Part shown: positions 1 to 64,000 of the stretch, one piece after another
Position numbering within the stretch: position 1 is the stretch's first letter
Layout: each line of letters starts with the position of its first letter
Source: Thermaerobacter marianensis DSM 12885
GTDB taxonomy: Bacteria > Bacillota > Sulfobacillia > Thermaerobacterales > Thermaerobacteraceae
DNA: 64,000 nt
Assembly (NCBI RefSeq): GCF_000184705.1
Contig: NC_014831.1
Coordinates: forward strand, 930,001-994,000
Reading direction: 5' to 3'
Translations under genes and position numbers: made by a program
The notes under the pieces: generated by a model
Databases searched by the model: none
What the model saw: only the letters and a program-made list of their open reading frames with translations
Told to the model about the DNA's origin: nothing

Positions 1-641
1 CCGCCGGGCTGGGCGCCTTCACCCCGAAGCGGCTGCCGGCGCCGGGTCTGGACCGCTGGGAAGGCCGGGGTCTGAGCTACGGCGTCCGCCGCCTGGACGA
101 CCTGCGGGGCAAGCACGTGGTCATCGTGGGCGGCGGCGACGCGGCGGTGGACTGGGCCCTGATGGCGGTGGACGTGGCGGCCTCCGTCACCCTGGTCCAC
201 CGGCGGCGCCAGTTCCGCGCCCTGGAGGAGAGCGTCCGGGCGCTGAAGGAGAGCCCCGTTCGCCTCGAACTGGACGCCGAGGTGGTGGAGGCCGGCGGCA
301 GCGACCGGCTGGAGTGGGTCCGCGTGGCCCGGAAGGCGGAAGGCACCGCCGTGGAGCTGGCGTGCGACGTGCTGGTGCCGTGCCTGGGCTTCAAGGCCGA
401 CCTGGGTGGCCTCGCCCGATGGGGCTTTGCGGTCGAGGGCCACGAGATCGTCACCGGCCCGGCGGGCGAGACCACGCTGCCGCGGGTGTACGCCGTGGGC
501 GACGTGGCCCGTTACCCCGGCAAGATCAAGCTGATCGCCGTGGGCTTCGCCGAGGCCGCCATGGCCATCAGCCACCTGAAGACCCGGCTCGACCCGGCGG
601 CCAGCCTGCAGCCGGCCCACAGCAGCGAGCTGCGGCTGTAA
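1..641 (+). CDS. Ferredoxin/thioredoxin reductase-like NAD(P)H flavoprotein, 3' portion
   Basis: The gene enters from the left edge; its reading frame is open from base 3 and ends at TAA 639-641, leaving about 212 residues. The translation has the NAD(P)-binding motif VIVGGGDAAVDWA, then a HRR segment typical of NADPH-binding members, and ends with a C-terminal FAD motif (VYAVGDVA) followed by KIKLIAVGFAEAAMAI. That ending matches the YumC-type ferredoxin-NADP reductases, which move electrons between NADPH and ferredoxin or flavodoxin in the cytoplasm. No redox-active CxxC is seen in the visible part, which argues against a classical thioredoxin reductase. The FAD-binding N-terminus lies outside the window. 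Confidence 0.85.
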   Translation, partial: AGLGAFTPKRLPAPGLDRWEGRGLSYGVRRLDDLRGKHVVIVGGGDAAVDWALMAVDVAASVTLVHRRRQFRALEESVRALKESPVRLELDAEVVEAGGSDRLEWVRVARKAEGTAVELACDVLVPCLGFKADLGGLARWGFAVEGHEIVTGPAGETTLPRVYAVGDVARYPGKIKLIAVGFAEAAMAISHLKTRLDPAASLQPAHSSELRL

Positions 642-737
642 GCGAGGGCGCAGCCGGCGCGCCCGCCCGCCGTCCCGGGCAGGCGCGGGGCCGTCAACCC
701 GGCGGGCCGCGACCCGAACGGGGGAGGGAGGCCGGGG

Positions 738-2171
738 TCAAGGGGCCCGGGACCCCGGCGGCCGCCACGACGGGGGAAGTCCGAACATCCGGGCGGCGTC
801 CGGGGTCCGGGCCACCAGGTCGGACCGGTCGATGGCCCGCAGGCTGTCCTTGCCCAGGGCGCGGGCGGCCTCCGCCATCTCCAGGGTACAGGCACGCAGG
901 AAGTTGGCCACCGTCCGCGCCCCGTCTTCCGGGTTGAACCGGCCGGCCAGCCGGCCGGTGGCCCACACCAGCTGGGTGATGGGTTCGAAGGGGATCGCCT
1001 TGCTCAGCTGGCCGTGGGTGGCTGCCATCATCACCACGGTGCCCAGGTAGACGGCGTCGGCCCCCAGGGCCAGGGCTTTGAGAGCCTCCCCCGGTGTGCG
1101 CAGGCCGCCGCCGACGATCAAGCTAACCTGCTGCCGGACGCCCGCGGCCTCCAGCAGGGCGACGGCCCGGACCAGGGCGTGGAGGGTGGGGATGCCGAAG
1201 TCGTCCGCCAGCACGGGCGGCGTTTCGCGGGTGCCCCCCTCCGACCCGTCCAGGGCGATGACGTCGGCGCCGGCTTCCACCACCGCCAGGAGATCGCGTT
1301 CCAGGTCGTGGGTGGCCACCAGCTTCACGGCCACCGGCGCTCCACCCGTCCACCGGCGCAGGCGCTCGATCAGGTCCCGGAAGGCCTGCGGATCGCGGCT
1401 CTCCGGCAGGGGAGCGTCCAGGATCATGTGCTCGGCCCCTTCTCCCCCCATGAGCGAGCGCGCCTCGGCCGGAATGCGGTCGGTGCGGATCCAGCGCCCC
1501 AAGCCGGCCCGGGCCCCGTGGCCCAGGCGGATCTCGACCATGCTGGCCCGGGCCAGCTGGCCGGGGTCGCGGTTCCAGGAGGCGCCCGTGAACTGGAGGA
1601 TCAGCGGCCCGCGGGAATCCAGGAGCTCCGGCAGGACGGGGCCGGAGCCGGCGTTGTACGCCGTACCCGCCATGTGCGCCCCCCGTGCCAGGGCCAGGGC
1701 AAAGGCCTTGTTGACCCCCACGCCGTAGCCCATGGCGCTGACGAGGAGAGGCGTCTCCAGCCGCAGCGGGCGGGCGGCCCGGGGCCCTATGACCGTGGAG
1801 GTGTCGATCCGGGCCTCGGGGGGCAGGGGTGGACGCGCCAGCTGGGCAGGGTTGAAGGCGACGTCCTCCCAGCGGCTGACCCGGGTGAGGCCGCCCAGGG
1901 GCCGCTCCAGAAGCTCCCCCTTGTCCGCCCGCAGCTCGACCTCCAGCAAGGTGGTGGGGGGCACCCTGGTCATGCCGATCACCAGGTCCCAGAGGTTCTC
2001 CGGGTAAGGGGTTTTGAGCAGCCGGCGGATGGCGCCGTCCACCAGGCGGTCCGCCATCACCCGCCGGAGCGCCCACGCGGCCAGGACCGCCATCGCCAGG
2101 CCCGCCAGCACGGCAGCCAGGGCAGCGGCGAACAGAAGGCCGAACTCCGCCGCAACGCCGGCCGTCTGCAC
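738..2171 (-). CDS. FMN-binding glutamate synthase-like protein
   Basis: A 477-residue protein with an N-terminal hydrophobic segment (about residues 8-35) followed by a glutamate-synthase central/FMN (beta/alpha)8 domain. Visible family features are MGYGVGVNKAFALALARGA, the substrate-loop region ending VAVKLVATHDLE, GADVIALDGSEGGTRE and the phosphate-binding VGGGLRTPGEALKALALGADAVYLG. The glutaminase domain and iron-sulfur cysteines of full GltB are absent, so this belongs to the stand-alone, membrane-associated GOGAT-like family whose substrate is not established. The GTG start at 2171 was chosen over longer ATG options because GGAGGAGGA lies just upstream. It converges with the preceding reductase gene. 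Confidence 0.85.
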   Translation of the reverse strand: MQTAGVAAEFGLLFAAALAAVLAGLAMAVLAAWALRRVMADRLVDGAIRRLLKTPYPENLWDLVIGMTRVPPTTLLEVELRADKGELLERPLGGLTRVSRWEDVAFNPAQLARPPLPPEARIDTSTVIGPRAARPLRLETPLLVSAMGYGVGVNKAFALALARGAHMAGTAYNAGSGPVLPELLDSRGPLILQFTGASWNRDPGQLARASMVEIRLGHGARAGLGRWIRTDRIPAEARSLMGGEGAEHMILDAPLPESRDPQAFRDLIERLRRWTGGAPVAVKLVATHDLERDLLAVVEAGADVIALDGSEGGTRETPPVLADDFGIPTLHALVRAVALLEAAGVRQQVSLIVGGGLRTPGEALKALALGADAVYLGTVVMMAATHGQLSKAIPFEPITQLVWATGRLAGRFNPEDGARTVANFLRACTLEMAEAARALGKDSLRAIDRSDLVARTPDAARMFGLPPSWRPPGSRAP

Positions 2172-2561
2172 GGATGCTCCTCCTCCCGCCGGACGCATCC
2201 CGGATGGGGCCGGGGCGGCCGTCCTGGGTCCCACCGGCGATCCCGGGCGGGACCCCGTCCGGGCCGGCCAGGACTAGGATCTCCAGGAAAGGGTGGGCGG
2301 GCGGTCGTGGCCCGGGAGCCGGTGGCGGCATGGGTAAGGGGGCTGTGGATGAACGCGGAACGCGCCAGCCGCCGGGACGGGCCGGCACCCGACCGAAGAC
2401 CCGCCCGATCAGTCCGGACGGGGGACGACCCGCCCATCCTCCCTGGCCCCGCCGGCAAGGGGGACCCTACGGGGTGGAGCGGGCCAGGGCCCAGCGGCCG
2501 GGCGTCGAACCAGGTCCATGCGGGCACGGACGGTTTGAAAGCTCTGGGAGGAGGGTGTGCA
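2172..2561. other. Intergenic region between divergent genes
   Basis: About 390 bases separate the start of the leftward GOGAT-like gene from the start of the rightward hypothetical gene. I see no further gene, RNA or convincing promoter hexamers in it. Confidence 0.5.
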
Positions 2562-3116
2562 TTGGCCCCTGACCAACGTGGCCGCCATGCCGCCCGGGCG
2601 GCCCTGGAGGCGGCACGCCAAGGCGTGACGCCGCCCGGCGGGTTCGACGCGTGGCTTCACCTCCTGGCGGCTCCCGTGGGCGCCGGGGCGGCCGGCCCGG
2701 ACCTGCCCGGCGGCGGCGTGCGGGTGGCGACGGCCAGTCTCACGGCACCCAACGATCCGGCCGACCCGCTGGCGTTGTTCTTCATCCCGCCGCAGCGGGT
2801 CGAGGCGGAACTGCGCCGCCTGCTGGAACCCCTGGCCACGGGGCCGGCCCGCGGGGTGAGCGACGGGCCGGGGGGCGGGGCAGGCGGTGGGCCGGCGGGG
2901 TGGCTCCTGCAGGTGGGGATCAGCGGGGTCGAGTACCGCGCCCTGGCCGAGCCGCCGGCCGGGTTCGTCCCCCGGTACCGGCTGCCCCGCCGGTCGCTGG
3001 AAGAACCGGTGTGGGTGCCGGAGGAGCCCCTCTGGTGCCCGCACTCCCGCCTGGCGGAGGAACCGGCGACGGTGGCGCGGGAGCTTTGCGAGGCGCTGGC
3101 GCAGCGGCTAGGGTGA
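2562..3116 (+). CDS. Hypothetical protein
   Basis: A 184-residue protein I do not recognise. The TTG start at 2562 is preceded by GGGAGGAGG at good spacing, which is the main evidence that this frame is real; the open frame itself runs much further upstream. The sequence has an alpha-helical N-terminus, a Gly/Pro-rich middle, and a C-terminus rich in Trp and Glu with one WCPH segment (about residues 160-163). There is no signal peptide or membrane segment. It lies upstream of nth in the same direction with a 184-base gap. No function is proposed. Confidence 0.6.
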   Translation: MAPDQRGRHAARAALEAARQGVTPPGGFDAWLHLLAAPVGAGAAGPDLPGGGVRVATASLTAPNDPADPLALFFIPPQRVEAELRRLLEPLATGPARGVSDGPGGGAGGGPAGWLLQVGISGVEYRALAEPPAGFVPRYRLPRRSLEEPVWVPEEPLWCPHSRLAEEPATVARELCEALAQRLG

Positions 3117-3300
3117 GCGGCGCCCCCCGTTCCAACCGGCGGCGGGCAAGCAGGACGGAGGCCGGGCACGACGGAAGCCGGATGCTGCAGGCCACCGGCC
3201 GGTGGCCTGCAGCCGGGTACCCCGGTGGTCCCGAGCCCGGCGCGGACTGCGCTCTACCCGGCACCGGCAGGACGTGGTAGGCTAGGCGCGGTGACGCGAC

Positions 3301-4242
3301 GTGAAGGCTTCTGGTGAGCAGGCCCAGGCCCGGCGGGACGCCGCCGGTGCAGCCGCTGCGAAGGCGAAGGGGAATCCCCAGCCCCGCCCGGGCGGGACGC
3401 CGGTCCGAACCGAAGGCCAGGATCTGGTGCCGCCCGAGGAACGGCGCCGCATCGCCCGGATCCGGGCGACCCTGGCCCGCATGTACCCCGACGCCACCAC
3501 GGCCCTGAACTGGCGCACGCCCTTCGAGCTGCTGGTGGCCACCATCCTCTCGGCCCAGACCACGGACGCCGCGGTGAACCAGGTCACCCCCGCCCTGTTC
3601 GCCCGCTGTCCCACGCCCGCGGCCATGCTGGAGCTGACCGAAGACGAGCTGGGGGCGATGATCCGCACCATCGGCCTCTGGCGCAACAAGGCCCGCAACC
3701 TCCTGGCCGCGTGCCGCATCCTGGTGGAGCGGCACGGCGGCCAGGTGCCGCGGACCCGCGAGGAACTGGTGCAGTTGCCGGGGGTCGGCCGGAAGACGGC
3801 CAACGTGGTGCTCAGCAACGCCTTCGGCATCCCCGCCATCGCGGTGGACACCCACGTCTTCCGGGTGGCCCGGCGGCTGGGGCTGGCCTCGGGGACCACC
3901 CCCGAGCGGGTCGAGCAGGAGCTCATGGAGAAGATCCCCGAGGCCGAGTGGTCCCGCGCCCACCACTGGCTGATCTGGCACGGGCGCCGCATCTGCCACG
4001 CCCGCAACCCTCGCTGCGACCTCTGCGCCCTGCGGCCCGACTGCCCCACCGGGCAAGCACGGCTTGCCGCCGGCAACGGTGACGGGACCGGCCCGGCCGA
4101 GGCTGCCGCCACCGGAACGCCGCCCGGCGCTCCGGATCAACCGGTGGCCAGCGGCGGTCGACGGCCCGCCGCGGGGGGCTGGAGGGCCGTCAAGCCCCGG
4201 GGCGGTCCCGCCCGGGACGGGCACGGCCCCGCCGCGAACTAG
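3301..4242 (+). CDS. nth: Endonuclease III (DNA glycosylase/AP lyase)
   Basis: This base-excision-repair enzyme removes oxidised pyrimidines and cleaves the resulting abasic site. The helix-hairpin-helix LPGVGRKTANVV carries the catalytic lysine (K165) and VDTHVFR the catalytic aspartate (D183); their 18-residue spacing equals that of E. coli K120/D138. The C-terminal 4Fe-4S motif C-x6-C-x2-C-x5-C is complete (CHARNPRCDLCALRPDC). At 313 residues it is about 100 longer than usual, because of an Ala/Gly-rich N-terminal extension of roughly 45 residues and a low-complexity C-terminal tail of about 50. The GTG start at 3301 has only a weak ribosome site, so a shorter form is possible. Confidence 0.95.
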   Translation: MKASGEQAQARRDAAGAAAAKAKGNPQPRPGGTPVRTEGQDLVPPEERRRIARIRATLARMYPDATTALNWRTPFELLVATILSAQTTDAAVNQVTPALFARCPTPAAMLELTEDELGAMIRTIGLWRNKARNLLAACRILVERHGGQVPRTREELVQLPGVGRKTANVVLSNAFGIPAIAVDTHVFRVARRLGLASGTTPERVEQELMEKIPEAEWSRAHHWLIWHGRRICHARNPRCDLCALRPDCPTGQARLAAGNGDGTGPAEAAATGTPPGAPDQPVASGGRRPAAGGWRAVKPRGGPARDGHGPAAN

Positions 4243-4246
4243 CACG

Positions 4247-5074
4247 TCACCGGTCGTCCGGGCCGGGTTCGTCCGCACCGGCCTCCCAGATGAAGCAACG
4301 CACCCGGAAGGGCGCGGCGCCGGCCGCGCCCACGAAACCGGTGATCCCCTCGAGGTAGCCGGCCAGGGTGGTCCCGCTGAACTCGCCCTCCAAGGTCAGG
4401 GCCAGGCGCGGACGGCCCTCGCCGGCCTCCAGGGCCTCCACCGGGTCGGGGGCTTCCACGCCGCGCAGGCGGATGGGCTCGAGGTGCACGTTCCCGCCCC
4501 GGTCCTTCTTGATGCCCAGCCGGTAACGCAGGTTGCGCACCTGCCACTGGCTGAGGCCGAACATGGCGCCGATCTCCTCGTCGTTGCGGCCGTCCCGCAC
4601 CAGCTCCAGCAGTGCCTGCCGCTGCTCCTGCGGGCTCAGGCGATGGAAGTCGATGCGCCCCCCCGGCGAACCGGTCGTGCCGGGGCCGGCGGCGGGCTGG
4701 CTCCCGGCGGGCATGGTGCCGGCATGGGCCGGGGCTGCTGCCGGGGCGGCGCCCGGGCCGGCGTAGACCGGGGCGCCGGCGGGGGTCATGGGGTCCTGCA
4801 TGCGTCCTCCTCCTCCCGATCCGTGAACGTGGGGTTCGATCCGCGTCGCGGGGACCGGGCCGGGGCCCGGCCCGGTACCGTGAAGGCCGTCGTGGACTCC
4901 GCCGCCGTGGTGGCCATCACCGCCGTCGGGGGCTCCGGTGCGGTGGTCCAGGACCGCCGCCGGCTCGTCCAGCTGATAGCGGACCACGGGACCCGATCGG
5001 GGCCGGCTGGGGCCATCCTTCCCGACCAGGTCCGACGGCATGATCACGCGCCGCGGCCTGATCTTGCCGACCAA
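4247..5074 (-). CDS. HTH-containing protein with two candidate starts
   Basis: The C-terminal half holds a helix-turn-helix (LSPQEQRQALLELVRDG followed by NDEEIGAMFGLSQWQVRNLRYRLGI), so DNA binding is likely; the last 80 residues form an unrecognised Glu-rich domain. The TTG at 5074 has AAAGGAGGA six bases upstream, giving 275 residues. A second start, ATG 4801 in the same frame, has a run of GGAGGA repeats just upstream and would give a 184-residue form lacking the His/Gly-rich N-terminal segment. Both ribosome sites are strong, so two products may be made. A forespore-type (sigma-G-like) promoter match lies at 5108-5137. The gene converges on nth with a 4-base gap. Confidence 0.7.
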   Translation of the reverse strand: MVGKIRPRRVIMPSDLVGKDGPSRPRSGPVVRYQLDEPAAVLDHRTGAPDGGDGHHGGGVHDGLHGTGPGPGPVPATRIEPHVHGSGGGGRMQDPMTPAGAPVYAGPGAAPAAAPAHAGTMPAGSQPAAGPGTTGSPGGRIDFHRLSPQEQRQALLELVRDGRNDEEIGAMFGLSQWQVRNLRYRLGIKKDRGGNVHLEPIRLRGVEAPDPVEALEAGEGRPRLALTLEGEFSGTTLAGYLEGITGFVGAAGAAPFRVRCFIWEAGADEPGPDDR

Positions 5075-5107
5075 CCTGCTTCCTCCTTTTGGTGCCCGGG
5101 CAGCCAT

Positions 5108-5137
5108 CAGTATGGCCTGTACGCTGGCGGCTCATAC
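5108..5137 (-). promoter_or_regulatory. Candidate sigma-G-type promoter for the HTH gene
   Basis: Read on the minus strand, GTATG (5133-5137) and CATACTG (5108-5114) are 18 bases apart. The Bacillus sigma-G consensus is GHATR-N18-CATNHTA, so only the last -10 base deviates. Transcription would begin about 27 bases upstream of the TTG 5074 start. This is a pattern match only. Confidence 0.35.
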
Positions 5138-5497
5138 ATGCCGAAAACACGCGCCTGGCGATGTGGCGGGCTCATAGGCGGTTGTGTACCAACCCAGCGC
5201 CCGTTTGTGGCCCGCAGGACGTCCCGGGCGTCCGGCCGAGGCCGGGTACGCGCCGGAGGGGGCAGCGGTGACGGGGCGGGAAGTCCCGGGACGGACGGGC
5301 GGGCCAAGGTCCGTGAGGAGTGGGATGGAGACGGGCACAAACTAGGGCCGACACCACGGCCCGCGGGGAGGCGGATCTCGGTCGTGGAGACGCACCCGGG
5401 GCGTCGGGCCCGAGACGACCGGCGTGGCAAAGGGGGAACCATCGTGGCCCAGGGGATGTCGACCGGTGCAAACCCACCCTTCCACCAGGAGGAGCCT

Positions 5498-6433
5498 TTG
5501 CGGACGGAGGTGCCCGCCCGCGGGGACGGCGCCGCCCGTTCCGGCGGGGAAGGGGGCGCCGACCGCGCCCTGTGCCTTCTCGAAGACCGTCACCGGCGGC
5601 TGGCGGCGCTGATCGGCGACGCCCGGGAGCACGGGGCGGCCCACCGTCCCGACCTCATCGCCGAGCTGCTGGACGAGCTGGACGCCCACCGCCGCCTGGA
5701 ACAGGAGGTCTTCTACCCGGCCCTGCGGCGCCACGGCAACTCGGAGATCGCCCGCCACCTGTCGGCCCGGGCGGAGGAGCACCGGCAGCTGGACCGCCTG
5801 GCCCGCCGCCTGGGGGAGGCGGTCCAGGGGGCCCTGGGGCTCGCGGAGGAACCGGCCGCCCCCCGCGATGTCAGCGGCCGGCCCGGGCCGGCGCGGGCGA
5901 CCCGGCCGGCGGGGGCCGCCCGGCCGGCGGCAGGCCGGACGGAGGCGGCGAAGGTTCAGGGAGAGAGAGCGGCCCGGATGGACGCGGGCGCGGCCCAGCC
6001 TGCGGGAGCGGCCCGGATGGAGGTGGCGGCGGATCCGGCACCGGGGGTACCGGCGGCGGCCCGGGCGCCTGCTCCTGCCGCCCCGGCGGACCAGGCGCCG
6101 GGGCCGGCGGCGGCCCGCGTCTCCGAGCCCGCGGGCCCTGGGCCGCGATCCGCGGAGGGCGGCCGGCCGTCGCCGGAGCGGCTGCTGGACGAACTGGCCA
6201 CCGCCCTGGCACGCCACACCCGCCACGAGGAGGGCGAGCTCTTCCCGCTGGCCCGGCGCCGCCTGGGCGGCGATCTCTCCGGCTTGGCCCAGGAACTGGT
6301 GCGGGGGATGGAGGAGTTCCGGTTCGACTACGACGACGTGGTGGAGGGGACCTTCCCCGCCAGCGACCCGCCGGCCACCATGGCGGCGCCGCGGGTCCGC
6401 ACCCCGCGCCTCTACGCCCGCAGCCGCAAGTAG
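5498..6433 (+). CDS. Hemerythrin HHE-domain protein with internal linker
   Basis: Four-helix-bundle metal-binding elements are visible: LEDRHRRLAAL (helix A), LDAHRRLEQEVFYPAL (helix B, HxxxE), RAEEHRQLDRL (helix C) and RHTRHEEGELFPLARR (helix D, HxxxE). Such proteins bind a di-iron or single metal site and are tied to oxygen, NO or iron handling in the cytoplasm. Between helices C and D sits a Pro/Ala/Gly-rich stretch of about 110 residues, which is unusual for this roughly 150-residue domain. The TTG at 5498 was chosen because AGGAGGAG precedes it by 3-5 bases; GTG 5444 and ATG 5456 are in-frame alternatives. Product 311 residues. The DPPA-type C-terminal tail is unassigned. Confidence 0.8.
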   Translation: MRTEVPARGDGAARSGGEGGADRALCLLEDRHRRLAALIGDAREHGAAHRPDLIAELLDELDAHRRLEQEVFYPALRRHGNSEIARHLSARAEEHRQLDRLARRLGEAVQGALGLAEEPAAPRDVSGRPGPARATRPAGAARPAAGRTEAAKVQGERAARMDAGAAQPAGAARMEVAADPAPGVPAAARAPAPAAPADQAPGPAAARVSEPAGPGPRSAEGGRPSPERLLDELATALARHTRHEEGELFPLARRRLGGDLSGLAQELVRGMEEFRFDYDDVVEGTFPASDPPATMAAPRVRTPRLYARSRK

Positions 6434-6808
6434 TCCGCGGCTCCACACCCTGGACGACTTCATGGCCGCCGCCAAGGCCAACGACCTGGTCGATGCACCG
6501 CGACCGCCACCGGGTCCCGGGCATCGCCGCCGAGTTGCGGTTCTCCGGTTCTCCGGTCTGCCGGACGCGTCCGCCTGCCAGGAGCGGGAACGGCCTGGTC
6601 CCTGACCGTGGCGAGGAGTGGAAGACCAGGCGGCCCTTTTGCGACAATGGAGCCGGTGTTCCGGCGGTTCGAACGGCCGGTACCGGCCGCCCACGGACCC
6701 GCGCCCAGGGGCGCGGGTCCGTCGTGGTCACCGTGCCCGCGGCGGGCCGGTTCGTCCCGCCCGCAGCCACCCCCAGGCCCGCCGGGCACCGGAGGAGGGA
6801 GACGCGCG
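6434..6808. other. Intergenic region with a strong inverted repeat
   Basis: This 375-base gap holds a 14-bp perfect hairpin at 6693-6722 and a palindrome GGCCGGTACCGGCC just before it. No gene is supported here. Confidence 0.5.
6693..6722. repeat. 14-bp perfect inverted repeat
   Basis: Arms 6693-6706 and 6709-6722 are exact reverse complements with two bases between them. No T-run follows on the plus strand, so it is not a standard intrinsic terminator; it lies about 85 bases upstream of the inositol monophosphatase gene. Confidence 0.6.
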
Positions 6809-7660
6809 ATGGACCTGGATGCGGAAGCGCTGCGAAACGCCGTGGTGGACGTGGCCCTGCGCGGCGGCGAGATGCTGCGCCACCACTTCGGCGCGGCGAC
6901 CCGGGTGCGGACCAAGACCTCCCGCTACGACCTGGTGACCGAGGCTGACGAGGCCATCGAGGCGGAGCTGGCGGCATACATCCGGCGCCAGTTCCCGGGC
7001 CATGCGGTGGTGGGGGAGGAGGACATCTCCCGCCGCGTGCTCTCCGGGCAGGCGGGGTCTCGGGAGGGGGCCGTGGCCCAGGTCGCGGGCGAGCGGGAAT
7101 GGGAGTGGCTGATCGACCCCATCGACGGCACCACCAACTTCGTCCACGGCTTGCCCATCGTGGCCACGTCGGTGGCGGTGATGTACCGCAACGAGGTGCT
7201 GGCGGGGGCCGTCTTCAACCCCGTGCAGGACGAGCTCTACGTGGCGGTGCGGCGGCACGGCGCCACCCTCAACGGGCGGCCGCTGCGGGTCTCCACCGAG
7301 GAGGACCTGGCCGAGAGCCTGCTGGCCACGGGGTTCCAGTACGACGCGGTGGAGGGGAAGCGGCTCAACCTCGACCTCTTCCGGGCGGTGCTGGCCGAGG
7401 CGCGGAACGTCCGGGCCATCGGCTCGGCGGCCCTATCCCTCTGCTACGTGGGTGCCGGGCGGATCTCCGGCTTCTGGGAACTGCGGCTGGGGCCGTGGGA
7501 CCTGGCGGCGGGCGCCCTGGTGGTGCGCGAGGCCGGCGGCCGCCTCAGCCGGGTGGACGGCGGCCCCTTGGACGTGTGGCAGCCGTCGGTGGTAGCGACC
7601 AACGGGCGGATCCACGAGCAGCTGCTGGCCCTGCTGAGGCAGGCGAGCCGGGTGGCGTAA
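6809..7660 (+). CDS. Inositol monophosphatase family protein
   Basis: A 283-residue Mg2+-dependent phosphatase of the SuhB/IMPase family, which hydrolyses myo-inositol-1-phosphate or similar sugar phosphates. Family metal-binding motifs are intact: DLVTEADEAIE, VGEEDIS, IDPIDGTTNFVHGLP and the C-terminal GPWDLAAGALVVREAGG. ATG 6809 follows GGAGGAGGG at suitable spacing, so the long upstream open frame is not used. The nearest downstream gene is a convergent Nudix hydrolase, so it appears monocistronic. Substrate choice among IMPase, fructose-1,6-bisphosphatase and PAP phosphatase activities cannot be decided from sequence. Confidence 0.93.
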   Translation: MDLDAEALRNAVVDVALRGGEMLRHHFGAATRVRTKTSRYDLVTEADEAIEAELAAYIRRQFPGHAVVGEEDISRRVLSGQAGSREGAVAQVAGEREWEWLIDPIDGTTNFVHGLPIVATSVAVMYRNEVLAGAVFNPVQDELYVAVRRHGATLNGRPLRVSTEEDLAESLLATGFQYDAVEGKRLNLDLFRAVLAEARNVRAIGSAALSLCYVGAGRISGFWELRLGPWDLAAGALVVREAGGRLSRVDGGPLDVWQPSVVATNGRIHEQLLALLRQASRVA

Positions 7661-7718
7661 GGGGCGCACGGGCGGCGCGGGGGCGCGGGGGCGGGCCGGG
7701 GTGGGCCGGGCGCGGTGC

Positions 7719-8165
7719 CTACTGCCCGCCGCCCAGCCCGCGGGCGGTGCGCCATGCGGCGAAGACCTGCTGGGTGCCCGGCACGAGCCGGTAACGGTCG
7801 ACCTCCGTCCACGGGACCCACGCCGCCTCCGCGGCATCGTCGCTGGCATGCAGCGTGCCGCCCACCGGGCGGGCGGCGAAGAACAGGATCACGTAGTGGA
7901 AGCGGACCCGCTGTGCCTCGTCCCGGTTGACCGCGTCCTTATACGTAAGGAAGCCCTCCACCTCGACTTCGAGTCCCGTCTCCTCCCGCACCTCGCGGCG
8001 CAGGGCTTCCTCCACCGTCTCGCCGAGTTCCACCGCACCGCCGGGCAGGCCCCACCAGCCGCGGAAGGGTTCGCCGCCCCGCCGCACCAGGACGACCCGC
8101 TCCCCGTCGCTGACCACCGCGTGGCAGGACGGGCGCGGGTGGGTGGGATACTGAAAGGTCGCCAC
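7719..8165 (-). CDS. Nudix hydrolase
   Basis: A 148-residue pyrophosphohydrolase acting on nucleoside-diphosphate-linked substrates. The Nudix box is complete: GAVELGE, then seven residues, REVREETGL, matching Gx5Ex7REUxEExGU. The GTG start at 8165 is supported by AGGAGGTGG just upstream and gives the usual Nudix length; the open frame would otherwise extend 68 residues into non-conserved sequence. On the minus strand a TATGAT -10-like hexamer lies at 8239-8244 with TTCACA at 8260-8265, but the 15-base spacer is short. The gene converges with the inositol monophosphatase gene. Specific substrate unknown. Confidence 0.92.
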   Translation of the reverse strand: MATFQYPTHPRPSCHAVVSDGERVVLVRRGGEPFRGWWGLPGGAVELGETVEEALRREVREETGLEVEVEGFLTYKDAVNRDEAQRVRFHYVILFFAARPVGGTLHASDDAAEAAWVPWTEVDRYRLVPGTQQVFAAWRTARGLGGGQ

Positions 8166-8596
8166 CGGCTCCACCTCCTGCGATCCCCCAGCGACCTCGG
8201 CCCACCGCCCTTCCGGCCGGCCGGACACCGGCCGCTGGATCATAAAGTCTACCACCGCCTGTGAAACCCTGTCACGGGTGGGGACGAACCCCCGCCCATG
8301 GACGGTCCCGCCGGCCGAGCCGGTTTCGCCCAGGGCGGCTATCATGTTGGCGAGAGCGGCTTTTATCACCGTTGGCAGCCCGGGGCGCGGCCCTCCGCCG
8401 TGGCCCGCCAGGCGGACCGCGGTGGGGCGCCCGGACCCCGGGAAGCTCGGCCCACGCCGGCCGGATGCCCGGTCCCTGTGGGAAGGGGTTGACCGCCGTT
8501 GGCCGGCGTCTGGCCCGACCGCCTGCGGTCGGATCGCGGTCCGTGCGGCCGTAGGCGCGATCGTCCTGCAAAGACCACGGCGAGGAGGAGCGGGCA
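8166..8596. other. Intergenic region between divergent Nudix and PlsY-like genes
   Basis: A 430-base gap that probably carries the two divergent promoters. The only AT-richer patch is near 8236-8270, described with the Nudix gene. No RNA or gene recognised. Confidence 0.4.
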
Positions 8597-9166
8597 GTGG
8601 GGTGGATGTGGTGGATCCCGGTCGCAGCCTACCTAGTCGGCGGGATTCTGCCCGGCGAGTACCTGGTGCGGTGGCGACGCGGCGCCTCGCCCCGGGAACT
8701 GGGGGACGAACCCGGCACGGCGGGCACCTGGCGCCAGGCCGGTGCCGCCGCCGGGCTGGCCGTGTTCGCCTTCGACTTCGCCAAGGGGCTCCTGCCCGTC
8801 TGGCTGGCCGACCGCCTGGGGGCCGGCGGGTGGCTGCTGGTGGCGACGGCCGTCGCGCCGGTGGCTGGCCACAACTGGCCGCTGCAGCGGGGCTTCCGTC
8901 CTGGCGGCCGGGGGCTGGCCAGCGCCATCGGCGTCACCGTCTACCTGGCACCCCGGGCCCTGATCCCCGCCCTACTCGTGGGCTGCGTGGTGGCCTTGTG
9001 GCGGCGGCGCACCCCGTGGGTGGGGATCGTGGGGTTTCCCCTGGGGCTGGCCGCCATGCCGCTGGCGGGAACGCCGGGGGAACGGGTCGTGGCCGCCCTG
9101 GCCGCCATGCTAACCGTCGGGCTGCGGTACTTGCAGTGGACGCGCCACCGGGGGCGGTGGATCTAG
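8597..9166 (+). CDS. PlsY-like glycerol-3-phosphate acyltransferase family membrane protein
   Basis: A 189-residue protein with about five hydrophobic segments. It keeps two PlsY motifs: FDFAKGLLPV (DxxKG) and GHNWPLQRGFRPGGRGLASAIG (GH plus glycine-rich loop). The first PlsY motif, normally GSGNPGATN, is replaced by EPGTAGTWRQAG, so it is a divergent member that may use a different acyl donor or substrate. PlsY itself transfers acyl from acyl-phosphate to glycerol-3-phosphate at the start of phospholipid synthesis. GTG 8597 is preceded by GAGGAGGAG with seven-base spacing. Confidence 0.75.
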   Translation: MGWMWWIPVAAYLVGGILPGEYLVRWRRGASPRELGDEPGTAGTWRQAGAAAGLAVFAFDFAKGLLPVWLADRLGAGGWLLVATAVAPVAGHNWPLQRGFRPGGRGLASAIGVTVYLAPRALIPALLVGCVVALWRRRTPWVGIVGFPLGLAAMPLAGTPGERVVAALAAMLTVGLRYLQWTRHRGRWI

Positions 9167-9252
9167 GTGCGGGGGCCGGTCCCGCCCTGCCGTCGCCCCG
9201 GCCCGTGCCTGCCGCATGCCGCCGGGTCAAGGGTTTGCTACGGGTCCGGGGC

Positions 9253-9281
9253 TTGACGATGGAACACCTGTTCTGTAATAT
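9253..9281 (+). promoter_or_regulatory. Sigma-A-type promoter of the repair operon
   Basis: TTGACG (9253-9258), a 17-base spacer and TAATAT (9276-9281). Transcription would start near 9288, about 120 bases upstream of the SbcD/YhaO-like gene. The spacer contains the LexA-type palindrome listed separately. Confidence 0.75.
9262..9273. promoter_or_regulatory. LexA (DinR)-type SOS box
   Basis: GAACACCTGTTC is an exact match to the Bacillota LexA core GAAC-N4-GTTC. It occupies the promoter spacer, so bound LexA would block RNA polymerase. The genes downstream are DNA-break repair genes, which supports the reading. Confidence 0.75.
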
Positions 9282-9408
9282 GTAACCAGCTCCCGTTTTT
9301 CCAGGCGAACCGGACGAACCGGACCCATCGCGACGGTCGCCGTGGCCCGGCCGCGCCGCGTCAACGCTGCGGCAGGGCCGGCTCATGCCCGCCGAGGGGG
9401 GACAAGTT

Positions 9409-10548
9409 TTGTTCCGCATCCTTCACCTGGCCGACCTCCATCTGGGCTGGAAACCGGCCTTCATGCCCCCGGACCGGGCCGTGGAACGCCAGCGCCGGCG
9501 GGACCGCCTGCTGGCCCGGGCCGTGGACTATGCCCTCGATCCGACCAACGGCGTGCGCCTGGTCCTGATCGCGGGCGACCTCTTCGAAACCCACCGGCCC
9601 GACACGGCGCTGGTGGCCGAGGTGGTGGGCCAGCTGCGCCGCCTGGAAAGCGGCGGCGTCCCCGTCGTCACCGTGCCGGGGAACCACGACGAGATCACCT
9701 ACCACGATTCGGTGTACCGGACCCACGGGTCGTCGTGGCCGGGCGTGCTGGTGCAGAATCCGCTGCCCGACCACGTGGTGACGCTGGCGATCGGCGACAC
9801 CCCCGTCCACATCTACAGCCTGGCCTATACCGGCGGCGTGACGCCCGCCGGCGTGCCGCTGCGGGACTTTCCCCGGCGGGACGAACCCGGCCTCCACGTG
9901 GCGGTCTTCCACGGCACCCTGGGCGACTGGGGCGGGGACCGGTGCCTGGCGCTGGACCGCGATGCCCTGGGCCGGGCGGGGTACGACTACGTGGCGCTGG
10001 GGCACATCCACCAGGCGCAGGAGGAGACGCTGGGTCGCACCCGGGTCGCCTACGCCGGGGCGGCGGAAGGGAAGGGGTTCGACGACCCCGGCACCCGAGC
10101 GTGGACCCTGGTCGAGGTGGAGCCCGGCCGGGGCGTGGTGGGATTGCGGCGGGTGCCGGTGGACGTGCAGGTGGTGGATACGGTCACGGTGGACGCAGGT
10201 CGGTTCGCTTCCGCCGAGGAACTGCGGGCTTACCTTGAAGGTGTGGCCCCGCCGGACGCCATCCTCCGGGTGCGCCTGGAGGGAATCCCGGCGTTCTCCG
10301 TGGACCCCGATGCGCTGCAGGTGGAACTGGGCAGCCGGTTCTTCTACGTCGAGGTGGACGACGCCACGGAGCCGGTGACCCGGGAGCAGCTGGCCGCCTG
10401 GGCCACGGAACCCACGATCCTGGGACTGTTCGTCCGGCGCCTGCAAGAGGAGATCGAAGGGGCAGTCGATGCGCGGCAGCGGCGGATCGCCGAGCGAGCC
10501 CTGCGCCTGGGCATCCGGGCGTTGCTACGGGAGGGATCGGGCCGGTGA
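9409..10548 (+). CDS. SbcD/YhaO-like DNA repair exonuclease (metallophosphoesterase)
   Basis: A 379-residue Mre11/SbcD-type nuclease subunit with the calcineurin-like metal motifs in order: ILHLADLHLG, AGDLFE, VPGNHDE, VFHG and GHIHQ. Such subunits pair with an SbcC/Rad50/YhaN ATPase to process DNA ends and hairpins. TTG 9409 was chosen because AGGGGG lies eight bases upstream and it gives the usual N-terminus LFRILHLADLHLG; ATG 9385 is a weaker alternative. The stop overlaps the next start by 4 bases (GTGA), so it is translationally coupled to the ATPase gene. First gene of the predicted SOS-controlled operon with addB and addA. Confidence 0.92.
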   Translation: MFRILHLADLHLGWKPAFMPPDRAVERQRRRDRLLARAVDYALDPTNGVRLVLIAGDLFETHRPDTALVAEVVGQLRRLESGGVPVVTVPGNHDEITYHDSVYRTHGSSWPGVLVQNPLPDHVVTLAIGDTPVHIYSLAYTGGVTPAGVPLRDFPRRDEPGLHVAVFHGTLGDWGGDRCLALDRDALGRAGYDYVALGHIHQAQEETLGRTRVAYAGAAEGKGFDDPGTRAWTLVEVEPGRGVVGLRRVPVDVQVVDTVTVDAGRFASAEELRAYLEGVAPPDAILRVRLEGIPAFSVDPDALQVELGSRFFYVEVDDATEPVTREQLAAWATEPTILGLFVRRLQEEIEGAVDARQRRIAERALRLGIRALLREGSGR

Positions 10549-13500
10549 GGGACGGGGAAGGCGTGGTGGGCCAGCCGGTGACGCAGGCCGGTACCCGGGA
10601 CGGCCGTCCTGTGGAAGCCGGTGCCGCCACGGACGGTGGGGGTACCGGGCCTGTGGCCGGGGGTCCCCGCGTCACATGGCACCGCCTGGTGCTCCGGGGT
10701 TTCGGCCCGTTCCAAGGCACCGTGGCGTTCCGGTTCCCCGAGGGATTGTCCCACTGGGTGGCGCCCAACGAGACGGGCAAGTCCACCTTGGTGGCGGGGT
10801 TGGTGGCCGTGCTCTTCGGCCTTCCCGGAGGGAACGATCCGGTGCGCTTTGGCCAGGCGCGGTACCGGCACTGGGGGGGAGCGCCCCGGTTCGAAGGGGA
10901 ACTGGAGTTCACCGGGACCGACGGCCGTGCTTACCGGATCGAGCGGGACTTCGCCACCCACAAGGTTCGGCTGCTGCGCCTGGACCCCCAGGGGCCCATC
11001 CAGGTGTGGGCCGGCACCCACAATCCCGGCAGCAGCCGCTCGACGCCCGGGTACGAAGACGCCATCCGCCACCTGGTGGGGGTGGGTTCCCGCACCCTGA
11101 TGCTGGAGACGTTCCTCCTGCAGCAGCCGGTGGCGGTTTCGGAAGCCGGTGACCGGAAGCCCGGCCTGCCGGCCGAGGTCCAGCAGATGGTGGCGGGAGC
11201 CGGCGGCCGGTCGCCGGCTCAGGCGGCCGAATTCTTGACCGAGGCGATCAAGCGGCTGACCCGCCAGACCCGGGACCTGGGCGTCTCCGGCTCGAACCAG
11301 CGTCACGACCGGGCCATCGAGCAGCTGGACCAAAAGATCCAGGAACTCGAAGCCCGCATCGCCCGGGAGCGGGAGGCGGCCGACAACCTGGAACTGGTGC
11401 GCCGCCAGCTGGCCGAGATCACCAAGGGGAGGAGCGAAGCCGACCGGCAGCTGCGGCTCGCCCGGCAGCGCCGGGAGGCGTGGGTCGACTGGCGCCGCCG
11501 GGTCGAGCGGTACCTGGACCGGGCCCGCCAGCGCGCCAGCATGGAGCAGGCCGCCCAGCGGGCCCAGCGCCTCCGGCTGGAAATGGACCGTCTAGACCAA
11601 GAGGAAGAGCGGGAATGGCCGGGTTGGGCTGCCCTGGCCGGTGAGAACGGGGAAGACCCGGGGGCTGCCCTCCAGCGGTTGCTGGAACTCGAGCAGGCCG
11701 CCGCGGCCCGGAAGGAACAGCGGGAAGCCGCCCGTCGAAAGCAGCGACAGGCGACCGCCCGGTCGCTGCTGGCCGTATGGTTCCGGTACCGGTTTCTCGC
11801 CCAGGCCGCCGGCGCGCTGGACCGCCTCAGCGAGCGGGTTCCCCGGCTGGCCACCGCCACGCCCGAGGAACTGGAACGGCTCCGGGACGCGCCCCGGCGG
11901 GAGGCGGAGCTGGCCCGCCAGGTGGCCCTGCTGGAAGGTGAGCTTCGCGCCCGGGAGGCGGCGTTGCGGGACTGGCAGGCAGAGGCCGAGGCCCTGGACG
12001 CAGCCTACGCGGCCGTCCGCCACTGGACGGCCGAGACGGCGGCGGCCGCCGCCGAGCTGGCGGACCTGCGGGAGCGGGCAGAGCGGCAGCAAGAGGAGGC
12101 CCGGCGCCGGGAGGAGGAGAGCCGGGAGCGGCGGAAGGCTGCCCGGCGCCTGGCCGTGATGGTGGCACTGCTCGCGGGGGTTGCCGTGGCGGCCGCCGGC
12201 CGGATCCTCGATCTAACCCCCTGGCTACTGCCCCTGGTGGCGGGGCTGTCCACCTTCGCCGCAGGATGGGTGGCCTGGCGCTGGGCGGGCGGTCCAGCTC
12301 AGACGGGGCCGGCCGGTGAGGACGGCGACCTCCGTGGCCGGATCCAGCAGCTCGAGGCTCGTCTCGGCCCTCTGGCCGGCGAGCCCCCGTCCCGCTTGCG
12401 GGACCTGGAGCGGCAGTTCCGGGAGTGGCGGGCCCTCCGCGACGGCCTGGAACAGCGGCGCCAGCAACTGGACCGTCAGGGGCCGGAAGAGGTCCGGACC
12501 CGGCTGGATGCGGCCCGTGCCCAGGTCCAGGCCCTTCGGCAGTGGCTTGAGCCCTTCCTGGCAGGGGCCCGGGATGCGGTCCGGGTCGCGGCCTGGTGGG
12601 AGGCGGTGAGCCGCCTGCGCCGCCGGGTCGAGGATGAGCGTGCCCAGCTGGCCCGCGAGGTGTGGGGCGCCAGACCGGACGCCGTGCCGGATCTTCCGGC
12701 CGGTGACGGTGAAGGGTGGTGGTGGGAGCGGGCCCGCCGGCTTACCGGCGATGCCGCCCTCGCAGACCTCGGCGGTCCACCGGATTCGCGGACCGTCTCG
12801 GAATTCGCGGCCTGGCTGGAGAGCGGGGAGGCTTCCGTCTGGGAGAAACCCATTGAGGAAGCGGCCCGCTGGGCGGAGCTGGCCCAACGGGCGGCGGAGT
12901 GGTGCCAGGCCCTGGAAGGCAGCTGGATCCCCGGTGACGATCCCGACCCGGCGGCGGTTCCCGCTTGGCCGCCCACCTTCTACGATCACTTGGTCCACCT
13001 GCAAGCGGCATCGGAACGGGAGGCCGCTGCGTCCGCCCAAGATGGGGAGGCGGCAGAAGCCCAGCTCGATACCCTCCAGCGGGAGCAGTCGGCCTTGCGG
13101 GAGCGGTGGCGGGAGTTGCTGGAACCGGCCGGTGGGGACCCCGCCCGGGCCCGGGAGCGGTGGCAGGCTTTCGGCGCCCACCGGCAACGGCGCAGGGAGT
13201 TGGAGAAGCAGCTGGAAGGCGTTCTGACGGCCTGGGGAGTGGCTGACGCCGATGCCCTGGCGATCCGGGTGCAGCAGGCCGCCGACGCTGCCACCGTCGA
13301 CCTGAAGGCGATCCACGACCTTGCCGAGCGCTTCCCCGAATTGCCGGCCGACGACCTGGAGCCGGCCCGGGCGGTCGAGGCCCTTGCGCAACTGGACGTG
13401 GAGATCGAGGCGCTCGAAACCCAGCTGAACCGGCTTGAGGAGGAGTTACGGGAGCTGTCGCGACGGGAGGCCGGATACCTGCAGCGGGAGCCCGTCAACG

Positions 13501-14111
13501 TCGCTCAGGCGGAGCTGGAGCTGCGCGCCTTGCGGGCGGAACGGCAAGGCCTCCAGGACGAGCTCGACGCCCTGGTCCTGGCGTACCGGCACCTCAAGGA
13601 GGCCCAGGTGGAATTCCAAGCCACTTACCGCCAGCGCCTGGAGGAGGCCGCCAGCCGCTACTTCGCCCGCTTGACGGGCCGTCCCGGACGGCGGGTGGCC
13701 CTTGACGACGGGTTCCACATCACCGTGCGGGAGCCCGACGGGACGCCGGTGGTGCTGGAACAGCTGAGCCAGGGCACGCGGGATCAACTGGTCTGGGCCT
13801 TGCGGGTCGCCGTGGCCGACCTGCTCGCCGGGGACGTCAACGTGCCCTTCGTGCTGGACGACCCCTTCGCCCACTGGGACGATGGGCGACTGGAGGAAGG
13901 TCGCCAGATCGTCACGGCCCTGGCCCGCGACCGGCAGGTCATCGTGCTGTCCCACCGGCCCGCTCTGCGGAGCTGGGGCGAGCCCGTGGCCATCGACGGT
14001 GTCGCCGCGGCCGGTTCGTCCGCGGGTGGGATCGCCGAGGCGCCACCCGGCGGCGAGGCGGAGGCGGCGGCCGCCCTGGCACCCGGCCGCGAGGAAGGGG
14101 AGCGGCCATGA
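10545..14111 (+). CDS. YhaN/SbcC-like AAA-family ATPase
   Basis: A 1188-residue SMC-like ATPase. Walker A APNETGKST is at residues 73-81 and, near the C-terminus, LSQGTRDQLVWAL (signature) and VPFVLDDPF (Walker B) complete the split ABC-type head. Long coiled coils rich in Arg, Glu and Gln lie between. Instead of the CxxC zinc hook of SbcC/Rad50 the middle has a hydrophobic hairpin (about residues 537-580), as in B. subtilis YhaN, so membrane attachment or hydrophobic dimerisation is possible. It begins at GTG 10545 overlapping the nuclease stop, and its own stop overlaps addB by 4 bases (ATGA). Confidence 0.9.
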   Translation: MRDGEGVVGQPVTQAGTRDGRPVEAGAATDGGGTGPVAGGPRVTWHRLVLRGFGPFQGTVAFRFPEGLSHWVAPNETGKSTLVAGLVAVLFGLPGGNDPVRFGQARYRHWGGAPRFEGELEFTGTDGRAYRIERDFATHKVRLLRLDPQGPIQVWAGTHNPGSSRSTPGYEDAIRHLVGVGSRTLMLETFLLQQPVAVSEAGDRKPGLPAEVQQMVAGAGGRSPAQAAEFLTEAIKRLTRQTRDLGVSGSNQRHDRAIEQLDQKIQELEARIAREREAADNLELVRRQLAEITKGRSEADRQLRLARQRREAWVDWRRRVERYLDRARQRASMEQAAQRAQRLRLEMDRLDQEEEREWPGWAALAGENGEDPGAALQRLLELEQAAAARKEQREAARRKQRQATARSLLAVWFRYRFLAQAAGALDRLSERVPRLATATPEELERLRDAPRREAELARQVALLEGELRAREAALRDWQAEAEALDAAYAAVRHWTAETAAAAAELADLRERAERQQEEARRREEESRERRKAARRLAVMVALLAGVAVAAAGRILDLTPWLLPLVAGLSTFAAGWVAWRWAGGPAQTGPAGEDGDLRGRIQQLEARLGPLAGEPPSRLRDLERQFREWRALRDGLEQRRQQLDRQGPEEVRTRLDAARAQVQALRQWLEPFLAGARDAVRVAAWWEAVSRLRRRVEDERAQLAREVWGARPDAVPDLPAGDGEGWWWERARRLTGDAALADLGGPPDSRTVSEFAAWLESGEASVWEKPIEEAARWAELAQRAAEWCQALEGSWIPGDDPDPAAVPAWPPTFYDHLVHLQAASEREAAASAQDGEAAEAQLDTLQREQSALRERWRELLEPAGGDPARARERWQAFGAHRQRRRELEKQLEGVLTAWGVADADALAIRVQQAADAATVDLKAIHDLAERFPELPADDLEPARAVEALAQLDVEIEALETQLNRLEEELRELSRREAGYLQREPVNVAQAELELRALRAERQGLQDELDALVLAYRHLKEAQVEFQATYRQRLEEAASRYFARLTGRPGRRVALDDGFHITVREPDGTPVVLEQLSQGTRDQLVWALRVAVADLLAGDVNVPFVLDDPFAHWDDGRLEEGRQIVTALARDRQVIVLSHRPALRSWGEPVAIDGVAAAGSSAGGIAEAPPGGEAEAAAALAPGREEGERP

Positions 14112-17100
14112 GCCTGCGTCTCGTCCTGGGCCGGGCCGGCTCCGGCAAGACCCACCATTGCCTGTCGGCCGTCGCCCGGGAAGAGTTGCGGACCCTCGAA
14201 GGGCCACCTCTCATCCTGCTGGTTCCCGAGCAGGCCACCTTTCAGATGGAGCAGGCGCTGCTGGCCGAACTGGGCCGCCTGGCCGGACGGCGCGGGTTTG
14301 CCCGGACCCGGGTGGCCAGTTTCCAGCGGCTGGCGTGGTGGATCCAGCAGGAGGTGGGCGGGGGCACGGCCCCGCCGGTCAGCGAGCTGGGCAAGCGCCT
14401 CATCCTGCGGGCCCTGGTAACCCGGGAAGCCGGGCGCCTCAAGCTCTTCCGCCAGGTCGCGGACCGGCCCGGGTTCGTCGACCGCCTGGCCGTCACCCTG
14501 GCGGAACTGGCAGCATACGGCGTTGGACCCGAGGACTTGCGTTCCCGGTACGAGCAGATGGATCGGGCGCAGCGGGAGGGCCTGCTGGGGGTCAAGCTGC
14601 ATGATCTGGCCCTGCTCCTCCAGGCGTACCAGGAATACCTGGCCGAGCACGGCCTGGAGGACCCGGCCTACGCCTTCGACCGAGTGGCACGGCAGATCCG
14701 GGACAGCCGTTGGCTGCGGGATGCCCGCGTGTGGGTCGACGGCTTCACCGGCTTCACGACTGCCGAGCTGCGGGTCCTGGCCTCGTTGATGCGGGTGGCC
14801 CAGCGGGTCGAGGTGAGCCTGTGCCTGGACCCCGACGAAGCCCCTTGGGCGGTGCAAGGGGTGCCCGGCCCGGGGACGGCGCCGGGTGGTCCTTCAGGTA
14901 CTCCGGGAGGCGTGCGTCCCGGCCGGGACCCGGCCATGCCGGTACACCGGCCGGCAGGGAAGGGGCCCGGTGCGGGTGAGGGAAGGGACGAATCGGCCCT
15001 CTTCCACCCCACGTGGGTCACGGCGCGGCAGCTTCTGGACCTTGCCCGCCAGGAAGGGGTGGGCGTAGAACCCGCCCTCACCCTTACTGGGCGGGGACGC
15101 TCCTTGCCCCGCTTCCGCAACCCCGCCCTGGCTCATCTGGAGCGGGAGCTGTTCCAGTTCCCGGGCCGTCGCTTTCCAGGGCTGGCGGACGGCGTCACCC
15201 TGGTGGCCGCACCCGACCGGCGGGCGGAGGTGGCCGCCGCGGCCCGGGAGATGCTCCGCCTGGCCCGGGAGGAGGGGTACCGGTTCCGGGACATGGTGGT
15301 CATCGTCCGGGATCTGGAAACCTATCACGATCTGCTGGTCTCCGCGTGTGCGGAGCACGGGATCCCCCTCTTCGTCGACCGGCGCCGGCCCGTGGGGCAC
15401 CATCCGCTGATCGAGCTGGTGCGGGCGGCCCTGGAGGTGGTGGCGGGCGACTGGCCCTACGAAGCCGTCTTCCGCTACCTGAAGACCGACCTGGTACCGG
15501 TGCCGCGGGGGGCCGTCGACCGGCTGGAAAACTACGTGCTGGCCTTCGGCATCCGCGGGTCCCTGTGGTACGGCAAGGGGCGGTGGACGTGGCGCCGGCA
15601 TGACTCCCTCGAGGCCGACGAGGCGCCGCGTCCCGAGCAAGAGGCGGAGCTGGAGGCCGTCAACGGCATCCGGGACGAGGCGACGGCCCACCTGCGGCGG
15701 TTCTTCGACCGCGTCAAGTCGTCCCGCCGGCAGCCGGTGCCGGCCCGCGACCTGGCCCGGGCCCTCTACGCCTTGCTCCTGGATCTGGACATCCCGGCCC
15801 AGCTCCAGCGGTGGAGCGAGGAGGCCGAGCGGGACGGTGACCTGGAGGCCGCCCAGGAACACCTGCAGGTCTGGAATGGCGTCAGTGAGCTGCTGGAGCA
15901 GGTGGAGGCCAGCCTGCCAGAGATCCACCTCACGGCAGGCGAGTTCCTCCGCGTCCTGGAGGCGGGGATGGAGGGGTTGCGCGTCGGCCTCATCCCGCCC
16001 GGCCTGGACCAGGTGGTGGCCGGCAGCGTGGAACGTTCCCGCCACCCCAGTGCCCGGGCCGCCTTCGTGCTGGGCGCCACCGACGACGCCTTTCCCCGGC
16101 GGATCGAGGAGGACGCCATCTTCACCGACCGGGAACGGGAGGAGTTGGCCGCCGCGGGGCTGGATCTGGGCCCACCGGGCCGGGTCCGGGCGCTGCATGA
16201 GCAGTACTTCGCCTATGTCGCCTTGACCCGGGCCCGCGACCGGCTGTGGGTGAGCTACCCCTTGGGAGACGAGGAGGGCCGGGCGGTGGCACCCGCCTGG
16301 CTCACCCGGCGCATGCGGGTGCTCCTACCGGGCCTGGAGGTGAGCCCGGCGGACGTGCCGGGTCCAGAGGGGGTCGCGACGCCGGCCCAGGCCGTCGACC
16401 AGCTGGCGCGGCTCCTGGCCTGCCGCCGCCACCGGGCGGCGGATCCGGCGGGACCGGCGGCCGCCGGCGCCGGCCGGGGCACCGCGGAACCCTGGGCGGT
16501 CCTCTACCAGTGGGCCGTGACAGACCCGGACGTTCAGCCCCGGCTCCGCAAGGCGCTGGCGGCCGTGGCCTACGGCAACCACATCCCGCCACTGGGCCGG
16601 GACCTGGCTCGGCAGCTTTACGCCCGCATGGCAGGCGAGGCGTGGGAACTCCGCACCAGCGTCAGCCGCCTGGAACGGTTCGCGGCCTGTCCCTTCCAGC
16701 ACTTTGCCGCCTTCGGGCTCGGGCTGCGGGAACGGGAGGTGGGCCGGCTGGATGCCCCGCGGCTGGGCCGGGTCTACCACGCCGCGCTCAGCCTGCTGTC
16801 CCGGAAGGTCTGGGAGGCCGGCATCGACTGGGCGGACCTGAGCGAGGCGCGGCTTGAAGCCATGGTCGCCGAGTGCCTCCAGGAGATCGCCCCCCGCCTG
16901 CGAGGCGAGCTGGCCGCGGATTCGGCCTATTACGAGCACCTCTTACGGGATGCCGGGCGCATTCTCACCCGCACGGCCCTGCGGCTCGCCGAGCATGCCC
17001 GGCGCGGAACGTTCCGGCCCCTGGCGGTCGAGGCGGACTTCGGGCCGGAGGCCGGGGCCCGGCTGCCGTTCGAGCCATGGGAGCTGTCGACGGGCGAGCG

Positions 17101-18028
17101 CCTGGCCCTGCGGGGCCGGATCGACCGCATCGACGGCGCCCGGACCGAGGCGGGCCGCTGGCTGATTCGGGTCATCGACTACAAGAGCAGCAGGCGCCAG
17201 CTGCCCCTGGACCGGGTGTATCATGGCCTGTCCCTGCAGCTGCCGCTGTACCTCCTGGTGGCGACGCGGGCGGCGGCACGGCTAGGGACGCTGGACGCCG
17301 CCCAGGCGGGGGAACCGGCTCAGCCCGAAACCGGTACCGGCCCCGCTTCCGCGCCGACGCCGGACGCGGCCCCAGAGCCGGCGGCGCTGCTCTTCTTCCC
17401 GGTCCACGACCCCTACGTGGACGTGGAACGGCCCCTGACCCCGGAGGAGGCGGCCGTACGCCGCGCCATCAAGGAACTCCGCGCCGAGGGGTGGATCCTG
17501 GACGAGCCGGAGGCCGTGCGGGCCCATGACCAGCGCGAGCAGCCGGAAACGTTGATTCCCGTCGGCTTCACCAAGGGCGGAAAGCTCCAGTGGTGGTCGA
17601 AGGTCCTCAGCGCCGCCCAGTTCGAGGCCCTGTTCCGGCACGTGGAGGAGCGGGTCAGGGGCATGGCGGAGGCCATGCTCCAAGGCCGGGCGGAGGTGGC
17701 ACCGTACCGGTTCAGGAAGGAGTCGCCGTGTGCCGATTGTGCCTTCAAGGCCCTTTGCCAGTTCGATCCCTACATCCCCGGCAACGGCTATCGCGTGCTT
17801 CAAGCCATGAAGCCGGCGGAATTCTGGGACCGGCTGCGGCAAGAAGGCAAGCTAAGGGCACTGCCGCGGGAAACGGGCGGAACGGCGGGCGGGACCGCGC
17901 CGGTTGGACCACCCGCGGCGCCGGTTGGACCATTCCCGGCGGGATACGGGTCCAGGGTGACGGGAGCATACCCTGGGCCTGCCGGCGAGCCTGCAGGGGA
18001 AGGGGGTGCGCCGCGTGACGGTGCCTGA
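14108..18028 (+). CDS. addB: ATP-dependent helicase/nuclease subunit B
   Basis: A 1306-residue AddB subunit of the AddAB helicase-nuclease, which resects double-strand breaks and loads RecA. The N-terminal Walker A (GRAGSGKT) is present. The C-terminal RecB-type nuclease domain has GRIDRIDG and VIDYKSS. The four iron-sulfur cysteines are C861, C1208, C1211 and C1217, with the C-x2-C-x5-C ending known from B. subtilis AddB. It is about 140 residues longer than the B. subtilis protein owing to Gly/Pro-rich inserts near residues 255-300, 735-795 and 1060-1090 and an Ala/Gly/Pro tail. The start overlaps the YhaN stop; the end overlaps addA. Confidence 0.96.
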   Translation: MSLRLVLGRAGSGKTHHCLSAVAREELRTLEGPPLILLVPEQATFQMEQALLAELGRLAGRRGFARTRVASFQRLAWWIQQEVGGGTAPPVSELGKRLILRALVTREAGRLKLFRQVADRPGFVDRLAVTLAELAAYGVGPEDLRSRYEQMDRAQREGLLGVKLHDLALLLQAYQEYLAEHGLEDPAYAFDRVARQIRDSRWLRDARVWVDGFTGFTTAELRVLASLMRVAQRVEVSLCLDPDEAPWAVQGVPGPGTAPGGPSGTPGGVRPGRDPAMPVHRPAGKGPGAGEGRDESALFHPTWVTARQLLDLARQEGVGVEPALTLTGRGRSLPRFRNPALAHLERELFQFPGRRFPGLADGVTLVAAPDRRAEVAAAAREMLRLAREEGYRFRDMVVIVRDLETYHDLLVSACAEHGIPLFVDRRRPVGHHPLIELVRAALEVVAGDWPYEAVFRYLKTDLVPVPRGAVDRLENYVLAFGIRGSLWYGKGRWTWRRHDSLEADEAPRPEQEAELEAVNGIRDEATAHLRRFFDRVKSSRRQPVPARDLARALYALLLDLDIPAQLQRWSEEAERDGDLEAAQEHLQVWNGVSELLEQVEASLPEIHLTAGEFLRVLEAGMEGLRVGLIPPGLDQVVAGSVERSRHPSARAAFVLGATDDAFPRRIEEDAIFTDREREELAAAGLDLGPPGRVRALHEQYFAYVALTRARDRLWVSYPLGDEEGRAVAPAWLTRRMRVLLPGLEVSPADVPGPEGVATPAQAVDQLARLLACRRHRAADPAGPAAAGAGRGTAEPWAVLYQWAVTDPDVQPRLRKALAAVAYGNHIPPLGRDLARQLYARMAGEAWELRTSVSRLERFAACPFQHFAAFGLGLREREVGRLDAPRLGRVYHAALSLLSRKVWEAGIDWADLSEARLEAMVAECLQEIAPRLRGELAADSAYYEHLLRDAGRILTRTALRLAEHARRGTFRPLAVEADFGPEAGARLPFEPWELSTGERLALRGRIDRIDGARTEAGRWLIRVIDYKSSRRQLPLDRVYHGLSLQLPLYLLVATRAAARLGTLDAAQAGEPAQPETGTGPASAPTPDAAPEPAALLFFPVHDPYVDVERPLTPEEAAVRRAIKELRAEGWILDEPEAVRAHDQREQPETLIPVGFTKGGKLQWWSKVLSAAQFEALFRHVEERVRGMAEAMLQGRAEVAPYRFRKESPCADCAFKALCQFDPYIPGNGYRVLQAMKPAEFWDRLRQEGKLRALPRETGGTAGGTAPVGPPAAPVGPFPAGYGSRVTGAYPGPAGEPAGEGGAPRDGA

Positions 18029-21000
18029 ACCCAGCCGGCAGGAGCCTGTCGCGCAGGACGCGGCGGGGTCATCGGCGGAGCGGGCGTGGACGGGCGAACA
18101 ACGGCAGGCCATCGCCCTGCGGGGAACCAGCCTGCTGGTCAGCGCCGCGGCAGGGGCGGGCAAGACCACGGTGCTGGTGGAGCGCATCGTGCAGCGGCTG
18201 CTGGATCCGGCCGATCCCCTGGACGTGGACCGGCTGCTGGTGGTCACCTTCACGGAAGCCGCTGCCACCCAGATGAAGGACCGGATCCGCGAGCGGTTGG
18301 AGCTGGCCATCGCCCAGCGGCCCAATGACATGCACCTGCGCCGGCAGCTCGCGCTCCTGGGCCGCGCCAGCATCTCCACCGTGCATTCCTTTTGCCTGCG
18401 CATCGTCCGGCAGTACTTCTACCGCCTGGGGCTCGATCCCGCCGCCAAGGTGGCCGGCGAGCACGAATCCCAGCTCCTGCGCTACGAGGTGCTGGACGAG
18501 CTCTTCGAGCGGCGATACGCCGCGGCCGCGGGCGACTTCCTCGCCCTGGTGGAGGCTTACGGCGGGCGCCGCAACGACGAATCGCTGCGGCAACTGGTCC
18601 TGTCCGTCTACGAAAGTGCCATCTCCCGCCCCCGGCCCGGGGCATGGCTGGACGGGCTGGCCCGCCGGTACCGGGAGGCCGCTGCCGATCTGGACCACAG
18701 TGCCTGGTTCCAGACCCTGCGCGACGGGGTCGTCCGCCAGCTGCGCCAGTATGCGACCCGGCTGGCGGCCGTAGCGGCCCAGTGCCGCCAGCCCGGCGGC
18801 CCCGCGGTCTGGGCCGACACCATCGAGGGCGACGCCCGGCGCCTCGCCGCCGTGGCCGACGAGGCCGCCGGCGCGGGCTGTGACGGCCTGCTCCAGGCAC
18901 TGCAGCAAGCGGACACGTGGCCCAGGCTCCCCCAACGCCCCCGGGGGGAGGCGGAGAACCCGCATCACAATCGCCTCAAAGGGGAGCGTGAGGCGGTCAA
19001 GAAGGCGATAGCCGGCTGGAGGAAGGGGCTCTGGAGCCGCCCGGCAGCCGACCTGGCGGCGGAGTTGCAGCGGCTCGAACCCTACGTGACGACTCTGGTC
19101 GACCTGGTGAAGGAGTTCGCCGCCTCGCTGGAGGCGGCGAAGCGGGACCGGGGGCTCATGGACTTCAGCGACATGGAGCATTATGCCCTGCGCGTCCTGG
19201 CGGAGGACGTGGAGGCCGACGTCCTGCAGCCCTCGGACGTGGCCCGGGAGCTGCGCCGGTTCTACCAGGAGGTCCTGGTGGACGAGTACCAGGACATCAA
19301 CCCGCTGCAGGACGCGATCCTCCGCCTGGTGGCGCGGGACGGCGAAGAGGAAGGGGCAGGACCCAACCTCTTCATGGTCGGCGACGTCAAGCAGAGCATC
19401 TACGCCTTCCGGCAGGCCGAACCGGGGCTGTTCCTTGAGCGGTACCGGACTTACGCCCCGGCCCCGCCGGTTCCTGCCCAGGACGGGGCGCCGGGCGAGG
19501 GCGTGGCGGGCGGGGACGGAGCGGGCGGGGCGGGCGGCCCGTCACCGGCGGGTGGACCGTGCCCCGCCGCCGGCGGCTGGAGGGTCGAACTCAACGCCAA
19601 CTTCCGCAGCCGGGCCTCCATCGTCGAGGCGGTCAACGACGTCTTCGCCCGCATCATGGTGCCCGACCTGGGTGGCCTGGCCTACGACGACGCCGCCCGC
19701 CTGCGGCCCAGGGCGACCTTCCCGGAACCGCCTGCCGGGGTACCGGCCGGCGATGCTCCGGTGGAGGTCTACGTCCTCGAGCGGAAGCCGGATGCTCTGG
19801 ACGGCGACCTTCCCGACCGGCTGGCGACCGGCGACAGCCCCCGGACCGTCCCCGAGGCCGGCCGCGGGGATCGGACGGAAGGCAGTCTCCCCGGCGCCGG
19901 GACGGAGCCGGGTACCAAGGACGGGGAGGGTGTTCGGGCCGGGACGGGTGGCGCAACCAGGACCGGTGTCGGGACCGGGGCCCTGGCCGCGGACGGTACC
20001 GGCGTGCAGCGGGTGCGGGGGGAAGGTGCCGTCGGCGGTGACGGTGGGGGCGAGGGCGAGGACGACGGCGCGGACGAAGAAGGGGACGAGCAGGTCGACT
20101 TGACCGCCCTGGAGCGGGAAGCCTTGCTGGTGGCCCGGCGGATCCGTGACCTGGTGGAAGGCGGGCCGGGGCGGCCGCCCCTGCACGTCTGGGATTCCGA
20201 CCTCAAGCGTTACCGGCCCGTGCGCTACCGCGACGTGGTGGTGCTGCTGCGCAGCGCCAAGGGCCGGGCAGCCGTCTTCGTCGACGTCCTCTCCCGGCAC
20301 GGCGTGCCGGTGTACACCCGTTCCGGCTCGGGGTACCTGGCGGCGCCGGAGGTGGAGATGGTCCTGGCGCTGCTGCAGGTGCTCGACAACCCGCGGCAGG
20401 ACATCCCCCTGGCGGCGGTGCTGCGCTCGCCTGTGGTGGGTCTCGATGCGGCGAACCTGGCGCGCATCCGCCTGGCCGCCCGTGATACCAACTTCTACGA
20501 GGCGGCCTGCCGGGTCGCCGGGTGGGACCCCGACCGGGAAGAACCGGCCGCGGCGGCCGACCCGGCGACGACGGCGTCGGGTGGCCATGGCGAGCTCGCC
20601 AAGAGGCTGCGGACCTTCTTTGCCGACCTGGCCCGCTGGCGCGGGTACGCCCGCCGCTGGCCGCTCTCGCGGGTCATCCAAAAGATCTATGACGAGACCG
20701 GCCTGCTGACCTTCGTGGCGGCGCTGCCCGGCGGCGAACAGCGCCGGGCCAACCTGGAAGCCCTGCGGGAGCGGGCTCGCCAGTTCGACCGATTCGCCCG
20801 GCAGGGGCTGTTCCGCTTCCTGCGGTTCATCGAGCGGCTGCGGGAGCGGGGCGACGACCTGGCCACGGCCCCGGCCCTGGGCGAGAACGACGACGTGGTG
20901 CGGGTCATGACCATCCACCAGAGCAAGGGCCTGGAGTTTCCGGTGGTGGTGGTCGCCGACCTGGGCGCCCGGTTCCGCTTTGAGAGGGAGCAGGCGCTCT

Positions 21001-22529
21001 TCCACCGGGAGCTGGGGCTCGGGCTCAAGGTGGCCGATCCCCAGCTCCGCATCCGCTACCCCAGCCTGGCCTACGAGGCAGTACGGGCCGGCCAGCGCCT
21101 GGATACCCTGGCGGAAGAACTCCGCATCCTCTACGTTGCCCTGACCCGGGCCAAGGAGCGACTGATCCTGGTGGGTTCCGCCGACGATCTGCCCAAGACG
21201 GCGGCCGGCTGGTGGGCGGCCGCGGGAGACGGGCAGGGCGGGGGCACGGGACCGCAACCCCTGCCGGCGGCCACCCTGGAACGCGCCAGGAGCTATCTCG
21301 ACTGGTTGGCCACCGCCCTGATCCACCACCCCGACGCGGCCCCCCTGCGGCAGCTGGCCGCGGCCGCGGGCGCGGCCGGCGTCTCGGTGAACGGCCCGGC
21401 CGGCGGTTGGGCGAGCGGTGCGGGGAACGCTGCCGCGGACGGCTCGGCGGGTGGCGTGGTCGACGGTTCGGAAGGGGACGGCGGCGACTCGGGCAAAGGA
21501 GCCGCGGCCCACGGCTGGAGATCCCGGTGGTCCTGGACGGTGATCCTGCGGCCGGCGGGAACGGGGGAACCCGCAACCGGTGAAGCGGGCGAACCCGCCC
21601 CCGGGGAAGAGGGCGGGCCGGGCGGATGCGATCCGTCCGGCCCTGGGGGGCCGCAACCCGTTCCGGCGTGGCTCGGTCCCCTGCTGCGCGGCGAGCCGCT
21701 GCCGCCCGGGACGGTGGACGACGAGGCGGTGGAGGCCCTCCGGCGCCGTCTGGCCTGGCGATATCCCTTCGCCGCCCTGGCCAACCGGTTTGCCAAGCGG
21801 TCGGTCAGCGAGCTCAAGAGGCAGGCGGACCCCGAGTGGCAGGAGTTCCCGCTTCCCGCTGACCTGCGCCGCGGCTTGCGGCGGCCGCGCCTAGGGGAGG
21901 ACGGTGCTGCGGTTCCGGCACCGCATCCGGAACCGGCGCTGACCGGCGCCGAGCGGGGAACGGCGACCCATCGGGTGCTGCAGCACCTGGACCTGGCCGG
22001 GCCGCTGGACGCGCAGGCCATCGCCCGCCAGGTCGAGGCCATGGTGCACCGCCAGCTGCTCACCCGGGCCGAGGCGCAGGTCGTAGACAGCGAGGCGCTG
22101 GCCCGGTTTTTCGCCAGTCCCCTGGGCCAGCGGCTGCGGCGGGCGCCCTCGCGGGTGCACCGGGAGTGGATGTTCACCCTGGGCGTTCCCGCCAAGGCGC
22201 TTTACCCCGATCTGGCCGGTGCGCTCGACTCGCAGGAGCCGGCCCCGTTCGGTGCGGCCAAGGCGGCGGACCCGCCCAGCGCGAGCCCGGGCGACGACCT
22301 GGTGGTCGTGCAGGGCATCGTGGACTGCTTTGTGGAGGAAGACGATGGGCTGCTCCTGCTGGACTTCAAGACCGACGAGCCGCGGGGGCGGCCCCTGGAC
22401 GAGCTGGTGGCGCTGTATGCGGGGCAGATCCGGTTCTACCGGCGGGCGCTGGCGGAGATCACGGGGCGCCCGGTCAAGGAAGCCTACCTCTACTTCCTGG
22501 CCGTGGACCAGGCGGTGCCCGTCACCTGA
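18006..22529 (+). CDS. addA: ATP-dependent helicase/nuclease subunit A
   Basis: A 1507-residue UvrD-type helicase plus nuclease. Motifs in order: SAAAGAGKTT (I), VVTFTEAAATQMKDRI (Ia), TVHSFCLRI, LVDEYQDINP (II), VGDVKQSIYAFRQ (III), LNANFRSR (IV), MTIHQSKGLEFPVVVV (V) and LYVALTRAKERL (VI), then the nuclease motif GIVDCF...LLLLDFKTDE. It works with AddB at broken DNA ends. It exceeds the usual ~1240 residues because of low-complexity Gly/Asp/Arg inserts at about residues 495-520, 610-695 and 1070-1240. GTG 18006 is used here; GTG 18015 has equally good spacing to the upstream AGGGGG. Overlaps addB by 23 bases. Confidence 0.96.
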   Translation: MRRVTVPEPSRQEPVAQDAAGSSAERAWTGEQRQAIALRGTSLLVSAAAGAGKTTVLVERIVQRLLDPADPLDVDRLLVVTFTEAAATQMKDRIRERLELAIAQRPNDMHLRRQLALLGRASISTVHSFCLRIVRQYFYRLGLDPAAKVAGEHESQLLRYEVLDELFERRYAAAAGDFLALVEAYGGRRNDESLRQLVLSVYESAISRPRPGAWLDGLARRYREAAADLDHSAWFQTLRDGVVRQLRQYATRLAAVAAQCRQPGGPAVWADTIEGDARRLAAVADEAAGAGCDGLLQALQQADTWPRLPQRPRGEAENPHHNRLKGEREAVKKAIAGWRKGLWSRPAADLAAELQRLEPYVTTLVDLVKEFAASLEAAKRDRGLMDFSDMEHYALRVLAEDVEADVLQPSDVARELRRFYQEVLVDEYQDINPLQDAILRLVARDGEEEGAGPNLFMVGDVKQSIYAFRQAEPGLFLERYRTYAPAPPVPAQDGAPGEGVAGGDGAGGAGGPSPAGGPCPAAGGWRVELNANFRSRASIVEAVNDVFARIMVPDLGGLAYDDAARLRPRATFPEPPAGVPAGDAPVEVYVLERKPDALDGDLPDRLATGDSPRTVPEAGRGDRTEGSLPGAGTEPGTKDGEGVRAGTGGATRTGVGTGALAADGTGVQRVRGEGAVGGDGGGEGEDDGADEEGDEQVDLTALEREALLVARRIRDLVEGGPGRPPLHVWDSDLKRYRPVRYRDVVVLLRSAKGRAAVFVDVLSRHGVPVYTRSGSGYLAAPEVEMVLALLQVLDNPRQDIPLAAVLRSPVVGLDAANLARIRLAARDTNFYEAACRVAGWDPDREEPAAAADPATTASGGHGELAKRLRTFFADLARWRGYARRWPLSRVIQKIYDETGLLTFVAALPGGEQRRANLEALRERARQFDRFARQGLFRFLRFIERLRERGDDLATAPALGENDDVVRVMTIHQSKGLEFPVVVVADLGARFRFEREQALFHRELGLGLKVADPQLRIRYPSLAYEAVRAGQRLDTLAEELRILYVALTRAKERLILVGSADDLPKTAAGWWAAAGDGQGGGTGPQPLPAATLERARSYLDWLATALIHHPDAAPLRQLAAAAGAAGVSVNGPAGGWASGAGNAAADGSAGGVVDGSEGDGGDSGKGAAAHGWRSRWSWTVILRPAGTGEPATGEAGEPAPGEEGGPGGCDPSGPGGPQPVPAWLGPLLRGEPLPPGTVDDEAVEALRRRLAWRYPFAALANRFAKRSVSELKRQADPEWQEFPLPADLRRGLRRPRLGEDGAAVPAPHPEPALTGAERGTATHRVLQHLDLAGPLDAQAIARQVEAMVHRQLLTRAEAQVVDSEALARFFASPLGQRLRRAPSRVHREWMFTLGVPAKALYPDLAGALDSQEPAPFGAAKAADPPSASPGDDLVVVQGIVDCFVEEDDGLLLLDFKTDEPRGRPLDELVALYAGQIRFYRRALAEITGRPVKEAYLYFLAVDQAVPVT

Positions 22530-22556
22530 GGCCATACTACGGCGGGGGTGACGGCC

Positions 22557-22997
22557 ATGGAACGGACCGGGCACGAGGAAAGGGTGCCGCCGGCCGCTGC
22601 CGGGGAGCCGGGCGGCGAGCCGGCGGACCATCATGCCGGTCGGGGGCATGGGGGCGCCCGCCAGGGGGCAGGGGGGCCGGTGGTGCCCGTGGACGGCGGG
22701 GTGCCGGGTCCCCGCTCGGAGGAGGCCGCCCGGCTCTGGCATGCGGCCTACGGCGCCAAGCCCGGCAGCGGCACCGACTACGAGGCCACGCGCCAGTCCA
22801 CGGAGGCCATCCGGGCCGCCCACCGCGTGGCCCGCGGCCCCGGCAACCCCCGCCAGCAGGCGGACGTGGACCGGTCCGGCGCGGTAGGAGCGCCGGCCGC
22901 CGTCACCCGTGGCGAGGTCGCCGGCCCGGGTGGGAGAGCGGGAGTCCACGATGAAGGCGGCGAGGGAGGGGACGGCGCCCGCGGGTCGATGGGGTGA
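22557..22997 (+). CDS. Hypothetical protein
   Basis: A 146-residue, polar, Gly/Ala/Arg-rich protein downstream of addA in the same direction (27-base gap). The central part (SEEAARLWHAAYGAKPGSG and following) is the least simple in composition; the ends are low complexity. GGCGGGGG precedes ATG 22557 at useful spacing. There is no signal peptide or membrane segment. I cannot assign a function, and a spurious frame is not excluded. Confidence 0.45.
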   Translation: MERTGHEERVPPAAAGEPGGEPADHHAGRGHGGARQGAGGPVVPVDGGVPGPRSEEAARLWHAAYGAKPGSGTDYEATRQSTEAIRAAHRVARGPGNPRQQADVDRSGAVGAPAAVTRGEVAGPGGRAGVHDEGGEGGDGARGSMG

Positions 22998-23117
22998 AGA
23001 CCGGTTTCCGGGGGCGGTGCGGCACCAGCCCCCACGACAAGATGGCCAGTACCGCCCCGGTCCATGGGGCGGAGGCGGACCCAGGGGGCGGTGCGGTCTC
23101 GCATGCCGTGGCCGGTG

Positions 23118-24740
23118 TCAGGTGCCGGGGGCCCCCATCGCCTGTGCCCCGCCGTCCTGGGACGGGCTTCCCTCCGGTCCGGCAGGGGCCTGGGCCGCCC
23201 GCCGGGCACCCCTGGCCAGCACGCCCCACTCGGCAAGGTAGGCGGCGATCAAGGCGGTGGCAGCGATCCGGGTGCCGGGCGACGCCGGCGCCAGGGTCCG
23301 GACCAGAAGGGCGGTGCCGGCCAGGACGGCCACGTTGGCCACCGCCGCGGCGTGGATGAACAGGGTGCGGCGGGCCCGGACCAGCCGGCCCGCTTCGCAC
23401 GAGGCCAGGGCCACCACCACCGGCACGGGGATCATGGCCAGGAGGCCGGCCTTGGCGGCAGCGGCCACGGCGCCGCCCACGCCGACCATGACCGTCAGGT
23501 ACGGGCCCGCGGCGGGTGTGGCGGCCAGCAGCGCCATGGCGGCCGCCCCGCCCAGGCCGACCCGCAGGGCGAAGCCCCGGACGGGGTCGCTGGGGCCACC
23601 GTCCCGGTCACCGTGGGCGATGGTCACCTGCTCCACCGTCCGCATGGGTAGCATGAACACCAGCACCGTGCTCCAGACCACCGGCCACGCCGCCAGGGCG
23701 AGGGTCGCGTCGGCCGCCCGGGCGAGCAGGGCCGTCAGGACGGGGCGGGCCGCGAAGGTGGTGATGCTGGTCAGGGCAAGGGGGATGTAGAACCCCAGCA
23801 GTGCCCGCCAACTCAAGGTCGCGGCGTGGGCCGGTGCCGGTGGCCCGGCCGTACCCGGTGCCGGGACCGGCCTGGCGGGCGCCGAAGGGCTCCCTGCCCC
23901 GGCGCGACCTTCCCGGCCGGCGGGCTGCGGTGTTGCCTCCACCGGCCGGGTCCAGCCGGACCGGTTCATCCAGCGCCGGGCGTACCCGTAGACGTACGCG
24001 CATTCCGCCGTGACGGCCGCAGCGAGGCCGGCGCAGCCCGCCACCGCGCCAGGGAGGTTCAGGGCCCCGCCGGTGACCGCCATCACCGTCGCCAGGGTGC
24101 CCAGCCGGATCACCGTGCCGCGGCTGGCGACGGCGGTGTGCCCGTGGCGGATCAGCAGGCCCTGGTGCAGCCGCCGCCAGGCGATGGCGGCGGTCCACGG
24201 CAGCATCACCGCGAAGGCGGGGCGGACCATGGCCAGCAGGGCCGGATCGAGCCCCAGGGTCCGGCGGAAGTACAGGTCGAAGAGACCGGTGAAGGCCAGC
24301 GCCCCGTGCAGGGCCGTGAGAGCACCGGCCAGCAGGAGGGTGAACTGCTGCAGGCGCCGCAGGGCCTGGGGATGGGTGGCCAGGGCGTTGCCGGCGTGCA
24401 GCAGCATGATCACCGGGCTCTCGATGAGCAGGCAAGTGGCGATCACGGCACCGTAGGCGGCCAGGGAGAGATCCGGGGCGGCCAGCCGGGCGATGCCGGC
24501 GTTCACCGCCATCTCGGACGCGGCCATCAGCAAATCGCTGGCCGCCAGGGGCAGGTAGAACCGCCACAGGCGGCGGAACGCTGCCGGCCGCTCCCTGGCC
24601 CGCAGGGCGGGCACCGCCGGGACGCTCGGCGGGTGCGGCTCGGCGGGTGTGGGATCCGCTGCGGCGCCTGCCCAGGTCGGAGCCGCGGCGCCGGTGGTGC
24701 GAGCGGGGCCGGGCTCGGGCTGCCGGGATCTGCGCGGGGG
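23118..24740 (-). CDS. MOP-superfamily (ANKH/MATE-like) polytopic membrane protein
   Basis: A 540-residue protein with about 12 hydrophobic segments in two repeats, each starting with a similar FYxPLA helix (FYLPLAASDLLM near residue 60 and FYIPLALTSITTF near residue 315). The repeats are separated by a Pro/Ala/Gly linker of about 45 residues. The two-repeat layout and the RRLHQGLLIRHG segment resemble the progressive-ankylosis and MATE branches of the MOP flippase superfamily, so export of a small anion or drug is plausible; the substrate is unknown. ATG 24740 follows AGAGGA with a rather long 11-base spacing. It diverges from the SDR gene. Confidence 0.7.
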   Translation of the reverse strand, partial: PPRRSRQPEPGPARTTGAAAPTWAGAAADPTPAEPHPPSVPAVPALRARERPAAFRRLWRFYLPLAASDLLMAASEMAVNAGIARLAAPDLSLAAYGAVIATCLLIESPVIMLLHAGNALATHPQALRRLQQFTLLLAGALTALHGALAFTGLFDLYFRRTLGLDPALLAMVRPAFAVMLPWTAAIAWRRLHQGLLIRHGHTAVASRGTVIRLGTLATVMAVTGGALNLPGAVAGCAGLAAAVTAECAYVYGYARRWMNRSGWTRPVEATPQPAGREGRAGAGSPSAPARPVPAPGTAGPPAPAHAATLSWRALLGFYIPLALTSITTFAARPVLTALLARAADATLALAAWPVVWSTVLVFMLPMRTVEQVTIAHGDRDGGPSDPVRGFALRVGLGGAAAMALLAATPAAGPYLTVMVGVGGAVAAAAKAGLLAMIPVPVVVALASCEAGRLVRARRTLFIHAAAVANVAVLAGTALLVRTLAPASPGTRIAATALIAAYLAEWGVLARGARRAAQAPAGPEGSPSQDGGAQAMGAPGT

Positions 24741-25152
24741 CATGGGGTCGATCGTCCTCTTTCCCAGGGGTGTCGCCCGCCGGGGGGTGTCCCCCGGGAG
24801 GGTCTTCCTGTCCTTTCGTCCCGATGCGCGCACTTTGCGCGATGCTTGTCGCCTTGCCGCCCGCCCTCCCGCGTCGCCGGTCCACGAGCTCCGCCGGGCG
24901 GCGGCTACCACGATAGCACCGGGTTCGCCGGCGCCTCAAGACGGCAGCCCGGCAAGATGGCAGCACCGCAAGGATTCGCCCGGCGGTTGCCGTGGAGCGC
25001 CGGCGCGAGGCGCCGGCATACCCGGATGCCTCCAAAAGGCTTACATTTGAAGCGTGCGGCATGCTTCAGGGGCGGTGCCGCATGCTTCAGGGGTTCGTCT
25101 TCCCCGTTGCCGCGCAGGTTCCTGGGGGTTTCCATCAAAGGAGGTCGGAGCA
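24741..25152. other. Divergent intergenic region with repeated half-sites
   Basis: This 412-base gap lies between the divergent membrane-protein and SDR genes. It holds a GC hairpin near 25000-25020 and the repeated element at 25049-25093. No gene is supported. Confidence 0.45.
25049..25093. promoter_or_regulatory. Candidate operator: three related half-sites upstream of the SDR gene
   Basis: GAAGCGTGC (25049-25057) and GCATGCTTC (25059-25067) form an inverted repeat with one mismatch. The 14-base sequence GCATGCTTCAGGGG occurs at 25059-25072 and again at 25080-25093, 21 bases apart, about two helical turns. Such phased half-sites are typical of repressor or activator binding; no regulator can be named. 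Confidence 0.4.
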
Positions 25153-25869
25153 TTGGCAGGGCGGCTTGAAGACAAGGTGGCCATCGTCACGGGCAGCAGC
25201 CGCGGCATCGGCGCGGCCATCGTCCGGGCCTTCGTGGAGGAGGGGGCCCGGGTGGTCGGGGTGGCCCGGTCGGGGGACGCCCTGGACGCCCTCAGGGCCT
25301 CCCTGGGCGACGGCGCGAGCCGGTTCGTCCCCCGCGTGGCGGACGTGACGTCGTCGGCGGCGGCCCGGGACGTGGTCCGCGAGACCCTGGACCGGTTCGG
25401 CCGGATCGACATCCTGGTGAACAACGCGGGGGTCGGCCACTTCGCCCCGGTCACCGAGCTGGCCGAAGAAGCCTGGGACGAGATGATGGCGGTCAACCTC
25501 AAGGCGCCCTTCCTCTGGACCCAGGCGGTCCTGCCCCATATGATGGAGCGGCGGGACGGCCACATCATCATGATCTCGTCGGTGGCCGGCACCACCACCT
25601 TCGTCAACGGCGCGGGGTACTGCGCGTCCAAGTGGGGGCTGATGGCCCTGGCCGACACCCTGCGCCAGGAGGTCCGCCCCTACGAGCTGCGGGTGACGGC
25701 CGTGTGCCCGGGGTCCGTGCAGACCCACTTCGGCGGCACGCCGCCCAGGGATTACTCCCTCCGCCCGGAAGACGTGGCCCACACCGTCGTCGAGGTGGCG
25801 GCCGCCCCCAAGCGCGTCATCTACGGGACGGTGATCATGCGGCCCCTGGTTCCGGGCGACCGCCAGTGA
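25153..25869 (+). CDS. Short-chain dehydrogenase/reductase
   Basis: A 238-residue classical SDR with the cofactor motif TGSSRGIGA, NNAG, and the catalytic Ser-Tyr-Lys set seen as SSVAG and YCASK. These enzymes oxidise or reduce alcohols and ketones with NAD(P)(H); the basic residue after the first strand region (VARSG) suggests NADPH. The TTG at 25153 follows AAAGGAGGT at seven-base spacing, an almost perfect ribosome site, so the longer upstream frame is not used. It is followed by ypdA 76 bases later in the same direction. Substrate unknown. Confidence 0.93.
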   Translation: MAGRLEDKVAIVTGSSRGIGAAIVRAFVEEGARVVGVARSGDALDALRASLGDGASRFVPRVADVTSSAAARDVVRETLDRFGRIDILVNNAGVGHFAPVTELAEEAWDEMMAVNLKAPFLWTQAVLPHMMERRDGHIIMISSVAGTTTFVNGAGYCASKWGLMALADTLRQEVRPYELRVTAVCPGSVQTHFGGTPPRDYSLRPEDVAHTVVEVAAAPKRVIYGTVIMRPLVPGDRQ

Positions 25870-25945
25870 CCGTCCCGGTACCGGGCCCCGGCAGGGGGCC
25901 CGACGGTTCCGCGATGAACGTTCGATGCTGGCAGGGAGGCCCGTC

Positions 25946-27115
25946 ATGGTGAATGCTGCGGACGAACCGGCCGCCCGGGGGGCGGCCGACCTGGCCGGTA
26001 CGGATGCGGATGCCCTTTACGATCTGGTGATCGTCGGCGGCGGGCCGTGCGGCCTGGCGTGCGCCGCCGCGGCCCAGCAAGCCGGGCTGCGCTACCGGGT
26101 GCTGGAGAAGGGGGCCATCGTCAACTCCCTGGTGCACTTCCCGATCCAGATCAACTTCTTCAGCACCGCCGACAACCTGGCCATCGCCGGGATTCCCTTC
26201 GTCACCGAGCGCCCCAACCCGACGCGCCGGGAGGCCCTGGACTACTACCGGGCGGTGGTCCAGCACCTGGGCCTGGCGGTGGATACGTACACCGAGGTGG
26301 TGGACGTCCGGCGCGAGGGCGACGGCACCTTCCGGGTCCTGGCGCGGCGGGCGCGCCAGCTGACGGGGGCGTGGCCCCGCCTGGAACCGGAGGGCGCTGC
26401 GGCGGGTGACCCCGCGCAGGGGACCTGGCAGGCTGCGGGCAGCGCGGCGGGGACCACCGGGGAGGCCGGGCGGCTGGTGACGTACCGGGCGCGGAACGTC
26501 GTCCTGGCCACGGGGTACTACGACCGGCCGAACCGCCTGGGCGTGCCCGGGGAAGATCTGCCCCACGTCAGTCACTACTACCGCGAAGGCCACGCCTTCT
26601 ACGGCCAGCGGGTGCTGGTGGTCGGCGGGCAGAACTCGGCGGTGGAGGCGGCGCTGGACCTGCACCGTTGCGGCGCGCAGATCACCCTGGCCCACCGGGG
26701 TCCCGCGCTGTCCCAGCGGATCAAGCCCTGGGTGCTGCCGCCCTTCCGCAGCCTGGTGGAGAAGGGGCGCATCACCGTGCTCTACAATACCGAAGTCGAG
26801 GCCATCGAGCCCGAAGCGGTGCGGCTGCGGGTGGCGGGGGAGCCCCGGCGGCTGCCGGCGGACTTCGTCTTCCTTCTAGTTGGCTACCGGCCCAATCACC
26901 ACCTGGTCCACCGGCTGGGCATTCCGGTGGATCCGGCCACGGGCGAACCCCGTCACGACCCCGATACCATGGCGACGCCCGTCCCCGGCGTCTATCTCGC
27001 CGGGGTGGTGGCGGCCGGCTACGACGCCAACAAGATCTTCATCGAGAACGGCCGCTGGCACGGCGAGCGGATCGTCCGGCACATCCTGGCACGGAACGGC
27101 GGGCCGCGGCCCTGA
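25946..27115 (+). CDS. ypdA: YpdA-family bacillithiol disulfide reductase-like flavoprotein
   Basis: A 389-residue FAD/NAD(P)-binding protein. The FAD motif VGGGPCGLACA, the segment FPIQINFFSTA and the second nucleotide motif VVGGQNSAVEAALDL match YpdA, which reduces oxidised bacillithiol in the cytoplasm of Bacillota and thus helps keep thiol balance. The C-terminal GVYLAGVVAAGYDANKIFIENGR is also typical. ATG 25946 has GGGAGG six bases upstream. A low-complexity insert of about 30 residues occurs near residue 150. Whether this organism makes bacillithiol cannot be told from this window. Confidence 0.85.
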   Translation: MVNAADEPAARGAADLAGTDADALYDLVIVGGGPCGLACAAAAQQAGLRYRVLEKGAIVNSLVHFPIQINFFSTADNLAIAGIPFVTERPNPTRREALDYYRAVVQHLGLAVDTYTEVVDVRREGDGTFRVLARRARQLTGAWPRLEPEGAAAGDPAQGTWQAAGSAAGTTGEAGRLVTYRARNVVLATGYYDRPNRLGVPGEDLPHVSHYYREGHAFYGQRVLVVGGQNSAVEAALDLHRCGAQITLAHRGPALSQRIKPWVLPPFRSLVEKGRITVLYNTEVEAIEPEAVRLRVAGEPRRLPADFVFLLVGYRPNHHLVHRLGIPVDPATGEPRHDPDTMATPVPGVYLAGVVAAGYDANKIFIENGRWHGERIVRHILARNGGPRP

Positions 27116-27217
27116 GCCGCACCCGCCGTCCGGCCACGCTTTGACGTGGCTCGGTCACCCGCGTCCCGATCCCGGCCGGCTCGCCGGCCCCCGGCGGGAC
27201 GGAGCGGGAGGCCCTGG

Positions 27218-27565
27218 TCACTCGAGGACCCGGGAGAAGAAGATGGCGCTCACGGTCTCGTCCGCGGTCACGGGCCGGTTGTAGATGCGCTCCAGGAAGC
27301 GGGCCAGTTCCTCCGGATGCTTGAGGTTGGCATCCTCGGCCTGGAGCTCCTCGGCCGTCAGCTCTCCCAGCTGCTTCACCACCACCCGGTCGATCACCGC
27401 CGTGAAGAGCTTCTGGCGCGGCTCGAACCGGTTGCCGTAGGTGACCCAGACCAGATCGCCCTCGCGGTACTTGTCCCGCTTGTCGCCCAGGCGGATGGTG
27501 CAACGCTTCTCGGCGGCCAGGAGATTGGCCTGGTAAACGGTGGAATAGAAGTTCAGCGCCTTCAT
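27218..27565 (-). CDS. ASCH-domain protein
   Basis: A 115-residue protein with the ASCH fold pattern: an N-terminal strand with YQANLLAAEKRCTIRLGDKRDKY, then a beta-strand pair around REGDLVWVTYG. ASCH domains bind RNA or modified nucleotides and resemble PUA domains. ATG 27565 was chosen over GTG 27571 because GGAGG is then about seven bases away. It stands alone, convergent with ypdA. The specific target is not known. Confidence 0.8.
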   Translation of the reverse strand: MKALNFYSTVYQANLLAAEKRCTIRLGDKRDKYREGDLVWVTYGNRFEPRQKLFTAVIDRVVVKQLGELTAEELQAEDANLKHPEELARFLERIYNRPVTADETVSAIFFSRVLE

Positions 27566-28062
27566 GGTCACGCCTCCTCCGCCCGTGGGACGGCCGGGGA
27601 TGCAGCCCGGCGGCCAGAACCCTTGCGGACGAACCGGCCGCAGCAGCCCCCTTTGGGCGCGCCGGACCCGCTGCCCGTTGCCATGGGCTCCCCGTTGCCA
27701 TGGATGGTTTGATTAGCGGCTATTCGGCCCACATCCAGAACATTCCTCCCGGAACGGGTCGCTTGCGGTCCATAAGCGTTCGGTTTCCGTCACACCATCG
27801 GTCCCGTGGATGGAGAAGCCGATCCCTTCTTGGCGTCGTAAGCACGGAGGACCCTTCGACCGCGACCCGCCACCGGGCCTGACCCGCGCCAGCGCGGCGC
27901 GCCCCGGGACGGGCCCGGGGCACGCCGGCCTGGATTGATCAGCCCGCTTCCGCTGGTCGGGGCCAAGCGGTTGGATCCGCGGCGTGCGGTTGGATCAGCG
28001 GCGTGCGGTGGGATCCGCGGGGGCGCGGTGGGATCCGCGGGCCATCGGCCGCGGGATCGGCC
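27566..28062. other. Intergenic region with tandem GGATCC-containing repeats
   Basis: About 500 bases lie between the ASCH gene start and the end of the spore-protein gene, both leftward. The part 27700-27860 is noticeably less G+C-rich and may be remnant or regulatory sequence; small open frames there have no support. The repeats at 27969-28045 are listed separately. Confidence 0.45.
27969..28045. repeat. Four tandem 19-20-bp repeats
   Basis: Units begin at 27969, 27988, 28007 and 28027 and share the core GGTKGGATCMGCGG. Unit lengths are 19, 19, 20 and about 19 bases. They end 17 bases beyond the stop codon of the leftward spore-protein gene. There are no spacers, so this is not a CRISPR. 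Confidence 0.75.
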
Positions 28063-28308
28063 TCACTGCTTGGGGGCAGGCGGCAGCGGCTGGCCGCCGG
28101 CCAGGGCCTGCTCCGCCAGGGCGATCATCCGCCGCACCATGTGCCCGCCCACGGCCCCCGCCTGGCGCGCGGGAATCTCACCCCAGTAGTCTTCCGACCC
28201 CTGGCGGACGGGCAGGCCCAGCTCCGCCGCGATCTCGTACTTCAGGTTGTCCAATGCCGGGTGCGCTTCCTTGATCAGCAGCCGGTTCGTCTTCTGACCC
28301 AACGCCAT
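28063..28308 (-). CDS. Alpha/beta-type small acid-soluble spore protein
   Basis: An 81-residue DNA-binding spore protein that coats forespore DNA and protects it. The family core LDNLKYEIAAELGLP carries the GPR protease site region (EIA), followed by YWGEIPARQAGAVGGHMVRRMI, the conserved second half. ATG 28308 follows GAGGTGAT at good spacing; the longer open frame upstream is low complexity. It would be made late in the forespore under sigma-G, though I see no clear promoter match directly upstream. Confidence 0.9.
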   Translation of the reverse strand: MALGQKTNRLLIKEAHPALDNLKYEIAAELGLPVRQGSEDYWGEIPARQAGAVGGHMVRRMIALAEQALAGGQPLPPAPKQ

Positions 28309-28505
28309 GGGGATCACCTCGGTGGTCGAACGCGGCCCGCGCCGCGCGCGTGCCGTGGCCCCACCCGCCCCGAGTGCTGCCCACCCGCCCCAGGTACGGC
28401 AGCCGTCCCCGGTCCGGCTTGCCGCGAGCCGCTGGGCCGGCCGGTTCGTCCTGTCAAGGTCTGGCACGGGGTCCTGCCGCGCCGTCCTGCCATGCGGTGG
28501 CGGCC

Positions 28506-28601
28506 GGATTCACCCGAATCCGGTCAGGTGGCGTTCCCGAGCCTAATTTGCGCCCCGGCCACGGCTTTCAGGCTCGCAAATCCGGGCGGCGGTGTGAATC
28601 C
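28506..28601 (+). other. Candidate structured RNA element
   Basis: Outer arms GGATTCAC (28506-28513) and GTGAATCC (28594-28601) are exact complements. Inside, ATTTGCG (28546-28552) pairs with CGCAAAT (28575-28581), and GAGCCT (28539-28544) pairs with AGGCTC (28570-28575); the last two cannot both form easily, so they would be alternatives. The layout is riboswitch-like but matches no class I recognise. Confidence 0.35.
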
Positions 28602-28756
28602 CCGGTCCGGGAGGGGGTCGCGCGACCACCGCTGGCCGCCGGCAGGCCCCCGCGCCAGGGCCCGGGCCGCGCGCCAGTTTTTCGGGCAGGGTCGGAAGGC
28701 GCGCCGGGGCGACTCCGGCGGGGACGGGCCCAGGCCCGGGCGACGGCGCCGGCCCA

Positions 28757-28801
28757 AAAAGTGAACAACATCTAAAAGGTTATTATTTAACGTTCGACAA
28801 T
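28757..28801 (+). promoter_or_regulatory. Pair of PurR-box-like elements in an AT-rich promoter region
   Basis: Against the Bacillus PurBox AWWWCCGAACWWT, bases 28757-28769 match at 10 of 13 positions, and the reverse-oriented element at 28789-28801 also at 10 of 13. The opposite orientation with a 19-base gap resembles the paired PurBoxes of B. subtilis (16-17 bases). Purine permease genes are known PurR targets there. Confidence 0.35.
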
Positions 28802-28884
28802 TTGCAAACATTCTTCGTTGATCTCCCGAGAACGATGTGATACGCCAGACATGGAGGCTCAACCAAAGGGGGTTCAGACGAGAA

Positions 28885-30300
28885 ATGTCCGTGGCGGTAC
28901 GGCCACAGCAGGGAGACGCCGCGCCGGTGCCGGGCCGCGGCGGCGGCTGGCTGGACCGGTTCTTCGCCATCCAGGCCAGCGGCTCCGACGTGCGCACGGA
29001 GATCCTGGCCGGGATCACCACCTTCGTGACGATGGCCTACATCCTGTTCGTCAACCCGCAGATCCTCGGGGCGGCCGGCCTCGATCCCAACGCGGTGCTG
29101 ATGGCGACCGCGCTCTCGTCGGGCGTGGCGACGCTCATCATGGGCCTGTTCGCGCGCATGCCCTTTGCGCTGGCACCGGGCATGGGCCTTAACGCCTACT
29201 TCGCCTTCACGGTGGTCCTCGGGCAGGGCATCCCGTGGCAGACGGTGCTGGGCGCCGTGTTCATCGACGGTCTCATCTTCCTGATCCTCAGCCTGCTGCC
29301 CATCCGGGAGCGCATCCTGCGGGACATCCCGCTGAACATCCGGCTGGCCACCAGCACCGCCATCGGTCTTTTCATCGCCTTCATCGGCCTGCGTTCGGCG
29401 GGGCTGGTCGTCGCCAACGAGGCGACCCTGGTGGGGCTGGGCAACGTGCGCTCGGGTCCGGCGATGCTGGCGCTCCTCGGGCTGGTCATCACGGCGCTGC
29501 TCATGGCGCGCCGGGTCAAGGGCGCCATCCTCTGGGGCGTGCTGATCACCACGGTGCTGGGCGCCTTCTTCCGCGCCCCCGACGCCAGCGGTGCCATGCA
29601 GCCGCTGACCCACCTGCCCCGCAGCCTCAGCGACGTGGTGCGCGCCCCCGACTTCGGCGTGCTGGCCAAGGTGGCCGGGCAGCTGGATCTGGCGGGCGCG
29701 CTCCAGCTCGGGCTGCTGACGGTGATCTTCACCTTCACCTTCGTGGACATGTTCGACACGGCGGGGACCCTGGTGGGACTCGGCACCAGGATGGGCGTCA
29801 TCGACGAGAAGACGGGCGCCTTCCCGCGGGTGGGCCGCGTGCTGGTCAGCGACGCGCTGGCCACCATGATCGGTGCCGGCCTGGGCACCTCCACCGTGAC
29901 CACCTACGTGGAGAGCGCGGCGGGCATCGGCCAGGGCGGTCGAACCGGCCTGACGGCCGTGGTGACGGGCTTGCTCTTCCTGCTGGCCGTGTTCTTCTGG
30001 CCCCTGGCGGGCGTGATCCCCGCCGCGGCGACCGCGCCGGCGCTGATCATCGTGGGCCTGCTGATGATGGAACCGATCCGCAAGCTCAACCTGGACGACG
30101 TCACCGAGGCCCTGCCGGCCTTCCTGACGGTGCTGGGCATTCCCCTGACCTTCAGCATCGCCACCGGCATGGTCCTGGGCATCGTGTCCTACGTGGTGCT
30201 GAAGCTGGTGACGGGGCGTATCCGCGAGGTCTCGGTGACCATGTGGATCCTGGCGGCCGTCTTCATCGCCCACTACGCCTTCCAGAGCGGGGGCGCGTGA
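28885..30300 (+). CDS. NCS2-family purine (guanine/hypoxanthine-type) permease
   Basis: A 471-residue membrane transporter of the AzgA/PbuG branch (COG2252). Hallmarks are the N-terminal EILAGITTFVTMAYILFVNP, the APGMGLNAYFAF motif, TFTFVDMFDTAGTLVG and GTSTVTTYVESAAGI. About 12-14 membrane helices are present. The family takes up guanine, hypoxanthine or adenine with protons. ATG 28885 has AAAGGGGG 12 bases upstream, slightly far; GTG 28837 in the same frame is an alternative with poorer signal. Upstream purine-type boxes suit the function. Confidence 0.95.
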   Translation: MSVAVRPQQGDAAPVPGRGGGWLDRFFAIQASGSDVRTEILAGITTFVTMAYILFVNPQILGAAGLDPNAVLMATALSSGVATLIMGLFARMPFALAPGMGLNAYFAFTVVLGQGIPWQTVLGAVFIDGLIFLILSLLPIRERILRDIPLNIRLATSTAIGLFIAFIGLRSAGLVVANEATLVGLGNVRSGPAMLALLGLVITALLMARRVKGAILWGVLITTVLGAFFRAPDASGAMQPLTHLPRSLSDVVRAPDFGVLAKVAGQLDLAGALQLGLLTVIFTFTFVDMFDTAGTLVGLGTRMGVIDEKTGAFPRVGRVLVSDALATMIGAGLGTSTVTTYVESAAGIGQGGRTGLTAVVTGLLFLLAVFFWPLAGVIPAAATAPALIIVGLLMMEPIRKLNLDDVTEALPAFLTVLGIPLTFSIATGMVLGIVSYVVLKLVTGRIREVSVTMWILAAVFIAHYAFQSGGA

Positions 30301-30624
30301 GGCGAGCCGGGTCGCCGGTGGTGGAGGGCCAGGGCGCCGGTCCGGACGCGGGACGCGAAGGCGCGCCGGTGCCGCCAGGCGGCGGCACGGGCGGGCGCCC
30401 GGTGGTCCTGGCGAACTGGCCGCACCGTCTGGCGAGTTCGGAGCGCGCCAGCGGGCAACCAGAAAGTCTTATGTTATGGGCGGACGAACCGGCGGGGCGG
30501 GCGCGAGGGCGCCCGCCCTTGTCCCATCACCGTCCGGTGGGCTCGTCATCCACCGGGAGGGTGGGGCCGTCTCCGACGACGGGGGAGGACGTCACGCCCG
30601 GAGGGCGAATTCGAGCCAGCTCCT
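30301..30624. other. Convergent intergenic region
   Basis: This 324-base gap separates convergent genes. A GC-rich hairpin near 30495-30517 (GGGCGGGCGC with GCGCCCGCCC) may stop transcription, but lacks a T-run. Nothing else is seen. Confidence 0.4.
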
Positions 30625-31164
30625 TTACCATTGGGAGTGGGCCTCCAGGGCGGTCAGCTCCGTGGCGAACCGCCGCGCGTTCTCCCGGTACCGTGCCGCC
30701 GCGGCGCGGATCTCGGCCTGTTCCTCCGGCGTCAGGGCCCGCACCACCCGGGCCGGAACCCCCAGCACCAGGCTCCCCGGCGGGATCACCTTCCCCTCGG
30801 GCACCACGGCGCCGGCGCCCACCAGGCTGCCCCGGCCGATGCGGGCGCGGCTCAGCACCACGGCCCCCATGCCGATCAGGCACTCGTCCTCGATGGTACA
30901 GCCGTGGACGATGGCTCCGTGGCCGATGGTCACGTCGCGGCCGATCCAGCAGGGTTCCCCGGCGTTGACGTGGAGCACCGCGTTGTCCTGCACGTTGCTG
31001 CCGGCGCCGATGCGGATCTCGTCCAGGTCGCCGCGCAGGACGGCGCCGAACCAGATGCTGCTGTGTTCGTCCAGGACCACCCGCCCGACGACCCGCGCCC
31101 CCGGGGCCACGTAGGCGGTCGGGGCGATGCGGGGCGTGGCCGCGCCAAGACGGTAGAGGCTCAT
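30625..31164 (-). CDS. Gamma-class carbonic anhydrase family protein
   Basis: A 179-residue left-handed beta-helix protein with hexapeptide repeats. Zinc-ligand histidines are in place: H65 (NAVLH), H82 and H87 (GHGAIVHG), as in gamma carbonic anhydrases and the YrdA/PaaY group. The C-terminus is the usual helical tail. It could interconvert CO2 and bicarbonate, though many homologues have weak or unknown activity; the distant dabAB genes in this window make an inorganic-carbon role of some interest. ATG 31164 follows GAGGAGGAAT. Confidence 0.9.
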   Translation of the reverse strand: MSLYRLGAATPRIAPTAYVAPGARVVGRVVLDEHSSIWFGAVLRGDLDEIRIGAGSNVQDNAVLHVNAGEPCWIGRDVTIGHGAIVHGCTIEDECLIGMGAVVLSRARIGRGSLVGAGAVVPEGKVIPPGSLVLGVPARVVRALTPEEQAEIRAAAARYRENARRFATELTALEAHSQW

Positions 31165-31192
31165 GGGGATTCCTCCTCGTCCCTGGGCATCC

Positions 31193-31222
31193 TTGGAGAC
31201 GCCGCCGGCAATTCGCTACAAT
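31193..31222 (+). promoter_or_regulatory. Candidate promoter of the GNAT gene
   Basis: TTGGAG (31193-31198), an 18-base spacer and TACAAT (31217-31222). The -10 is good and the -35 only partly matches. It lies about 70 bases upstream of the GTG start. Confidence 0.45.
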
Positions 31223-31294
31223 CGTAGCGTGCCGTGGCGCCCGGGTGCACGCGCCGGCCCGGGTCGCCCGGCCGGGAAGGGGTGGGGTGGAGCC

Positions 31295-31771
31295 GTGTGG
31301 AGCGTGGAGCCCGCCGCGCCTGCCGACGCGGGCGAGGTCCTGGCGGTGACGCAAAGGGCATTCCGTCCTTACCAGGCCAAGTATCCCGTGGCACCGGAAC
31401 CGCTGCAGGACACGCTGGAGCGGGTGCGGGAGGACATCGACCGCGGACGGGTCTGGGTCGCCCGCAGCGGCTCCCGGGTGATCGGCGCCGTGCGGGTGCG
31501 GCCCCTGGGCGACCGGAACGGTGCATGGGAGATCTACGGCCTGGCGGTGGACCCCGAGTTCTCCCAGCTCGACGTGGGGACCTCCCTGGTGCGGGCGGTG
31601 GAAGACCGGCTGCGCCGGCAGGGGGCGCGGGCCCTGCACTTGCAGACGGGCCTGCGGGACGCCCCCGCCATCGAGTTCTGGTACCGGGTGGGGTATCGCC
31701 CCTACCGGCTGGAGCCCGACCCCGACCCGGCGGGCGGGTACGACCGGGTATGGTTCTCTAAGGAATGGTAG
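31295..31771 (+). CDS. GNAT-family N-acetyltransferase
   Basis: A 158-residue acetyl-CoA-dependent acyltransferase. The GNAT pattern is clear: strand VIGAVRVRP, strand WEIYGLAVDPEF, the acetyl-CoA loop region QLDVGTSLVRAVEDR and a C-terminal FWYRVGYRPYRLE. The loop lacks the full Q/RxxGxG/A spacing, giving QLDVGTS. GTG 31295 has only a GGTGGGGTGG ribosome site. The acceptor is unknown. It precedes selD in the same direction with a 145-base gap. Confidence 0.85.
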   Translation: MWSVEPAAPADAGEVLAVTQRAFRPYQAKYPVAPEPLQDTLERVREDIDRGRVWVARSGSRVIGAVRVRPLGDRNGAWEIYGLAVDPEFSQLDVGTSLVRAVEDRLRRQGARALHLQTGLRDAPAIEFWYRVGYRPYRLEPDPDPAGGYDRVWFSKEW

Positions 31772-31916
31772 GGTGGAGCCGGAGGCGCCGCCGGGGGATC
31801 GCGGTCCCGATGAGGCCGGTGGAACGGCGTGGCCGCACGGCGGCGCGCCCCGGCGCCGCCACGCCGCAGGTTGCAGGCTCGTCGCAGGCCTTGGATGACA
31901 GGGAGGGGGGATCGTC

Positions 31917-32966
31917 GTGGATGGGCTGCGCCTGACGCAGTTGACCGGCAAGGCCGGCTGAGGGTGCAAGCTCGGCCCGGCCGAGCTGGCGCAGGTCCTG
32001 CGCCACGTACCCCCTCAAACAGGTACGGATCCCCACCTGCTGGTGGGGCTCGAGAGCGGCGACGACGCCGGGGTCTACCGGCTGACGGACCGGCTGGCCC
32101 TGGTGCAGACCGTGGACTTCTTCACGCCCATCGTGGACGACCCGGCGCTGTTCGGCGAGATCGCCGCCGCCAACGCCCTGAGCGACGTCTACGCCATGGG
32201 CGGGCGCCCGCTGACGGCGCTGAACCTGGTGGGCTTCTCCGTCGCCCGCTACGGCGCCGATACCCTGGCGGCCATCCTGGCCGGCGGGGCGGCCAAGGTG
32301 CGGGAGGCGGGGGCGGTGATCGTCGGCGGGCACACCATCGACGACGCCGAGCCCAAGTACGGCCTGGCGGTGACGGGCGTGGTCGACCCCGACCGGATCT
32401 GGACGAACCGGGGCGCCCGGCCGGGTGACAGGCTGATCCTGACGAAGCCCATCGGCACCGGCGTGCTGAGCACCGCCCTCAAGCGCGACCTGGCGCCGCC
32501 GGAGGCGGTGCAGGCCATGGTGGAGATGATGCGGACCCTGAACCGGGCCGCCGCCGAGGCGGGTCAGGCGGTGGGCGGGGTCCATGCCGCCACCGACGTG
32601 ACGGGCTTCGGGCTCGTGGGGCATGCCAGCCACATCGCCCGGGAGAGCGGGGTGGCCCTGGTCATCGAGGCCGAGGCGGTGCCGGTGCTGCCCGGCGCCC
32701 GGGAACTGGCGGAGAAGGACGTCTTCCCCGGCGGCAGCCGGGCCAACCGCCGGCACTACGGCGCGGTGGTGGACTTCCGCCGGCCGCTGCCGGAATGGGA
32801 GCAGGGGCTACTGTTCGACGCGGTGACCTCGGGCGGCCTCTTGCTGGTGGTGGAACCGGCCCGCGCCGGGGCCTTGCTGGATGAACTGCACGGGCGCGGG
32901 GTACATGACGCGCGGGTCATCGGCCGGGTGGAGGAAGGGCCGGCGGGCCGGGTGCGGGTGGAGTGA
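31917..32966 (+). CDS. selD: Selenide, water dikinase, selenocysteine-containing (in-frame TGA)
   Basis: SelD makes selenophosphate from selenide and ATP for selenocysteine and selenouridine synthesis. Reading from GTG 31917 (GGGAGGGGGG six bases upstream) gives RLTQLTGKAG, then TGA at 31959-31961, then GCKLGP; the family has Cys or Sec exactly there, followed by G-C-K with the essential lysine. The TGA is therefore read as Sec15. A perfect hairpin begins seven bases after it. Downstream, GLESGDDAGVY, VDFFTPIVDDP, AANALSDVYAMGG and ATDVTGFGLVGH are canonical. Product 349 residues. Standard gene calling would wrongly start at GTG 32043. It implies selA, selB and selC elsewhere in the genome. 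Confidence 0.93.
31969..31987 (+). promoter_or_regulatory. Candidate bacterial SECIS hairpin in selD
   Basis: AGCTCGGC (31969-31976) and GCCGAGCT (31980-31987) are perfect complements around the loop CCG, starting seven bases after the TGA codon. Bacterial SECIS elements lie in this position and bind SelB. Loop size is small compared with E. coli fdhF. Confidence 0.6.
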
Positions 32967-34183
32967 GGGCGACCGTGAAGGCGGCGTCTACTTCCGGGCG
33001 CGCGGGGTACCGGCGGGGGCCGGTGCCCCGCGCGCTGGCATGGGCGGCCCTGGCCGCCGGGCTGGCGCTGGCCGGCCTGGCGCTGCAGCGGCAGGCTCCC
33101 GCGGTGGCCGCCACGGCGCAGGCCGTGGCGGCCACCGCGGAGCTGCTGCGGGCCTGGCACGAGGGCTCGCCGGCGGCCGCCGGGGCCTGGGTGGCCCCGG
33201 CGGCCGCCGCGCCGGGGGGCGCCTGGCTGGCGGGCCTGGCCCGCGACCTTCCGGACCGGGTCCCGCCCGGCCGCGTCCCGCCCAGCCCGCCGGCGGCGGG
33301 CGGCCGGGCGGCAGCGGGTCCGGCGGGCGAGACGCCGGCAGGGGCCGCCCCTGCCCCGGCGCCGGGGACCGTCGGTCCGTGGTCGCCGTGGTCAGGGGCC
33401 GCGGGTCCGCCGCCTCCTGCGGACCCGGCGCCGGGGACCGTGGATCCGGCGGCGGCCGCCGCGGACCCGGCGGCCCTCCTCGCCGCCCCCCTCACGAGCT
33501 ACGCTATCGGCAGCGTCCGGCCCGATGCCGCCGGCCGGCTCCACGTGACGGCGGTGACCGAAGTGGCCATACCCGGGGCCGGCTACGCCGGCCGGTTCGT
33601 CCGGGAACTGGTCTGGCGGCCGGGGCCGGGGGCGCCCCGGCTGGTGGCGGCGTCGTCACGGCAGGTGCTGGAGGTGGCCGTGCGGGGCGACGCCCTGGCC
33701 TGGAGGCGCTCGGCCGGGCCGTGGCAGCAAGGCGTCGGGCTGGCGGACCTTCCCCTGCGGGCGCAGCCGCCGGGCGGGCCGCCCGGGGTCGACGTGGACG
33801 TCTCCCGTGATGGCTTTGGCCCCATCGCCCTGGCCGGGCCGCGGGGGGTACTTCTGACGACCCGCGGCGCCCGGCCCCTGGTGGCCCTCTGGTCCTGGCG
33901 CCCGAATGGCGCCAGCGCGCCTGCCGGTTCCTCCGCCGGCCCGGCGGCCCGCCCGGCGACCGGCACCGGCTCGACCGGCGGCCCCCCGACCGCATCCCGG
34001 ATCGTGGTCCTGGACGTCCTCTACCGTGCCCAGGCGCTGGGGTGGCGGGTGGACCCTGACGGCCGGTACGCCGTGCTGACCGTCCAGGCCGAGGACGGCT
34101 CGCGGGTAGCGGTGACGTACGACCTGGACCGCGGCGGTCCCGTGTCCACCCGGCCCGCCGCCGGCGGTGGTCGAACCACCTAA
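32963..34183 (+). CDS. Hypothetical membrane-anchored or secreted protein
   Basis: A 406-residue protein starting at a GTG that overlaps the selD stop (GTGA), so it is likely co-translated with selD; GTG 32975 is an alternative. A positively charged N-terminus is followed by a hydrophobic segment at about residues 24-42, then a Pro/Gly/Ala-rich linker to about residue 170. The C-terminal part has alternating hydrophobic strands (VTAVTEVAI, FVRELVWRPG, SRIVVLDVLYRAQALGW) suggesting a beta-rich extracytoplasmic domain. I do not recognise the family. Coupling to selD may be accidental. Confidence 0.6.
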   Translation: MRATVKAASTSGRAGYRRGPVPRALAWAALAAGLALAGLALQRQAPAVAATAQAVAATAELLRAWHEGSPAAAGAWVAPAAAAPGGAWLAGLARDLPDRVPPGRVPPSPPAAGGRAAAGPAGETPAGAAPAPAPGTVGPWSPWSGAAGPPPPADPAPGTVDPAAAAADPAALLAAPLTSYAIGSVRPDAAGRLHVTAVTEVAIPGAGYAGRFVRELVWRPGPGAPRLVAASSRQVLEVAVRGDALAWRRSAGPWQQGVGLADLPLRAQPPGGPPGVDVDVSRDGFGPIALAGPRGVLLTTRGARPLVALWSWRPNGASAPAGSSAGPAARPATGTGSTGGPPTASRIVVLDVLYRAQALGWRVDPDGRYAVLTVQAEDGSRVAVTYDLDRGGPVSTRPAAGGGRTT

Positions 34184-34487
34184 GGGCTCGAACCACCGCG
34201 GGCCAGGCGCCCGGCCTGCCTCGGGGCTGCCCGAGCCGGCACGCCCCGACCTCCTGGCGCGAGCCGCCCCGGCAACCGCCGTACCGGACGCCGCCTCCGC
34301 CCGGTCTCCCCACCCCAGTCCGCCGGGTTCCCCGCGTCGACCCCCCACCGCCCGGAATCCCCTCGCCTTGGGCGCATGCCTGCGGTCCCCCCTTCGGCGG
34401 ACTTTCGTAGGATGGGATGACATCACCCGCGGCCGCGGGATTCGCCTGCCGCGCCGCCCGCCGGCCCGGGGTGCAGGGGAGAGGCCG
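34184..34487. other. Intergenic region
   Basis: This 304-base gap begins with a hairpin (GCGGTGGT near 34162 with ACCACCGC near 34191) that may end the selD transcript. No other feature recognised. Confidence 0.4.
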
Positions 34488-35156
34488 ATGCTGAAGGTTC
34501 TGATCGCCACGGGGAGGCCGCTGATCCGGGAGGGGCTGCAGCGGGTGCTGGAGGGGGCTTCCGGACTGCAGGTGGTGGGGCATGCCGCCGCGGCGGACCC
34601 GTTGCTGGAGCGGGTGCGGCAGCTGGCGCCCGACGTGGTGCTCCTGGACCTGGGCCTGGCGGAGGACGACGCCCGGGACCTGGTGGGCCGCCTGGGCCGG
34701 GCGCCCAGCGCGCCGGTGGTCGTCGGCATCACCGACCGGGCCGACCCGCAGGCCCTGCTGGGGCTCGTCCAGGCGGGGCTCGGTGGGTATCTGCTGGCCA
34801 ACCGGGAGGCCGCGGGGCTGGCCGAGGCGATCCGCGCCTGTACGGCGGGGATCTTCGTGATCGACGCGGAGATCATGTCGGAGCTGGCCCACGACTCCCC
34901 GCTCTACCGGTACGTGCCGGCGCCGGAGGAAGTGGAGCGGGCGCGGCTGCTCAGCCAGCGGGAGCTGGAGGTGCTGAGCCGCATCGCCCGAGGGAAGTCC
35001 ACGGCCCAGGTGGCCCGGGAGCTGTACATCAGCCCCAAGACGGTGCGCAACCACCTGAGCCACATCATGCAGAAGCTGGGCGTGCGGGACCGCACCCAGG
35101 CGGTGCTCTTCGCCCTGCGGGTGGGGTTGATCCGGCGCCACGACCTGATGGGGTAG
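34488..35156 (+). CDS. LuxR/NarL-type response regulator with an atypical receiver
   Basis: A 222-residue protein with an N-terminal receiver domain and a C-terminal LuxR HTH (LLSQRELEVLSRIARGKST, then VARELYISPKTVRNHLSHIMQKLGV). The phosphoacceptor D54 is present (VVLLDLGL), but the acidic pair that binds Mg2+ is missing: residues 7-9 are A-T-G where NarL members have A-D-D. The conserved Thr/Ser and Lys are also not evident. It may therefore work without phosphorylation. No histidine kinase gene is adjacent. ATG 34488 follows CAGGGGAGAGG. It precedes imuB in the same direction. Confidence 0.9.
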   Translation: MLKVLIATGRPLIREGLQRVLEGASGLQVVGHAAAADPLLERVRQLAPDVVLLDLGLAEDDARDLVGRLGRAPSAPVVVGITDRADPQALLGLVQAGLGGYLLANREAAGLAEAIRACTAGIFVIDAEIMSELAHDSPLYRYVPAPEEVERARLLSQRELEVLSRIARGKSTAQVARELYISPKTVRNHLSHIMQKLGVRDRTQAVLFALRVGLIRRHDLMG

Positions 35157-35265
35157 GGGCGCCGGTTCCTCCGCAGGGGCACATGGGACCCGCGATCCGG
35201 AGGGGCCGGGCCGTGCCCGGCCTTCCGATATCCCAAAAAATTGCTGTTCAGGATGCCCATTCCTC

Positions 35266-35294
35266 TTGACGCCCTTCCGGCCCCCCTCTACAAT
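35266..35294 (+). promoter_or_regulatory. Near-consensus sigma-A promoter of the imuB operon
   Basis: TTGACG (35266-35271), a 17-base spacer and TACAAT (35289-35294). Transcription is expected near 35301, only about 4 bases before ATG 35305. Confidence 0.75.
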
Positions 35295-35304
35295 GGGTCT
35301 CACC

Positions 35305-36636
35305 ATGGGGAACAGATGTTCGGTATCGAGGCCGCCCCTGGCCTTCGTACGGCTTGAGGGCGCGTGGGTGACGGCCGCCGGCGTGGGCGATCGGCCGGCG
35401 GTGGTGGCCGACGGCCCGGTGGTGGCCGACGTGTCCCCGGCCGCCCGGGCAGCCGGGCTGCGCCCGGGCATGCGGGTGCAGGGGGCGCGGCGGCTGCTTC
35501 CCGGCCTGGCGGTGGTGCCGCGGGATGAGATCGACCCCCTGGCGGCCCTCGAGCCCCTGTACGAAGCGCTGCTGGGCGTCTCGCCGCGGGTCGAACCGGC
35601 GGTGGACCGCATGGCGGCCTTCTGCGAGCTGGACGCTCGCCAGACCGTGGACGGCGTGGTGGCCGTCCTGCAGGCAGCGGGCCTTGCGCGTTACGGCGAC
35701 CGGCTGGTGCTGGGAATCGGTCAGGGCCGTCTGGTCGCGCGTATGGCGGCCCGGGTGGCGGCGCGGTCGCGGGCGGCTGCTGCCCGGGGGCGGGGCGGCG
35801 CCGGGCGCGGTGGCACCGGGCGAAGCGCCGCCGGACCGGAGACGGCGGGGCGGCGTTCCGGCAGGGGTGCCGATGCGGAGACGGACGCCGGAAGGTCCCT
35901 GGCGGTGGTGAGCTGCCGGGTTCCTCCCGGCCAGGAGGCCGCCTTCCTGGCGCCGATGCCCGTGGCGGCCCTGCAGGAGGAGGTGGCGCCGGCGGCACGC
36001 CGCCAGCTGCAGCGCCTGGGGCTGATGACCCTGGGCGACGTGGCCGCGGCGCCGCGCCAGGTGGTCGCCCGGGCCGTGGGGGATCTGGCCCCCCTCCTCC
36101 AGGCCTGGTGCCGCGGGGACGACCGCCGTCCCCTGGTGCCGGGCTTCCCGCCGCCGGGCGTCACCGCCGTCCTGGCGGCACCGCCGGAGCTGGCCGACGA
36201 CCTGCGGGCGGGCTGGTGGTCGGCGCAGCTGCCCCGCCTGGCCCAGGAGGTGGCGGCCCGCCTGGCCGCTGCGGGGCGGGCCGGACGGCTGGCGGTCCTG
36301 CAAGGAGAGCGGGCCCGGGCCAGCCGGCACCTGCCCGCGGCCGTGGCCGGCGCGGATGTACTCACCCGCGCGGCCCTGGACCTGTACCGCCGCCTCTTGC
36401 GGGACGAACCGGCCCCGGCCCGCCTAGCGCTGACGGTGACCGCCCTGGAGCCGGCCGTCCGCCAGCTCTCCCTGGCGGACCCGGTCCAGGAAGACCGGCC
36501 GGTTCTGCTGGACGAGCTGGCGCGCCGCTATCCGGGGCGGATCTTCTGGGGCCGGGAGCGCCCCGTCTCGCGGCGGGAGCGCCAGCTCGCCTACTGGGAT
36601 CCCTGGCGTGGGGCGCCTGGCGGGGCGGGGCCTTGA
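35305..36636 (+). CDS. ImuB-like Y-family DNA polymerase homologue, predicted inactive
   Basis: A 443-residue relative of DinB/ImuB. The Y-family framework is visible (PPLAFVRLEG at the N-terminus, GLRPGMRVQGARRLLPGLAVVP, VSPRVEPAVD), but the first catalytic Asp of the DxDxFFA motif is absent and the SxDE motif is replaced by DRM. ImuB proteins act as non-catalytic adaptors that bring DnaE2 to stalled forks. QLSLAD at residues 387-392 resembles a beta-clamp-binding motif. ATG 35305 was chosen because it is the first in-frame start after the predicted transcription start; it would be nearly leaderless. A Gly/Arg/Ala-rich insert lies at about residues 155-195. Confidence 0.85.
   Translation: MGNRCSVSRPPLAFVRLEGAWVTAAGVGDRPAVVADGPVVADVSPAARAAGLRPGMRVQGARRLLPGLAVVPRDEIDPLAALEPLYEALLGVSPRVEPAVDRMAAFCELDARQTVDGVVAVLQAAGLARYGDRLVLGIGQGRLVARMAARVAARSRAAAARGRGGAGRGGTGRSAAGPETAGRRSGRGADAETDAGRSLAVVSCRVPPGQEAAFLAPMPVAALQEEVAPAARRQLQRLGLMTLGDVAAAPRQVVARAVGDLAPLLQAWCRGDDRRPLVPGFPPPGVTAVLAAPPELADDLRAGWWSAQLPRLAQEVAARLAAAGRAGRLAVLQGERARASRHLPAAVAGADVLTRAALDLYRRLLRDEPAPARLALTVTALEPAVRQLSLADPVQEDRPVLLDELARRYPGRIFWGRERPVSRRERQLAYWDPWRGAPGGAGP
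35310..35321. promoter_or_regulatory. LexA (DinR)-type SOS box
   Basis: GAACAGATGTTC is an exact GAAC-N4-GTTC palindrome just downstream of the predicted transcription start. Both boxes in the window share the pattern GAACA-N2-TGTTC. Confidence 0.75.
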
Positions 36637-36885
36637 TGAGGCCGGGCCCCCATCCCACGAGGCCGGGCGTCCCCTCCCGCGGACCGACGGCCCATCCTGC
36701 GGGCTGGCCGCCCTGTCCCGCGAACCGTCGCTCCGTCCGCGAACCGTCGCCCCGGGCCGCGGGCCGGCTGCACCATCCCGCGGGCCGGCCCGCGGCCCGG
36801 GCGGCCTGTTCTGCCGGCCGGTGTAGCCGTACCGGTGCAGGCCCGTGCCCGGGCGCATGCACCCCGAGGGCGGAGGTGGGGAGCC

Positions 36886-37128
36886 ATGGCGCTGGTCGGC
36901 AAGCCGGTGGCGGTCGAAACGGATGCCCGTGGCCGGCCCGTCCGGTTCTTCTGGCACCGCTGGCACCGGGTGGCCGGCATCGTCGACGAGTGGCGGGAAG
37001 CGGGGGCGTGGTGGGATGGGGAGGGGGAGCGGCAAGTGGTGCGGGTGCTGACGGAAGGGGGCGGGGTGTTCGAGCTGGAGCGGGTGGCGGGCAGTTCCCA
37101 GTGGGTGCTTTACAAGGTGTACGACTGA
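36886..37128 (+). CDS. DUF6504-family small protein
   Basis: An 80-residue protein with RPVRFFWHRWHRVAGIVDEWR, AWWDGEGERQVVRV and the ending WVLYKVYD, the pattern of DUF6504 proteins. These are often encoded next to imuB and dnaE2, as here, but their role is not established. ATG 36886 follows GGAGGTGG. It sits 249 bases after imuB and 216 before dnaE2. A part in the translesion complex is inferred from position only. Confidence 0.8.
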   Translation: MALVGKPVAVETDARGRPVRFFWHRWHRVAGIVDEWREAGAWWDGEGERQVVRVLTEGGGVFELERVAGSSQWVLYKVYD

Positions 37129-37344
37129 CGGCCCGTGCGGCGGGCGGGGGCCGGGACGGCCGTGCATCACGCCGGACAAGGCGCGCCTGACGGCCTGCAC
37201 GGCGGGTGGGCCCCGCAAGGCCGGCCGGCAGCACGCCGGGGCGAGGTGCACCCCGCGGACCGTGGGGCGGTCGGGTCCGGGGCGGCCGGCAGCACGCCGG
37301 GGGCAGGCGCGCCGTGCCGGTGCGGCGGCGAGGAGGGCGGCGGC

Positions 37345-40300
37345 ATGTTCGTCCACCTGCATTGCCATTCCGCCTATTCCTTTCTCGACGGGGCCAGCCC
37401 CGTCCAGGCGCTGGTGGAGCGGGCTGCCGGCCTGGGCATGCCCGCCCTGGCCCTGACGGACCACGACAACGTGGCGGGGGCCGTGGAATTCGACCGCGCG
37501 GCCCGGGCGGCGGGCATCAAGCCCATCCAGGGAGTGGAGCTCACCCTGCTCCTGGACGAACCGGCGGGTTCCTCCGGTGGGGGCACCTCCGAGCGCCCGT
37601 TGACGGCGCCCCGCGGCGGGGAGCTGGCCACCGCCCACCTGGTCCTGCTGGCCACGGGCCCGGCGGGATACGCCCGCCTGTGCCGGCTGCTGACCCGGGC
37701 CCACCTGGAACAACCCCGGGGCAGGCCGGCCCTGCCCTGGTCCGTGCTGCTGGAAGAAGTGGCACCGGGCGGGGAGCCCCTCCCCGGCCACGGGCTGATC
37801 GCCCTCTCCGGTTGCCGCCGGGGCCCCGTGCTGCAGGCCCTGCTACAAGGTGACCGCGCCACGGCCCTGGAGCGGGCCCGCCGGCTGCGGGACACCTTCG
37901 GCCGGGAGCACTTCTTCCTGGAGCTCCAAGGCGGGTGGCTGCCCGGCAATCGCGCCCTCAACCGCACCCTGGCGGACCTGGCGGAACACCTGGGGGTCGG
38001 CGTGGTGGCCACCAACGACGTCCACTACGCCACCCGCGACCGCTTTGCCGTCCACGACCTGCTGGCCTGCGTCCGCCTGGGCATCCCGGTGGACGAACCC
38101 CATCCCCAGCGGCACCTGAACGCCGAGAACGACCTCAAGTCGCCCCGGGCCATGGCGCAGATGTTTGCCGGCTACCCCCAGGCCCTCAAGGCCACCCTGG
38201 CCATCGCCGAGCGCTGCCAGCCGGTGCTGCCGGCGGGCGCCGTGCCCCGGCCGGCCTTCCCCTTGCCGCCCGGCATCCGCGCCGAGGCTTACCTGCGGGA
38301 GCAGGTTGAGCGGGGGGCCCTGTGGCGCTACGGCCGCATCACTCCCCGCATCCGGCAGCGGCTGGAACACGAGCTCCGTATCATTGAGAAGCTCCAGCTG
38401 GCCGACTACTTCCTGCTGGTCTGGGACGTGGCCCGCTACGCCCGCCAGCAGGGGATCCGCTGCGCCGGCCGTGGGTCGGCGGCCGACTCGGCGGTGGCCT
38501 ACTGCCTGGGCATCACCGACGTGGACGCCATCGAGCGGGGCCTGCTCTTCGAGCGCTTCCTCAGCCTGGAGCGGGCGGAGCAGCCGGACATCGACATCGA
38601 CTTCGACGCCCGCTACCGCGACCAGGTGGCCGACTACGTCGAGCAGCGCTACGGCCCGGAGCACGTGGCCACCGTCTGCACCTACCAGACCTACCACGCC
38701 CGCGGCGCCTTGCGGGACTTCGGCAAGGCGCTGGGATTCCCCACGGCGGTCATCGACCGCATCGCCAAGCGGGTGCCGTACGCCCTGTCCCGGCACCTGG
38801 GCCGCGCCTTGGAGGAGGTCCCCGAACTGCGCGACCTGGACCTGCCCCGGGAGCGGTTCCGCCGGCTGGTGGACCTCTGCGAGGCGGCGGCGGGGCTGCC
38901 GCGGCACATGGGCACCCACCTGGGCGGCCTGGTGATCAGCCGCCGGCCGCTGGTGGAGCTGTCGCCGCTGCAGCGGTCCGCCAAGGGGCGCCGGATCCTC
39001 CAGTTCGACAAGCGGGGCGTGGAGGAACTGGGTCTGGTCAAGCTGGACCTCCTGCCCCTGCGCACCCTGGGGGCGGTGGAGGAGGCGGTGCGGGTCATCC
39101 GCCGCCGCGACCCTGCCTTCGACTACGACCGCATCCCCCTCGACGACCGGGCCACCTACGAGCTGCTCCGCACCGGCGAGACGGTGGGGGCCTTCCAGCT
39201 GGAATCGCCCGCCCAGCGGGCCCTGCAGCCGCGGCTCAAGCCCGAGAACCTGGAAGACGTGGTGGCCAGCGTGGCCATCATCCGGCCGGGGCCCATCAAG
39301 GGGGACATGGTGGAACCCTTCCTGGCCCGGCGGCGGGGCCGGGAACCCGTTACCTACCTGCATCCCAAGCTGGAGCCCATCCTGCGCAAGACCTGGGGCG
39401 TGGTGCTCTTCCAGGAGCAGGTGATCGAGATCGCCACCGCCATCGCCGGCTTCACGCCGGGGGAGGCCGACCGCCTGCGCCGGGTGATGACCCACGCCCG
39501 CTCGCCGGAGGACATGGAGGACATCGGCCGGCATTTCCTGCGCCGCGCCCGGGAACAAGGCGTGGACGAGGCGGTGGCCCAGGCCATCTTCCGCATGATC
39601 CAGGGCTACGCCAGCTACGGCTTCTGCGAGGCCCACGCCGCCGCCTTCGGTGTCACCGCCTACAAGACGGCCTACCTGCTCGCCCACTACCCGGCCGAGT
39701 GGTATGCCGCCCTGCTCAGCCTCCAGCCCATGGGCTACTACCCGCCCAACACCCTGTGCGTCGAGGCGGCGCGGCGGGGCATCCGCATCCTGCCTCTGGA
39801 CATCAACGCCAGCCAGGTGGGCTTTGCCGCCACCCCCGGGGCCATCCGCATCGGGCTGCGGGCGGTCAAGGGGCTGGGGGAGGAACCGGCCGCCGCCATC
39901 GTGGCGGAGCGGGAGCGGGGCGGCCCTTTCCGCCACTTCATGGACTTCCTGCTGCGGATGGCAGGGAGCAGCGCGGGCGGCGGAGACTGGGGCGAGGCAG
40001 CGGATACGACATCCGGCGAAGCGGCGGGCAGGCCGGCGGGCGGAGGGCCCGGCACCAAGCCGGATGGGGAGCCGAGCGCACCCAGCGGGGCGCCTGCCGC
40101 GCAGGCCGGCGGCAAGACGGGCCGGCCAGACGGCAGGGGGCACCGGCGGGGGAGCGGGTCGCCCCGCGGGCCGGTCCTCGACCGGGACCAGGTGGCCGCC
40201 CTGATCCGGGCTGGAGCCTTCGACGGCCTGCACCCCAACCGCCGCGCCCTGCTGTGGGGGCTCGACGAGGCCCTGGCGGCCGCCCGGAGTGCCGCCGGGG

Positions 40301-41139
40301 GCGAGCTGGCCGGGGCCCTGGCCGCGGCCTGGTCGCCGCCCGCGGTGGACGACTTCCCCGAGCTCGAGAAGTGGGCCATGGAACGGGAGGTGTTGGGGAT
40401 CGACGTCCACCGCCGGCACCTGCTGGCCATGTTGCGGGAGGTCCTGGATGCCCGGGGCTACCGGTCCGCCGCCGCCATCCGCCGCCTGCCGGCGGGCGCC
40501 TCCGTGCGGGCGGCGGGGATCCCTGTCCGGCCCCACCGCCCGCCCACCCGCAGCGGCCGCATCATCGTGTTCCTGACCCTGGAAGACGAGACCGGCCTGG
40601 TGGACGTGACCGTCTTCGAGGAGGTATATCAGCGTTACGGGCGGTGGATCTTCACCGACCCGCCGGTGCCCCTCGTGGTAGAGGGGGTCTTGCAGGACCG
40701 GGACGGCGCCCGGGCGCTTTTAGCCCGCCGGGTGATCCCCCTGGCGGCGGCGCTGGTGGAAGGCGGTGGGCACCCGCCGGCGCCACCGCGGGATGGCGAC
40801 CGCCGTCCACCGGCGTACCCGCGGCAAGGCGACCTCCGCCCGCCGGCGCACCTGCGGGACGGCGACCAGCGCCCGCCGGCGCACCCGCCGGAGGGCGGTC
40901 GCAGGCTCGCCGGGGAATCCCGGGCGGTCGCCCCGTCCCGGCCTGCGCGATCCCGGCTCGCGGCAGGCGTTCCCCTGTCGGCCACCGGCCGGGAAGCGGT
41001 GCCGCCCACGGCCCAGCGACCGGAACCCGCCACGCCCCCGGTGGCGGAACCGGGAACGGCGCGGGCCCTGGATGTCCGCCATACCCGAAAGGGTGAGCCG
41101 GTCCTGCCGGGGAAGGGGGTGCACCGGTGGAGCGGCTGA
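37345..41139 (+). CDS. dnaE2: Error-prone DNA polymerase III alpha subunit (DnaE2-like)
   Basis: A 1264-residue C-family polymerase. The N-terminal PHP domain starts [17 protein letters not shown], a form typical of DnaE2 rather than DnaE1, and continues ALALTDHDN. The catalytic aspartates lie in PDIDIDFD (residues 414-421). [13 protein letters not shown] and [10 protein letters not shown]-type OB-fold features ([11 protein letters not shown]) follow. DnaE2 copies damaged DNA together with ImuB, which precedes it. Usual length is about 1050-1080; the excess is a Gly/Ser/Pro insert near residues 873-945 and a C-terminal tail with 11-residue repeats. ATG 37345 follows GAGGAGGGC. The end overlaps the DUF393 gene by 13 bases. 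Confidence 0.92.
40774..40905 (+). repeat. Four 33-bp in-frame tandem repeats in dnaE2
   Basis: Units at 40774, 40807, 40840 and 40873 each encode 11 residues of the form PPAxxRxGDxR. They lie after the OB-fold, in the disordered C-terminal tail. Confidence 0.85.
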
Positions 41140-41651
41140 CGGTCTACTACGACGGCTGGTGTCCCTGGTGCGTCCGGGCGGCCCGGTGGTGCCGGCGCTT
41201 GGACTGGCTGGGCCGGCTCGACTTGCAGTCCTTTCGCCCCGGAGCGGAAGAACCGGCCGGCACCGCCCCGCCCCTCAGCCGGGAGCGGGCGGCCCAAGCG
41301 GAAGCGGAGCTCCTGGCCCGGGCCAGCCCGTCGGGCCGGTGGTACGCGGGGTTTGGTGCGATCCTCGCCATCGCCCAGCGCCTGCCGCTGCTCTGGCCCG
41401 TGGTGCCGGTGCTGGCCGTCCTCGAGGGCGTCGCGGCGGGTCCCGCGCTGTACCGCGCCATCGCCCGCCGGCGGCCGGTGATCCTTCCCATCCCCGGAGC
41501 GTGCCCGTTACCGCACCGGCGGGAGCGCGAAGGGTGGGCCGGCCGCCCTACCGGCATCCCACTGCCGGACGCCGCCGCAACGGCCGGGGGCGAAGGCGAC
41601 GGCCGGGACCGGAGGGGCGGTGGGCGGCCCACGGGTCCTAGACCCGGATAA
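41127..41651 (+). CDS. DUF393 (DCC) thiol-disulfide oxidoreductase-like protein
   Basis: A 174-residue protein starting [19 protein letters not shown], the CxxC-containing signature of the DUF393/DCC family, with a thioredoxin-like fold predicted. A hydrophobic segment near residues 85-105 (LPLLWPVVPVLAVLEG) and LYRAIARRR also fit. Substrate and role are not known. GTG 41127 lies inside the end of dnaE2 and is preceded by GGGGAAGGGGG, so translation may be coupled. The C-terminal 40 residues are Gly/Arg-rich and unassigned. Confidence 0.85.
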   Translation: MERLTVYYDGWCPWCVRAARWCRRLDWLGRLDLQSFRPGAEEPAGTAPPLSRERAAQAEAELLARASPSGRWYAGFGAILAIAQRLPLLWPVVPVLAVLEGVAAGPALYRAIARRRPVILPIPGACPLPHRREREGWAGRPTGIPLPDAAATAGGEGDGRDRRGGGRPTGPRPG

Positions 41652-41842
41652 GGGTTGGGAGCCGGCGGGAGATGCCGGCCTGACGGTCGATGCCGGCGCG
41701 GCCCCCCGGCGTGGACGCGGCCCCCGGCGAGGGCCGCCCCCGGTGACGACCCGGACAAGGACCTTTCCCCTCCTCTGGCGAAGTGGGCACTCGCCTGCAC
41801 GGCTTCCCGCCGCCGGAGAGGCCGGGAGGTTGCGGGAACCCC

Positions 41843-42304
41843 ATGTTTCACGTGGTCCTGGTGGCGCCCGAGATCGCACCCAACACGGGGAACGTCGCCC
41901 GTACCTGTGCCGTGACGGGGGCTCGCCTGCACCTGGTCCGGCCCCTGGGCTTCCGGCTGAGCGACCGCCTGCTCAAGCGGGCGGGAATGGACTACTGGAA
42001 TCACGTGGAATGGCACGTGCACGACACCTGGGATGAACTGCTGGCGGCCCTGCCCGAGGCGCGGTTCTGCTACCTGGAGCCCGACGGCAGCCAGCGGTAC
42101 ACCGACGTGACCTTCCGGCCCGGCGACGCCCTGGTATTCGGAAGCGAGTCCCGGGGCCTGCCGCCGGAGTTCCTCCGGCAGCGGCCCGGGCCCACCTTGC
42201 GGGTGCCCATGCGCCCGGGCCTCCGCTCGCTGAACCTGGCCAGCACCGTGGCCCTGGTGCTCTATGAGGCGTACCGGCAGCACGGGTTCCCGGGCATGAC
42301 TTGA
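41843..42304 (+). CDS. trmL: tRNA (cytidine/uridine-34-2'-O)-methyltransferase
   Basis: A 153-residue SPOUT-class methyltransferase that methylates the ribose of the wobble base in tRNA-Leu. Knot motifs are intact: IAPNTGNVARTCAVTG, FGSESRGLPPEFL and MRPGLRSLNLASTVALVLYEA. Length is typical. ATG 41843 has a weak GGGAGG site 14 bases away, but the N-terminus MFHVVLVAPEI fits the family exactly. About 190 bases separate it from the DUF393 gene. Confidence 0.95.
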   Translation: MFHVVLVAPEIAPNTGNVARTCAVTGARLHLVRPLGFRLSDRLLKRAGMDYWNHVEWHVHDTWDELLAALPEARFCYLEPDGSQRYTDVTFRPGDALVFGSESRGLPPEFLRQRPGPTLRVPMRPGLRSLNLASTVALVLYEAYRQHGFPGMT

Positions 42305-42356
42305 AGAGGGGGCCGGACGGCGAGACGACGGCGAAAGGCGAAAGGAGCGGGCGACC

Positions 42357-43829
42357 ATGCGGTCCCTGCGGGTAGCCGCCGTACCCATGCGGATCGAGCC
42401 GGTGCCGCACCTGGAGGCGGCCCGGGAGAGGCTGCTGGCCGCCGTGCTGGAAGGCTACCGGCTGCTGGCGGATCCCGCGTTGCCCGCAGCGGTCCTCCCG
42501 GGACGGCCCACGGAAGGCGGGGCCGGCTCCCCGGCGGCGGCCGTTGCCCGCGACCCGTCGCGCGGAGAGGTTCCCCCGGCCACCCCGTCGCCGGTGCACC
42601 CGCTGGAGCCCGCCCGGCCTGCGGGGGAAGCGGGGGAGGGCGCCGATGCTGCCGCCCCGGGAGGGCGAACGTCCCATCCTGCCGGCGGGCATGCCGGCCG
42701 GCACGTCGGGCGCCGGGCGGACCCTTCTTCCCGCCGGCCGGATCCTGCTTCCGCCCCGGACCCCGGCAGGCGGCGGGCCGGGGTGCCGCCCACTGCAGTC
42801 GCCCCGAGCGGTCGGGGCCGCCGGAAGCCGCCGTGGCCGGTGGCCCGACGGGCCGCCGGGCTGGTGGTGCTCCCTGCCCTGGCCGGTCTGTTGCCGCTGT
42901 CGGCGCTGGCCGGCGAGCCGCCCCGGTGGGACGGCCGGCTGGTGTCGCTGGCCCGGCGTTACGGCGGGGCGGCGGCGGAAGCATGGGAGGAATGGGCCGC
43001 CGGCGCCGCGCGGACCCTGGGGATCTACCTGTGTGCGGGAACGGTGGTCCTGCCGCGGGACGGCGGCATCGAGCACGTGGCGCTCTGCTTCGGGCCCGAC
43101 GGCCGGCTGCTGGCCCGCCAGCCCCAGCTCCACCGCCTGCCCGGCGACGCCGCCGTGGAGCTCGTCCCCGGCGACGAGTGGCATCCCTTCACCGTGGAAG
43201 GCTGGCCGGCCGCCCTGGTGGTGGGCGGGGACGGCTGGGTGCCCGAGGTGGGCCGGTGGACGAGCTTGGAGGGTGTGCGTCTGATCCTCCACCCGGCCCA
43301 CCGGCTGGATCCGGTGTCGCCCTGGGACGTGGTCGCGGGTCCCTGGCAGGTCGTCCAGCAGACCCAGATCTACTGGGTCCACGCCGCGCCCGGCGGCGAG
43401 GTGGGCGGGAAGAACCTGGCCCCCAGGGCGGCCGTCTTTGCCCCTTGCGAGATCACCCCCGGCGGGCGGGGCTGGCTGGTCCGCGAAGACGGCGGCCTCC
43501 CTGCTGCCGCCTTGCTGGAGCGGCCGGCCCTTGAGTCCATCCGGCAGGCGTATCCCCTGGACCGTTACCTCAACCCGGGCCTGTACCTGCGAGAACTTCT
43601 TCCGGCCTACCGGGCCGTGGCCACCGCCCCGCCGGAGCCCGTTCCGGCCCCGCCGGTTGCCCTGCCCGAACCGGCGGAGGCGGCCGCGGCCGCAAACCCC
43701 CGGCGCCGCTGGCGCCGCCGGGGGACCAAGGGATCGGTAGGTTCCGGCGGGACCGGTACCGCCGGTACGGCCGGTACCGCCGGTGCCGCTGGCGCCGCCG
43801 GTGCCGCCGGCGCCGCCGAGCCGGACTGA
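42357..43829 (+). CDS. Nitrilase-fold pseudoenzyme
   Basis: A 490-residue protein colinear with the neighbouring carbon-nitrogen hydrolase from about residue 165 on. Aligned to it, the catalytic Glu is A174, the Lys is Q257 and the Cys is G290, so the Glu-Lys-Cys triad is wholly lost. The shared framework includes CAGTVVLPRDGGIEHVALCF, FGPDGRLLAR and a matching end (LRELLPAYR). A Pro/Ala/Arg-rich insert of about 110 residues (roughly 48-160) separates the first strand from the rest. The C-terminus carries seven Gly-Thr/Ala-Ala triplets. ATG 42357 follows AAAGGAG. It likely partners or regulates the active paralogue 51 bases downstream. Confidence 0.75.
   Translation: MRSLRVAAVPMRIEPVPHLEAARERLLAAVLEGYRLLADPALPAAVLPGRPTEGGAGSPAAAVARDPSRGEVPPATPSPVHPLEPARPAGEAGEGADAAAPGGRTSHPAGGHAGRHVGRRADPSSRRPDPASAPDPGRRRAGVPPTAVAPSGRGRRKPPWPVARRAAGLVVLPALAGLLPLSALAGEPPRWDGRLVSLARRYGGAAAEAWEEWAAGAARTLGIYLCAGTVVLPRDGGIEHVALCFGPDGRLLARQPQLHRLPGDAAVELVPGDEWHPFTVEGWPAALVVGGDGWVPEVGRWTSLEGVRLILHPAHRLDPVSPWDVVAGPWQVVQQTQIYWVHAAPGGEVGGKNLAPRAAVFAPCEITPGGRGWLVREDGGLPAAALLERPALESIRQAYPLDRYLNPGLYLRELLPAYRAVATAPPEPVPAPPVALPEPAEAAAAANPRRRWRRRGTKGSVGSGGTGTAGTAGTAGAAGAAGAAGAAEPD
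43755..43817 (+). repeat. Seven 9-bp in-frame tandem repeats
   Basis: Units of the form GGTACCGCC/GGTGCCGCC encode repeated Gly-(Thr/Ala)-Ala at the C-terminus of the nitrilase-fold pseudoenzyme. Such tracts can change length by slippage. Confidence 0.8.
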
Positions 43830-43880
43830 CAACCGGTCCGGGGACGGCTTCCTGCAATGCCTGGACGGAGGGGACGATCC

Positions 43881-44999
43881 ATGCCCGGGCCCCTGTGGCA
43901 GGCCCTTGAACAACACGCGTTCCGGCTCATCCTGCGGTGGACCACGCGCGGCGGCCCGCTGCGCCGGGCCGTCGCCGCCCTGGGCGTCCGGCGCAGCACG
44001 AACCTGCACCGGCTCGACCCGGCCCGGGTGCGGGTGGCGGCCGTCCAGCTGGAACTGCAGACCTTCCAGCGGCCGGAAGACTTCGTGCGCTGGGTTGCCG
44101 AGCCCCTGGCGCGGGCGGTGGAGGGCGGCGCCCAGCTGGTGGCCTTTCCCGAGGACGTGGGCCTGGCGCTGCTGGGCCTGTTGCCCGGCTTCGACCGCCT
44201 GGCCGCGGCACCGTCGCCCGAGGCGGCCCTGGCCGGCTTGGGCGACGTATCCGTCGCCGACGTCTTCCGCTTCCTCGGGCCCGCGGTGGCCCGGGTCCAT
44301 CACACCACGTTCTCCGCCCTGGCGCGGGCCCACGGCGTGTTCGTCCACGCGGGCAGCGTCATGCTGCCACGCGGCCGCAACCTGTACAACTTCGGTTTCC
44401 TCTACGGGCCTGACGGGCGTTTGGTGGGCCGCCACGCCAAGACCCACCTGCTGCCCCTGGAGGCCGAGTGGGGCGTCTGCCCGGGCGACGCCTTGGAGGT
44501 CTACGACACCGTCCTCGGCAAGATCGGCATCCCCGTCTGCATGGACGCCACCTATTTCGAGACCTTCCGGCTGCTGGCCCTGAAGGGGGCGGAGATGGTC
44601 GTGGTGCCCATCGCCAACCCCGAGCCCTACAACGAGTGGCACGCGCGCCGGGGCACCTGGGCACGGGTGCAGGAAACCCCCGTCTACGGCATCGTCCCCG
44701 CCCTGGTGGGCCGGCTGTTGGGGATCGAACTCACCGGCCGCGCCGCCGTGTACGCGCCCCTGGAGCTGACCCCCGGCGGCGACGGGGTGGTCGCCCAGGC
44801 CCGCCGCTGGGACCGGGCCGACCTGGTGGAAGCCGAACTGGACCTGGTCCGGCTGCGGGAGTACCGCCAGCGCACCGGCTTCCCGGGCTTTCTCCGTCCC
44901 GACCTCTACGACCGCTACCTCGCTCCCGCGTACCGTCGCCTGCGGGACGAACCGGCCCGCCCGGCTGCTGCTGCCGCCCGCCGCACCGGCGCCTCCTGA
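43881..44999 (+). CDS. Carbon-nitrogen hydrolase (nitrilase superfamily)
   Basis: A 372-residue hydrolase of amide or nitrile C-N bonds. The triad is intact: E91 (LVAFPEDVG), K187 (RHAKTHLLPLE) and C220 (IPVCMDATYFE). An N-terminal extension of about 50 residues with a helical LILRW segment precedes the domain. ATG 43881 was chosen because GGAGGGG lies eight bases upstream; ATG 43857 is an in-frame alternative. The gene follows its inactive paralogue, which suggests a duplicated pair working together. Substrate unknown. Confidence 0.88.
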   Translation: MPGPLWQALEQHAFRLILRWTTRGGPLRRAVAALGVRRSTNLHRLDPARVRVAAVQLELQTFQRPEDFVRWVAEPLARAVEGGAQLVAFPEDVGLALLGLLPGFDRLAAAPSPEAALAGLGDVSVADVFRFLGPAVARVHHTTFSALARAHGVFVHAGSVMLPRGRNLYNFGFLYGPDGRLVGRHAKTHLLPLEAEWGVCPGDALEVYDTVLGKIGIPVCMDATYFETFRLLALKGAEMVVVPIANPEPYNEWHARRGTWARVQETPVYGIVPALVGRLLGIELTGRAAVYAPLELTPGGDGVVAQARRWDRADLVEAELDLVRLREYRQRTGFPGFLRPDLYDRYLAPAYRRLRDEPARPAAAAARRTGAS

Positions 45000-45330
45000 G
45001 GAGCGCCCCCAAGGCCGACCTGGGCCGGCGCCGGCCCGAAGCGTGCCGGACCAGCCCGCCGGCGGGTGACGGCCCGCTTTGCCGCGGCGTCCCCGTGAGG
45101 CCCGGTTTCGCCCGGCCTGCGCCCTGGAGCGGCGCATACTTTCCCCCTCCGGAGAGAGGTTAGAAGCGGTCCCAATCGTGAAAGGGTCGGATGGGATCAC
45201 CCTGCCTGCGGGGCCACGCCCCGGGCCGGGGTGACCGGCGCCGGCCGGCGCCAGGTCGGCCGGGCCAGCCCGGTGAGGGGGGACGAACCCAGCCGTGAGG
45301 GCAAGGGGAGTCGCCCGCGGGGGTACGGCG
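45000..45330. other. Intergenic region
   Basis: A 331-base gap with one AT-richer patch around 45134-45185 (CATACT and GGTTAGAAG). No firm promoter pair, RNA or gene is seen. Confidence 0.4.
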
Positions 45331-45888
45331 ATGCCGGTGCGGGCGCGAAGCGCCGGCCGGGCACGGGACGGGGAGCGCCAGCCGCGGGCCGCGGCAAGGC
45401 CGTGGGCGCCGAAGGGGCTGGCGGCGGCCGGTGCCGTGCTGGCCGGCCTGTGGCTCGGCGGTTGTGCCATGGGCGGCGGAGGGGGCGGGGGTGGCGGCCA
45501 GGCCAAGCCGTCGCCCGAGGACATCCGCGCCGCCGTCCGGGAGGAGCTGCGTAGCCCCGAGATGCAGGCGCAGATCCAGGCGATCATCGCCCAGCAGGTC
45601 CAGTTGTTGGCGGCCCAGCAGGTTCTCCTGACGCCGGAGGGCCAGAAGCAGATGGTCCAGCAGCTCAAGACCGTGGCCAGCTCACCCCAGGGCCAGATGG
45701 CCATGCAGAGCGGCGTCCAGGAGTTCCTGCGCTCGCCCCAGGGCCAGCAACTCATCCGCCAGGCGGTCACCACGCAGCTTCAGCAGCTGCTGACCGGCGG
45801 TGCCGGAGGGGGCGGTACCGGGGCTGGCGGCGCCGGTGGCGGTGGCGGCGGCATGGGCGGCAGCGGTGGCGGCGGGGGCGGCGGATGA
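45331..45888 (+). CDS. Putative lipoprotein with Gln-rich helices (possibly GerD-like)
   Basis: A 185-residue protein with a basic N-terminus, a hydrophobic stretch (LAAAGAVLAGLWL) and the lipobox LGGC, so it is probably lipid-anchored outside the membrane. After a Gly run the mature part is Gln/Glu-rich and helical (EELRSPEMQAQIQAIIAQQ, TPEGQKQMVQQLKTVASS), reminiscent of the spore germination lipoprotein GerD, though similarity is loose. The C-terminus is a long Gly-rich tail. ATG 45331 was chosen with GGGGGTAC upstream; GTG 45295 is in frame. Confidence 0.65.
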   Translation: MPVRARSAGRARDGERQPRAAARPWAPKGLAAAGAVLAGLWLGGCAMGGGGGGGGGQAKPSPEDIRAAVREELRSPEMQAQIQAIIAQQVQLLAAQQVLLTPEGQKQMVQQLKTVASSPQGQMAMQSGVQEFLRSPQGQQLIRQAVTTQLQQLLTGGAGGGGTGAGGAGGGGGGMGGSGGGGGGG

Positions 45889-46117
45889 GCCGCGGCCGGG
45901 CCCGGCCGCGGCGGCCATTCCATGCCGCCGGAGGACGGCCCGGCGACCGCCGATGTTTTCCCGCCGATGTTTCCCCGGATGGGATCAGGGTGGGGGGATC
46001 CCGTCCGCGCCGTGGCCCCGGCCGGCGGCATGAAGCACGGCCCGCCGGAAACGCTGCGGGGGCCGGATCCCGCCGGTGTGGGCGGAGCCGGCCCCCGCCG
46101 AACGATCCCGCTTGTCC

Positions 46118-46567
46118 TCACGTTTCACGGCGGCGGGGCCGTTCACCGCGCCCCCTGGCCGGTCCCTGCCGGACCGGTTCCTCCCCGCCCCTGGGCGCCT
46201 GCTGGGGCCGCTCGGGTGCCGGGGGACGGGTGGGGGACGGCGTCACGACGCCGGCCCCTGCCGGGTCGTCCCGGGCGAGCTGGGGCGCGTCGTGGAACGC
46301 CTCGGGGCGGGTGGCGAACTGCTGAAAGCCCACGCTGTTGGAGACCGGGTTGTACGGCGCCGGGGTGTCGACGCCCTCGCCCTCGCCGCGGTGGACCCAC
46401 GACGGACCCCAGTCGCTGGCGGCCCCGGTGGTCAGGGGGTTGAGCCCCTCGTCGGCGGCAGGGTTCGGGTGGGCAGCGGCACGCCGGGGACGGCCGGCCG
46501 CCACCGGGCGGCGGGTACCTTCCGCCCCCGCACCCTGGGTCCCCTGGTCCTGGGTCGGCTTCGACAC
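46118..46567 (-). CDS. Hypothetical protein
   Basis: A 149-residue polar protein I do not recognise. GTG 46567 is preceded by GGGAGGTGATCCC, a strong ribosome site, and this is the chief evidence. The N-terminal part (SKPTQDQGTQGAGAEG) and the centre (LNPLTTGAASDWGPSWVH, YNPVSNSVGFQQFATRPEAF) look structured enough to be real, while the C-terminus is Pro/Arg-rich. No membrane segment. It lies 49 bases downstream of the acylphosphatase gene in the same direction. Confidence 0.6.
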   Translation of the reverse strand: MSKPTQDQGTQGAGAEGTRRPVAAGRPRRAAAHPNPAADEGLNPLTTGAASDWGPSWVHRGEGEGVDTPAPYNPVSNSVGFQQFATRPEAFHDAPQLARDDPAGAGVVTPSPTRPPAPERPQQAPRGGEEPVRQGPARGRGERPRRRET

Positions 46568-46616
46568 GGGATCACCTCCCGTACCTAGCCTGCCCGGCTT
46601 CACGGGATGCCCAGCT

Positions 46617-47027
46617 TCACTCGATGCCGAATCCGGCCGGCAGTCCGCGGGCGGCATCCCAGCGCACTTCAAGCCCCGTCACCCGGCTTGCCGGCGGCCC
46701 CTGCCGGAGGAATTCGACCAGCCGCTCGAGCCCTTCGGTGTCCCCCTCGGCCACCACGGTGACCGTGCCGTCGGGATTGTTGCGCGCGAATCCCCTGAGC
46801 CCCAGCGCCAGGGCGCGGCTGCGGGCGAAGGCGCGGTAACCGACGCCCTGCACGTGACCGTAGACCGTCACCTCGATGCGTCCTAGCCCGGTGCCGGCCG
46901 GTCCCCGCCCCGTTGTGGCGGGAGCGCTGCTTGTTCCGGGCGGGCTGGCGCCGGCCGGCCCGTCGCTGGCGCCAGCCGGTCCATGGCCGGCGCCGGAACG
47001 CACCCGTCTGGCAGCTTCATCCGTCAT
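46617..47027 (-). CDS. Acylphosphatase
   Basis: A 136-residue protein whose last 90 residues are a complete acylphosphatase: VYGHVQGVGYRAFARSRA carries the catalytic arginine and GFARNNPDGTVTVVAEG the catalytic asparagine. The enzyme hydrolyses acyl phosphates such as carbamoyl phosphate. The first 45 residues are a Gly/Ala/Pro-rich extension not seen in most members, so an internal start is possible. ATG 47027 overlaps the upstream gene's stop (ATGA), implying translational coupling. Confidence 0.92.
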   Translation of the reverse strand: MTDEAARRVRSGAGHGPAGASDGPAGASPPGTSSAPATTGRGPAGTGLGRIEVTVYGHVQGVGYRAFARSRALALGLRGFARNNPDGTVTVVAEGDTEGLERLVEFLRQGPPASRVTGLEVRWDAARGLPAGFGIE

Positions 47028-47272
47028 GACGCGTTCACCCCCGTCTCACCGCCGTGGCGATCCTTGGGTCGCCGATGTTCCAGTTCCCGGGCCACGACCT
47101 CGACCTGCCGGACTACCGTCTCGGGGCGGCACCGCGCCAGGGCCTCCGCCAGGGAGGCCCAGAGGAAGCGGTCGTGCTCCGCCGAGAGGCGGATCGGAGC
47201 GCCGGCGGGTGCCTCGGCCATGAACAGCGCCCAGCCCGGATCGTTCCACGAGGCGACCTGCCCCACCTCCAT
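47024..47272 (-). CDS. Small protein resembling the C-terminal part of a Nudix hydrolase
   Basis: An 82-residue protein containing WNDPGWALFMAEAP, RLSAEHDRFLWASLAEALARC and a C-terminal helix. The EHDRFxW...EAL pattern is how many Nudix hydrolases end, but no Nudix box is present here or in the upstream sequence. It may be a remnant or a small stand-alone protein. ATG 47272 has AGAGGA nearby. It overlaps the acylphosphatase start by 4 bases. Confidence 0.5.
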   Translation of the reverse strand: MEVGQVASWNDPGWALFMAEAPAGAPIRLSAEHDRFLWASLAEALARCRPETVVRQVEVVARELEHRRPKDRHGGETGVNAS

Positions 47273-47488
47273 CCCATGGCGTCCTCTCCCAGTTTGCCAC
47301 GACGGTCCGCCGCCCGCAGCCCGAGCCGTGCATGTCCAGGTGGGCGAGCCTGCCGCGGCCCCCGTGCACATTAAGCGGGGGATGCACCGCAGGTTCCGTC
47401 GAGGGAGGTTCCGTCCGGGATGCGCTGTGCGGGGGACGGGGGAAAGGAAGTTCCGCTGGATGCCGGTTCGTCCGGGAAGCGGGGGAGC

Positions 47489-47938
47489 ATGCCTCCGCGG
47501 CAGCCCACCCGGTCCGCGGCGGCCGCCGCGACCGCCGCGCGCGCCCGTCCACGGCGGGCCCCGGCTCCGGCCTGGCGCCGGCCCAGCGGGTGGGGCCCCG
47601 TGGTGGCGGGGCTGCTGGTCGGCGGCGTCAACGGCCTACTGGGCGTCGGCGGAGGAACCCTGCTGGTGCCGGCACTGGTCTACTGGTTCGGGGTGCCGGA
47701 CCACCGCGCCCACGGCACGTCGATCCTGGTGGTCGGCCTGACGTCGCTGATCAGCGCCTGGGTCTACGCCTCGCGGGGAATGGTGGATCCATCGCTGGCC
47801 CTGCAGGTGGCGGCGGGCGGCATGGTGGGCGCGGCGCTGGGAGCGTGGTGGATGGAGCGCCTGCGCCCCCGTGTCCTGCGGCGGGTGTACGGCGGGTTCC
47901 TCCTGATCCTGGGGCTGCGGATGCTGGTGTGGGGGTAG
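47489..47938 (+). CDS. Half-size TauE/SafE (TSUP) transporter, first repeat
   Basis: A 149-residue protein carrying one four-helix TSUP repeat: VVAGLLVGGVNGLLGVGGGTLLVPAL, GTSILVVGLTSLISAW and a final LLILGLRMLVWG. Full-length TSUP transporters, which export sulfite or organic sulfonates or take up thiosulfate, contain two such repeats in one chain of about 250 residues. Here the second repeat is the next gene. A basic 40-residue N-terminal segment precedes the first helix. ATG 47489 is the likely start; ATG 47420 is an alternative with AGGGAGG 11 bases upstream. Confidence 0.8.
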   Translation: MPPRQPTRSAAAAATAARARPRRAPAPAWRRPSGWGPVVAGLLVGGVNGLLGVGGGTLLVPALVYWFGVPDHRAHGTSILVVGLTSLISAWVYASRGMVDPSLALQVAAGGMVGAALGAWWMERLRPRVLRRVYGGFLLILGLRMLVWG

Positions 47939-48315
47939 GAAGGGGGGCGGACGCGCTGGCGTTCCCCTGGGCGGCGCTGGTGGCGGGTGCCACGGGCATC
48001 TTGAGTGGGCTTTCCATCGGCGGCGGGTCGCTGCTGGTGCCGGCGCTGGTGCTGCTGCTGGACGTGCCCCAGCACGTGGCCCAGGGCGTGGTCCTGGCCA
48101 CCTTTCCCGCCGTGGCCCTGGTCGCGGCGTGGATCCACTGGCGCCAGGGCTTCCTGCGGTGGCAGCTGGCGTTGCGGGTGACGGCCGGCAGCGCCCTGGG
48201 CGCGTGGCTCGGTGCCCGCCTGGGGATCGGCGCGCCCGAAGCGCTGCTCCGGCGGCTCTTCGGGTTGTACCTGGTGGCCATCGGCCTCTACGCCCTCTAC
48301 CGCAGCCGCCGCTAG
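47929..48315 (+). CDS. Half-size TauE/SafE (TSUP) transporter, second repeat
   Basis: A protein of about 128 residues with the second TSUP repeat: AALVAGATGILSGLSIGGGSLLVPALVLLL, VPQHVAQGVVLATFPAV and LYLVAIGLYALYRSRR. It begins in a different frame from the first half-gene. GTG 47929 overlaps the first gene by 10 bases but has a poor ribosome site; CTG 47956 has AGGAAGGGGGG eight bases upstream and is a possible non-standard start. The two products probably assemble into one transporter. A sequencing frameshift is the alternative. Confidence 0.75.
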   Translation: MGVGRGADALAFPWAALVAGATGILSGLSIGGGSLLVPALVLLLDVPQHVAQGVVLATFPAVALVAAWIHWRQGFLRWQLALRVTAGSALGAWLGARLGIGAPEALLRRLFGLYLVAIGLYALYRSRR

Positions 48316-48359
48316 GCGGGCTTGGCGCGGCGACGCGTGTTGCGCGGTGCGGGTTCCCG

Positions 48360-48830
48360 TCAAAACCCGCGCCGCAGCAGGGTCAGCAGCTCCAGCAGCA
48401 CCGCGGCGAACCCGGCTGCCGTCAGCGGGCCCACGGGAATGCCTTGAAAGAACGCCACCCCGACCAGCGTCCCGAAGATCAGCCCGATGATGACATGCGG
48501 GTTCTGCTCGAGCAGCACGATGCCCCGGGCGCCGAGCACCGCCGCCACGAATCCCGCCACCAGCCCCGCGTATCCCGCCAGACCGCCGCGGGTGAAGGAC
48601 TGGACGGTCTGCTGGACGGTGACCTGGCCGTCGGCGAAGGGGATGAGCACGGCCACGATGAGCAGGACGAGCCCCAGGGACATGGCGTGCTGTTCGAGGA
48701 GCGGCAGCCACGACGCCAGTCCCATCAGGCGCAACAGCAAGAGGATCCCCGCCGCCGCGGTGACCAGCGGGTTGCGGCCCAGGGCGCCGAGCCCAAGGAT
48801 GGCTAGCAGGACCAGATCCGGTTGGCCCAA
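48360..48830 (-). CDS. DUF441-family membrane protein
   Basis: A 156-residue protein with four to five membrane helices and the DUF441 (YeaL) patterns LLLIVAVLIPFADGQVT, GLVAGFVAAVLGARGI and NPHVIIGLIFGTLVGVAFFQGIPVGPL. Function of the family is not known. The TTG start at 48830 has GGAGGTCG about eight bases upstream. It converges with the TSUP pair, with 44 bases between stops. Confidence 0.88.
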   Translation of the reverse strand: MGQPDLVLLAILGLGALGRNPLVTAAAGILLLLRLMGLASWLPLLEQHAMSLGLVLLIVAVLIPFADGQVTVQQTVQSFTRGGLAGYAGLVAGFVAAVLGARGIVLLEQNPHVIIGLIFGTLVGVAFFQGIPVGPLTAAGFAAVLLELLTLLRRGF

Positions 48831-49105
48831 TCTGCGACGACCTCCTGCCCGCCCGCCTTACCATACGCGCCCGCGGCACGGGTTAGAAGATCGACAGGAC
48901 GGGCCCAGTCGCCGAGGGGTCCAACGGGGGCGTCCAGGAGAAGAACGGGCAACGCCGTGGTAGGGCGGTCGCAGCGGAAGCAGGGTGGGCGAAAGGGGAG
49001 GAACGGGGAGGCGGCCGGTCCCGGCCGCCGGCGTCCCCTGGCAGGCGCGCCGGCGCAGAGGGCGCCCGAGGGCACCCTCTGCGAACCGGTTCCCCGCGAC
49101 GGGCG

Positions 49106-49627
49106 TCAAGGAAGGCCGGCCAGCGGGGCGCGTGCCACGACGGCAGCAGGCCCCAGGCCACCGGCCGCCGGCGCCGCCACGGGGGCGGGCGGCGGCGCCG
49201 GCCGGTCCAGGCCGGTTCGACCCCTGGGACGAACCGGCCCTGCGGCCCACTGGCCCCAGGGGCCCCCGGCGGGCCGGCTGCCCCAGGGCGCCAGGGGCGG
49301 TGCCGGGGCAGGTGCAGCCGCTGGCACCACCGGCGGTGCGGCCTGCGGAGGGGCAGCCAGCGGGTGGCGCGGCGGGTGGGCAGTGGGCTGGGCCGGTGCC
49401 GCCGTCAGCGCCGGCGTCGCGGGTCCTGTGACCGCGACCCCATCGCCGGCCGGCTCGAGGCGCTGGGCCAGCAGCTGCTCGGCCCGCAGGACCGCCTGCT
49501 GGACCAGACGGCCGCACTGGCGCGCGGGGACCGCACCCCAGCCGTGGCGGGCCGCCAGCTCGAAGACGCCCAGCTCGCGGGCCAGGCTTTCCCGGAGGGC
49601 TTCGGACATCAGGCGGCGTCGTGCCAT
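49106..49627 (-). CDS. Alpha/beta-type spore protein with long Pro/Ala-rich tail
   Basis: The first 60 residues match the alpha/beta SASP pattern: RRLMSEALRESLARELGVFE, then HGWGAVPARQCGRLVQQAVLRAEQLLA, where GWG and the AE-rich helix are the conserved DNA-binding half. The GPR cleavage segment is LRESLARELG rather than the usual LKYEIAxELG. A Pro/Ala/Gly-rich tail of about 110 residues follows, unlike normal SASPs, which are 60-95 residues in all. ATG 49627 follows GGGAGGGACC. It would coat forespore DNA; the tail's role is unknown. Confidence 0.78.
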   Translation of the reverse strand: MARRRLMSEALRESLARELGVFELAARHGWGAVPARQCGRLVQQAVLRAEQLLAQRLEPAGDGVAVTGPATPALTAAPAQPTAHPPRHPLAAPPQAAPPVVPAAAPAPAPPLAPWGSRPAGGPWGQWAAGPVRPRGRTGLDRPAPPPAPVAAPAAGGLGPAAVVARAPLAGLP

Positions 49628-49754
49628 GATCGGTCCCTCCCGGCCCCGCCTGCCAGGGGCAGGGCCCACGACTAGTGTGACGACGCCCGGACCGGAGGCA
49701 ACCTGTCAACCCATGGCACGGCCGCCCGCCATGGCCGGCCCCAGCCGGGTCTTC

Positions 49755-49760
49755 TATAAT
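49755..49760 (+). promoter_or_regulatory. -10 element upstream of the NifU-like gene
   Basis: A perfect TATAAT about 65 bases before the start codon. No good -35 hexamer is found at 16-18 bases. Confidence 0.45.
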
Positions 49761-49824
49761 AGGATCGAAGCGCCGTTGGATCGGCGGCGCGGCCCGGCCG
49801 CGGGGCCACAGGAGGACGAATGCC

Positions 49825-50046
49825 ATGCGTGAACTGGTGGAACAGGCGCTGGAGTCCATCCGGCCCGCCATCCAGATGGACGGCGGCGACATCGAACTGG
49901 TCGACGTGGACGAGAACGGCGTCGTGCGGGTGCGCCTCATCGGGGCCTGCGTCGGCTGCCCGATGTCGATCATGACGCTCAAGGCCGGCATCGAGCGCAT
50001 CCTGCGCGAGCGGGTGCCCGGCGTCACCGACGTGGAGGCCGTCTGA
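49825..50046 (+). CDS. NifU C-terminal-domain iron-sulfur scaffold protein
   Basis: A 73-residue Nfu-type protein. [37 protein letters not shown] contains the family CxxC that holds a transient 4Fe-4S cluster for transfer to target proteins. The length is that of stand-alone Nfu proteins such as B. subtilis YutI. The ATG at 49825 has CAGGAGG upstream. A TATAAT -10 element lies upstream. A membrane-protein gene follows 39 bases later. Confidence 0.93.
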
Positions 50047-50085
50047 TCCCGTCCCGGCGGGCGGCCGCCGGACTCCGGGAGGACG

Positions 50086-50790
50086 ATGGGTTCCGTGACC
50101 TGGCTGACGGCAGGGCTGCATGCCGCCAGTGGCATCGTAGCCCTCTTTTTCGCGCGCGAGGTGGGACAGAGCTACCTGCGCCGGCGGTCACCCAGCTCCC
50201 TGTGCTGGATGGTCGCCCTGGTGCTCTTCGCGTTGACCGCCCTGGCCGACGCCGCCGCGGCGGTGACGGGCTGGAGCCCGTGGCTGTACCGGCTCTGGTA
50301 CGTGGGCGCCGCCTGGCTGGTGGCGGCCTTCGGCGTGGGCACGGGGTACCTGGTGCTGCGCCGCCCCTGGGCCCACGCCATCCTGGCCGTGCTGGCCGCG
50401 GTGGGCGTCGCGATGCTGGTGACGGCGGCACGCACGCCCGTGGACGTGGCCGCCCTGGCCGGCGGCGGGCCGGTGGGCGGCGAAGGCTGGGCGAACCCGG
50501 GGGTACGCGTCTTCTCGCCCTTGCTGACGATCCCCGGATCGCTTCTTCTGCTGGGCGGGGCAGGGGTATCGTGGTGGCGGACCCGGCACCCGTACGCCCT
50601 CTGGCTCCTGGCGGGGACGCTGGTGCTGGCGTCGGGCGGGGCCATGACGCGGTTCGGCGTGCCCGCGGTGCTGCCCGCCGCCAACCTGGCCGGCGTGTGG
50701 ATGCTGTACAGGGGCCACCGGCTGTCCCGGGAGGCGCACCGCGTCCACCGGGACGAACCGGCCGCCCGCGGCCCGGCGGGGGCGCGCTGA
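50086..50790 (+). CDS. Hypothetical polytopic membrane protein
   Basis: A 234-residue protein with about seven hydrophobic helices (for example SGIVALFFAREVG, LCWMVALVLFALTAL, AWLVAAFGVGTGYLVL, AILAVLAAVGVAMLV, LLTIPGSLLLLGG, LWLLAGTLVLA). A charged 35-residue tail ends the chain. No transport or catalytic motif is recognised. ATG 50086 follows GGGAGGACG. It may be co-transcribed with the Nfu gene. Confidence 0.75.
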   Translation: MGSVTWLTAGLHAASGIVALFFAREVGQSYLRRRSPSSLCWMVALVLFALTALADAAAAVTGWSPWLYRLWYVGAAWLVAAFGVGTGYLVLRRPWAHAILAVLAAVGVAMLVTAARTPVDVAALAGGGPVGGEGWANPGVRVFSPLLTIPGSLLLLGGAGVSWWRTRHPYALWLLAGTLVLASGGAMTRFGVPAVLPAANLAGVWMLYRGHRLSREAHRVHRDEPAARGPAGAR

Positions 50791-51102
50791 GGGGCCCCCT
50801 GCCCGCCGCGGTGCGGCACGCTCGCCCATCCGGCCCGCTCGGCGGGGCGCGGTGGGCATTCCTCATCCTGCCACGGTGGGCGCGCTGAGCGTTCCCCAGC
50901 CTGCCGCGGCCGGGTGCGCCGAGCGTGCCTCCGCGCCGCCGCTGCGCGCGCGAAGCATCCCTCGACCCGAAACGGCCCGGGCGCAGGGAGACCGCCTCGG
51001 GCGCCGCCGGTCAGGGGGCCGGAACGCCGGAGCGACAAGGGTATGATGGCATAAGCACCGTCCAGTGGCCGTTGGAGCCCGGACCGGAGAGGGGGAGTCC
51101 CG

Positions 51103-51534
51103 GTGGCGGAGTTTGGCGTGCAGCGCGTCCTCATGGGGCGCCTCCGGCGCGGCGACGACATCCTGGAAGCCTTGGCTGGTCTGGCCCGGCAGCACGGGAT
51201 CACCACCGGCTGGATCCAGCTGCTCGGTGCCGTGGAGCGGGCGCGCCTCGCCTTTTACGAGCAGGCGCAGCAGGTCTACCGCGACTTCACCCTGGACGAA
51301 CCGGCGGAGATCCTGGCCGGCACGGGGAACATCAGCCGGCTGGCGGGTTCGGACGAGCCCTTCGTCCACCTGCACCTGACCCTGGGCGACGGCCAGGGCC
51401 GGGCGTGGGGCGGCCACGTGCTGGAGGGAACGCGGGTCTTCGCCTGCGAGTACGCCATCTGGGTGCTCAGCGGGCCCGCGCTGGAACGGCATCCCGACCC
51501 GGAGACGGGCCTGAAGCTCTGGCGTCCCGCCTGA
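51103..51534 (+). CDS. PPC/DUF296-domain protein
   Basis: A 143-residue protein with the PPC (plants and prokaryotes conserved, DUF296) fold: LRRGDDILEALAGLARQHGITTGWIQLLGAV, GNISRLAG and the metal-binding-type HLHLTLGDGQGRAWGGHV. Related bacterial proteins are small trimers; DNA binding is documented only when an AT-hook is present, and none is seen here. GTG 51103 follows GGGGGAG. A TATGAT hexamer lies at 51042-51047. Role unknown. Confidence 0.85.
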   Translation: MAEFGVQRVLMGRLRRGDDILEALAGLARQHGITTGWIQLLGAVERARLAFYEQAQQVYRDFTLDEPAEILAGTGNISRLAGSDEPFVHLHLTLGDGQGRAWGGHVLEGTRVFACEYAIWVLSGPALERHPDPETGLKLWRPA

Positions 51535-51602
51535 TCGCCGGCATCCCGCCGTGCGACGGGCGAAGCCCCTGTGACGGCAGGATCCCTTCACCGGCCCATG
51601 CC

Positions 51603-51632
51603 TTTACCCTGCCGGCGGGCGGGTGGTATACT
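51603..51632 (+). promoter_or_regulatory. Promoter of tRNA-Val(UAC)
   Basis: TTTACC (51603-51608), an 18-base spacer and TATACT (51627-51632), 25 bases before the tRNA. Confidence 0.55.
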
Positions 51633-51657
51633 GGGCGACGGTGCAGCTTGCTATCCG

Positions 51658-51729
51658 GGGCGAATAGCTCAGCGGCAGAGCACTCGCCTTACAAGCGAGG
51701 GGTCCCAGGTTCGATTCCTGGTTCGCCCA
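51658..51729 (+). tRNA. tRNA-Val (anticodon UAC)
   Basis: Acceptor arms GGGCGAA and TTCGCCC pair fully, the anticodon loop CTTACAA gives TAC, and the T-arm CCAGG-TTCGATT-CCTGG is perfect. The discriminator is A. CCA is not encoded. Confidence 0.95.
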
Positions 51730-51751
51730 CCGGCCAGCACCAGTTGCTGGC

Positions 51752-51781
51752 TTGCGGCGCAGGTGCGGGTTGCAGTATAGT
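51752..51781 (+). promoter_or_regulatory. Promoter of tRNA-Phe
   Basis: TTGCGG (51752-51757), an 18-base spacer and TATAGT (51776-51781). The leader to the tRNA would be about 110 bases. Confidence 0.5.
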
Positions 51782-51897
51782 AGGGGCGGCTTCGCCGGCG
51801 CCCGCCCGCGGCTCGCGAAGGCTGCGCCGCCCGCCGTCCGCGCCGCGAGACGGTGGCAGGTCGCAGCGCCGGCACGAACCAATCGACCGCATATTCT

Positions 51898-51973
51898 GGC
51901 CCGGTAGCTCAGTAGGTAGAGCAGGGGACTGAAAATCCCCGTGTCGGCGGTTCGATTCCGCCCTGGGCCACCA
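51898..51973 (+). tRNA. tRNA-Phe (anticodon GAA)
   Basis: Acceptor arms GGCCCGG and CTGGGCC pair with one G-U, the anticodon loop CTGAAAA gives GAA, and the T-arm GGCGG-TTCGATT-CCGCC is perfect. CCA is encoded at 51971-51973. Confidence 0.96.
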
Positions 51974-51978
51974 CGAAG

Positions 51979-52011
51979 AAACCCGCGAGGCGCAAGGCTT
52001 CGCGGGTTTTC
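51979..52011 (+). terminator. Intrinsic terminator after tRNA-Phe
   Basis: AAACCCGCGA (51979-51988) pairs with TCGCGGGTTT (52000-52009) and is followed by T and CT. It lies six bases after the tRNA. Confidence 0.8.
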
Positions 52012-52251
52012 TGTGGGGCTTCCAGCTGGCGCCCCAGCCGATTCCGTTCCTCCCGTCGGGCGTCGTCCACCCAGGCCCTTCGGCCGTAGTCCACCCGGGG
52101 CGCTGCCCCGCGCCGATCTCGGCTTGCCGCACCCAGGCGAGCAAGTCCATACCTGGCGAAGGGGCCGTTTTTCCTTTATAAACTAGGATGGTGTCGGGCC
52201 CCCGGAAGGGCCTGGCGGTGGGGACGGGGGACGAGAGAGGACAACCAACCG

Positions 52252-52635
52252 ATGCACAGAACCAAGGGCTGGATGGAGTCCGAAATCAGCAAGGCGCTAA
52301 CGAAATGGGAAAAGGAGTTCCTCGGTCGCGGCTCGGTTTCGGTCAAGACGGATATCCTGCGGGACCTGATCGTCGTCTCGCTGCATGGCGTCCTCACGCC
52401 GGCGGAATACGCCCTGTGCGAAACAATGGAGGGGCGGCTGGCGGTCAAGCGTACCCGCAACGGCTTGGTCGAATCGGGCGTGGACGAATTGAAGGAGATC
52501 ATCTTGCGCATCACCGGGGAGCAGGTGAAGAGCTTTCACACCGATCTCAGCACGCGGACGGGCGAGCGGATCATGGTGTTCCGCTTGGAACAGGACCTTG
52601 AGAAGAAATTGACCAACGGCGAACCGCAAGGGTGA
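52252..52635 (+). CDS. DUF2294-family protein
   Basis: A 127-residue protein with the DUF2294 pattern (ESEISKALTKWEKEFLGRG, LIVVSLHGVLTPAE, GVDELKEIILRITG). Such proteins are often encoded next to DabA/DabB-type genes, as here, suggesting a link with the inorganic-carbon pump; no activity is established. G+C is clearly lower than nearby: two sampled 60-base lines (52261 and 52501) have 31 and 36 G+C, against 47 in line 38881. ATG 52252 follows AGAGAGGAC. An AT-rich promoter-like patch (TATAAA, TAGGAT) lies at 52177-52189. Confidence 0.85.
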   Translation: MHRTKGWMESEISKALTKWEKEFLGRGSVSVKTDILRDLIVVSLHGVLTPAEYALCETMEGRLAVKRTRNGLVESGVDELKEIILRITGEQVKSFHTDLSTRTGERIMVFRLEQDLEKKLTNGEPQG

Positions 52636-52661
52636 TCGCCTGATTCCGCTGGGAGCCCTTC

Positions 52662-52831
52662 AAAAAACCGGCGCCAACCGGTTCGTTGGAGGGATCCCGG
52701 ACACAGCGCGCGTGGGAGTCCTTCCCAACGCTGGATCCTAGCGAGGGGAAGGAAAACCGGCGCGGGCCATCCCGCGGCTGCTCATGGACGGGAGCATGGG
52801 CTGCCGTGTGGGATGAACCGCGCCGGTTTTT
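52662..52831 (+). promoter_or_regulatory. Structured leader with terminator-like hairpin before dabB
   Basis: The 3' element is a 13-bp perfect stem, 52753-52765 with 52818-52830, followed by T and GTTT; inside it ATCCC pairs with GGGAT and GCTC with GAGC. Upstream, GCGTGGGA pairs with TCCCAACGC (one bulge), flanked by two GGATCC copies that can also pair. A further AAAAAACCGGCG at 52662-52673 repeats the 5' arm of the terminator stem and could compete for the same 3' arm. This is compatible with attenuation control of dabBA. Confidence 0.55.
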
Positions 52832-52909
52832 GTTTGCCGTGCCTTGGGGGACGGGCTTACACGGCGTGGGGTACGGGCTTACACGGTCCTAAGGAGCGGT
52901 GAGGACGCG

Positions 52910-54418
52910 ATGGGCCTGATGGCATGGTGGACTTTGGCGGGTTCCTGGGGCTTGGCGGTGGCGAGCGCGGCGGTGTGGAATCTTCGGCGCATGCCTGAGG
53001 GGTATGGTCGCCTTCATGTGGGCATCATGCTTCTCCCGATCGCCGCGGCGCTTTGGGGCCTCCGTACCGCGCCGGCCGTCATCGAGGTGGGGCCCTGGCG
53101 CGTCGATGCCCTGGGTTGGATGATCGCCCTCTACGTGGCCGCCTTGAGCGCGGCGATCCAGCGCTTCACCTTGCGTTACCTGCTGGGAGACCGGTCCTAC
53201 CGGCAGGTGTTCCTGCTGTTGACCCTGACCACCGGGGCCGCCGCGTTCACGTGGGTGAGCGACGACGTGCGCCTGTTCGTCCTGTCCTGGACGCTGATGG
53301 GCGCCGGCCTCGTGGCGCTGGTCGCCCTGAAGCGGGAGTGGATGCCCGCCAAGGTGGTGGCGCTCACGATGGCCAAAGTCTTCGCGCTCAGCGCGCTGGC
53401 GTGTGCGGTGGCGATGGGTTGGCTGGCTTGGGCGACCGGATCGTGGCGGCTTTCCGAAGCCATGGCCCACGCGGCGGCGCTCGGCCGCGGCCACCAGGTC
53501 GGGATCGGCGTGCTCCTCGTGGTGGCCGCGCTCCTCCACGCCGGTCAATGGCCCTTCCACCGGTGGCTGTTGGAGTCGGCGGTCAGCCCGACCCCGGTGT
53601 CGGCGGTGATGCACGCCGGGATCGTCAATGCCGGGGGACTGTTGTTGGCGCGGTCCGCGCCGCTCTTGGATGCCGCGGGATCCGGAGTGGCCGTGGCCCT
53701 TTTGACCGTTGCCGGCCTGTCCGCGCTATTGGGTACGGCGATCTCCCTCGTGCACGTGGACTACAAGCGCCAGCTGGTGGCCTCCACGATGGCGCAAATG
53801 GGGCTTATGCTTGTCCAAGCCGCCCTTGGCGCCTACGAGGCGGCCATCGCCCACCTGGTGCTCCACGGCCTGTTCAAGGCGACGCTGTTCCTGCGCGCCG
53901 GCTCCGCGGTGCCTCGCCCGGAAGAGCGGGTGTACGCTCCGGGGTCGGGGCGACCGGTGCATCCGGCCGTCGGCGCGCTCTTCGGCGGCCTGGCAGGCGG
54001 TGCCTTCTGGGCGGAGGCGTCCGGCGAGCCGGCGCGGCTCCTCAGCGCGCTCTTCTTCGGTGCGGCCGTGGCCCTGGCCTGGGGGCAGGTCCCCATCTAC
54101 CGGGAAGGACGGTGGCTGGGCGTCGCCGCGGCGGCCCTCATGGCCCTCGCTTCCGAGGGGGTTCGCGTCACCCTGGCGGAGGGGGTTCGCGTGGCGCTCC
54201 CGCCTGGCACGTCCCCTTCGCCGGTGGTGGAAGGGTTGGCCGCGGTGTTGTTTGCAACCGGTGCGGGGCTGCTGGCGCTGGTCGCTCGCCGCAGGACCAC
54301 CGGTGCCTTTGTCCGCCTGTACATGACCCTCGTCAGCCTGGGGGAGCCGCGCCCGGCGGCCATGGACCGTCACCCGCGCTATCTTGCCGCTTACGTGAAG
54401 GAGGCGATTTTGCGATGA
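52910..54418 (+). CDS. dabB: Proton-conducting membrane subunit DabB (NuoL-like)
   Basis: A 502-residue protein of the NuoL/MrpA proton-transporter family with about 13 helices. The family core is seen in HAGQWPFHRWLLESAVSPTPVSAVMHAGIVNAGGLLL and HVDYKRQLVASTMAQMGLM. In DAB systems DabB supplies proton flow that drives CO2 hydration by DabA. No other complex I gene is nearby, which supports DabB over Nuo. ATG 52910 has GAGGACG upstream. Its stop overlaps the dabA start by 4 bases (ATGA). Confidence 0.9.
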   Translation: MGLMAWWTLAGSWGLAVASAAVWNLRRMPEGYGRLHVGIMLLPIAAALWGLRTAPAVIEVGPWRVDALGWMIALYVAALSAAIQRFTLRYLLGDRSYRQVFLLLTLTTGAAAFTWVSDDVRLFVLSWTLMGAGLVALVALKREWMPAKVVALTMAKVFALSALACAVAMGWLAWATGSWRLSEAMAHAAALGRGHQVGIGVLLVVAALLHAGQWPFHRWLLESAVSPTPVSAVMHAGIVNAGGLLLARSAPLLDAAGSGVAVALLTVAGLSALLGTAISLVHVDYKRQLVASTMAQMGLMLVQAALGAYEAAIAHLVLHGLFKATLFLRAGSAVPRPEERVYAPGSGRPVHPAVGALFGGLAGGAFWAEASGEPARLLSALFFGAAVALAWGQVPIYREGRWLGVAAAALMALASEGVRVTLAEGVRVALPPGTSPSPVVEGLAAVLFATGAGLLALVARRRTTGAFVRLYMTLVSLGEPRPAAMDRHPRYLAAYVKEAILR

Positions 54419-57057
54419 AGACCGCTACGACGCCACGGCAGCGGCCAGGTCGCCCGGTTCATGGGCAGGGCGGTGGCCGCCCGATGGTCGAGCGGGTCCG
54501 CCGCGCCTGCGACGCCCTGGCCCCTCTGTGGCCTCTGGCCACGTACATCGCGCGTCATCCGTGGCCGGGATTGGAACGGATGCCCTTCGCCGAGGCGCTC
54601 GACCACCTGCAGCAGGTGCAAGGCGTTGATCTCTTGCCCCCGCTGGCTCTCTGCCGTGCAGCGCTGGCGAAGGGGGAGATCGATCCGGCCGTGCTCGACA
54701 GGCGGCTGGCCCGCTGGCTCGACGATCACGTATCGCCCCAGCTGCGCCCCGAGGCCGAGCGGGTGTGCCGCGCGCTGTTGTGGCAGGAGGAGGTGCCACG
54801 GCCGGAGGGCGGTGTGAAGGCGTGGGCGGCATGGGTCGAAGAGGCCGCGCGGGCCGGGCGATTCCGCCACCGGTCGCAGCGGGTGCTGCCGCGCAGCGCG
54901 CAGCTCCGCGTGACCGCCCGGCTGGATGCGCAGATGATCCGCTGGTGCAAGCTCTTCTTGGATGAGGGACAGGCGCGGTGGCCGCTGCCGTACCGCGAGG
55001 AAGGCCTGTACCGTGCCGTGCGTCGCCTGGTACCGTACGATCCGGCCCTCACCCGGGCCGAGCGACGCCGCACCGCGGATTGGCCCTTGGACGCGGAGGT
55101 CGCCCTGGTGTGGGCCCTGGAACGGCTCGGGGTGGCCGATGCGGAAGTGGATGCCTACCTCGAGGCGCACCTCCTGGCCCTGCCCGGTTGGGCGGGCATG
55201 TTGTGGTGGCGCGGCCGGCAAGCGGGTGACGAGATGGCCCCGCTGGTGGACTACCTCGCCGTGCGCTTGGCGCTCGAGTGGACCCTCTGCGCGCCCGACC
55301 TTCCGGTCACCGGACCGGCCGACCACCACGGTTCGGCCGTGCTGCCCCTTCTTTGGGCGTGGGAGCGGTGGGGCGGCATGACGCCTGCGCGCTGGAGGCG
55401 ACTGGACCCGGAAGAACAGGAGCGACGCCTGGCTTTGGTGGAACGCTTCTTGCGCATCGACCGGCGGCTACTGTGGCTGGAGGCCTGGGAAGAGACGTAC
55501 GCGGCGCGCCTCCGGAGGGCCCTCACCGCAGGCTCCCCCTCCGACGGCGACGCGAAGCCGGCGCCGGCCGTGCAACTTCTTTTCTGCATCGATGTGCGCT
55601 CCGAACCGCTGCGCCGCCACCTCGAACGGGCCGGTCCCTTCGAGACCTACGGCTGTGCCGGGTTCTTCAACCTGCCGATCCGCAAGCGCGAGCTGGATAG
55701 CCCGTATGCGCATCCTTCGTGTCCGGCCATCGTGGAGCCGCAACACGAGATCGCCGAACACGCCGCACCGGACGAGCTGGCCCCGTTCCGCCGGCGGCGC
55801 AACGTGCTCCGCTTCGTCGGCCAGCTTTTCAAGACCTTGAAGCAGCACCTCTTGGCCAGCCTCGTGCTTCCCGAACTGAGCGGGCCGTGGCTCGGGCTTT
55901 ATATGCTGGTGCAAAGCGCCTCGCCGGGCTGGGCCGGCCGGCTCTTCCACCGAGCCGAAGCCGTGGTGAAGCGCAAACCGCCGACACGCCTGACCCTGGA
56001 GCGCGTGGAGGCAGGCGGATCCGCCGGAATTCCGGTGGGGATGAGGACGGAAGAGATGGTCCAGGCGGTCAAGTCCCTCTTTCTCAGCATCGGGCTGGTC
56101 TCCTTCGCCCCCCTGGTGGTCGTCTGCGGCCATCGCAGCCTGTCCACCAACAACCCCTATGCCGCGGCCCTCGAATGCGGGGCGTGCGGCGGGGCGGCGG
56201 GAGGCTTCAACGCACGGGTCTTCGCCGCCCTGTGCAATCGTCGCGACGTGCGGGAGGGCCTGGCGCGGGAAGGGCTGCGCATCCCGGACGAGACGGTGTT
56301 CGTCGCCGCCGAGCACGTCACCACGCTGGATGTGCTCCAGTGGGTGGACGTGCCACCCCTCACCCCGGCGGCCCAGGAGGCCTTTGCACGGCTCTTGCCT
56401 GTCCTGGACCAGGTGAGCCGCCGCACCCGTGCCGAGCGGGTGGTCAAACTCCCCCACGTCGGTGCGGTGCGTGATCCGCATGCCGAGGCCTGCCGCCGGG
56501 CTACGGACTGGAGCGAAGTGCGCCCGGAATGGGGTCTGGCCGGCAATGCCGCCTTTGTCGTCGGGCGCCGGGCACTGACCCGCCACGTCCATCTGGACGG
56601 TCGGGTGTTCCTGCACAGCTACGACTGGCGTTCCGACCCGTACGGCGAGCGGCTGGCGGCCATCGTCGCCGGCCCGGTGACGGTGGGCCAATGGATCAAC
56701 CTGCAGTACTACGCCTCCACCGTGGCCCCGCATGTCTATGGCAGCGGGAGCAAGGCGACGCAGACCGTCACCGCGGGCATCGGTGTGATGCAGGGGAACG
56801 GCAGCGACCTGATGACGGGACTGCCGTGGCAGTCGGTGGCCGCCTCGGACCGGGAAGTGGTTCACGCACCGCTCCGCCTCCTGGTCGTCATCGAGGCGCC
56901 ACGGGAATGGATCCAGCGGTTGCTTCAGCGCGACGCGCAGTTCCGTCAGAAGGTGCGGCACGGCTGGATTCGCCTGGCATCGGTCGACCCCGTCCGCGGG
57001 GAGTGGATGGATTGGGAGCCTTCTGCCGTCGACGTGGCGTTAAGCCGAGCAGGATAG
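54415..57057 (+). CDS. dabA: DabA (DUF2309), CO2-hydrating subunit of an inorganic-carbon pump
   Basis: An 880-residue DUF2309 protein with a beta-carbonic-anhydrase-like zinc site. The ligand and catalytic residues are C391 and D393 (LLFCIDVRSE) and H573 and C588 (VVCGHRSLSTNN, ALECGACGG); the 15-residue H-to-C spacing equals that in Halothiobacillus DabA (H524/C539). With DabB it converts CO2 to bicarbonate in an energy-coupled, one-way manner. ATG 54415 overlaps the dabB stop and has AAGGAGG ten bases upstream. Codon G+C is lower than in the flanking genes by eye. Confidence 0.94.
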   Translation: MKTATTPRQRPGRPVHGQGGGRPMVERVRRACDALAPLWPLATYIARHPWPGLERMPFAEALDHLQQVQGVDLLPPLALCRAALAKGEIDPAVLDRRLARWLDDHVSPQLRPEAERVCRALLWQEEVPRPEGGVKAWAAWVEEAARAGRFRHRSQRVLPRSAQLRVTARLDAQMIRWCKLFLDEGQARWPLPYREEGLYRAVRRLVPYDPALTRAERRRTADWPLDAEVALVWALERLGVADAEVDAYLEAHLLALPGWAGMLWWRGRQAGDEMAPLVDYLAVRLALEWTLCAPDLPVTGPADHHGSAVLPLLWAWERWGGMTPARWRRLDPEEQERRLALVERFLRIDRRLLWLEAWEETYAARLRRALTAGSPSDGDAKPAPAVQLLFCIDVRSEPLRRHLERAGPFETYGCAGFFNLPIRKRELDSPYAHPSCPAIVEPQHEIAEHAAPDELAPFRRRRNVLRFVGQLFKTLKQHLLASLVLPELSGPWLGLYMLVQSASPGWAGRLFHRAEAVVKRKPPTRLTLERVEAGGSAGIPVGMRTEEMVQAVKSLFLSIGLVSFAPLVVVCGHRSLSTNNPYAAALECGACGGAAGGFNARVFAALCNRRDVREGLAREGLRIPDETVFVAAEHVTTLDVLQWVDVPPLTPAAQEAFARLLPVLDQVSRRTRAERVVKLPHVGAVRDPHAEACRRATDWSEVRPEWGLAGNAAFVVGRRALTRHVHLDGRVFLHSYDWRSDPYGERLAAIVAGPVTVGQWINLQYYASTVAPHVYGSGSKATQTVTAGIGVMQGNGSDLMTGLPWQSVAASDREVVHAPLRLLVVIEAPREWIQRLLQRDAQFRQKVRHGWIRLASVDPVRGEWMDWEPSAVDVALSRAG

Positions 57058-57121
57058 GCGCATGGCTTGTCGTCGCTCCAAGAGCCGTTAACGGGTATGC
57101 CTCGGTAGGGGTCAGGAGACG

Positions 57122-57147
57122 CAAGGGGGTCATGGCGCACCCCCTTG
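57122..57147 (+). terminator. Hairpin between convergent dabA and M3 peptidase genes
   Basis: CAAGGGGGT (57122-57130) and ACCCCCTTG (57139-57147) are exact complements. There is no T-run on the plus strand, so termination is uncertain. Confidence 0.4.
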
Positions 57148-57210
57148 GTTCAGCCATCCGAGGAACGGAGTGCGGACCCATGACCCCCGGCGATTGCCCT
57201 TCCCCTCTCG

Positions 57211-59031
57211 TCAGCGGTCCGGCGCCACCTTGCCGGCCAGCCGCAGGAACTCCGCTAGCGGCGCCAGCGCCGTGTCAACGGCCTCCTCCCAGAAGGCGGG
57301 CTTCGTCAGGTCGGCGCCCAGGTGCTTGCGGGCCAGTTCCTCCACGGTCATGCGGCCCGTGTCCTGCAGCAGCGCCGCGTACCGCTTGGCAAACGACGGC
57401 CCTTCCGCCCGGGCGCGGGCGTACAGTCCCGAGCTGAACAGGAACCCGAAGGTGTACGGAAAGTTGTAGAAGGGCGCGTCGGTGGCGTAGAAGTGCAGCT
57501 TGGACGCCCAGAAATACGGGTGGTACCGCGCCAGGCTGTCGTGATAGGCGCGGCGCTGGGCGTCTTCCATCAGCTGGTTGAGCTCGGCCACGCTCAGCGG
57601 GCCCTGGCGGCGCCGCTCGTAGAAGGCGGTCTCGAACAGGAAGCGCGCGTGGATGTTCATCATGAAGGAGACGGCGTCCAGCACCTGCTGCTCGAGGAAC
57701 GCCAGGCGCGTGGTGTCGTCCGGCGCGTGGCGGATGGCGGCGTCGGTCACCACCCGCTCGGCGAAGGTCGAGGCCGTCTCGGCCAGGCTCATGGGGTAGT
57801 CCCGCACCAGCACCGGCAGCTCGTCCATGAGCCACTGGTGGTAGGCGTGGCCCAGCTCGTGGGCCAGGGTGCCCACGTTGGACGCCGTACCGCCGAAGGT
57901 CATGAAGATCCGCGACTGGCGGTCCAGGGGGAAGCTGGTGCAGAAGCCGCCCGCCCGCTTGTTGGGCCGGTCCTCCGCCTCGATCCAGCGCTGGGTGAAG
58001 GCGCGCCGGGCCAGGGCGGCCAGGTCTTCGCTGAACCGGCCGAACTGCTCGATGACGAAGTCCGCCGCCTCGTCGTAGGTCACCTTGCCCTGGGCCTGGA
58101 AGACGGGCACGTGGGCGTCGAACCAGGCCAGCCGTTCCACGCCGAGCCGCTCCGCCTTCCACCGGAAGTACTCCAGCAGCGCGTCCCGCCGCCGGGCCAC
58201 GGCGTCCCACATGGCTTCCAGGGTGGCTCGCTGCATGCGGTTCTCGTCCAAGGGCTCCTTGAGGACGTCGTCCCATCCGCGGTGCCGGTACCACTGCCAG
58301 CGGAAGCCTGCCAGGTGGTTGAGGGCGGCGGCGATGACCTCCGCCTCGCCGGCCCAGGCCTCCTCCCAGCGGTCGAACACCGCCGCGCGGACGGCGCGGT
58401 CCGGATCCTCCAGGCGGTTGGCCGCTTGACCGACGGAGAGGTGGACCGTGCGGCCGCCCTCCTCCACGGGGACCCGGATGCGCCCGGCCACCAGCTCGTA
58501 GAGGTCGCCCCAGGCGTGGTAGCCGTCCACGGAGAGGGCGCTGGCCAGGGACTCCAGGGCCGGCTCCATCCGCTCCCGGGCCCGCCGGCGGCGTTCGTCC
58601 AGGGGAAAGGCCACCGGCTCCAGTTCCGGACGAACCAGCAGCTCCCGCCACGCCTCGTCGGGCACGGCCAGCAGGTGCCGGTCCAGATCCGTCCACAGGT
58701 TGGCGTAGGCGGCCCGCAGCTCGCCGACGCGGACCATGAGCAGCCGCGCCCGCTCGTCGGTGGTGTCCTGCGAGGCCAGGCAGAAGGTGAAGGCGCCGGC
58801 CTGACCTAGACGGGCGCCGGCGTCCTGCAGGGCGTCCAGCAGCGCCGCCCAGCGTTCAGCCGGGACGCCGGGGTCGAAGCCGCGGACCTCTTGTTGCAGG
58901 CGGTCCATGTCCGCGGCCAGGCCGGTCAGGAAGGCCTCGAACTGGGGCGAGCGGCTGCCGCCCGGGAAGAACACGTCCAGGTCCCACGTGGGGTTGTAGC
59001 GCGCGCCGACGACCACCGGTCGATCCACCAT
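57211..59031 (-). CDS. M3-family oligoendopeptidase (PepF-like)
   Basis: A 606-residue cytoplasmic zinc peptidase that cleaves short peptides. The zinc motif HEXXH is seen in TLAHELGHAYHQW, followed by the third-ligand region SLAETASTFAE. C-terminal FYNFPYTFGFLFSSGLY is typical of PepF proteins of Bacillota. ATG 59031 gives the expected N-terminus (YNPTWDLDVFFPGG); AGGAAAGG lies immediately before it, which is too close, so GTG 59028 may be used instead. It is convergent with dabA. Confidence 0.93.
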   Translation of the reverse strand: MVDRPVVVGARYNPTWDLDVFFPGGSRSPQFEAFLTGLAADMDRLQQEVRGFDPGVPAERWAALLDALQDAGARLGQAGAFTFCLASQDTTDERARLLMVRVGELRAAYANLWTDLDRHLLAVPDEAWRELLVRPELEPVAFPLDERRRRARERMEPALESLASALSVDGYHAWGDLYELVAGRIRVPVEEGGRTVHLSVGQAANRLEDPDRAVRAAVFDRWEEAWAGEAEVIAAALNHLAGFRWQWYRHRGWDDVLKEPLDENRMQRATLEAMWDAVARRRDALLEYFRWKAERLGVERLAWFDAHVPVFQAQGKVTYDEAADFVIEQFGRFSEDLAALARRAFTQRWIEAEDRPNKRAGGFCTSFPLDRQSRIFMTFGGTASNVGTLAHELGHAYHQWLMDELPVLVRDYPMSLAETASTFAERVVTDAAIRHAPDDTTRLAFLEQQVLDAVSFMMNIHARFLFETAFYERRRQGPLSVAELNQLMEDAQRRAYHDSLARYHPYFWASKLHFYATDAPFYNFPYTFGFLFSSGLYARARAEGPSFAKRYAALLQDTGRMTVEELARKHLGADLTKPAFWEEAVDTALAPLAEFLRLAGKVAPDR

Positions 59032-59261
59032 CCTTTCCTGGAGGTTGAGGTCCCGGGCCGGGCTGCGGTCCGGAGGTCCGGCGGGCCGCCGGTTCCGGGC
59101 CCGGCTCCGCTTGAAGCTCCGGCGGGTCGGGCCCCCGGTGGTGCTCCCCGGCGGCCCGTGCCCCAGCGTACCCGTGACCACCGGGCCACCCGCTTCCCGA
59201 ACCCTCCCTTGTTTTCGCACGTGCGGGGGAAAATGCCTTCCACCTGTCGGGCGGGGTGGGG

Positions 59262-59290
59262 TGGACAGGCACGCCGAGGGTTGTTAGAAT
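59262..59290 (+). promoter_or_regulatory. Promoter-like pair with no assigned gene
   Basis: TGGACA (59262-59267), a 17-base spacer and TAGAAT (59285-59290). The nearest plus-strand gene is tRNA-Gly 250 bases on. Confidence 0.5.
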
Positions 59291-59429
59291 CATCGCCGCG
59301 TCGTGAGCATCGTGGCCCCGAGGGGCGCCGCGGCCGGTCACGGGCAACCGCTGCACGACGCGACGGCCGCCTGCCGGCGGGCAGCGGGACGGTCGCCGGG
59401 GCGGCGGCGGGATCCAGCCCCGGGCCCCG

Positions 59430-59458
59430 TTGACACGGGGCCATGACGCCCACAAAAT
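59430..59458 (+). promoter_or_regulatory. Candidate promoter of tRNA-Gly
   Basis: A perfect TTGACA (59430-59435), a 17-base spacer and CAAAAT (59453-59458), in an AT-rich patch. Confidence 0.45.
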
Positions 59459-59541
59459 TATTAATGGCTGTGAGCCGCGGTTCCCGCCGTCCGGTCGAAA
59501 GGGCCGGCCGGTTGTGCGGGATCCAAGATCATCGGGGATGC

Positions 59542-59613
59542 GCGGGAGTAGCTCAGGGGTAGAGCGTCTGCTTGCCATGCAGAAGGCCGCGGGTTCGAAT
59601 CCCGTCTCCCGCT
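59542..59613 (+). tRNA. tRNA-Gly (anticodon GCC)
   Basis: Acceptor arms GCGGGAG and CTCCCGC pair fully, the anticodon loop TTGCCAT gives GCC, and the T-arm GCGGG-TTCGAAT-CCCGT is intact. The discriminator is T. CCA is not encoded. Confidence 0.95.
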
Positions 59614-59703
59614 CAGGACTCGGCCGCCGGGGCAGGTCGCAGGACCTGTCCCGGTTGGCCTTTGGGGGCAGCAACAGGTGGCGCCTTTCGACCGTTGCTC
59701 CCT

Positions 59704-59731
59704 TTGCAGACCCCGAGCGGCAAGGTATAAT
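59704..59731 (+). promoter_or_regulatory. Promoter of tRNA-Cys
   Basis: TTGCAG (59704-59709), a 16-base spacer and a perfect TATAAT (59726-59731). Confidence 0.65.
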
Positions 59732-59798
59732 CGGGTCGCGGGCCGGCTCGCCGGTGATGACCGAACCTTTGTGCGCGTCACAGGCGAAGCCGTTGCGC

Positions 59799-59870
59799 GG
59801 CCGCGTAGCCAAGTGGTAAGGCAGGGGCCTGCAAAGCCCTTATTCGCCGGTTCGAATCCGGCCGCGGCCT
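59799..59870 (+). tRNA. tRNA-Cys (anticodon GCA)
   Basis: Acceptor arms GGCCGCG and CGCGGCC pair fully, the anticodon loop CTGCAAA gives GCA, and the T-arm GCCGG-TTCGAAT-CCGGC is perfect. CCA is not encoded. Confidence 0.95.
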
Positions 59871-59903
59871 CAGCAGTGGGGTGAAGCACGGGCCGTAAGG
59901 CGC

Positions 59904-59932
59904 TTGACAGGCCGGCGGGGCGCTCCTATAAT
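59904..59932 (+). promoter_or_regulatory. Fully consensus sigma-A promoter of tRNA-Val(GAC)
   Basis: TTGACA (59904-59909), a 17-base spacer and TATAAT (59927-59932), a perfect match at all twelve positions. The leader to the tRNA would be about 143 bases. Confidence 0.85.
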
Positions 59933-60081
59933 CCGTCCTGCCGGCCGGTCTTCGCGATAGGACACGGTCTCGCGACAGGGCACCACCTCCCGTCGGGGTT
60001 CGACGGGAGAAGGCCGCAAAGGTCCGGCGCGGGGATCCGGCGGGAGACCGGCGGTCATCGCCAACGGTCAGCGTCATCCGC

Positions 60082-60157
60082 GGGCGGTTAGCTCAGTTGG
60101 TAGAGCACGTCGTTGACGTCGACGGGGTCAGTGGTTCGAGTCCACTACCGCCCACCA
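60082..60157 (+). tRNA. tRNA-Val (anticodon GAC)
   Basis: Acceptor arms GGGCGGT and ACCGCCC pair fully, the anticodon loop TTGACGT gives GAC, and the T-arm AGTGG-TTCGAGT-CCACT is perfect. CCA is encoded at 60155-60157. Confidence 0.96.
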
Positions 60158-60187
60158 CGGGCACCGGAGCATGCCGGTGCCCGTTTT
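60158..60187 (+). terminator. Intrinsic terminator after tRNA-Val(GAC)
   Basis: A 10-bp perfect stem, CGGGCACCGG (60158-60167) with CCGGTGCCCG (60174-60183), is followed by TTTT. It abuts the tRNA directly. Confidence 0.88.
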
Positions 60188-60282
60188 GCCGTTGATCGGT
60201 CCCGCACGCAGGGCGTACGGGGGACGTGCGGGGAACCGGTAGGCCGCCGTTGGGGGTTTCGTTCCCGCCGTTCGGGGCTTCG

Positions 60283-60312
60283 TTGACCCTGTTGCCGCGG
60301 GCGGCGTAGAAT
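60283..60312 (+). promoter_or_regulatory. Promoter of the HtrA-like protease gene
   Basis: TTGACC (60283-60288), an 18-base spacer and TAGAAT (60307-60312). Transcription is expected near 60319, giving a 180-base leader. Confidence 0.65.
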
Positions 60313-60436
60313 GAAGGCAAATGTCAACGATGGTCAAAGTCGTCTTGCGAAGGATCCGCGGGCCGCGGAGGCGAAAGGCCTCCATGGCGTGCGGTGCCAA
60401 GGCGCGCCCCGGGCGGTGGCGCGGGGCGCGCCCGCC

Positions 60437-60473
60437 GGCCGGGAGCGCGGGCCGGTGGCCCGCGCTCCCGGCC
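60437..60473 (+). promoter_or_regulatory. 17-bp perfect hairpin in the HtrA-like gene leader
   Basis: Arms 60437-60453 and 60457-60473 are exact complements around the loop GGT. It ends 26 bases before the GTG start and is not followed by a T-run, so it is a possible leader control element rather than a plain terminator. Confidence 0.55.
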
Positions 60474-60499
60474 TTGCTGAACGGAGAGGAGGCTTCGGA

Positions 60500-61468
60500 G
60501 TGACCGAGCCCTGGATGGACCCGCTTTCCCAGTGGATCACCCGCGCGGTGGAGGCCGTCAGCCCGTCGGTGGTGCAGATCGCGCGCCAGCACCGGCGCGG
60601 GGGCCGTCGCCTCATCGATGCCGTGGGTTCCGGCTTGATCTGGCGCTCCGAGCCCGACCGCAGCCTGATCCTGACCAACGCCCACGTGGTCGGCCGCGCG
60701 ACGGAGGTCACGGTCCTGCTGCCCTCGGGCAAGCGCCTGGTGGGAACCGTGGCCGGGCGCGACCGGCTCTATGACGTCGCCGTAGTGGAGGTTCCGGCCG
60801 GGTCCCTGCCCGCCGCGCGCACCGCCGACTCGCGCCAGCTCAAGCCCGGTCAGGCCGTCATCGCCGTGGGCAATCCCTTCGGCCTCGGCACCACCGTCAC
60901 CATGGGCATCATCTCGGCGGTGGACCGGACCCTGCCCACACCCCAGGGCACGCCCCTGGACGGCCTGATCCAGACCGACGCGCCGATCAATCCCGGCAAC
61001 TCGGGCGGCCCCCTGGCCCTGCTGGACGGCCGGGTCATCGGACTCACGACCGTCAAGCTGGAGGGCGACGGCCTCGGCTTTGCCGTGCCGATCCACCTGG
61101 TGGAGGCCATCGCCGGGCAGATCCTGCAGGAGGGCGCGGTGCGGCACCTGTGGCTGGGCATCCAGGGGTACGCCGAGGTCATCGACGATAACTGGGTGCG
61201 CACCTTCGACCTGCCGGCCGACCGCGGCATCGTGATCACCCGCGTCGTGCCGTCGAGCCCCGCCGACAAGGCCGGGCTGCAGGTCTTCGATATGATCGTT
61301 GCCGTGCAAGGGGAACATGTGGATACCATCGGCGACGTGCGCAAGCGGCTGGTAGGCCGGCGGCCGGGCGATCAGCTGGAAGTCACGGTGCTGCGCGGTT
61401 CCGAGCTCTTCCGGGTGCCCGTACGGCTTGAGGAGATGCCGGCGCGCCGGCCGACGCGGGATAACTGA
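60500..61468 (+). CDS. HtrA-like serine protease with C-terminal PDZ domain
   Basis: A 322-residue S1C protease. The triad is H62 (LTNAHVVG), D92 (LYDVAVVEV) and S168 (NPGNSGGPL), and a PDZ domain occupies about residues 225-310 (GIVITRVVPSSPADKAGLQVFDMIVAV). Unlike B. subtilis HtrA it starts directly with the protease domain, with no signal peptide or membrane segment, so it is probably cytoplasmic. GTG 60500 follows GAGAGGAGG at seven-base spacing; the longer frame from ATG 60311 would overlap the promoter -10. Role: degradation of misfolded proteins, inferred from the family. Confidence 0.92.
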   Translation: MTEPWMDPLSQWITRAVEAVSPSVVQIARQHRRGGRRLIDAVGSGLIWRSEPDRSLILTNAHVVGRATEVTVLLPSGKRLVGTVAGRDRLYDVAVVEVPAGSLPAARTADSRQLKPGQAVIAVGNPFGLGTTVTMGIISAVDRTLPTPQGTPLDGLIQTDAPINPGNSGGPLALLDGRVIGLTTVKLEGDGLGFAVPIHLVEAIAGQILQEGAVRHLWLGIQGYAEVIDDNWVRTFDLPADRGIVITRVVPSSPADKAGLQVFDMIVAVQGEHVDTIGDVRKRLVGRRPGDQLEVTVLRGSELFRVPVRLEEMPARRPTRDN

Positions 61469-61551
61469 CCGGCCGGCACCGCAGCGGTCCACCCCCGGCC
61501 ACGGGTCTGTGCGGCCGGAGGTGGCCGCAGGGGACTGTGGAGGGGAAGCCG

Positions 61552-62274
61552 TTGTTGCCGCCACGCGATCCGACACCGGATGCCCCGCCGGACGGGGGGG
61601 AGGAACGCGGCGCGCCCCGGGTGGGGGCCGGGCTGCCGGTTATGCCGGCCCCTCCGGGGGAGGGCCGCCCTGCCGGCGCGGACCAGATCAACCGCGCGGG
61701 CGCTGTACAGGGCCGCGATGCCGCCGGGGGTCCGGGTGAAGCGCCGAAGGACGTGCCGCCGGCACGTCCCGGTGGGGGCGAGCCGCCCATGCGCTTGCAG
61801 CTGGTCGGGACGCGCTCCGGGCCCCACAGCCACCTGGGCGGCCTGGCGGCCATCCTGGTCGACGGCGATCAGGCCCAGGTGGCGCCGGGCGCGCTCCACG
61901 CCAAGTCGCCGGTGGAGCAGGGAGTCCGCTGGGTGGACGACCCCGCCCAGGTTCCCCACGGCCGCCAGTACTGGGTCGTGTGGATCGCCCAGGGCGGGGG
62001 GGCGGGCCGCGGCATCCGCGGCGCGGTCGCCAGCCCCATGTGGATCGACCGGGAAGCGATGGTCGGCTACAAGCACCTGGCCGGCCACGTCAACGACATG
62101 TCCCGGGCCATGAAAGGCGTGGTCGACCTGGGCGGCCTCACGGCGGCCCAGCGCAAGGCGGTGGGCGAGGCCATCCGCGCGCGGGCGCCTCAGGTCTGGG
62201 AGGCGACGGACCCCGCCGTCCGCGCCCAGCTGGGCGGGGAGGCGGGAGAGGCGCCGGCGGGCCAACCCGGCTGA
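61552..62274 (+). CDS. ywhD: YwhD-family protein
   Basis: A 240-residue protein matching the B. subtilis YwhD family in its last 160 residues: LVDGDQAQVAPGALHAKSPVEQGVRW, PHGRQYWVVWIA, and REAMVGYKHLAGHVNDMSRAMKGVV. Its biochemical function is unknown. The first 80 residues are Pro/Gly/Ala-rich and not shared. TTG 61552 has GGAGGGG six bases upstream; GTG 61537 in the same frame is possible. A terminator follows at 62333. Confidence 0.85.
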   Translation: MLPPRDPTPDAPPDGGEERGAPRVGAGLPVMPAPPGEGRPAGADQINRAGAVQGRDAAGGPGEAPKDVPPARPGGGEPPMRLQLVGTRSGPHSHLGGLAAILVDGDQAQVAPGALHAKSPVEQGVRWVDDPAQVPHGRQYWVVWIAQGGGAGRGIRGAVASPMWIDREAMVGYKHLAGHVNDMSRAMKGVVDLGGLTAAQRKAVGEAIRARAPQVWEATDPAVRAQLGGEAGEAPAGQPG

Positions 62275-62332
62275 AAGCCGGTGAGGAGGACGACGAAGTC
62301 GGGATCCTGTCGGATGTTGGGAATACGCGGCC

Positions 62333-62369
62333 GGCCGCTTCCGGGCACCCGGAAGCGGCCCTTGTTTTT
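62333..62369 (+). terminator. Intrinsic terminator after ywhD
   Basis: GGCCGCTTCC (62333-62342) pairs with GGAAGCGGCC (62351-62360), with GGG and CCC inside the loop able to extend it, followed by CTTGTTTTT. Confidence 0.85.
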
Positions 62370-62497
62370 GGAGCGGGCGCAGGCGGGTTCGTCCGGCAGG
62401 CATGTCCCGCAGCCCCTTTCCATATTCCTGGCTGGGGGCGGGTTGGGGGGCGGCGGCCGGGCTCACACTACGGGGGAAGGCGGCGGGGAAGGGAGCG

Positions 62498-63982
62498 ATG
62501 CCCGTGTTGGACCTGCTCGTCATCGGAACCACCCATCCGCCCGATTCCCTGCGCCAGCGGCTGGAGCAGGAGCTGGCGGCCTTTGTGCCGCTGGCCGCGG
62601 CCTGCGGCCTGCCGCTTCCCCAGTTGACCGAACGACAGCGAGGCCCATGGTTCTTCCTGGCCGTGCAGGGACCGGCGCCGCCCGGCCGCCACAGCACCAC
62701 CCGCGGCCGTGGCGGGGTGCAGCGCCCGGCCGGCCCTGGAGTGGCCGGGCCGGCCGGCTTCGGCGGCCTACCGGGTCTGGGGGGTGCCCCCTGGTGGCCG
62801 GGCCTTGCCGGGGTGGGCCTGCCGGGGGGCCGCCCGGTGGGAAGGGGGGCGGGCGTCCCGTCCGGTGCCCCGCGGGGCGTGCCGGGCAAGACCGATGCGT
62901 CCCGGCCGGATGCCGCCGGTGCGCAGAAGGCGGGCCCCAGCATACCCCCGACCGGCAGAAGCGGAAGCCGGGCGGCCGGAGCCGGCCTTGACGCCGGCGG
63001 GACCGGCGCGGGGTTGCCCGGCGCCGGTCCCGCCGCCCTGTGGGACGGCACGCCGGGACGTGGGCCGCAGGACGCCCCGGCGGGGAGGAAAGCGAGGCCG
63101 GCGACCGGGGCCGCCGGCTCCCCCGGCCGGCCGGAGGTCGACCCGGCCGCGACGGCGGCCGGTCCGGGGCGGGAGGCCGCCGGGACCCCGGCGGGTCCGG
63201 GGGGACCGCCGGGGACGGCGCCGGCCGATCCACCCGACGAGACGGCTCCCCTGCGGCGCGACTGGGCGGCCCGGGTGGTTCGCGCCGTGGTGGGCTACAT
63301 CCACGACGAGCACCGGTGGCACCTGATGCAGCGGATGCTGGCCCGCCGCTACGCCCACCTGGCACCCGGCGAGCGGCAGCAGGTCCTCGCCTACGCCCGG
63401 CGGCACCTGGCGGCCGCCCCCGCCCGGGACGCCCAGCTGCGGCAGTTGCTGTCCCAGCGGACGGCGGCCTACCTGGAGGCCGCGGAGTTGCTCCTGGTCG
63501 ACGGCTTCCTGCGCTTCCGGTGCCGGGAGTACGTGGAGGCCCTGGAGGTCGCCGTGGATCGGGCGGTGGACGCGTACCTGCTGGACCGGGAGTACCGCGA
63601 CTTCGTCGGACTGCTGCGCCAGTTCGTCGACCTGCAGGTGCCACGGTTGGACGTGGTCCACGTGGTGGTGGAACCGTCGGGCCGGTTCGCCATGACCGAC
63701 GAGGCGGGCCAGCCCGTCCCGCTGCCGCCGGGCGAGGGCGGGGCCGCCGGCCCGGGCGCGGGCGTGGCAGCGGATCCCGGCGACGCCCTGCTCAGCGCCC
63801 TGGTCACCGTGGGGGCGCACCGGTTCGTCGTCCACCTGCGCCGGCGCGCCCAGGGCCTGCCCCCGGATACGCGGGAGATGCTGGAACAGGTCTTCGGCGA
63901 TCGGGTCCAACTCTGCCCCGGCTGCGCGCGCTGCCGGCCCCGGGCGCGGCGGCGGGAGGCACCGGCGCCGCGGGCGCCGTGA
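62498..63982 (+). CDS. YtxC-family sporulation protein with a large internal insert
   Basis: A 494-residue protein. The C-terminal part carries the YtxC pattern: LLVDGFLRFRCREYVEALEVAVDRAVDAYLLDREYRDFVGLLRQFVDLQ and then VDVVHVVVEPSGRF-like sequence (LDVVHVVVEPSGRFAM). YtxC is a conserved sporulation protein of Bacillota with unknown biochemistry. Between the N-terminal domain (about residues 1-55) and the conserved part lies a Gly/Pro/Ala-rich insert of about 190 residues, far beyond the usual ~280-residue length. The C-terminus has CPGCARC, a possible metal site. ATG 62498 follows GGGGAAGGGAG. Confidence 0.82.
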   Translation: MPVLDLLVIGTTHPPDSLRQRLEQELAAFVPLAAACGLPLPQLTERQRGPWFFLAVQGPAPPGRHSTTRGRGGVQRPAGPGVAGPAGFGGLPGLGGAPWWPGLAGVGLPGGRPVGRGAGVPSGAPRGVPGKTDASRPDAAGAQKAGPSIPPTGRSGSRAAGAGLDAGGTGAGLPGAGPAALWDGTPGRGPQDAPAGRKARPATGAAGSPGRPEVDPAATAAGPGREAAGTPAGPGGPPGTAPADPPDETAPLRRDWAARVVRAVVGYIHDEHRWHLMQRMLARRYAHLAPGERQQVLAYARRHLAAAPARDAQLRQLLSQRTAAYLEAAELLLVDGFLRFRCREYVEALEVAVDRAVDAYLLDREYRDFVGLLRQFVDLQVPRLDVVHVVVEPSGRFAMTDEAGQPVPLPPGEGGAAGPGAGVAADPGDALLSALVTVGAHRFVVHLRRRAQGLPPDTREMLEQVFGDRVQLCPGCARCRPRARRREAPAPRAP

Positions 63983-64000
63983 CCGGTCGCCTGCGAGGGA

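Follow-up and report, generated by a model that had tools for sequence, protein, structure and literature searches.

Sec-containing selenophosphate synthetase (SelD) is a textbook selenoprotein family whose genetic arrangement is well known in bacteria. Published surveys count SelD as one of the most widespread selenoproteins of bacteria (PMC1794560, PMC13188914), and the UxxK motif is listed for its Sec form in a 2026 review (PMC13188914). A second point of comparison is the SECIS element of E. coli fdhF (GGTTGCAGGTCTGCACC), a sequence confirmed in E. coli genomes. Here we describe the selD gene of Thermaerobacter marianensis DSM 12885, located in a window of 64,000 nucleotides (the whole stretch of DNA analysed) that corresponds to positions 930001-994000 of a genome consisting of a single 2,844,696-base contig. 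The gene almost certainly encodes a Sec-containing selenophosphate synthetase in which an in-frame UGA is decoded via SelB and a downstream hairpin, the likely core of which lies at 31988-32004.

The selD reading frame and its catalytic codon

selD occupies positions 31917-32966 of the forward strand, starts with GTG, carries a TGA at codon 15 (31959-31961) and ends with the TGA stop codon 32964-32966, giving a predicted Sec-containing selenide water dikinase of 349 amino acids. A purine-rich putative ribosome binding site, AGGGAGGGGG, is located on the same strand at about 31900-31909, about 8-11 bases before GTG 31917. Reading through the in-frame TGA yields VDGLRLTQLTGKAG-U-GCKLGPAELAQVLRH, i.e., ...U-GCKLGP..., and places U15-G-C-K18, the UxxK motif of the catalytic loop in the form U-GC-K, in register across 85 aligned homologues. 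The start, TGA, end and restored SelD N-terminus had been proposed in an earlier reading of the sequence alone, together with a ribosome site upstream, and the coordinates, the translation and the purine-rich element all agree with it. That reading had also anticipated that automated annotation would drop 42 residues. The longest table-11 ORF at selD is indeed a frame of 307 amino acids from GTG 32043, so plain ORF calling loses 42 residues and leaves SelD without its active site; the gene model is corrected here.

In a profile search, the 349-residue product matches TIGR00476 over residues 5-316 with 406.8 bits (cut-off 125); Pfam assigns AIRS and AIRS_C domains to it, and the structures closest to it are those of SelD (3u0o and 2yye). 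A GNAT acetyltransferase gene lies immediately upstream on the same strand (31163-31771). Further along the window, a frame at 35266-36636 weakly resembles part of DNA polymerase IV (56 bits at best, cut-off 389) and perhaps encodes a divergent Y-family protein.

Alignment of the 85 SelD homologues at the position of TGA 31959-31961 revealed TGA in 45 sequences, TGC in 35, TGT in 5 and no other codon, just as expected by the sequence-only reading, which held that the family has Cys or Sec exactly here. TGA stands at the catalytic codon in all five family genomes (T. marianensis and four others), whose SelD proteins are 78-100% identical. The Sec and Cys states are clustered on the SelD protein tree, with four changes sufficing. 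Judged from these comparisons, a TGA with conserved flanks at this position is far beyond chance.

Two hairpins behind the TGA

The TGA is followed by two adjacent hairpins on the forward strand. The first, H1 (31969-31987, AGCTCGGC-CCG-GCCGAGCT), begins seven bases past the TGA and consists of a perfect 8-bp stem with the loop CCG. The second, H2 (31988-32004, GGCGCAGGTCCTGCGCC), follows H1 directly and consists of the arms GGCGCAG and CTGCGCC around GTC, so that its apical loop, G-first, falls 34 bases past the UGA. The minimum-energy fold contains both hairpins (z = -3.0).

Cys-SelD genes, which encode a near-identical peptide, served as the control for SECIS hairpins. By this comparison, in which kinship among the SelD sequences inflates the Sec-versus-Cys counts for both hairpins, at least six of the seven H2 pairs are present in 20 of 45 Sec genes versus 1 of 40 Cys genes, and H2 is found in 13 of 14 Sec genes versus 1 of 35 Cys genes when genes are matched for the surrounding motif (p = 7e-10; the sequences are related and the counts not independent). 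Both-sided (compensatory) changes occur at four of the seven H2 pairs, with 90.7% of cells paired; one covarying pair appears as G-C, A-U, U-A and C-G, and another as G-C and A-U. RNAalifold returned a weak fold for the mixed homologue set, confined to H2, and an Rfam search gave nothing relevant. For T. marianensis alone, 7% of synonymous draws produce H2 by chance and 0.3% produce the two hairpins together. H2 provides the SECIS-like conserved hairpin soon after the UGA by which a selenoprotein gene is recognized.

The corresponding values for H1 are a mean of 4.7 of 8 pairs in Sec versus 5.9 of 8 in Cys homologues and, among motif-matched genes, at least seven pairs in 5 of 14 Sec versus 10 of 35 Cys genes (p = 0.73); all eight pairs arise in 4% of random synonymous recodings of the same peptide. 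Since H2 tracks the Sec/Cys distinction and H1 does not, and since H2 shows compensatory changes and likeness to the fdhF element, H2 is likely the SECIS core and the target of SelB, while H1 would for the most part reflect the codons needed for KLGPAEL and serve at most as an accessory spacer. The SECIS assignment is in this way moved from H1, where the sequence-only reading had put it, to H2, which that reading had overlooked: the perfect 8-bp stem seven bases after the TGA stands as described, but its SECIS role is probably wrong, Cys genes being paired there at least equally well.

Where Sec-SelD genes lack H2, as is the case chiefly in Chloroflexota and delta-proteobacterial lineages, many form a hairpin of 5 bp instead, its loop lying at +17 to +21; it is present in 15 of 25 such genes versus 3 of 40 Cys genes. 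Because this hairpin tracks Sec in genes without H2, the SelD family, as far as the aligned sequences indicate, seems to use two SECIS positions, an arrangement for which a literature search, not conducted in depth, found no description. In this comparison of homologue loci L019-L106, the position near +34 seems to be that of Bacillota and relatives.

The same shifted hairpin of other clades lends some weight to the alternative that the SECIS is H1 itself, or H1 and H2 as one element in which H1 stacks to bring H2 nearer the UGA. The H1 loop lies 16-18 bases past the UGA, the minimum-energy fold joins both hairpins with a closing stem, and the perfect 8-bp stem recurs in all five Thermaerobacter-family genomes and at homologue locus L058, where it includes a compensatory change. 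We nevertheless consider this alternative unlikely, as the loop CCG has no G at either of its first two positions, Cys genes form H1 as often as Sec genes do, and H1 is largely broken in those Bacillales Sec-SelD genes that retain H2.

Sec machinery and selenium use in the genome

A genome search found SelA, SelB and tRNA-Sec, all three of which had been predicted from the selD sequence. SelA is full-length (TIGR00474, 571.8 bits; Pfam SelA), SelB is encoded as one 737-residue frame with a GTPase domain, a beta-barrel and two winged-helix domains, and tRNA-Sec matches RF01852 with 82.8 bits and is assigned the anticodon TCA by ARAGORN. The genes selA, selB, selC and selD are mutually unlinked in the genome. 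The tRNA-Sec gene follows, at a distance of about 200 bases and in the same orientation, the gene for a Bcp-like peroxiredoxin of the Cys type (L110:7137-7823).

A true stop or a sequencing error at the TGA, with a working protein made from GTG 32043 or the gene dead, is extremely improbable. The shorter frame is what plain ORF calling yields, but this form would have neither the catalytic Sec nor the catalytic Lys, a complete Sec system is encoded in the genome, and the TGA recurs in five family genomes and 45 homologues between flanks that are open and conserved on both sides. Its presence across the family genomes, together with the restriction of the 85 homologues to Sec and Cys codons, therefore excludes a sequencing error or dead gene, including an error for TGC or TGT, one of the two flaws that the sequence-only reading had named as fatal to its proposal. 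Recoding of the TGA to another amino acid, e.g., Trp, found no support and has next to no probability, since tRNA-Trp carries the anticodon CCA, TCA belongs to tRNA-Sec, and selD's own stop is TGA. Decoding as Sec remains the preferred reading, and the frame, the codon conservation, the machinery genes and the hairpin conservation with covariation on which it rests are established at the sequence level.

The same early reading had predicted other selenoproteins in this genome. A genome search with an H2 covariance model recovered selD (E = 2e-7) but no other credible gene, the weaker matches having no convincing in-frame TGA in an open-flanked gene; one of these, at -20 (L113), was taken to be an ABC-transporter gene read in the wrong frame. 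The genome has no match to the selenouridine marker MnmH/YbbB (TIGR03167) or to the Se-cofactor marker YqeB (TIGR03309), GRDB is absent from it, and neither MsrA nor glutathione peroxidase was found in it. The sole formate-dehydrogenase-like gene (FdhA match) has no TGA and is not a Sec form because Cys stands in RICHAPS; this Cys-form molybdoenzyme (L107) adjoins an apparent FdhD-like gene. The peroxiredoxin just before tRNA-Sec likewise has Cys, and no TGA is present in the genes for a CMD protein, six AhpC-TSA proteins, thioredoxin and an IscA-like protein. Neither the tested families nor the SECIS model nor the selenouridine and Se-cofactor markers bore the prediction out; it is not refuted, since the families compared are a minority of the more than 100 known (PMC13188914).

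SelD may be the only selenoprotein of T. marianensis. We regard as rather improbable, however, the full picture of an aerobic thermophile with SelD as its sole selenoprotein and no selenouridine or Se-cofactor markers, in which SelA, SelB, tRNA-Sec and SelD would make up a closed loop with no detectable product other than SelD. Species with SelD as their sole selenoprotein are on record among those having YbbB (PMC1794560), from which T. marianensis differs in that YbbB was not found; selenium is not mentioned in the T. marianensis 7p75 genome paper (PMC3035304). Were SelD truly the sole selenoprotein, with selenouridine and Se-cofactor use both lacking, the question would arise why the whole Sec system is kept.

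Proposed mechanism and comparison with known systems

In the mechanism we propose, translation of selD would begin at GTG 31917, and SelB with GTP and Sec-tRNA-Sec would bind the hairpin behind UGA 31959-31961 (predicted core 31988-32004), resulting in insertion of Sec in place of termination. By family assignment, SelD would make selenophosphate from selenide and ATP with the Sec and Lys of its flexible N-terminal loop (UxxK), and SelA, again judging from its family, would use this selenophosphate to make Sec-tRNA-Sec. Since SelA needs selenophosphate for Sec-tRNA-Sec and SelD contains Sec, SelD would depend on its own product. By analogy, the proposed mechanism is ordinary for Sec-decoding bacteria.

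The stem of H2 resembles that of the E. coli fdhF SECIS, both with the core GCAGGTC(C)TGC, and both loops are G-first. In fdhF, however, the loop lies about 19-21 bases past the UGA, as opposed to 34 in T. marianensis, and no 8-bp hairpin precedes it, whereas in T. marianensis H1 sits between the UGA and H2; this greater distance counts against the proposed role of H2. Cys-SelD, as in E. coli and Paenibacillus, is the same enzyme (the Paenibacillus homologues are about 52-58% identical), but its codon is TGC or TGT and the hairpin corresponding to 31988-32004 is not formed. The closest match is Sec-SelD (TIGR00476, UxxK), with the same UGA-Sec catalytic position followed by an RNA hairpin and with SelA, SelB and tRNA-Sec in the genome; nothing essential differs, the likely T. 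marianensis SECIS core being rather distant from the UGA (loop +34).

Follow-up and report, generated by a model that had tools for sequence, protein, structure and literature searches.

A probable LexA-repressed operon for a split-ImuB mutasome in Thermaerobacter marianensis, with a predicted operator in the first codons

How would a bacterium without ImuA assemble and control an ImuB-DnaE2 mutasome? A three-gene locus of Thermaerobacter marianensis DSM 12885 raises this question. It lies in the window, which is the whole 64,000-nucleotide stretch that we analyzed (NC_014831.1, positions 930,001 to 994,000). A sequence-only reading had annotated the locus as imuB, DUF6504, and dnaE2 behind a promoter and a LexA box. 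In our analysis, it is very probably a LexA-repressed operon encoding a mutasome in which ImuB is split (Table 1).

Table 1. Features of the locus in window coordinates
Feature	Coordinates	Strand	Basis
-35 element TTGACG	35266..35271	+	TTGAC retained in 5/5 family genomes
-10 element TACAAT, spacer 17 nt	35289..35294	+	TACAAT or TAGAAT in 5/5 family genomes
imuY/iPolY ("imuB" of the sequence-only reading), predicted inactive Y-family adaptor without ImuB-C domain, 443 aa	35305..36636	+	
Predicted LexA operator GAACAGATGTTC, covering imuY codons 2-6	35310..35321	+	GAAC/GTTC kept in 5/5 family genomes
QLSLA (residues 387-391), candidate beta-clamp motif immediately ahead of the C-tail	36463..36477	+	function inferred
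C-tail of ImuY (residues 398-416), a helix followed by YPGRIFWG that may be a RecA-NT-like motif	36496..36552	+	model and class pattern
DUF6504 protein of 80 aa, an ImuB-C domain encoded on its own	36886..37128	+	PF20114, profile match to ImuB C-terminus, all-beta model
dnaE2, error-prone C-family polymerase, PDIDIDF and PHP domain, low-complexity C-terminal tail, 1264 aa	37345..41139	+	

The first protein matches the Pfam families IMS (34.5 bits) and IMS_C (25.8 bits), and the best match of its structural model among Y-family polymerases has Z 21.7 over 314 residues (rmsd 5.2). When aligned to the genome's own DinB, it has R for D, M for D, and A for E at the three catalytic positions, so the claimed loss of the acidic residues holds. 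The protein is a dead Y-family adaptor, but the ImuB-C domain is missing from it and is encoded separately; we use the name ImuY (iPolY). Q387 of its candidate clamp motif is one of 8 invariant columns in an 18-row alignment, and the motif's position corresponds to that of QLPLW in mycobacterial ImuB, as given in passages of PMC11791113. In the model, a predicted tail helix (residues 398 to 408) stands at the expected RecA-NT place. However, a RecA-NT profile test was not significant for the window's tail, whose score was reached by 1310 of 5000 shuffles; the motif filter caught only 7 of 30 RecA rows. Comparing the tails with RecA by hhalign gave 0.1%, likewise without significance. By eye, the Y-family tails of L179-L181, L188, L189, L191, and L194, among others, have no RecA-NT-like stretch and keep a C-terminal SRRExxLQxWDxWR-like motif, which looks widely shared in the class among the rows listed.

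Reading of the sequence refined the start of the second gene to the ATG at 36886, after ggcggaggtggggag. Its product matches DUF6504 (PF20114) with 32.2 bits, above the cutoff of 24.2, and its model is confident and all-beta. A class-wide DUF6504 alignment matched five alphaproteobacterial ImuB C-termini with 94.1% probability (E 1.3e-7), right up to the end of the protein, and that of Manganitrophus with 85.6%. Conversely, PF20114 found the 507-residue ImuB of Methylovirgula (29.9 bits, residues 431 to 504), which is encoded in an imuA-imuB-dnaE2 operon and bears the RefSeq name "DUF6504 family protein." Scores were below the cutoff for Shinella and Rhizobium ImuB (18.4 and 18.3) and lower for Sulfitobacter (12.7), and there was no match to Eleftheria or Streptomyces ImuB. 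Likewise, the DUF6504 profile did not match the ImuB C-termini of three betaproteobacteria (0.2%), Streptomyces (1.1%), or Thermomicrobium (1.7%). A fold search with the DUF6504 model returned no PDB or viral match at an E value of 0.001 or better, which excludes nothing, and a PDB sequence search gave chance-level matches only. By these sequence comparisons, DUF6504 is the C-terminal beta domain of ImuB made as a separate protein. ImuB appears to be split in two because DUF6504 is ImuB-C and the protein called ImuB lacks that domain. We found no literature on DUF6504 by name. In a class where the domain is nearly universal, a function would thereby be assigned to it, that of a mutasome's standalone ImuB-C.

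This identification bears on a proposal of the sequence-only reading, in which DUF6504 would be a novel accessory subunit taking over the structural place of ImuA. DUF6504 does stand in the operon, and the claim that no ImuA is present holds for the whole genome: its RecA-family proteins are one RecA and two weaker matches, RadA and AtpA. However, ImuA is a RecA homologue, the ImuB-C domain and ImuA co-occur in Methylovirgula, and DUF6504 matches the C-terminus of canonical ImuB, which makes it the missing half of ImuB. The replacement of ImuA by DUF6504 is largely refuted and very improbable. A second RecA-like protein acting as a hidden ImuA was also ruled out, the weak matches being RadA and AtpA. 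In the absence of ImuA, its place as partner is likely taken by RecA itself. Passages of PMC6511836 and PMC12926913 draw the same inference, and passages of PMC8072749 describe direct RecA participation in Deinococcus as unknown.

The third protein matches PHP, DNA_pol3_alpha, the finger domain, and HHH_6 in Pfam, and the start of its gene was refined by sequence reading to the ATG at 37345, after gaggaggg. Both DUF6504 and a DnaE2-like polymerase are present downstream of the first gene, as had been read. There is one other DnaE-type match in the genome. In a tree made by a quick method without bootstrap, in which the two DnaE1 outgroup rows failed to group together and the papers' DnaE2X reference sequences were absent, DnaE2 joins rows of the class and of Alicyclobacillus in a clade of 27 rows (SH-aLRT 100), and ten canonical DnaE2 proteins stand on a separate side (99). 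The last 13 nt of dnaE2 are shared with a gene for a DCC1-like thiol-disulfide oxidoreductase (window 41127-41651). In G001 and G002, dnaE2 is also followed by a relative, which was not found in the G003 stretch.

With a dead Y-family protein, and with a long low-complexity insert and tail in DnaE2, the cassette could be a decayed or silent remnant. We regard this as hardly credible, because the polymerase aspartates and motifs of DnaE2 are intact, its core is 88-91% identical among four genus genomes, and the first gene is free of internal stops in those four genomes. Furthermore, over codons 7 to 40, the window and G003 differ at codon positions 1, 2, and 3 by 1, 1, and 8 changes. The cassette is real and well conserved, and it is probably functional.

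We extended the analysis to the class, in which 125 of 154 genomes have PF20114 matches. Sixty class stretches were picked around such matches, with L119 and L193 looking like the same sequence counted twice. A Y-family protein, DUF6504, and DnaE2 occur together in 50 of them. DnaE2 is missing from three, including L200, where the Y-family protein has the catalytic acids of an active enzyme. DUF6504 stands alone in seven (L151, L155, L160, L167, L174, L176, and L183). All three genes are present in 14 of 17 stretches around first-gene matches and in 9 of 10 Alicyclobacillus, Limnochordia, and Bacillota loci; in the tenth, only DUF6504 went undetected. These many orthologues are on offer for solving the structure of a split ImuY-ImuB-C-DnaE2-RecA complex. 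Two loci are unusual. In L202 (G044, 6279-10653), about 3.3 kb interrupts the first gene and dnaE2 is spread over two frames, possibly through an insertion or an assembly fault. On a Rubrobacter tropicus plasmid (L112, 4534-8339), a DUF6504-bearing protein directly precedes DnaE2, with a divergent lexA and no adjoining Y-family gene.

There is also an orphan second ImuB-C gene (G000:C1:58837-59052; L001, L027), which scores 54.5 bits, above the operon copy. It adjoins a prophage at about 29 to 55 kb (L254, L255) with terminase, portal, capsid, tape measure, holin, and endolysin genes. We found no LexA box near this own-genome orphan and no attachment repeats of the prophage beside it. The orphan as a general phage trait is unsupported: by eye, no phage run was seen beside the six class orphans, out of seven, whose neighbors we inspected. 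Among viral contigs, an alignment query found three loci and a single-protein query found none. A 198-kb IMG/VR viral contig carries a standalone ImuB-C (L251, 7992-8237), the neighbors of which we recognized by eye as SRAP-like peptidase, uracil-DNA-glycosylase-like, and sliding-clamp-like proteins.

What might control the cassette? The promoter described earlier, TTGACG-17-TACAAT, is present ahead of the three genes (35266-35294). It is the sole sigma-70-like site within 33000-43000 (mean in shuffles, 0.2; sd, 0.4), and no terminator-like sites were found in the same 10-kb region. Against a tight operon, the gaps between the genes are long (249 and 216 nt). The LexA box is a perfect match and lies inside the first codons, as claimed. 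Its center differs among five family genomes (AGAT, ACAC, ACAC, ACAT, and ATAC), with GAAC and GTTC constant. GAACN4GTTC occurs three times in the window (0.30 expected) and at 29 places in the genome, versus 13 for the reversed pattern; therefore, only some of the sites can be real. In 71 loci, DUF6504 occurs together with a Y-family N-terminal piece; the region from -250 to +60 of the first gene has an exact box in 40 of them and, if one mismatch is allowed, a box in 64, against a background of 0.02 and 0.14 per such stretch, respectively. Across 65 class loci (the window and 64 others), 46 have a promoter by the rule used and a box, and 19 failed the rule or lack a box. The box appears to be located at the transcription start class-wide.

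The sequence-only reading had made its case depend on a LexA homologue, and the genome encodes one (101 bits). It has Ala-Gly, Ser, and Lys, which we take to be the expected self-cleavage residues. The lexA gene is about 347 kb from the cassette. Its upstream region has two boxes with one mismatch each, and nearby there is a perfect box between the -35 and -10 elements of a divergent gene. No box within one mismatch was found in the roughly 990 bases upstream of recA. With a genomic LexA and a class-conserved box beside the imuY promoter, the claimed SOS-type control of the cassette is well supported as a prediction from sequence. Elsewhere in the window, GAACACCTGTTC (9262-9273) lies inside the 17-nt spacer of a TTGACG/TAATAT promoter. 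The genes behind it (9385-14111) presumably encode an SbcD-like exonuclease and an SbcC/YhaN-like ATPase, and this is likely to be a second SOS operon.

The start codon was placed with the same layout in view. An in-frame ATG follows the last base of the -10 element by 11 nt. With the transcript start placed 7 nt beyond the -10 element, the ATG is about 3 to 4 nt further on, in agreement with the distance of about 4 bases that had been proposed. The TTG at 35266 was ruled out as a start codon, since it belongs to the -35 element and must lie outside the transcript. A strict layout of -35, -10, and ATG within 5 to 10 nt is rare in this genome, because it occurs four times versus none in the control. 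Promoter, ATG, and box are shared by the three other genus genomes searched and by one sister-genus genome, and the ATG is directly upstream of the box in all five. In the class majority, translation starts downstream of the box.

This difference from the class majority leaves room for another account, in which the box at 35310 is not under LexA control or translation begins further in and the upstream ATG is unused. About half of the 29 genomic GAACN4GTTC places are expected anyway, and codon 12 is an in-frame ATG in both G001 and G002. However, the window has no in-frame ATG, GTG, or TTG between the box and the first strand, and G003, with one ATG at codon 7, has none of these start codons at the class start position. 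Also, the promoter-to-box spacing is near-constant at 14 to 15 nt in the five family genomes despite the varying center, and the box begins 3 to 17 nt after the -10 element (observed range, 6 to 15) in 44 of the 46 class loci with a recognized promoter and box. We consider this account unlikely and favor a LexA-controlled box with translation from the upstream ATG.

How might the operator have come to lie in codons? G009 has tataatgggcgctaccGAAC where the window has tacaatgggtctcaccatgggGAAC, a difference that looks like an inserted ATGGG. In several rows of the structural comparison, residue 1 of Dpo4 is paired with residue 10 of the ImuY model, so the residues encoded by the operator seem to be an additional tip at the N-terminus of ImuY. 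One tentative possibility is that, in the genus and the sister genome, a class-wide operator was absorbed into coding sequence through an ATGGG that arose just upstream. The operator would then be both a LexA site and codons 2 to 6 of a leaderless mRNA, and a peptide of 8 to 9 residues would have been added before the Y-family fold. If so, mutasome output would be under two damage- and stress-linked switches, LexA cleavage and leaderless-mRNA initiation. The layout with the operator in codons lends itself to testing, cleanly and at a gene for mutagenesis, both occlusion by LexA and leaderless translation. This overlap of promoter, operator, and start codon is the only part of the cassette for which the literature searched gave no published precedent, and it looks new. 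The literature on leaderless mRNA, LexA, SOS boxes, and start codons includes passages on the start of M. tuberculosis lexA.

Taken as a mechanism, LexA on the box at the transcription start would block the promoter. DNA damage would activate RecA, LexA would cleave itself, and the near-leaderless mRNA would be made. ImuY and ImuB-C would jointly do the work of the single ImuB found elsewhere, with RecA substituting for ImuA.

The sequence-only reading held that the arrangement deserves description. It has already been published, in passages of PMC3765255, PMC6511836, PMC8072749, and PMC12926913; the ImuY/iPolY-ImuB-C-DnaE2 cassette is a described system and is common in the class. From these passages, ImuB-C has been in print since 2013 (PMC3765255), the Kyrpidia tusciae iPolY-ImuB-C-DnaE2 operon since 2019 (PMC6511836), and the DnaE2X class since 2026 (PMC12926913). 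A 2021 review covers SOS mutagenesis in Deinococcus, where, in the passages seen, imuY and dnaE2 mutants have lost or reduced UV mutagenesis (PMC8072749). We found no literature on Thermaerobacter and an error-prone polymerase.

The window shares with the canonical ImuA-ImuB-DnaE2 systems of Mycobacterium, Caulobacter, and Pseudomonas a dead Y-family adaptor, an ImuB-C domain, and DnaE2 under LexA, which is predicted for the window. Unlike them, it has no ImuA, its ImuB-C is a separate gene that is not fused to the Y-family domain, and its DnaE2 is outside the canonical clade. By published description, the Kyrpidia tusciae operon and the DnaE2X group are like the window in gene content and in lacking ImuA; the window's DnaE2 is in a clade with Alicyclobacillus rows, and its RecA-NT motif is weak. 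Another of the closest known systems, in which mutagenesis has been shown genetically, shares an inactive Y-family protein, a standalone ImuB-C of about 80 residues, DnaE2, SOS control (predicted in the window), and the lack of ImuA. In that system the operon begins with lexA, whereas in T. marianensis lexA is far from the cassette, and the window differs further in having its predicted operator within the coding start of imuY.
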